In this document: positions 1 through 36,927 of the stretch, piece by piece | Position numbering within the stretch: position 1 is the stretch's first letter | Layout: each line of letters begins with the position of its first letter | Assembly (NCBI RefSeq): GCF_002078235.1 | Contig: NZ_MSGP01000175.1 | Coordinates: 1 to 36,927, forward strand | Direction of reading: 5' to 3' | DNA from: Streptomyces viridosporus | GTDB lineage: Bacteria; Actinomycetota; Actinomycetes; Streptomycetales; Streptomycetaceae | Length of the DNA: 36,927 bases | Program-made: the position numbers and the translations under genes | The notes under the pieces: model-generated | What the model saw: only the letters and a program-made list of their open reading frames with translations | Database searches by the model: none | Told to the model about the DNA's origin: nothing

Positions 1-3000
1 CGGCGGCAGCGCTGCCGCCGAGGGTGCCAGCTCGTCGCCGGCCTGCTCGGCGGCGGGCCGTTCGACTCCGGCAGCGGCGAGCACGGCGGCGGTCGCCTTG
101 ATCACCACGACCTGCCGATCGGTACGGCCCAGCATGTCGTGCACGGCCGCCATGCCCTCGGCCGGGGTGATGGAGTGGATCCCGGTCCGGGCCAGGCGCT
201 CGCGGTGCCGGTCGTCGGCGACGATGCCGACGGTGCCCCAGTAACCCCAGTTGATGACGGCCGAGCGGGCGGCCAGCACGTCGTCGAGGTGGTGTGCGAA
301 CGCGTCCTCGAACGTCGATCCGGCGGCGTAGTTGGCCTGCCCGGCGCTGCCCGACAGGGCCACCGCCGAGGAGAAGAACAGGACGAAGTCGAGCCCGTCG
401 GCGGCGCCCAGGGCGCGGTGCAGGGCCACCGATGTACGGGTCTTGGCGTCGAGAACGGCCCGGAAGGTGTCCTCGGTCATCGTGGCGACGGTCTGGTCGC
501 GCAGCACGATCGTGGCATGCACGACCCCGTGCAGCGCGCCGTGCTCGGCCCGGACCGCCGCGACCACCTCGCCCAGCGCCGCCGGGTCGGTGGCGTCGGC
601 CCGCCGGTACGAGACGAGCTCGCCGGCCGGGTCGAGGCGGCGCAGCCGGTCGCGGCGGTCGGCGTCGAGTCCACTGCGCCCCACCAGCACGACCTTGGCC
701 CGGTAGCCGCGCACCAGCCACTCGGTGAGCTCTAGGCCGAGTCCTCCGGCACCGCCGAGGATCAGGTAGACCCCGCCGTGGCGTATTGCCTCGCGCGTCG
801 TCGTGGGGGCGGCGGGGACCAGGCTCCGCCGGTGCACGACACCGGCGCGCAGGGCGTACGGGCCGCCGGCCGGCACGTCGAGGACATCCGGGGAGATCGG
901 GTCGGCCGAGGAGCGGTCGACCACGGTCACCCGCCAGCGCGGATGCTCCTGGGCCAGGGACAGGGCCAGCCCGTGCAGGCTCGCCGCGTACGGGTTGCGG
1001 ACCGGTTCGGTGCCGGTGCTCAGCGCGTCCTCGGTGACCACCGTCAGCCGTACCGGTGCGCCGGACCGTTGCAGCGCCTTGGCGACGCGGAAGAGGGCCA
1101 GGACGCCGCGCTCCTGCGCGAGGTCGAGGGCGGCGAGGTCGTCGGTGCGCCCTTGCGCCGGGCCGGAGAGCACGATCACGTGGCCGGGACGCCCGGCCGG
1201 TGCGACGAAGTGCTCGGGCTCGATCTCGGTGACGGAACCGCCGAGCCGGGTGGCGAGGGCGGCGGCGAGGGGCGCGGCGGAGGACGGGCGGATCAGCCAG
1301 GTGTCCGAGCCGGGCGCGGTCAACGGCGCGGTGAACGGCGCGGTGAACGGCTCGGCCGGCGCCGGGGACCAGCGGGGCAGGTACATCAGGTCATCTACCG
1401 GTCGCTCGGTCATGGCGGGGCCGGCGGTCACGGCAGGCCCGGTGGTCACGCTGGGCCCGGTGGTCACGCTGGTCCCGGCGTCGGACGTCCGCGGTGCGGG
1501 AGCCGGGCGCAGGGACAGGTCGCGCAGTCGGACGTGAACGTTGCCGGCCGGGTCGGTCAGGGTCAGGTCGTACCGGTCCGGGCCGACGGCACGCACATGG
1601 GCGTACACCTGCTCGGGCAGCGGCCCGAACACCTCGGCGGCGGCGAGCGCGAAGGGCACCATCGGCGGGCCGTCGGCGCGGTCGCGCAGCACCGCGAAGG
1701 TGTGCAGGGCACCGTCGATCAGCGCGGGTGGCAGGGCGCAGTCGGCGAACCGGGCGGCTTCGGCGGGCACGCGCAGACGCGCCAGCGCCTCGCCGTCGCC
1801 GGCGGCGATCCACTCGATGGCACGCAGCGCCGGGCCGTAGACCAGGCCGGCTCCGGCCAGGTCGGCGTAGAGGTCCGCGCCGTCGTGCCGGTGCGGCAGG
1901 GCGGCCCGGAGCAGCTCGACCGGTACGGGCTCCGGCACGTCGTCGGCCAACGCCTCGACAACGCCCTCGGCCAGCCGGTCGCCGGTGTCGCCGAGCAGCG
2001 TGAAGGCCAGGCCGGCGCCGTCGCGGCGCAGCCGGGTGCGGGCGGAGGCCGCGGCCTCGATGACCACGAGCGGACGCAGCCACCGGACGTCGCGCAGCCG
2101 GACCGGCACCGAGTACCCGGCGTGCGCGGCGGCGGCCCGGGCCATCTCCAGGACCGCCGCGGCGGGAAGCAGGCGCAGTTCGCCGACGCGGTGCCCGTCG
2201 ATCAGCGGGTGCGCGGGGGCGAAGGCGGTGCGGTAGGTCAGGCCGTCCACACTGTCGGCCGGCTCGATCTCGTCCAGCAGCGGATGTGTGGCCGGGCCGG
2301 CCGGCGACGGCGCCCACATCTGCTCGGTGAGCCAGCAGCGCAGCTCCTCGAACGGGTAGCCAGGCAACGGCAGCCGCCGTCCGGTGCCGGGCCAGGCGAC
2401 GGTCGCGCCGGAGGTCCAGGCGGCAGCCAGGCCAGCCGGGTCCGTGGCGGCCGGCGCGGCGGCGCGGGAGGCGGCACGGCCGCGGACGCTGTCCGTCCAC
2501 ACGCCGGTTCCGGTGCCCGCGCGCAGCCGACCGGCCAGCTCGTCCGCCGTGGAGGCGAGCACCACCATGCGGTCGGCCCAGGCCTCGCGGCCGTGCTGCA
2601 GCGTGTACGCCACGTCGGCGAGCCGGTCGGCGAGGCCGTTCTCCACCGCGTCGGCCAGCCGCTCGGCCAGCGCGCGCAGGCTCTCCGGGGTGCGGGCGGA
2701 GAGCGGGAAGAGCCAGGGGCCCGGTGCGGCGGCCGGCGCCGACCCGGGAACGTACTCCTCGACGACCAGGTGGGCATTGGCTCCGCCCGCGCCGAACGAA
2801 CTGATCCCGGCGCGGCGCGGCAGGCCGTCCCGGCGCGGCCACGGGGCCACCTCGGTCTGCACCCGCAGCGGCGTGGAGTCGAAGTCGATGTTCGGGTTGA
2901 CCGGGTCGGCGTGCAGCGACGGCACCAGTTCCCCGTGCCGCATCTGCAGGAGCACCTTGCAGAGCCCGGCCATGCCGGAGGCCGATTCAAGGTGGCCGAT

Positions 3001-6000
3001 GTTGGACTTCACCGAGCCGATCGGCAGGCTGCCCCGGGGCAGGCCGGAGGCGCCCAGCGCGCGGGCCAGGGCCCGGATCTCCACCGGGTCGCCCAGTGCG
3101 GTGCCGGTGCCGTGCGCCTCAAGGTAGCCGAGTGTGGCGGCGGCGGACCCGGCCTCGGCCAGTGCCCGCTCGACGAGGTCGCTCTGGGCTACCGGGTTGG
3201 GCACGGTGAAGCCGTTGGTCTTGCCGCCGTGGTTGACGGAGCTGCCCAGGATGACGCCGTGGATGTGGTCGCCGTCGCGGACGGCGGCCGACAGGGGCTT
3301 GAGCAGCACCGCGCCGACGCCCTCGCCGGGCACGTAGCCGTCGCCGTCCGCGCCGAAGCTGCGGCAACGGCCGTCGCTGGAGGTGAAGCTGCCCTGGCCG
3401 AGGAACCGGTACTTGTACGGGTGAACGTGAAGGTTGACACCCCCGGCGAGGGCCATTTCGGCCTCGCCGGAACGCAGGTCGCGCACGGCGAGGTGGATGG
3501 CCGTCAACGACGAGGAGCACATGGTGTCCACACCCAGGCTGGGGCCGGTCACGCCCAGGGTGTACGAGACCCGGTTGGCGATGGACGCGTGCGACGACGC
3601 GCCGATACGGCCGTCGGCGGCCTCGTGGAGCTGGTAGAGGCCGTACATGGCGCCGGCGTACACACCGACGCGGCGGGCGCGCAGGTCGGTCCGGGTGAGG
3701 CCGGCGTCCTCCATGGCGTGCCAGGCGGTCTGCAGGAACAGTCGCTCCTGCGGGTCGATGATCTCCGCCTCTCGCGGGGAGATGCCGAAGAAGAGCGGGT
3801 CGAACCGGTCGATGCCGCGCAGAAAGCTGCCCCACCGGCTGTACTCGGCGGCGCGGTCCGCCGGGGTGGCCTCGTCGTAGTCGCGCCAGTCCCAGCGGTC
3901 CGCCGGAATCTCGGTGATCAGGTCACGGCCAGCTCGCAGGTTCGCCCAGAACTCGTCGAGGGTGTCGGACCCGGCGAACCGGGCCGCGACGCCGATGATC
4001 GCGATGGGCTCCGGGGCGTCCGCGGAGGGCGGCGTGGGACGGTCGCCGCTCGGGGCGGCTTCCGGTACCGCTGCCACGACCGGCGCCGACGCCGGTGCCG
4101 ACGTCGGCGCCGGTGTGAGTTCGGCGAGGCGGCCGCCGTGCTGCTCGGCGAACCAGCCGGCGAGCCCCCGCAGTTCCTGGTATTCGAAAAAGAGGGTCTT
4201 CGGCAGTGATCCGAAGTGGTCCTCCAGCCGCCGGGTCAGATCCATGATCAACAGCGAGTCGATGCCGTACTGCTCGAACGCGGTGTCCGCGTCGATGTCC
4301 TCCGGCGGGTATTCGAGGACCTCGGCCAGCACGCCGCGCAGAAAGTCCTCGGCGGCCGCGAGGGGCGAGCCGGTGGCGGTCGCCGGTTCCGGCGCCGGAA
4401 CCGGCGCCGAAGCCGCCGGCGCGTCGAGCAGGCCGCGGATGCGGTCCAGCTCGCCGTGCGCCACGAGCACGTGATCGCCGCCGTGGCCCAGCGCCCGGTC
4501 CCAAGCGCGCAGGGCGTCCGCGGTCGGCAGCGGCCGGAGCCCGGCGCGGCGGGCGATGCGGGCCTGTGTGGTGTCGTCGGCGTCCATCCGGATGCCGCCG
4601 TCGGCCCACAGCGACCACAGCACGCTGAGGCTGCGGCCGGGCCGGTCGCTTCCGCGACGCCAGGCCGCGAACGCATCGAGGAAACGGTTCGCGTACGCGT
4701 AGTCGGCCTGGCCCGGGCTGCCCGCGCCGGACATGGAGGAGAAGCAGACGAAGAAGTCGAGCGGGTCCGCAGCCGTGGCCCGGTCCAGTGCGAGAGTGCC
4801 GTCGACCTTCGGCCCCAGCACAGCGGCGATGTCCTCGTCGGTCTTGCGCAGCAGGAACGAGTCACGGGTGACCCCGGCCAGGTGCAGCACCCCGCGCAAC
4901 GGGCCGAACATCTGGTGGATGCGCTCGACCAGCCGCTCGGCCGCGCCCGGTACGCCCAGGTCGCAGGGCAGGTAGTGGACATCGAGCCCGGCGGCGCGCA
5001 GGGCGGTCAGGTCGGCGTCGGCGGACCGGCCGGTGAGCACGTAACGGGCCGACGGACCCAGGTGGCTGACGAGGTGCCGGCCGAGCGCGCCGGCGCCGCC
5101 GGTGACCAGCACCGTCCCGGCAGGCGTCAGCGGCGCCGGTACGGGGGCGGGGACGATCGGCTCCCATCGGACCACCTGCCGGCCTGCGGCGGTGTACCGG
5201 ACCCGGAACTCGTGGTCCGCCGCGGCCTCGGCGTCCGCGACCGCCCGCAGGTCGGCGCCATCGGTCGTGATCACCGCGGCGCGGAAGTCCGGGTGCTCGT
5301 TGGCGATACTGCGCGCCATGCCGTCCAGAGCCAGCAGGCGGGCGTCGGTGGCCGCACCGGACGGGCGGAACACGTGCAGCACCCGGATGGGCTGCCGGTT
5401 CGGCTGCGCGGCCCAGGTCCGGAAGAGCCGGACCAGGCCGGGCAGCGGGTCGTCGTCGCCGAGGCGGACCACCACGAGCGGGCCGGAGTTCGGTAAGGGG
5501 CCGTCCTCACCGGTCCCCAGGATCACCGTGCGGCCGGCAGCGGGGGCGCCGCGGCGAGCGGGGGCGTCCTGCCAGCGCTGCGCCAGCAGGTGGGTGTCCA
5601 CCGCGTCGGCCGAGTCCTTGACGGCGCGGGTGACCACACCGTGCAGCCGGACGGCGATGCGGCCATCGGCGTCGGCGAGTGCGATGTCGTGGCCGGTCGC
5701 GGTGGCGACGGCATGGGCGTACCCGTGTTCCGGTAGCGGCCCGAGGATCTCCACCCGGTCGATGGAGAAGGGCAGTTCGCGGGGCCGGGGCGCGGACGGG
5801 TTGGCGGCGGTCCAGAGCGCCGCCTGCAGCATGGCGTCCAGCAGGGACGGGTGCAGGGTGAAGTCGTCGAACGGCAGGTCCGCGGCGTCGGGAACGGCGA
5901 CCTCGGCCAGCGCCTCGCCCTGGACGGAACGCATGGACCGCAGCCCGCGCAGGCTCGGCCCGTACCCGCCGCCGAGCGCGGCGAAGACCGCATAGCAGTC

Positions 6001-6816
6001 GTCGGCCGAGGTGGCCCGTGGCAGGCGGGCGCGTATCGCGGCCAGGTCGAGGGGCGGGGCCGGCGCGGTGGCGCCGAACCGCAGGGTTCCGGTCGAGCAC
6101 AGCTCGCCGTCCGGGGTGTCGCCGACGCGCCGCAGCTCGTAGGCGACACCGTCGGCGGCCGGCGCGAACCGCAGCCGTACCCGGACCGGTTCGCCGGTGA
6201 ACAGGACGGGCCGGGCCCAGAGGACATTCTCGACGCCGGTGGCGCGCCCGTGCCCGGCGCGGGCGGCGGCGTCGACGGCGAACTCCAGGGCCGCGACGGC
6301 GGGCAGGATGCGCACCTGCCCCAGCGCGTGGTCACGCAGGAAGAACTCGTCGCCGGTGAGCAGCCGCTCGGCCGGATCGGCGGTGAGGGCGGCCGGCGGT
6401 TTGATCCAGTACCGGCGGGTCACCGGCGGCGGCTGCGGCAGTGACAGCCGGGCCGGGCGCGGACCCGCCTGCTCCGGCCAGAGGACCGGGGTACCCGCGA
6501 CCCAGAGCCGGGCGGCCTCGTGGAGATCCGAGGCCTGGACGGGCTCGCCGGTGGCCGGCACGGCGGTGCCGGTGACCACCCCGGTGCCGTCGCGCAGCCG
6601 CTCGGTTAGCTCGGCGACGCTGGTCACGACCACGGCGAGGCGTTCGTCCAGTTCCTCGCGGCCGGTGCGTAGGGTGCTCTCGATCCGGTCGAGGACCGCC
6701 TCCGGGTGCTCCTGCAGCCAGGTGACCAGCTCGGCCCGGTACCGGTCGAGCTGGTCGCGGCCGCCGGCCGACAGGACGATCAGCCGGGCGGCACGGTCCT
6801 CGGTGCTGTTACCCAT
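1..6816 (-). CDS. trans-AT PKS, PKS-C: DH-KR-ACP-KS-DH-KR (3' end outside window)
   Basis: The frame is open from ATG 6816 to the left edge, at least 2272 codons. The ATG overlaps the stop of the NRPS-PKS gene (ATGA), with GGAGAAG upstream. Residues 1-130 are the linker that normally follows a KS, so this protein completes the split module begun by the KS ending the previous protein. Order: DH about 135-425 (H163 in HALGQVRILP, D327 in HPSLLDAMLQ); KR about 430-790 (Y706 in ADYAYAN); ACP about 815-890 (Ser854 in YGIDSLL); KS about 935-1355 (C1100 in DTMCSSSLTAI, HGTGT, NIGH); DH about 1515-1790 (H1542, D1701 in IDGALH); KR about 1800-2240 (Y2163 in ANYAAGST). There is no AT, so extender units must be loaded in trans. 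Expected chemistry is two extensions, each reduced and dehydrated to an enoyl. A rare TTA codon is at Leu441. The matching ACP of the second module must lie further left. Confidence 0.93.
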   Translation of the reverse strand, partial: MGNSTEDRAARLIVLSAGGRDQLDRYRAELVTWLQEHPEAVLDRIESTLRTGREELDERLAVVVTSVAELTERLRDGTGVVTGTAVPATGEPVQASDLHEAARLWVAGTPVLWPEQAGPRPARLSLPQPPPVTRRYWIKPPAALTADPAERLLTGDEFFLRDHALGQVRILPAVAALEFAVDAAARAGHGRATGVENVLWARPVLFTGEPVRVRLRFAPAADGVAYELRRVGDTPDGELCSTGTLRFGATAPAPPLDLAAIRARLPRATSADDCYAVFAALGGGYGPSLRGLRSMRSVQGEALAEVAVPDAADLPFDDFTLHPSLLDAMLQAALWTAANPSAPRPRELPFSIDRVEILGPLPEHGYAHAVATATGHDIALADADGRIAVRLHGVVTRAVKDSADAVDTHLLAQRWQDAPARRGAPAAGRTVILGTGEDGPLPNSGPLVVVRLGDDDPLPGLVRLFRTWAAQPNRQPIRVLHVFRPSGAATDARLLALDGMARSIANEHPDFRAAVITTDGADLRAVADAEAAADHEFRVRYTAAGRQVVRWEPIVPAPVPAPLTPAGTVLVTGGAGALGRHLVSHLGPSARYVLTGRSADADLTALRAAGLDVHYLPCDLGVPGAAERLVERIHQMFGPLRGVLHLAGVTRDSFLLRKTDEDIAAVLGPKVDGTLALDRATAADPLDFFVCFSSMSGAGSPGQADYAYANRFLDAFAAWRRGSDRPGRSLSVLWSLWADGGIRMDADDTTQARIARRAGLRPLPTADALRAWDRALGHGGDHVLVAHGELDRIRGLLDAPAASAPVPAPEPATATGSPLAAAEDFLRGVLAEVLEYPPEDIDADTAFEQYGIDSLLIMDLTRRLEDHFGSLPKTLFFEYQELRGLAGWFAEQHGGRLAELTPAPTSAPASAPVVAAVPEAAPSGDRPTPPSADAPEPIAIIGVAARFAGSDTLDEFWANLRAGRDLITEIPADRWDWRDYDEATPADRAAEYSRWGSFLRGIDRFDPLFFGISPREAEIIDPQERLFLQTAWHAMEDAGLTRTDLRARRVGVYAGAMYGLYQLHEAADGRIGASSHASIANRVSYTLGVTGPSLGVDTMCSSSLTAIHLAVRDLRSGEAEMALAGGVNLHVHPYKYRFLGQGSFTSSDGRCRSFGADGDGYVPGEGVGAVLLKPLSAAVRDGDHIHGVILGSSVNHGGKTNGFTVPNPVAQSDLVERALAEAGSAAATLGYLEAHGTGTALGDPVEIRALARALGASGLPRGSLPIGSVKSNIGHLESASGMAGLCKVLLQMRHGELVPSLHADPVNPNIDFDSTPLRVQTEVAPWPRRDGLPRRAGISSFGAGGANAHLVVEEYVPGSAPAAAPGPWLFPLSARTPESLRALAERLADAVENGLADRLADVAYTLQHGREAWADRMVVLASTADELAGRLRAGTGTGVWTDSVRGRAASRAAAPAATDPAGLAAAWTSGATVAWPGTGRRLPLPGYPFEELRCWLTEQMWAPSPAGPATHPLLDEIEPADSVDGLTYRTAFAPAHPLIDGHRVGELRLLPAAAVLEMARAAAAHAGYSVPVRLRDVRWLRPLVVIEAAASARTRLRRDGAGLAFTLLGDTGDRLAEGVVEALADDVPEPVPVELLRAALPHRHDGADLYADLAGAGLVYGPALRAIEWIAAGDGEALARLRVPAEAARFADCALPPALIDGALHTFAVLRDRADGPPMVPFALAAAEVFGPLPEQVYAHVRAVGPDRYDLTLTDPAGNVHVRLRDLSLRPAPAPRTSDAGTSVTTGPSVTTGPAVTAGPAMTERPVDDLMYLPRWSPAPAEPFTAPFTAPLTAPGSDTWLIRPSSAAPLAAALATRLGGSVTEIEPEHFVAPAGRPGHVIVLSGPAQGRTDDLAALDLAQERGVLALFRVAKALQRSGAPVRLTVVTEDALSTGTEPVRNPYAASLHGLALSLAQEHPRWRVTVVDRSSADPISPDVLDVPAGGPYALRAGVVHRRSLVPAAPTTTREAIRHGGVYLILGGAGGLGLELTEWLVRGYRAKVVLVGRSGLDADRRDRLRRLDPAGELVSYRRADATDPAALGEVVAAVRAEHGALHGVVHATIVLRDQTVATMTEDTFRAVLDAKTRTSVALHRALGAADGLDFVLFFSSAVALSGSAGQANYAAGSTFEDAFAHHLDDVLAARSAVINWGYWGTVGIVADDRHRERLARTGIHSITPAEGMAAVHDMLGRTDRQVVVIKATAAVLAAAGVERPAAEQAGDELAPSAAALPP
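1313..1348. repeat. 12-bp tandem repeat x3 in a PKS-C linker
   Basis: Three copies of GGCGCGGTgAAC (first copy has c for g) encode repeated TAPF/TAPL in the flexible segment before the last KR. The unit is in frame. Confidence 0.85.
1423..1476. repeat. 18-bp tandem repeat x3 in a PKS-C linker
   Basis: Three near-identical 18-bp units (1423-1440, 1441-1458, 1459-1476) encode TTGPSV-type hexapeptides in the linker between the second DH and the last KR. Confidence 0.85.
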
Positions 6817-9800
6817 CAGTGCTTCTCCGCTTCCGCCACGACGACGTGTACGTTGCTGCCACCCATGCCGAAGGAGCTGACGCCGGCGCGTGCCGGCACG
6901 CCGTCCGGCGGCTCCCAGGGCTGCGTCTCGGCTTGGAGCCGGAACGGGCTGCCGGCCAGGTCGATCATCGGGTTGGGGGTGCCCAGGTCGGCCAGGCCGG
7001 GCATCAGGCGGTGCCGCATGCTCAGCAGCACCTTCACCACTCCGGCGACGCCGGCGGCGGCCTCCAGATGGCCGATGTTGGACTTGACCGAGCCGAGCCC
7101 GGTGCGCCCCTCCACGACCGGCCGCCCCCAGTCGCGGTAGAGCTGCCCGAACGCCTCCCGCAGCGCGTCCACCTCGATCGGGTCGCCGAGTGGTGTCCCG
7201 GTGCCGTGCGCCTCGATGTAGCCGATGGTGTCGGGCGGCACCGCCGCCGCCCGGTGCGCCGCGAGCAGGACGTCGCGCTGAGCCTGCGGGTTGGGCACGG
7301 TCAGCGAGTGGGTGTGGCCGCCGTGGTTCTCGGCCGAACCGATCAGGACGCCGTGCACCGGGTCCCCGTCGGCGACCGCGCGCTCCAGCAGTTTGAGCGC
7401 CAGCAGGACCACGCCCTCGCCCCGGCCGTAGCCGTCGGCGCGCTCGTCGAAGGTCTTGCACCGCCCGTCAGCACTGAGCATTCCGGCGCGGCGCAGGCCG
7501 GTGAAGCCGTGCGGGGACAGCAGCAGGTTCGCGCCGCCGGCCAGGGCGAGTTCGCAGTCGCCGAGGTGCAGAGCACGGGCCGCGCGGTGGATCGCCACCA
7601 GGGAGCTGGAGCAGGCGGTGTCGTAGACCGCGCTGGGGCCGTGCAGGTCATACACGTAGGAGATGCGGTTGGCCGCGATCGAGGCGACGTTGCCGATCAG
7701 GAAGTGATCGCCCATCTCCGGCGAGCCCGGGCCCAGCAGGCTCAGATAGTCGGCGCCGCTGAGACCGACGAACACCCCGGTACGACTGCCGGCCAGTGCC
7801 GCGGGCACGAGTCCGGCGTCGAGCAGGGCCTCGTCCGCGGCGTGCAGAAGGAGTCGGTGCTGCGGATCCATCTGGGCCGCCTCGCGCGGCGAGATCCGGA
7901 ACCGCCCCGCGTCGAAGGCGTCGACGTCGCGCACGAACGAGCCGCGAAAGCGTTCCGGGAACACCCGGGCGGAGAAGCCGCGCTCCAGCGGGTACGGCGC
8001 GGTGAGGTCGCGGCCCTCGGCGAGGTGGGTCCAGAACTCGTGCAGCGACCCGGAGGCCGGCAGCCGGCCGCCGACGCCGATGATCGCCACGGGCGGGTAG
8101 CCGAGGGCCTCAGGAGGTACCGCGGGCCCAGAGGCCGGGACGGTGGCCGCCGCCCGGGCCGACTCGAACTCGGCTTCGGTCTCGGTGAAGGCGTCCGGGC
8201 GGTCCGCGCCGAGGTGCGCCGCGAGCGAGCTGAGCGCGGGGTGCGCGTAGAAGAGCGTGGGGCTGACCGGTACGCCGAAGCGGGTGCGGACCGCCATCGC
8301 GAGCCGGGTGAAACCGACCGAGTCGAAGCCCGCCTCGCCGAGTGGCCGGTCCACCGGGATGTCCTGCGGCGCCACCCCGGCGACACCCGCGGTCAGCTCC
8401 CGCAGGGTGGCCAGCAACCGGCCGCTGTCGTTCGGCCGGGACTCCCGCGGTCTCTCGGCGTGGCCGAACTCGCGGATCAGTTCGTCCAGGGAGCCGGTGG
8501 CGAGCCGGACCGCGTCGATCTTGGCGTTCGGGGTCATCGGCAGGCCGGTCATCGGCACGGTCCGGGACGGGATCATGTACGCCGGAAGCCACTCCTCGAT
8601 CCGCCCGGCGATCGTCGCGGCTTCTGCGGGCTCGGCGACGACGAAGGCGACCAGGCGTGGATGCCCGGGCCGCTCTTCACGCAGGACCACCCGCGCCTCG
8701 CCGGTCACACCGGTACGCCGGATCGCCGCCTCGATCTCGCCGAGCTCGATCCGGTGCCCGCGCAGCTTGATCTGCCGGTCGGCGCGACCGAGCAGCAGCA
8801 GCTCGCCGGTCTCGGTCCACCGGGCCAGATCTCCGGTGCGGTAGCGCCGCTGCCCGTCCTGCTCGACGAAACGCTCGGCGTTCAGTTCGGGGCGGCCGCG
8901 GTAGCCGCGGGCGACACCGTCACCGCCGATCAGCAGTTCCCCGGTGGCGCCGAACGGGACCGGGCCACCGTCCGGCCCGGCGAGATGGAACGTCGTGTTC
9001 GCGATCGGCGTGCCGACCGTGATCGGCCGGTCGCGGCGTACCCGCAGCGCCGAGGACCAGATCGTGGTCTCGGTCGGGCCGTACATGTTCCACAGCTCGC
9101 CGGAGCGGTCGAGCAGGTCGGCCGCCAGCTCGGCGCTCAGCGCCTCCCCGCCGCAGAGCAGCCGGGGTACCCGCCCGCTCCAGCCGGCGGCGAGCAGCAT
9201 CTGCCAGGTGGCCGGTGTGGCCTGCACGATGGTCGCGCCGCTGCTGTCGAGCAGGCCGGCCAGCGCGAAGCCGTCCCGGGTGACCTCGGTCGGCGCGATG
9301 TGGACGGTCGCGCCCTGGGTGAGCGGCAGCAGCAGTTCGAGGCCGGCGATGTCGAACCCGGCCGTGGTGACGGCCAGCAGCACGTCGTCGTCGGCGCACC
9401 CGGGCCGGTCCGCCATCGAGGTGAGGAAGTTCACCAGGTTGCCGTGGGTGACCTCGACGCCCTTGGGCCGGCCGGTGGATCCGGAGGTGTAGAGCACGTA
9501 CGCGAGATCGTCGTCGTGGCAGGCGACCGGCGTGCCCGGGACGGCGTCGCCCGGGTCACCGAGCGGGATGCGGGCGCCAGGTGTCCCGGCCGGCAGGCGG
9601 TCGGCGTACGCCGGGTCGACGAGGACCGCGGCGAGACCGGCGTCGGTGCAGATGTGCGCGAGGCGGGCGGCCGGGAAGTCCGGGTCGAGCGGCGCGTAGG
9701 CCGCGCCGGCGGTGTGCGCCGCCAGCATCGCCACGATCATGGCGGCTCGCCGGCCGGACAGCACACCGACCAGGTCGCCGCGGCCCACGCCGGATTCGCC

Positions 9801-11410
9801 GAGGGTTCGCGCCAGTGCGTGCACCCGCCGGGCCAGTTCGCCGTAGCTGATGGCACCGTCGGCGTCCACCACCGCGACGCGCTCCGGGGCCGACGCCGCG
9901 CGGGCCAGCACCAGGCCGGCCGCGGTCACGTCGCGCGGCCGGGCGGCACGGGTGTCGTTGGCCCGGTCGACGAGGGCGCGTTCCGCCGCAGTGGTGAGAG
10001 GCAGATCGCCGATCAGCTGCCGCGGATCGGCGGCCACGGTTTCCAGCAGCAGCCGGTAGTGCTCGGCCAGGCGTTCGGCCGTGGCCGGGTCGAACAGCTC
10101 ACGGTCGTACTTGATGTGGACCAACGCCTCCGACCCGCGCACCACCACCTCGACGACCAGCGGGTTCTCACCCTCCTGGGTCAGCTCGAGGGCGTCGTGG
10201 AAGACGGTCTGCCCGGCGGCCATGTCCTGGTCGCCGCCGACGCCCTGTTGCAGGTAGAAGCCGATGTCGAAGGAGACCGCGGTGCCGCCGGCGCGGCGCA
10301 GGTCACCGACCACGGCGGCGAACGGGTAGGAGCTGTGCTCCTCGGCCTGCGCCATGTGGTCGTGCACGGCGGTCATCAGCTCGGCGAGGCTGCGCTGCGG
10401 GTCGCAGTCGACCCGTACCACCACCGGATTGATCAGGTACCCCACGGTGCGGTCGAACCGCTCGGAGATCCGGCCGTCGGTCGGCACCATGACGCTGATG
10501 TCGCGGTGACCGGAGTGCCGGTGCAGCAGTGCGGCGAAGGCACCCAGCAGCACGCTGAACGGGGTCAGCCCGGCCGCGCCGGCGACCTGGCGGACGGACG
10601 CCCAGGTCGCCTCCGGCAGCCGGAACTGCACCATCGCGCCGGTGTCGGCGGTGGGCGGCTCGACCCGGTGCCGATCGGTGATCGCGTCGAGGACCGGACC
10701 GCTGGAGGCACCGGCCAGCCGGTCGAGCCACCAGCGGCGGTGTGTCTCGGCCTCCGGCCCGTCGAGCAGTTCCCGCTGGCGACGGACGAACTCGTGGTAC
10801 GGGGTGGCCGGCTCGACCGGCGGCAGAACGCCTCGACCGGCCAGCGCGTCGTGGCAGGCCACGATGTCGCGCAGCAGCAGGTGGCTGGAGATCCCGTCGG
10901 TGATCATGTGGTGGAACACCAGGAGCAGCAGTGTCCGGCCGCCGGGCGCCGCGATCAGCCACATCCGGTGCAGGGGATCGTGCTCCAGGTCGAACGGGGT
11001 GTGCACCAGGCGCCGGACGCGCGCGGCGAACTCCCCGTCGGTGACGTGCCGGAGGTCGAGCCGGACCACCTCGGCGGGGCGTTCGGTGATCTCCTGCACC
11101 GGCGTGGTCCCGTCCAGTCGGACGGCGATCCGCAGCCCCGGCTGCCGCTCCACGACGGCGATCAGGGCCCGGGTGAGCACGTCCGGGTCGATCCCGTCGC
11201 CCAGCCACAGCCCCAGCGGCAGGTTGTAGGAGGTGGTGCCGGGCCGACTCGCGTGGATCGCCCAGAGCGCCGCTTGGCCGCGGCTGAGCGGGTACGGCCC
11301 CGGCTCCGGCACCGGCGCCGGATCGGTCAGGCCGCGCAGCAGCGACTCGGCGATCTCGTCCGGCAACTCACCGGAGGCGACCGCGGCGAGGACGTCGCGC
11401 AGTGCCGGGC

Positions 11411-11414
<4 letters not shown>
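6816..11414 (-). CDS. NRPS-PKS hybrid: C-A(Gly)-PCP-KS
   Basis: The start is taken as ATG 11414 because it overlaps the PKS-B stop (ATGA) and the next residues form a plausible docking helix; the frame is open further upstream only as antiphase to PKS-B. Length is 1532 aa. Order: N-terminal docking helix about 1-30; condensation domain about 40-470 with H168-H-M-I-T-D-G; adenylation domain about 490-985 with YTSGSTGRPKG and MYGPTETT; PCP about 995-1070 (Ser1032 in EAGFDSVGF); KS about 1100-1525 (C1268 in DTACSSSLVAIH, HGTGT, NIGH). Reading the ten specificity positions against GrsA by eye gives DILQLGMIWK, which I recognise as a glycine code. The protein therefore should add glycine to the polyketide from PKS-B. 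Its terminal KS accepts the glycyl chain, but the matching DH, KR and ACP are on PKS-C. The protein ends directly after the KS. Confidence 0.94.
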
Positions 11415-24466
<13,052 letters not shown>

Positions 24467-24490
24467 GTGTTCTCTCCCCGTGGTCGCAGC

Positions 24491-27400
24491 TCAGCGGTGG
24501 GAACGGTCGAGCGCGGGGGCCGCGACCGGCGTGACGGTGAGATCGAGGCGCGCCGACCGGACCGGTCTCGCGGCGGGGCGGACGGGCCTGGTACGGATCT
24601 CGGCACGGCGAGGCCAGTACCGGCGACGCCGGTACTCCGGTGGCGGGAGCGGAGCCCGGCCGGTCCCCTCGGGCGCGCCGGGGCCGAGTACGACGTGGGC
24701 GTTGGTGCCGCCGAATCCGAAAGCGCTGACCGCGACGCGGCTGCCGGCGGGCAGTTCGGTCGTGGTGCGCGCGGGGAAGAACGGTGACTCGGCGAACGCG
24801 AACCGAGGATTGGGCCGCTCGCAGTGCAGGGTCGGGACGATCAGCCCGTGCCGGAGCGTCTGCACGGCCTTGATGAATCCGGCGATCCCGGCCGCGCTGA
24901 GCAGGTGGCCCATCGAGCTCTTGACGCTGCCGATCCCGCAGTACTCCCGGTCACCGGTGTGCCGCCGGTAGACGGCGGTCAGCGCCTGCAACTCGATCGG
25001 GTCGCCGATCATCGTGCCGGTGCCGTGCGCCTCGACATATCCGATGGTGCGCGCGTCGATGCCGCCGCGGGCGAGCACATCGGTGATCAGCGCCCGCTGG
25101 GCGTGCCCGTTCGGGGTGGTGTGGCCCATCGTGCGGCCGTCGTTGTTGACACCGGACGCTTCGATGACCGCGAGGATGCGGTCGCCGTCGCGTTCGGCGT
25201 CGTCGAGACGCTTCAGCATCACCAGCCCGGCGCCCTCTCCCGGGACGAAGCCGTCGGCGGACTCGTCGAAAGTACGGCAGCGTCCGGTGGGTGACAGCGC
25301 CTTGCCGGCGCTGAGCATCAGATATGGCTCTTCGTCCAGCAGCAGGTCCACGCCGCCGGCCAGCGCCATCTCGGACTCGCCCAGCATCAGGCTCTGCGCC
25401 GCCAGGTGCACGCTGACCAGCGCCGACGAGCACGCGCTGTCGACCACGAGGTTCGGCCCGGCGAGGTCGAGGAAGTGCGACACGTGCGCCGCGATGTAGT
25501 TCTGGTTGATCCCGACGATGGACTCGCGGGTCAGCGGCCGCAGGTATTCGCGGTGGTTGCCGGTCCGGCCGCCAACGAAGACGCCGACCCGGCGGCCGCG
25601 CAACTCCTCGTCGGTGTACCCGGCGTCGTGGACGCATTCGACGGCGACCTCCAGCGTCTTGCGCACCAGGGGGTCGAGCTGCCGTGCCGTCTCGTCGTCG
25701 AAGCCGAAGTAGCCCGGGTCGAACAGGGCGGCGTCGTCGAGGAAGCCGCCCCACCGGCTCTGGCTGAACCCGGGGCCGCCGTCCGGCCGGTAGAGCGCCG
25801 TGGTGTCCCACCGGTCCGCCGGCACGTCGCCGACCATGTCCCGCCCGGCGAGCAGTGCCTGCCACAGCTGTCCCGGGTCGGCGGCGCCGGGTAGCCGGCA
25901 GCCCATCCCGATGACCGCGATCCGCATCGGCACGCCGTCCGCGGCGGGCGTTCGCGCCGGCGCCGCGGACGCCACCGGGCCGGTGGCCGGGGCGCGCACC
26001 CCTCCGTCGGTGAGCGCGGCGGCGAGCCGGGCCAGTGTCGGATGCTCCTGGAGCAGGCTGGGATCCACGACGTCTCCGAGCGCCGCCTCGAGATCGCGGA
26101 CCAGCTCTGCCATCAGCAACGAGTCCACGCCGAGGTCGACGAGGTTGGTGTCGGGCCGCAGCAGGGACCGATCGGTGCGGGTGGTCCGGGCCACCACGTC
26201 GGCCAGCCAGTCGATGTTGTCCGGCTCCGGCCCGTCCTCCGGAGCGGTGACCGGCGCCGGGGCCGCCTCGGGGGCACGCCGGGGCGCCCGGAACAGGTCG
26301 TCGGCCGGCACCGTCGTCCGGCGAGTCAGGCAGGGAAGCAGAACCGGCTCGCCCGGCACCCGCAGCGCCAGGTCGAGCAGTCGCAGCGCGTCGGTCTCCG
26401 CCAGGTCGGGGATGCCCAGCTCGGTCCCGGCGCTGGTACGCCGCTCGCCCATCCCGACGTCCCGCCAGAGCGGCCACCGCAGCGACCGGACCACGCACCC
26501 GGGCTCTTCCGCGTGCGCCTCGGCGAAGTCGTCGAGGACGTTGTTGGCCGCGGCGTAGTCCAGATAGCCCCCGGCCAGCCGCGGCGACCCGGCCGCGATC
26601 GAGGAGAACAACACCATGAGCCGCGGCAAACGGCTGCCGAACGCCGCCCACAGTGTCTCGACGGCGAGCTTGGGCCGCAGCACGTCATCGATCTCGCCGG
26701 CCGTCTTGGCCAGGAACGACCGGGGCTGGTGCATGACCCCCGCGCAGTGGAAGACCGCCGCGATCCCGTCGGTACGGCTTCGATGTCGGTTGACCAGTCG
26801 GCGCAGCGTGACCACGTCGTTCAGCGCATGTGTGTGGACGGAAAGCTTCACGTCCCGGTCGGCGAGGGCCAGCAGGGCGGTGAGGCGCGCGCGCAGCAGC
26901 GGGTCGGTCGACGGCTCGGCGACCAGGGACGCCCAACGGTTGCGGGCAGGCAGCTCGGAGCGGCCGATCAGGACGAGGTGCCGCGCGCCCCGGTCGACCA
27001 GGTGCTCGGCGAGGCGCAGGCCGATTCCGCCGACGCCCCCGGTGATCAGAACGGCGCCCCGGTCCAGACCGGTCAGCGAGTCGAAGTCGCCGGGCTGGGC
27101 GAACCCGACCACGCGGCGCCGCCGCCGGGAGCCGGCGTACCGGATCTCGGTCTCCTGGTCGTCGGCCGTGCTCTCGGCCGCGACCGCGGCGGCCAGGTCC
27201 GCAAAGTCACCGTCGACCCGGACGGTGCGGGAGACCACCGTGGGCAGTTCTCCGGAGACGGCGCGGTAGAAGCCGGCCAGCGCCGAGCGGCGGGCGCCGC
27301 TGACGTGCAGGCAGCGCAGGCCGGTACGCGGATGCCGGCCGAGCACTTGGCGCAGCACCTCGATCCGCTCGGTGACCAGCGCGCCCGGTTCGCTCCAGTC

Positions 27401-30400
27401 GACCAGATCGGCGACGCCGACCAGGCCCGGGACGGCGGGCAGCGGATCGCCGGGGCGATGCGCGAGGGCGTCGTCGCCGAACAGCGTCGGCGCCAGGTTC
27501 GGGTCCGTCGTGAGGACCAGGAAGCGCCCGCGCTGAGCCGACGCGGGTGGCGGCGCGTCCTGCCAGGCCGCGGTGAGGAACTGAGGGGCGGCGGTGGGCG
27601 CCGCCCAGTGCTGGTCCCGGCGGAACGGGTAGGTCGGCAGCGACACGATGGGGGCGGCCAGCACCGGGCCCTCGATCCCGGCGTCGCCGGTGAGCGGCTC
27701 GGCGTCGACGGCGGCGGCCAGAGCGTCCGCGAGTTCGCCGAGGTCGGCCGCCGTGACGGTGACGCGGCAGGCCAGCGTGGCGCGGCCGGTGCTCATCGTC
27801 CGAGCGATCGAGGCAAGCGGGGGCGCTTGCGGTGACCGCACCACGTTCAACAGCGCGACAAGCGCGTCCCGCAGGGCCTGCGGGGCGCGGGCCGACACCG
27901 GCACCGCCACCCGGCCGGTCGGCGGCGCCTCGGCGGCGGGCGGTGCCTCCTCCAGGACCACGTGCGCGTTCGTGCCGCCCATGCCGAACGAGCTGACCCC
28001 GGCCCGGCGGGGGCCGCCGCCGGGCGGCGGCTCCCATGCGGCATGTTCCAGCTGCAGCCGTAGCGGCGACCCGGACAGGTTGATCATGCGGTTCGTCCGG
28101 CGCACATTGCGGGTGGCCGGCAGGGTCCGGTGGCGCATCGCGAGAATGACTTTGATCATTCCGGCGATACCGGCGGCGGCCTCCAGATGACCGATGTTGG
28201 TCTTGATGGATCCGATGCCGCAGTGCGGCGCGTCCGGCATCGGGTGCTGACTTTGGGCGTACAGCCGGCGGAACGCCGCCACCATGGCCGACACCTCGAT
28301 CGGGTCGCCCAGCCGGGTACCGGTGCCGTGCGCCTCGATGTAGCCGACGGTGGTGGGGTCGACGCCCGCCGTGGTGTACGCGCTGACCAGCAGGTCGGCC
28401 TGGGCTTCCGGGTTGGGCGCGGTGAACGACTGCGCCTGCCCGCCGTGGTTGACCGCCACCTCGCGGATGACCGCGTGCACCTGGTCGCCATCGGCGAGCG
28501 CCCGGTCGAGGGGTTTGAGCAGCAACGCGCATGCCCCCTCGCCGCGGACGTAGCCGTCGGCGCCGTCGTCGAACGTGTGGCAGCGTCCGCGTGGGCTCAG
28601 CACTCCGGCCCGCTGGTACGCCGCGTGCCGTCCCGGGTCGCACAGCACGTTCACGCCGCCCGCGAAGGCCTGGTCGCATTCTCCGGCCCGCAGCGCCGCG
28701 ATGGCCTGGGCGACCGCGACCAGCGACGACGAGCAGAGTGTGTCCACGGTGACGCTCGGGCCGCGCAGGCCCAGGGCGTACGAGACCCGGTTGGCCACCA
28801 GCGACGGGGAGACCGCGACGCTCAAGTGCGGTTCGTCGCGACCGGCGTGCTCGGCCAGAACGGTGGCGTAGTCGGAGTGGCACACCCCGGTGTAGACGCC
28901 GGTCAGGCTGCCCGCCAGCGTGGTGGGATCCTGTCCGGCGTCCTCGGCCGTCGCCCAGGCCACCTCAAGCATGAGTCGCTGCTGGGGATCCATCAGCGCA
29001 GCCTCGCGAGGGCTGACGGCGAAGAATTCGTGGTCGAAGCGGCGAATGTCGTCGAGCAGCGCCGCTCGTCCCACCAGATCCGGGTATGCGGCGGTGTCCC
29101 AGCGGTCGATCGGGATGTCGCGGATCGCGTCCTCGTCGCGGCCGAGCAGGTCCCACAGCTCACCCACGCTGTCCGCCCCGGGGAAACGTCCGGCCATGCC
29201 GATCACCGCGATCGGCGCCGAGGCGTCCGGCTTCGGTGCGGCCGTGGCGGCGACCGGTCGGGGCTCGCGGTCTTCGCCGCGGATCACCCGCGCCATGGCG
29301 GCGGCGGTGAAGGCCTGGAACATGGCGCTGGGATCGATCTGCAGGCCGTGTTCGTCGTGGGCCAGCGCCACGACCTCGGCCAGCGCGACGCTGTCCAGGC
29401 CGTACCGGCGCAGGTCGTCGTCGGCGGTCAGGGAGCCGGCGAGCCGACCCAGCGCCCGTTCCAGCAGAGGCAGCAGCACCGCGTCCAGGTCGTCGGTCAC
29501 GGGCGCCGGGTCCGGCGGTGCCGTCGCGGCGCGGGTGGTGACGGCGTCACCCCAGAGTCCGCCGAACACGCTGGGCCCGCGCAGTGCCTTGACCGTCTCG
29601 ATCCGGGCCAGCGGCCTGTTGTCCCCCTCCCGCAGCAACGTCGAGGTCAGCACCGCCCGGTGACCGTCCTCCAGGCGCAGGTCGTCGAGCCGGTATCGCA
29701 CGGTGTCCTCGGCGCCACAGTTCGCCAGATACACGACGTCGCGGCTGACGGTGGCGGCCGCGGTGGCCCACTCGCCGCCCGGCGCCAGCGAGTGCAGGTA
29801 CCGGCGCTCGCCGTGGTCGTTGATATGCGGGTAAGAGGCGAAGTAGAGCAGGCCGAGGGCGTTGACGTCGACGACCGGGTTGAGCTCGTAACGCTCGGTG
29901 TGCAGCCCGGGACCGTCCATGTGGCGCCCGCTCTGAGCCTGGAAGTCGTGCAGGAAGGCCAGCTGGTCGGCGTCCGGCTCACGGGCCGACAGGCAGCCGG
30001 GGAGCTGTGGCACGCCGGGAACCAGCCAGTTACGGTCCGAGCGGCGGACGAAAACGGTGAGCAGCCGGACGTCGACGTGTGCCGTACCGGTGGCGAACCG
30101 GATGTCGGACAGGAACCGCCGGTCGTCCAGTCTGATCAGTTCACCGCTCATCTCGCCTTCGTCGAGCTCGGCGAAAGAGGCGAGCGAGGCGCTCGCGGTG
30201 TGCCGGACCCGGACGAAGGCCGGGAGTAACCGGGTGCCGTCGGCGTCGGCGAGTTTGTTGACCGAGGTGCCGAAGTACTCACCGATCAACGACCAGTGCA
30301 GGTCGCCGGACTCACGTAACAGCCAGTTTTCGGAGAGGCCACCGGTGGCGAGCGTCGGCAGGCCCAGAACGACGTGCCGGGCGGTCACGAGGCAGAACCG

Positions 30401-30457
30401 GAGGGGTGGTGACCGGGGAGCCGCGCGCAGCCCTGCTGCCGCCTGTCTGGCCCCCAT
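24491..30457 (-). CDS. Loading trans-AT PKS, PKS-A: LnmK-like acyltransferase/decarboxylase-ACP-KS-KR-ACP-KS
   Basis: This is the first protein of the assembly line, 1988 aa. Residues about 27-310 resemble the LnmK family (bifunctional acyltransferase/decarboxylase of leinamycin biosynthesis): GGLSENWLLRESGDLHW, LGLLYFASYPHIND and SRDVVYLANC are the visible signatures. LnmK converts methylmalonyl-CoA to propionyl-ACP, so this domain probably makes the starter. Then come ACP about 325-395 (Ser356 in YGLDSVAL), KS about 412-835 (C575 in DTLCSSS), KR about 975-1370 (Y1301 in LDYAAAN), ACP about 1410-1480 (Ser1446) and KS about 1508-1925 (C1676 in DSACSSA). It ends with an Arg-rich tail after the last KS, whose DH partner starts PKS-B. 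The start is uncertain: ATG 30457 is the first ATG or GTG seen in the frame but lacks a clear Shine-Dalgarno; GTG 30388 (residue 24), nearer the conserved region, also lacks one. TTA codons at Leu47 and Leu77. Confidence 0.93.
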   Translation of the reverse strand: MGARQAAAGLRAAPRSPPLRFCLVTARHVVLGLPTLATGGLSENWLLRESGDLHWSLIGEYFGTSVNKLADADGTRLLPAFVRVRHTASASLASFAELDEGEMSGELIRLDDRRFLSDIRFATGTAHVDVRLLTVFVRRSDRNWLVPGVPQLPGCLSAREPDADQLAFLHDFQAQSGRHMDGPGLHTERYELNPVVDVNALGLLYFASYPHINDHGERRYLHSLAPGGEWATAAATVSRDVVYLANCGAEDTVRYRLDDLRLEDGHRAVLTSTLLREGDNRPLARIETVKALRGPSVFGGLWGDAVTTRAATAPPDPAPVTDDLDAVLLPLLERALGRLAGSLTADDDLRRYGLDSVALAEVVALAHDEHGLQIDPSAMFQAFTAAAMARVIRGEDREPRPVAATAAPKPDASAPIAVIGMAGRFPGADSVGELWDLLGRDEDAIRDIPIDRWDTAAYPDLVGRAALLDDIRRFDHEFFAVSPREAALMDPQQRLMLEVAWATAEDAGQDPTTLAGSLTGVYTGVCHSDYATVLAEHAGRDEPHLSVAVSPSLVANRVSYALGLRGPSVTVDTLCSSSLVAVAQAIAALRAGECDQAFAGGVNVLCDPGRHAAYQRAGVLSPRGRCHTFDDGADGYVRGEGACALLLKPLDRALADGDQVHAVIREVAVNHGGQAQSFTAPNPEAQADLLVSAYTTAGVDPTTVGYIEAHGTGTRLGDPIEVSAMVAAFRRLYAQSQHPMPDAPHCGIGSIKTNIGHLEAAAGIAGMIKVILAMRHRTLPATRNVRRTNRMINLSGSPLRLQLEHAAWEPPPGGGPRRAGVSSFGMGGTNAHVVLEEAPPAAEAPPTGRVAVPVSARAPQALRDALVALLNVVRSPQAPPLASIARTMSTGRATLACRVTVTAADLGELADALAAAVDAEPLTGDAGIEGPVLAAPIVSLPTYPFRRDQHWAAPTAAPQFLTAAWQDAPPPASAQRGRFLVLTTDPNLAPTLFGDDALAHRPGDPLPAVPGLVGVADLVDWSEPGALVTERIEVLRQVLGRHPRTGLRCLHVSGARRSALAGFYRAVSGELPTVVSRTVRVDGDFADLAAAVAAESTADDQETEIRYAGSRRRRRVVGFAQPGDFDSLTGLDRGAVLITGGVGGIGLRLAEHLVDRGARHLVLIGRSELPARNRWASLVAEPSTDPLLRARLTALLALADRDVKLSVHTHALNDVVTLRRLVNRHRSRTDGIAAVFHCAGVMHQPRSFLAKTAGEIDDVLRPKLAVETLWAAFGSRLPRLMVLFSSIAAGSPRLAGGYLDYAAANNVLDDFAEAHAEEPGCVVRSLRWPLWRDVGMGERRTSAGTELGIPDLAETDALRLLDLALRVPGEPVLLPCLTRRTTVPADDLFRAPRRAPEAAPAPVTAPEDGPEPDNIDWLADVVARTTRTDRSLLRPDTNLVDLGVDSLLMAELVRDLEAALGDVVDPSLLQEHPTLARLAAALTDGGVRAPATGPVASAAPARTPAADGVPMRIAVIGMGCRLPGAADPGQLWQALLAGRDMVGDVPADRWDTTALYRPDGGPGFSQSRWGGFLDDAALFDPGYFGFDDETARQLDPLVRKTLEVAVECVHDAGYTDEELRGRRVGVFVGGRTGNHREYLRPLTRESIVGINQNYIAAHVSHFLDLAGPNLVVDSACSSALVSVHLAAQSLMLGESEMALAGGVDLLLDEEPYLMLSAGKALSPTGRCRTFDESADGFVPGEGAGLVMLKRLDDAERDGDRILAVIEASGVNNDGRTMGHTTPNGHAQRALITDVLARGGIDARTIGYVEAHGTGTMIGDPIELQALTAVYRRHTGDREYCGIGSVKSSMGHLLSAAGIAGFIKAVQTLRHGLIVPTLHCERPNPRFAFAESPFFPARTTTELPAGSRVAVSAFGFGGTNAHVVLGPGAPEGTGRAPLPPPEYRRRRYWPRRAEIRTRPVRPAARPVRSARLDLTVTPVAAPALDRSHR

Positions 30458-30705
30458 ATTCGGTGATATAACGGGCCAGAACTCACACTCATCTGCATCA
30501 GGAAACTCCCCCGTGTCATCCGTTGCATGCTGAACGTAACCCAGTAGATCACTCCCGTCTACAGCGCCTTGTGGTCACTTTTCGCCTTACTGAGCGTGAC
30601 CGACTGCCGCTCAAGGAACGGGGCAAGACGGTCATTCGTGCAGCACACACCGAACAGTGCCGGGGCCCCCACCACCCACCTCGTGAGTCGAATTCGGAGG
30701 ATGCA
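30458..30705. promoter_or_regulatory. Divergent intergenic region between the PKS operon and the PPTase
   Basis: About 250 bp separate the leftward PKS operon from the rightward PPTase unit. This is the only sizeable gap at the start of the megasynthase operon, so promoters for both directions most likely lie here. I could not pick a convincing -10/-35 pair by eye and saw no long inverted repeat. An in-frame open stretch reaches into it from the right (30523 onward), but only its last 18 codons have a good ribosome-binding site. Confidence 0.45.
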
Positions 30706-30759
30706 GTGGACAAGATTTGCGACATTCGTAACACCGAGCAAGCGGGTGGTCACTCGTGA
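30706..30759 (+). CDS. Possible 17-residue leader ORF coupled to the PPTase
   Basis: A GTG at 30706 follows a strong ribosome-binding site (GGAGG at 30697-30701 with a 4-5 base gap) and opens a 17-codon frame, MDKICDIRNTEQAGGHS. Its TGA (30757-30759) overlaps the GTG start of the PPTase as GTGA. The PPTase start itself has only a weak purine stretch (GGGTGG), so translational coupling through this ORF would explain its expression. No homologue is recognised. The alternative is that this ribosome-binding site marks a leader sequence without a functional peptide. The ATG at 30701 sits on the ribosome-binding site and is not a credible start. Confidence 0.4.
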   Translation: MDKICDIRNTEQAGGHS

Positions 30760-31490
30760 TCACCGGAGCCGCCGACACCGGATTGCTGAACGCCCTCCTT
30801 CCATCCGGTGTCGCCGTTTCAGAGCTGTTCACCGACCCACTGCACATCGACCTGCACCCGCAGGAGGCGGCCGTCGTGGCCCGCGCAGTCGACAAGCGCC
30901 GCCGCGAGTTCGCCGCCGTCCGTCTCTGCGCACGCACCGCGCTGAGACGGATTGGAGTGACCCCCGGACCGATCCTGCCGGGCCCCAAGGGTGCACCCCA
31001 GTGGCCGGACGGAGTGATCGGCAGCATGACGCACTGTGACGGCTACCGAGCGGCGGCGGTAGCTCATCGCGATACCTTCGCCTCGATCGGGATCGACGCC
31101 GAGCCGCACGCCACTCTGCCCGACGGCGTGGAAAAGCTGACCGCGCTGCCCGAGGAGCGAATGACCCTGACCCGGCTGGCCATCACCCACCCTCGCGTCC
31201 ACTGGGACCGGCTGCTGTTCAGCGCGAAAGAGAGCGTTTACAAAGCGTGGTTTCCATTGACCGGTCGCTGGCTGGACTTCACGGAATGCATCATCACGCC
31301 CGATCCGGAACGTCACACCTTCACGGCCGACCTGACCGTGCCCGGACCGGTCGTCGCCGGAGACCGGATCAGCCGGTTCACCGGACGCTGGCACGCCGGG
31401 GGTGACACTCGACATGTCATCACCGCCGTCACCGTGCCGTGGCCCAGGGCGGTTGCACGTTCCGGGGGCGTGCGGCTGGTCGGGGTGTGA
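30756..31490 (+). CDS. 4'-phosphopantetheinyl transferase (Sfp/PptT type)
   Basis: This 244-aa enzyme should transfer phosphopantetheine from coenzyme A to the carrier-domain serines of the neighbouring PKS and NRPS proteins. Family motifs are clear: GSMTHCDGYRAAAV at residues 89-102, the metal-binding IGIDAEPH at 111-118 (D114, E116), and FSAKESVYKAWFP at 155-167 (K158, E159, K163). The N-terminal half has the RRREF stretch near residue 50 typical of the PptT/EntD branch. The start is GTG 30756, which overlaps the stop of the small upstream ORF. It is transcribed divergently from the PKS operon. The CRISPR array begins 44 bp after its stop. Activation of the adjacent megasynthases is an inference from position; it could also serve other clusters in the genome. 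Confidence 0.93.
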   Translation: MITGAADTGLLNALLPSGVAVSELFTDPLHIDLHPQEAAVVARAVDKRRREFAAVRLCARTALRRIGVTPGPILPGPKGAPQWPDGVIGSMTHCDGYRAAAVAHRDTFASIGIDAEPHATLPDGVEKLTALPEERMTLTRLAITHPRVHWDRLLFSAKESVYKAWFPLTGRWLDFTECIITPDPERHTFTADLTVPGPVVAGDRISRFTGRWHAGGDTRHVITAVTVPWPRAVARSGGVRLVGV

Positions 31491-31534
31491 CCGGTTGGGG
31501 TGCATAACGGGGGGAGCGCTCGGCGTCGTACTCG
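31491..31534 (+). other. Very short leader-side flank of the CRISPR array
   Basis: Only 44 bp lie between the PPTase stop codon and the first repeat, and this piece is GC-rich. It holds no further recognisable repeat one period upstream. A conventional leader with promoter and integration signals would have to overlap the 3' end of the PPTase gene. Confidence 0.5.
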
Positions 31535-31927
31535 CTGCCCCCCGCATCCGCGGGGATGGTCCCCACTTCGCGGAGCTGTTCCGCTCTGCTCTGGACTGCT
31601 CCCCGCATCCGCGGGGATGGTCCCCCCGACGCGCGCCCCGACGTGGTGCTGTGCGGCTGCTCCCGGCACCCGCGGGGATGGTCCCGCACCTACGACAAGC
31701 GCGAGAGGAAGTGGCGTCTGCTCCCCGCACCCGCGGGGATGGTCCCGTCGCCCAGATGATTGCCCTGCGTGCCGTCGGCTGCTCCCCGCCCGCGGGGATG
31801 GTCCCCCGTCCGCCGTGCTCACCACCGTCACCGGCGACTGCTCCCCGCACCCGCGGGGATGGTCCCAACTGCGGCATCTCCTTCGGCAAGGAGTCGGACT
31901 GCTCCCCGCATTCACGGGGGTGTTCTG
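31535..31927 (+). CRISPR. CRISPR array, type I-E-like, 7 repeats and 6 spacers
   Basis: Repeats lie at 31535-31563, 31596-31624, 31657-31685, 31718-31746, 31779-31805, 31838-31866 and 31899-31927. All six spacers between them are exactly 32 nt, giving a 61-bp period. The 29-nt repeat starts CTGCTCCCCG and ends GGGGATGGTCCC; its CCCCG...CGGGG palindrome and length match type I-E repeats of actinomycetes. Aligned to the E. coli I-E repeat, transcription runs on the plus strand with a 5' handle ATGGTCCC. The last repeat is strongly degenerate, as expected at the trailer end. Repeat 1 has two substitutions, repeat 3 has one (CCCGG for CCCCG) and repeat 5 lacks two bases. No cas gene is seen in the window. 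Confidence 0.97.
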
Positions 31928-31945
31928 CAGTTGGCGGGCGCGCGT

Positions 31946-32022
31946 TGCGCAGTTGGTGGTCTTGCCGGGGGTGTGGCTGCGCAATTGCTGCGCGTTCGGC
32001 TGCGCAATTGCCTGCGCAGTGC
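31946..32022. repeat. Cluster of TGCGCAATTG-like motifs
   Basis: TGCGCAGTTG is at 31946-31955, TGCGCAATTG at 31978-31987 and 32001-32010, and TGCGCAGTGC at 32013-32022. The two exact copies share a 14-bp unit GGCTGCGCAATTGC (31975-31988, 31998-32011) whose core GCAATTGC is palindromic, with start points 23 bp apart. Similar but weaker motifs occur near 32160. The cluster could bind a regulator or replication protein, but nothing here proves a function. Confidence 0.5.
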
Positions 32023-32117
32023 TGTGGCCTGCGGTGGTGGGGTCCGTGGTCGGGGTTCTGGTGTCCGTGGTCGAGGGCTGCGTGATGCCTGGCCACGATC
32101 CTGACCACGGCTCTGAC

Positions 32118-32146
32118 GGTGGTGGTCAGGGGTGCCGGGTATGCAT
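32118..32146. repeat. 29-bp direct repeat, copy 1
   Basis: This unit beginning GGTGGTGGTCAGGG matches 32506-32534 at 27 of 29 positions, 388 bp away in the same orientation. On the minus strand both copies read ATG CAy ACC CGG CAy CCC TGA. Confidence 0.75.
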
Positions 32147-32505
32147 TTCGGTGCGTCGGTGCGCAATGGGTTGGGGGCTGCGTAATCCGCCGTCCTGGTG
32201 TGCGCGGTGTGCTGGTCTGCGTGGTTGGGTTTGTGGCGGTTCGTGGTCGAGTATGGGGCTGCTTCTACGGTGGGGTGGTGGCGTGTGGCCTTGCCAGGTC
32301 TTGTCCGTCACCGCCTTGCCGTGTTCCCGCCGGCACCCGGACGTCTGCCACCTCGTCCAGCCGCCCGTCCTGTTATCCCGCCTCGTGCTCCGCATGCCTG
32401 CGGGCGGCGGCATGGTGTCCCGCCGCCCGCCGGGCTTCCCCTGCCGTGCGCTCGACGGCTGCGCAGTGTCTGTGCATGGCGTTGGCCTGCTGTGGTCGGG
32501 CCCAT

Positions 32506-32534
32506 GGTGGTGGTCAGGGATGCCGGGTGTGCAT
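32506..32534. repeat. 29-bp direct repeat, copy 2
   Basis: The second copy covers the last codons and stop (32514-32516) of the replication-relaxation-like gene. The two differences from copy 1 are at 32520 and 32529. Confidence 0.75.
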
Positions 32535-33510
32535 CCAGCCGGCCCGCTGGCCGTGGCCGTGGTCGTGGTCGGTGTCGGGGATGGGGTACCAGACGGGTGC
32601 GGCGGGGCTGTGCTGGAGCAGGTCGGCCAGGGGTGCGGCGAGGACGGGAACCTGGCGCAGGAAGCCGGCCAGCGCGATGTCGCGGGCTGCCGCCCGGAGG
32701 GCGTGGATGCGGGTCTCGACGCCTGCCGAGCCGGTGCCGTCCAGGACGAACAGCAGGCGGGGGAAGAGCGGGTAGTGCTGGCGCCAGCTTTCCTGCGTCG
32801 GTTGGGGGGAAGGGCTGCTGCCGCGGCCGGGCCGCGGGTGCGGGCGCGTAACGGTGGAGGCGGGCATACGAGGACAATTTGGCGGCGAGGCGTTCGGGGC
32901 CCATGGTGGCGCGGTCGACTTCGACGAACGCCCGCAGCATCACCCCGCCCCTGGGTCCCTCCGTATCGCCGGCGCCGTCCGCGCCGTTCGCGCCGGTCGT
33001 GCGGTGCGCGCCGTTCGCACTGTCGGCACCGTCCGCAGAGCGGCGTTGGTAGTAGAGCAGGGCGTCGGGGATGACCGCCTCGCCGCCCCCCAGGGGGTGG
33101 CGGACCTCCGGGACCCAGTCCAGGGGCCGGCACACGTCGCCGCGGCGGCGGGCGTCCTGCAGGAACGCCAGCGCGGTCTCGGTCACCGTCAGCCCGTGCC
33201 CGGCTTTCAGCCGCACCGCCGTCCGGTCGGTCGCGCCCCGCGGGGGGCGTCGGCCGCGCAGCTCGGGCCACTCGCCGACGAGCTGCGCCCCGTACGGGGT
33301 GGGGTGCCACACCCGGGTGCGCCCGGCCTGGGGCAGGGTGATGCGGTCGATGAGCCCCTCCTCGCGGAGTTTGGCCAGCCGGCGCCGCGTCTGCTCGATC
33401 CGTACCTCGGGCGAGAGGATGAGGTGCATCTGTGCGGTGGTGGCCATCCGGTACTGGGCCAGTACCGCCAGCGCCAGCCGGTCCCGGCCGCCGGTGTCGA
33501 CGTTCGTCAT
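32514..33510 (-). pseudogene. Replication-relaxation-like protein, frameshifted
   Basis: The start is ATG 33510 behind GGAGGAGGGAG. The N-terminal frame gives a winged-helix-like segment about residues 8-80 (LAVLAQYRMATTAQMHLIL; RRRLAKLREEGLIDRITL), then AVIPDALLYY and AFVEVDRATMGPERLAAKL, the layout of actinobacterial replication-relaxation proteins (usually on plasmids, integrative elements or chromosomal remnants). The expected C-terminus (ESWRQHYPLFPRLLFVLDG, then LADLLQHSPAAPVWYPI) lies in a different frame. The change occurs near a run of six G (plus strand, 32804-32809); removing one base would give a continuous protein of about 331 aa. A low-complexity ADGA/NGA-rich insert sits before the EVD segment. 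The shift may be a real mutation, a sequencing error or slippage. Family assignment is by sequence pattern only. Confidence 0.65.
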
Positions 33511-33922
33511 CGTCGGCTCCCTCCTCCAGCGGCACCCCTGTGTGTCGGGCGCCGCGGGTACGCACAGGTCAGCAGTCGGCCCCGACCACACCACCGACCA
33601 TCAGGGCCCGACCGCGGTCACGATGCGACAACACCGCTCCCGACCCCGCTCATAACCCCCTGTGGTCTGTGCCGGGATCCCCGCTGGCAACGGTCCGCAT
33701 CCACTCGCCGTTCAGGGCGTAGCCGCAGCTCACCATGCTGGTTCGCCTCTGATGGGGATCTTTGAAAACGGTTCTGTCCGCGGTTCTGTGACGGTCTACG
33801 TCCTCATGCCGAGTGCTGATGCTTGTGCGGGGCTGCGCTAGCCCGGGAGCGCAGCCGTCCGCGAAAACGGCCCATGAGACAGTCGGGCACAGCTCACCGA
33901 TCGTCACCGAGGAGAAGGATCC
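33511..33922. promoter_or_regulatory. Divergent intergenic region
   Basis: About 410 bp separate the minus-strand replication-relaxation-like gene from the plus-strand gene at 33923. It should hold promoters for both. A 28-codon minus-strand frame (33736-33650, preceded by AGAGGCG) is present but unrecognised. An inverted repeat lies at 33831-33856. I see no other structure. Confidence 0.4.
33831..33856. promoter_or_regulatory. Inverted repeat upstream of the 33923 gene
   Basis: GGCTGCGC (33831-33838) and GCGCAGCC (33849-33856) form a perfect 8-bp stem with a 10-base loop. It ends 66 bp before the 33923 start codon and has no T-run, so an operator or RNA structure is as likely as a terminator. 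Confidence 0.35.
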
Positions 33923-34399
33923 ATGAGAGCGTTGCCCGCCGTCACTGACCGGGATGAGTTCGATGCCCTGGTCGTCAGGGTCGACTACCACGACGACCAG
34001 GTGTGGCAGAACGTGGTGGCGGCGCTGAGGGAGCCCTGGGGAGACAGGCCGTACGAGGCGCATGTCCACTTCATCGACGGTCCGGCCTGGGCGGGGGCGA
34101 CCGTTGACGAAGTGCTGACTGCGGTCTGCGGCGACGACAACCTGGCCGTTGTCTTTCTCGCCGACCGTACAACCATGCAGGCCGAAAGCCACGCGCTGCT
34201 GGCGGTCACCACGCTGACGCGGGAGGAGTGCGTGGACGATGAGGACTATGAACAGCTGACCGAGTTCGGCCGCGATTTCCGCACCATTCCCGCAGGGGTC
34301 CACGACGTCTACGCGAACCTGAGCATCGGCAACCTGGGCTTCGAGGAGTACGCGGCATGGGCTCACGATGATCCCGAGGGGATCTACCGGTCCTGCTGA
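33923..34399 (+). CDS. Hypothetical protein, DUF6924-like
   Basis: This 158-aa acidic soluble protein starts at ATG 33923 with a strong ribosome-binding site GGAGAAGG four bases upstream. It has no signal peptide or membrane segment. The pattern LVVRVDYHDDQVWQNVVAAL near the N-terminus, VHFIDGPAWAGATVDEVL in the middle and LAVVFLADRTTM followed by HALLAVTTL recalls small actinobacterial proteins grouped as DUF6924, from memory of the family. No catalytic motif is visible and the function is unknown. The next confident gene starts about 310 bp downstream on the same strand. Confidence 0.75.
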   Translation: MRALPAVTDRDEFDALVVRVDYHDDQVWQNVVAALREPWGDRPYEAHVHFIDGPAWAGATVDEVLTAVCGDDNLAVVFLADRTTMQAESHALLAVTTLTREECVDDEDYEQLTEFGRDFRTIPAGVHDVYANLSIGNLGFEEYAAWAHDDPEGIYRSC

Positions 34400-34707
34400 A
34401 TGTGGTTCACGGAACTGCGGACAGAGCCAGATTCAGGAAGCGCCTCACCCTTGGCCGTCAGCCCGCCATCCCTCTCTGTACACCCCTTGCGCCGCCCCGG
34501 AGCAGGGAGAAGCAGGGCCGCCTTTGTCCATGACGACGGACAGGGCTTCGACACCGATCCGAAAGACACGAGGCATCCGGGACCGGGGCGGGATGTTCAC
34601 GGGTTCCGGCGGCGGTCTGTGTCCCCGGGGCTGGCTGGATCCGTTCGTGGGGTGCTGCCGTACGTTCGGCTCATGACGCGCGCCACGAGATCCCGCCCGG
34701 AGGGCGG
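34400..34707 (+). other. Intergenic region with a doubtful 103-codon frame
   Basis: A frame runs from ATG 34400, directly after the preceding stop (TGAATG), to 34711, where it overlaps the next start as ATGA. The spacing looks operon-like, but codon third positions are mixed rather than GC-rich, the Arg/Pro/Ser-rich translation matches nothing I know, and no ribosome-binding site precedes it. I treat it as probably non-coding. Confidence 0.4.
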
Positions 34708-35205
34708 ATGAGCGGCTGGTGGGCCTATCTGGAGGAACGGACCCGCGGGGAGGTCGACGCGGGTGTGCTGTGTGATCGCCGGTTGAGGGCGGTCAAGATC
34801 GTGTGGGAGGCCCTGCGGCCGCTGGGACTGGGGCTGCGTGAGGCGGAGCAGGTGGTTAACGCGCGCTATGAGGCCCTTGGTGACCGTGTGCGGCGCAGGC
34901 CGCCCGATCCGCTCGACCTCCCCTCACTCACAGCCCGCGCCGCGGCACTCCCGGGCCAGGTGGCCGCGGTCGAGGCTCTGTGGGACGGCGACACCGTCCA
35001 TGACTGGTTCGTGGTGCTGGTCGCGGTCCTGAACCCGGCTGGGGAAGGCCATCTGGCGACCGTCCACCACCGTCCTGGCGGACACCCGCCGGGCCTTGCT
35101 GCCGCAGCAGCCGGCCGGGCCCTGGCCGACTTTCTCGGGGTGCCGTTCCACTTCGCCTCCCCGCACGTCCCCGACGACCAGGCCCCGCGCTGGCGAACAG
35201 CCTGA
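34708..35205 (+). CDS. Hypothetical protein, 165 aa
   Basis: The start is ATG 34708, just after GGAGGGCGG. The protein is soluble and has no signal peptide. Residues about 28-60 (RAVKIVWEALRPLGLG, then LREAEQVVNARYEALGDRV) loosely recall the helix pattern of the ribosomal protein L7/L12 C-terminal domain (GLGLKEAK...VV), which is only a suggestion. The rest (WDGDTVHDWFVVLVAVL, and GRALADFLGVPFHF near the C-terminus) is not recognised. GC-rich third positions support coding. No function can be assigned. Confidence 0.7.
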   Translation: MSGWWAYLEERTRGEVDAGVLCDRRLRAVKIVWEALRPLGLGLREAEQVVNARYEALGDRVRRRPPDPLDLPSLTARAAALPGQVAAVEALWDGDTVHDWFVVLVAVLNPAGEGHLATVHHRPGGHPPGLAAAAAGRALADFLGVPFHFASPHVPDDQAPRWRTA

Positions 35206-35248
35206 TGTCTGCCTGAAGGTCCGTGAGCGGAAGGAGCGCCGCGATGCC

Positions 35249-35280
35249 CGGGAGGAGGGCGGGCTGCCAGGCGCCTCCCG
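35249..35280 (+). terminator. Candidate hairpin after the 34708-35205 gene
   Basis: CGGGAGG (35249-35255) pairs with CCTCCCG (35274-35280) across an 18-base GC-rich loop, 44 bp downstream of the stop codon and between convergent genes. There is no T-run, as is common in actinomycetes, so this is a weak call. Confidence 0.3.
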
Positions 35281-35470
35281 TTCCCATGAGCACCGGCCCC
35301 GAAGCGGTGCGGCTGCCTCCCGAGACGGTCAACAACCACTGCCAGAACTTGTGAGCCAACCAAAGGGCCGGGGCAGCGAGGCAGCCTGTGGCGCCTTACG
35401 CATCGGCGGAGCCTCCGCGTCCCGTATCGGGCGGACCGCCCTATCGAACCGGGACACGCGCAGGCATTAC

Positions 35471-36927
35471 CTACGGCCGACCGCGTCGGCGCAGTCTCGA
35501 CCACCAGCCGCGTTCCGCTCGTGCGGCTGCCGCCTCCGCATTGGCGAGGTTCTCTTGACTTCTGAGGGTGTGGGGGTGGTCGGGGCCGAGGATGCGTTCG
35601 CGGTCAGCCAGCGTGCGTCGGTGGAGGTCGATGGCTTCCTGATATTGACCGAGGCCGACCAAAGCGGCGGCCAGGTTGTTACGGCTGGCGAGGGTGTGGG
35701 GGTGGTCGGGGCCGAGGGTGCGTTCGCGGTCGGTGAGGACGCGGCGAAACAGGTCGGCGGCTTGCTGATACTGACCGAGCCTGACCAAAGCGGCGGCCAG
35801 GTCGTTGCGGCTGCCGAGGGTGTCGGGGTGGTCGGGGCCGAGGGTGCGTTCGCGGTCCGCCAGGGTGCGGCGGTGCAGGTCGGCGGCTTGCTGGTACTGG
35901 CCGAGCCTGAACAACGTGGTGGCGAGGTTGGTGCGGCTGGTGAGGGTGTCGGGGTGGTCGGGGCCCAGGGTGCGTTCGCGGCCGGTGAGGGCGCGCTGAT
36001 GGAGTTCGGCGGCTTCTTGATACTGGCCGAGGGCGATCAATGTGGTGGCGAGGTTGGTGCGGCTGGTGAGGGTGTCGGGGTGGTCGGGACCGAGGGTGCG
36101 TTCGCGGTCGGTGAGGACGCGGCGGTGCAGGTCGGAAGCCTCCTGATGCTGCCCGAGAGCAGTCAAGACGTGGGCGAGGTTGTTGCGGCTGCCAAGACTG
36201 TCGGAGTGGCCGGGCCCAAGGAGGCGTTCTCGGTCGGTGAGGACGCGGCGATGCAAGTCCGCGGCTTCCTGATGCCGGCCCAGACCGAACAGGGTATTGG
36301 CGAGGTTGTTACCGCTGGCGAGGGTGGCGGGGTGGTCGGGGCCAAGAGTGCGCTCACGCTCGGCGTGGAAACGCCGGTGCAGGTCCGCAGCCTCCTCGTA
36401 CCGGCCTAAGCCGACCAAGGCGATGGCGAAATTGGAGTAGCGAGCAGGGACGTCGGAATGGTCGACACGGACGTGGTTGTACAGGTCGACGGCTTCCTGA
36501 TGCTGACCCAGCCCGATCAGGGCGAAGGCCAGGCTGCTCCGGCTGGCGAGCGTGTCGGGGTGGTCGGGGCCGAGAGCACGTTCTCGGTCGGTGAGGACGC
36601 GGCGAAACAGGTCGGCGGCTTCCTGGTATCGGGCCAGTCCGGCCAGGGCGACAGCCAGGTTATTGCGGCTGGGGAGAGCATCGGGGTGCTCGGCCCCGAG
36701 ACGGCGCGTCACGGCGTTCAGAACATGCTGGCGTAGTAGATGCTCCTCGGCCGGGGCGTCGGCTTCACGCAGCACCCCGGCAAGGGAATCGAGCGTGCCA
36801 CGGGCTGCGGTGAAGGTGGGGTCGGTGGCGCGGTCCAGCAAGGGTGGCAGGTGGGGTGCGAGGAGGCGGGCGGTGGGCCAGCCAGCCCGGCCGGCGTGGA
36901 CGGTGTCCTGGACGGCCTGGGCCAGTT
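35471..36927 (-). CDS. TPR-repeat protein, C-terminal part (5' end outside window)
   Basis: The frame is open across the right edge; the first full codon starts at 36925, and TTG 36841 is not a credible start. The visible 485 residues are mostly TPR_12-type repeats of about 42 residues, with motifs such as LGPDHPDTLASRNNLA and LGQYQEAADLHRR. About nine repeats are present, one of them shortened (around 36440-36560). The protein ends in a basic tail, WWSRLRRRGRP. In actinomycetes such arrays commonly form the C-terminal protein-binding part of large NB-ARC or similar STAND signalling ATPases; the domain that would show this lies outside the window. It is convergent with the hypothetical genes to its left. 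Confidence 0.9.
   Translation of the reverse strand, partial: LAQAVQDTVHAGRAGWPTARLLAPHLPPLLDRATDPTFTAARGTLDSLAGVLREADAPAEEHLLRQHVLNAVTRRLGAEHPDALPSRNNLAVALAGLARYQEAADLFRRVLTDRERALGPDHPDTLASRSSLAFALIGLGQHQEAVDLYNHVRVDHSDVPARYSNFAIALVGLGRYEEAADLHRRFHAERERTLGPDHPATLASGNNLANTLFGLGRHQEAADLHRRVLTDRERLLGPGHSDSLGSRNNLAHVLTALGQHQEASDLHRRVLTDRERTLGPDHPDTLTSRTNLATTLIALGQYQEAAELHQRALTGRERTLGPDHPDTLTSRTNLATTLFRLGQYQQAADLHRRTLADRERTLGPDHPDTLGSRNDLAAALVRLGQYQQAADLFRRVLTDRERTLGPDHPHTLASRNNLAAALVGLGQYQEAIDLHRRTLADRERILGPDHPHTLRSQENLANAEAAAARAERGWWSRLRRRGRP
35575..36590. repeat. 126-bp tandem repeats within the TPR gene
   Basis: The marker GGTGGTCGGGG recurs at 35575, 35701 and 35827 and continues near 35953, 36079 and beyond at 126-bp steps, equal to 42 codons. 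Neighbouring units are highly similar at DNA level, which suggests recent unit duplication. The repeat also creates a long artificial plus-strand reading frame. Confidence 0.85.

Follow-up and report, generated by a model that had tools for sequence, protein, structure and literature searches.

Organization of the locus

The window, that is, the whole stretch of 36,927 nucleotides of Streptomyces viridosporus DNA that was analysed, contains a series of polyketide synthase (PKS) genes on the reverse strand and a phosphopantetheinyl transferase gene that diverges from PKS1. The features are as follows.

1..7461, reverse: the next PKS, cut off by the end of the window; coordinates are those of the ORF, and the real start probably lies further in
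6816..11414, reverse: NRPS-PKS (KirAIII-like), C-A-T-KS; start taken from the homologue
11411..24466, reverse: PKS2 (KirAII-like), DH-ACP-KR-KS-KR-MT-ACP-KS-KR-ACP-KS-ACP (Pfam counts and motif order)
24491..30457, reverse: PKS1 (KirAI-like), 1988 aa; LnmK-like domain, ACP, KS, KR, ACP, KS
24683..25930, reverse: KS2, residues about 1510-1925 (limits rounded); Cys1676 and both His motifs present
26012..26212, reverse: ACP of module 1, residues 1416-1482 (Pfam scan)
26459..27058, reverse: KR of module 1, residues 1134-1333 (Pfam scan)
27938..29215, reverse: KS1, residues 415 to about 840 (end rounded); Cys575, HGTGT and NIGHL motifs present
29312..29476, reverse: loading ACP, residues 328-382, with Ser356 in GLDSV (PF00550 and motif)
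29600..30376, reverse: LnmK-like loading domain with a double hot-dog fold, residues 28-286 (TIGR04098, 190.6 bits; model matches LnmK)
29717..29719, reverse: Cys247 codon, confined to the Streptomyces PKS-fused rows
29861..29863, reverse: Asn199 codon (DVN loop); Asn in 52/52 aligned rows
30224..30226, reverse: Leu78 codon, at the LnmK Tyr62 position (alignment)
30756..31490, forward: 4'-phosphopantetheinyl transferase (KirP-like), divergent from PKS1; 61% identical to that of S. globosus

PKS1 and PKS2 are 66% (2036 columns) and 65% identical, respectively, to their S. globosus counterparts. A locus of S. anulatus NRRL B-2873 likewise contains PKS1 and the beginning of PKS2. The ATG at 30457 is not a certain start for PKS1: residue 24 is where the S. 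globosus homologue starts as annotated, which would correspond here to a GTG at 30388; this GTG may be the alternative start.

Homologues of KirCI, KirCII, KirD, KirN and KirB were found on contig C21 of the same genome, with 64-79% identity to the S. globosus proteins. The AT-less PKS and NRPS genes are present in KirAI-KirAIII order, as assigned through their homologues in the S. globosus cluster. Judged from these genes, the genome holds a kirromycin/elfamycin-type cluster that is split over two contigs, and its gene set and module order resemble those of the kirromycin, factumycin and aurodox PKSs. KirAI itself probably carries an LnmK-like domain, as suggested by S. globosus and other relatives. 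No HMGS was found among the window proteins or the scanned ORFs of C21.

The split between PKS1 and PKS2 places KS-KR-ACP-KS ahead of DH-ACP-KR, which is the order of a type B dehydrating bimodule. An acetyl starter would fit the module order of the cluster; together with five modules it would give a 12-carbon acid, like that of kirromycin. The paper that defines this bimodule type lists kirromycin among the lines with dehydrating bimodules, the type being unspecified (PMC8456789). The AT-less modules of kirromycin are described as receiving malonyl units from KirCI (PMC5818483), and acetyl-CoA extension is placed in AurAI and AurAII of aurodox (PMC9361827).

Family and fold of the first domain of PKS1

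A sequence-only reading of this DNA had proposed that PKS1, as the start of a trans-AT assembly line, opens with an LnmK-family loading domain fused to an ACP. The proposal held: residues 28-286 exceeded the curated cut-off of TIGR04098 LnmK_bifunc (190.6 against 100 bits), a PF00550 ACP follows at 328-382, and KS-KR-ACP-KS comes after it. The score for TIGR04099 Pnap_2097 (116.4 bits) was below the cut-off of 125. The AlphaFold model of the domain (mean pLDDT 85.7) had LnmK entries as its top seven structural matches in Foldseek (best E 2.7e-18) and again in VIA-align, in which 6x7l was the best match with Z 27.1 over 263 residues at an rmsd of 2.6. The next-best fold was an acyl-ACP thioesterase with Z 22.9.

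LnmK is the bifunctional methylmalonyl-CoA:ACP acyltransferase/decarboxylase of leinamycin. It shares with the PKS1 domain the double hot-dog fold, the DxN loop followed by GLLYFASY and the Asn of the YLxN strand, but the identity is only 18% across the structural alignment. LnmK is a separate enzyme for beta-branching, next to genes for a donor ACP and an HMGS, whereas the PKS1 domain is fused to an ACP and PKS at the start of the chain. The 4HBT thioesterases are distant relatives of the second hot-dog half; they carry EDTD (all 10 weak proteobacterial matches that were read), where the LnmK-like family has DxN. Three of the weak matches were also scanned by Pfam. The dN/dS of the LnmK-like domain was 0.08-0.48 in 7/7 pairs, an estimate made rough by high synonymous change (pS 0.44-0.58) in the six pairs that are further apart. 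For the loading ACP, which is small, values above 1 were obtained in two of seven pairs.

Loss of the tyrosine in one clade

Tyr62 of LnmK is presumably the acyl-transfer residue. It is the Tyr of TYLAF in entry 4hzo, is replaced by Phe in entry 4hzp (TFLAF), and has the number 62 when counted along the 6x7l chain. When the two family alignments were compared with hhalign, it stood opposite Leu78 without gaps within ten residues, in agreement with the earlier suggestion that Leu-Leu-Pro at 77-79 takes the place of Tyr62. Among the 48 rows compared, Leu occupied position 78 in 14/14 Streptomyces PKS-fused domains and Tyr in 34/34 other relatives, and Tyr was also found in all seven of a further set. 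Five Bacteroidota domains retain the Tyr despite being PKS-fused. On the tree of the 48 rows the difference corresponds to one change. The loss of the tyrosine is clade-wide and limited to one clade, the Streptomyces PKS-fused domains.

The 48-row tree was obtained from 52 rows by removing the repeats L021, L022, L027 and L029; L071, L072 and L073 were not counted because they repeat L049, L045 and L052. The counts also leave out the window itself (L001) and three fragments or weak rows (L025, L026 and L030), among which L025 has Tyr. The 25 additional loci were selected by GGLSENWL and RE[AS]GDLHW, so that both motifs are conserved there by construction; these patterns took no account of Tyr or Leu at position 78. 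The LnmK-type rows stop soon after the domain, and four of them, L009, L016, L018 and L019, have long open frames upstream. A common origin of the fusions in Streptomyces and Bacteroidota was neither rejected nor demonstrated by the AU test (p 0.148).

Four surveys, all of them samples from larger groups, describe the distribution of TIGR04098. In the Streptomyces group it matched in 24 of 392 genomes, 23 of them over the cut-off, and the PKS-fused form (about 2000 codons) occurred in four of these genomes, including that of the window. The phylum of the window gave matches in 8/396 genomes, with the window's own as the only one over the cut-off. Matches were found in two of the 299 genomes of the family of the Aquimarina genome, both PKS-sized. 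Pseudomonadota, the phylum of the Methylobrevis genome, gave 94 of 398 (7 over the cut-off), and none was PKS-sized, the largest open frame having 755 codons.

Outside Streptomyces, the nearest relatives are Pnap_2097 (TIGR04099), Azospirillum and Bacteroidota proteins, which are 25-36% identical to the domain (Azospirillum 34%). Those from Bacteroidota are likewise fused to a KS (2/2 scanned by Pfam), with a GIES-type ACP between domain and KS (4/4 read). Unlike the PKS1 domain, all 15 rows of these relatives have Tyr at the Tyr62 position.

Proposed function and alternatives

D197, N199 and N246 are invariant in 52/52 aligned rows, and Asn199 provides in every row the loop Asn expected of an LnmK-type decarboxylase. 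In the hot-dog malonyl-ACP decarboxylase MadB, the key residue is Asn45, and a comparable loop is stated to supply an Asn to the leinamycin enzyme as well (PMC8666670); we infer that Asn199 corresponds to the residue meant there. The suggestion that the chemistry may differ from that of LnmK has become more specific: a single clade lacks the Tyr, and no row lacks the loop Asn.

We suggest that the LnmK-like domain is somewhat more probably than otherwise a loading domain that decarboxylates malonyl-ACP, with the KirCI-like acyltransferase priming it in trans, and that yields an acetyl starter. The neighbouring loading ACP would receive its malonyl group from the trans-acting acyltransferase, the LnmK-like domain would decarboxylate malonyl-ACP to acetyl-ACP, and KS1 would take this as the starter. 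Because the acyl-transfer residue Tyr62 is lost and the Asn loop is retained, the domain would have given up acyl transfer and act as a decarboxylase alone. Elsewhere, KSQ domains fill such a decarboxylating starter role.

It is also conceivable, if rather unlikely, that the domain is still a two-step acyltransferase/decarboxylase that converts malonyl-CoA to acetyl-ACP, the transfer using another residue, for example Cys247, or proceeding directly without a covalent intermediate. The fold is that of LnmK, and Cys247, which adjoins the invariant Asn246 in the sequence, occurs in 16/16 Tyr-less Streptomyces PKS-fused rows (two being repeats of the same genome) and in 0/36 others. However, it is one of some fifteen positions that are specific to this clade, so the coincidence is weak. 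That the nucleophile itself has moved from Tyr62 to Cys247, which would create an acyl-cysteine hot-dog domain making acetyl-ACP from malonyl-CoA with no separate acyltransferase, seems to us quite improbable. The sequence-only reading had taken the position of the domain to imply a propionyl or related starter made from methylmalonyl-CoA, and LnmK and LrgK are described as making propionyl-ACP from this substrate (PMC9396626). We set this aside as very unlikely, because the elfamycin-type cluster and its module order appear to fit an acetyl start. Moreover, Tyr62 is lost, and since a long branch on the tree separates LnmK proper, its substrate need not carry over. The likely product of the PKS1 domain is acetyl where that of LnmK is propionyl.

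With an active-site residue missing, the domain might instead be catalytically dead and serve as a structural or docking part, the acetyl coming from elsewhere, such as decarboxylation by KS1. We give this equally little credence: D197, N199 and N246 are invariant, dN/dS is below 0.5, and KS1 retains its Cys, unlike KSQ. A proofreading role, with the domain as a thioesterase clearing the loading ACP, would suit the relation of the second half to 4HBT enzymes and the acyl-ACP thioesterases as next-best folds, but the thioesterase DxD is DxN here in 52/52 rows and LnmK fits the model better (Z 27.1 against 22.9), and we regard this function as extremely improbable.

Comparison with other starter systems

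The mode of action proposed here is like that of MadA/MadB, where a hot-dog domain uses a loop Asn to turn malonyl-ACP into acetyl-ACP by decarboxylation (PMC8666670). These proteins, however, have a single hot-dog domain, and the PKS1 domain had no match to their family in the Pfam scan; we claim no membership in it. The fold of GNAT domains differs from the hot-dog fold of LnmK. A GNAT loading domain, although of this other type, resembles our proposal in that malonyl loading and decarboxylation take place at the start of the trans-AT PKS of hangtaimycin (PMC8456789).

We found no description of an LnmK domain at a PKS start in the literature passages covered; the 2008 kirromycin and the factumycin cluster papers may already have noted it. 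In the passages covered, the kirromycin and aurodox papers assign the chain-start step to no domain (PMC5818483, PMC9361827), and section 7 and the Fig. 4 legend of the aurodox paper do not name an LnmK-like domain. The gap in knowledge of the elfamycin chain start may be smaller than this suggests, because precursor loading in kirromycin is called well investigated in one of these papers (PMC5818483).

The malonyl-ACP decarboxylase reading offers a proposal for how elfamycin chains start, and a small acetyl-loading unit could help PKS engineering. The PKS-fused LnmK-like domains with the Tyr (Bacteroidota) and without it (Streptomyces) form a natural comparison, and this pair could show if Tyr62 serves acyl transfer alone and not decarboxylation.

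The label "Tyr62" in a leinamycin-family paper refers to an ACP residue and not to LnmK.

Loading domain and predicted fold

The window is one entire contig (C85, 36,927 bases), and the genome it comes from measures 8.1 Mb over 986 contigs. The nearest named relative is S. anulatus (97%). An AT-less PKS/NRPS line is encoded on its minus strand. The N-terminal domain of PKS1, the KirAI-like protein encoded at 24491-30457 (-), matched TIGR04098 (LnmK_bifunc) over residues 28-286 with 190.6 bits (cut-off 100), the only match to this family in the genome at E up to 0.001. A Pfam scan of the domain found no family, with a single chance match (E 0.057). The domain is followed by an ACP (328-382), KS, KR, ACP and KS. 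An AlphaFold model, built from an alignment of the window's sequence and 25 relatives (26 sequences), had a mean pLDDT of 85.7 and a pTM of 0.85. Seven LnmK entries took the top seven places for this model both by Foldseek and by VIA-align (Z 26.5-27.1), and the next best VIA-align matches were acyl-ACP thioesterases (Z 22.9 and below). The TIGR04098 score and these fold matches show that the LnmK-like loading domain proposed in the sequence-only reading is real.

The Tyr62 position and the Asn loop

The structures 4hzp and 4hzo carry Phe and Tyr, respectively, at one site (TFLAF and TYLAF), and counting along the 6x7l chain places the Tyr of TYLAF at residue 62. When the same 26-sequence alignment was compared by hhalign with 13 LnmK-type homologues (probability 99.2), LnmK Tyr62, which we take to be the acyl-transfer residue, paired with Leu78, so that the earlier doubt about this position was justified. 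The change is visible without a deep alignment, because the near-family motifs compare directly: GTRLLPAFVR in the window and GERLYASFVR in Bacteroidota. Among 48 distinct rows, Leu occurred in all 14 Streptomyces PKS-fused domains and Tyr in all 34 others, as well as in 7/7 additional rows (L025, L074-L079). On a tree computed with the Tyr62 column removed, which has long branches and LnmK proper at a distance, the Leu rows formed a single clade (support 100/99) and one change is enough. Fusion alone does not account for the loss, since five PKS-fused Bacteroidota domains retain Tyr.

A second lineage of LnmK-loaded PKS is found at the Bacteroidota loci L045-L049, where PKS proteins start with a LnmK-like domain having the Tyr62 equivalent, followed by ACP and KS; the ACP was GIES-type in the four read.

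D197, N199 and N246 were invariant (52/52 rows). Weak proteobacterial matches to the family were short 4HBT-type proteins (Pfam, 3/3 scanned), presumably YbgC-like, with EDTD in all ten read. A profile of the 52 rows recovered all seven proteobacterial 4HBT-type proteins tried. Because it sets their DTD over D-x-N, the LnmK-like family seems to carry Asn where 4HBT-type thioesterases carry Asp, on our understanding of the role of that Asp. Asn45 of MadB is key to the decarboxylation of malonyl-ACP according to a passage of PMC8666670, which also says that the leinamycin enzyme makes use of an Asn in a similar loop.

By a simple count method, dN/dS of the domain was 0.08-0.48 in 7/7 pairs, values that are rough because synonymous change was high in six pairs. 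It exceeded that of KS1 in 6/7 pairs and of KS2 in 7/7, and was below that of KR in 5/7. For the loading ACP (61 residues) the ratio was above 1 in two of the pairs, those with L044 and L042 (1.20 and 1.22).

An elfamycin-type cluster

Among plasmid records the best was S. globosus NZ_CP030864, where a PKS1 homologue (56% across the LnmK and ACP domains) lies beside facT, a gene predicted to act in elfamycin efflux (97.5% to the facT reference). Its other neighbours are genes for crotonyl-CoA carboxylase/reductase, aspartate decarboxylase, a FabD-type AT, P450s and a PPTase. Homologues of the S. globosus genes other than those for PKS and PPTase lie on another contig of the window's genome, C21, at 52-79% identity: KirCI-like 72-74%, panD 78%, KirCII-like AT 64%, facT 67% and the crotonyl-CoA gene 77-79%. 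One S. globosus methyltransferase had no match in the stretches of the window's genome searched. The stretch of C21 at about 36000-53400 is the other part of the PKS1 cluster in this fragmented genome, a link resting on homology, not on sequence joining C85 to C21.

Beside the PKS, facT was present at 79-93% in 7/11 Streptomyces loci, L036 being cut short. L042, L043 and L044, which are more distant, belong to Streptomyces sp. NBRC 110611, S. xiaopingdaonensis and S. sulphureus, and their Tyr-less LnmK-like starters were 49-52% identical to the window's. Among them we found one crotonyl-CoA reductase at 72% and one facT-like match at 32%. Since none of the three showed the complete elfamycin set in the stretch covered, which for L043 was short, their product is possibly different from that of the window's cluster.

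Starter unit and proposed priming

PKS1 and the following KirAII-like PKS2 have the order KS-KR-ACP-KS // DH-ACP-KR. This is the arrangement of type B dehydrating bimodules, which according to a passage of PMC8456789 yield a 2E,4Z diene; kirromycin is one of the assembly lines that the same source names as having dehydrating bimodules. The downstream modules are KS-KR-MT-ACP, KS-KR-ACP and KS-ACP, then C-A-T. As predicted from module order, an acetyl starter would lead to CH3-CH=CH-CH=CH-CH(O)-C(CH3)2-, followed by a final unit, perhaps ethyl-branched through KirCII, and an amino acid. We take such a chain to be the left half of kirromycin. The propionyl starter suggested earlier is probably wrong, as it would add one extra carbon to a chain that acetyl fits. 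For aurodox, acetyl-CoA extension in AurAI and AurAII is mentioned in a passage of PMC9361827.

According to a part of PMC5818483, the AT-less modules of kirromycin receive malonyl from KirCI. We propose that the KirCI homologue would likewise put malonyl on the loading ACP, in trans, and that the LnmK-like domain, without Tyr62 and with its Asn loop, would carry out decarboxylation only. The analysis establishes the fold, the fusion, the states of these residues and the cluster, while the substrate, the trans priming and the product are inferred. Cys247, present in 16/16 Tyr-less rows and 0/36 others, means that acyl transfer could still take a route other than Tyr62. Parts of the proposed trans priming and decarboxylation may already be in print, because the same part of PMC5818483 describes the loading of kirromycin precursors as well studied.

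Other features of the window

31535-31936, short CRISPR-like array of seven direct repeats at 59-61 base spacing, adjoining the PPTase gene
33923-34399 (+), small protein with a domain of unknown function, DUF6924
35471-36841 (-), tetratricopeptide-repeat protein, frame open to the contig end

No cas family was found in the seven neighbouring ORFs scanned around the array. Its repeats share about 29 bases, like CTGCTCCCCGCACCCGCGGGGATGGTCCC.
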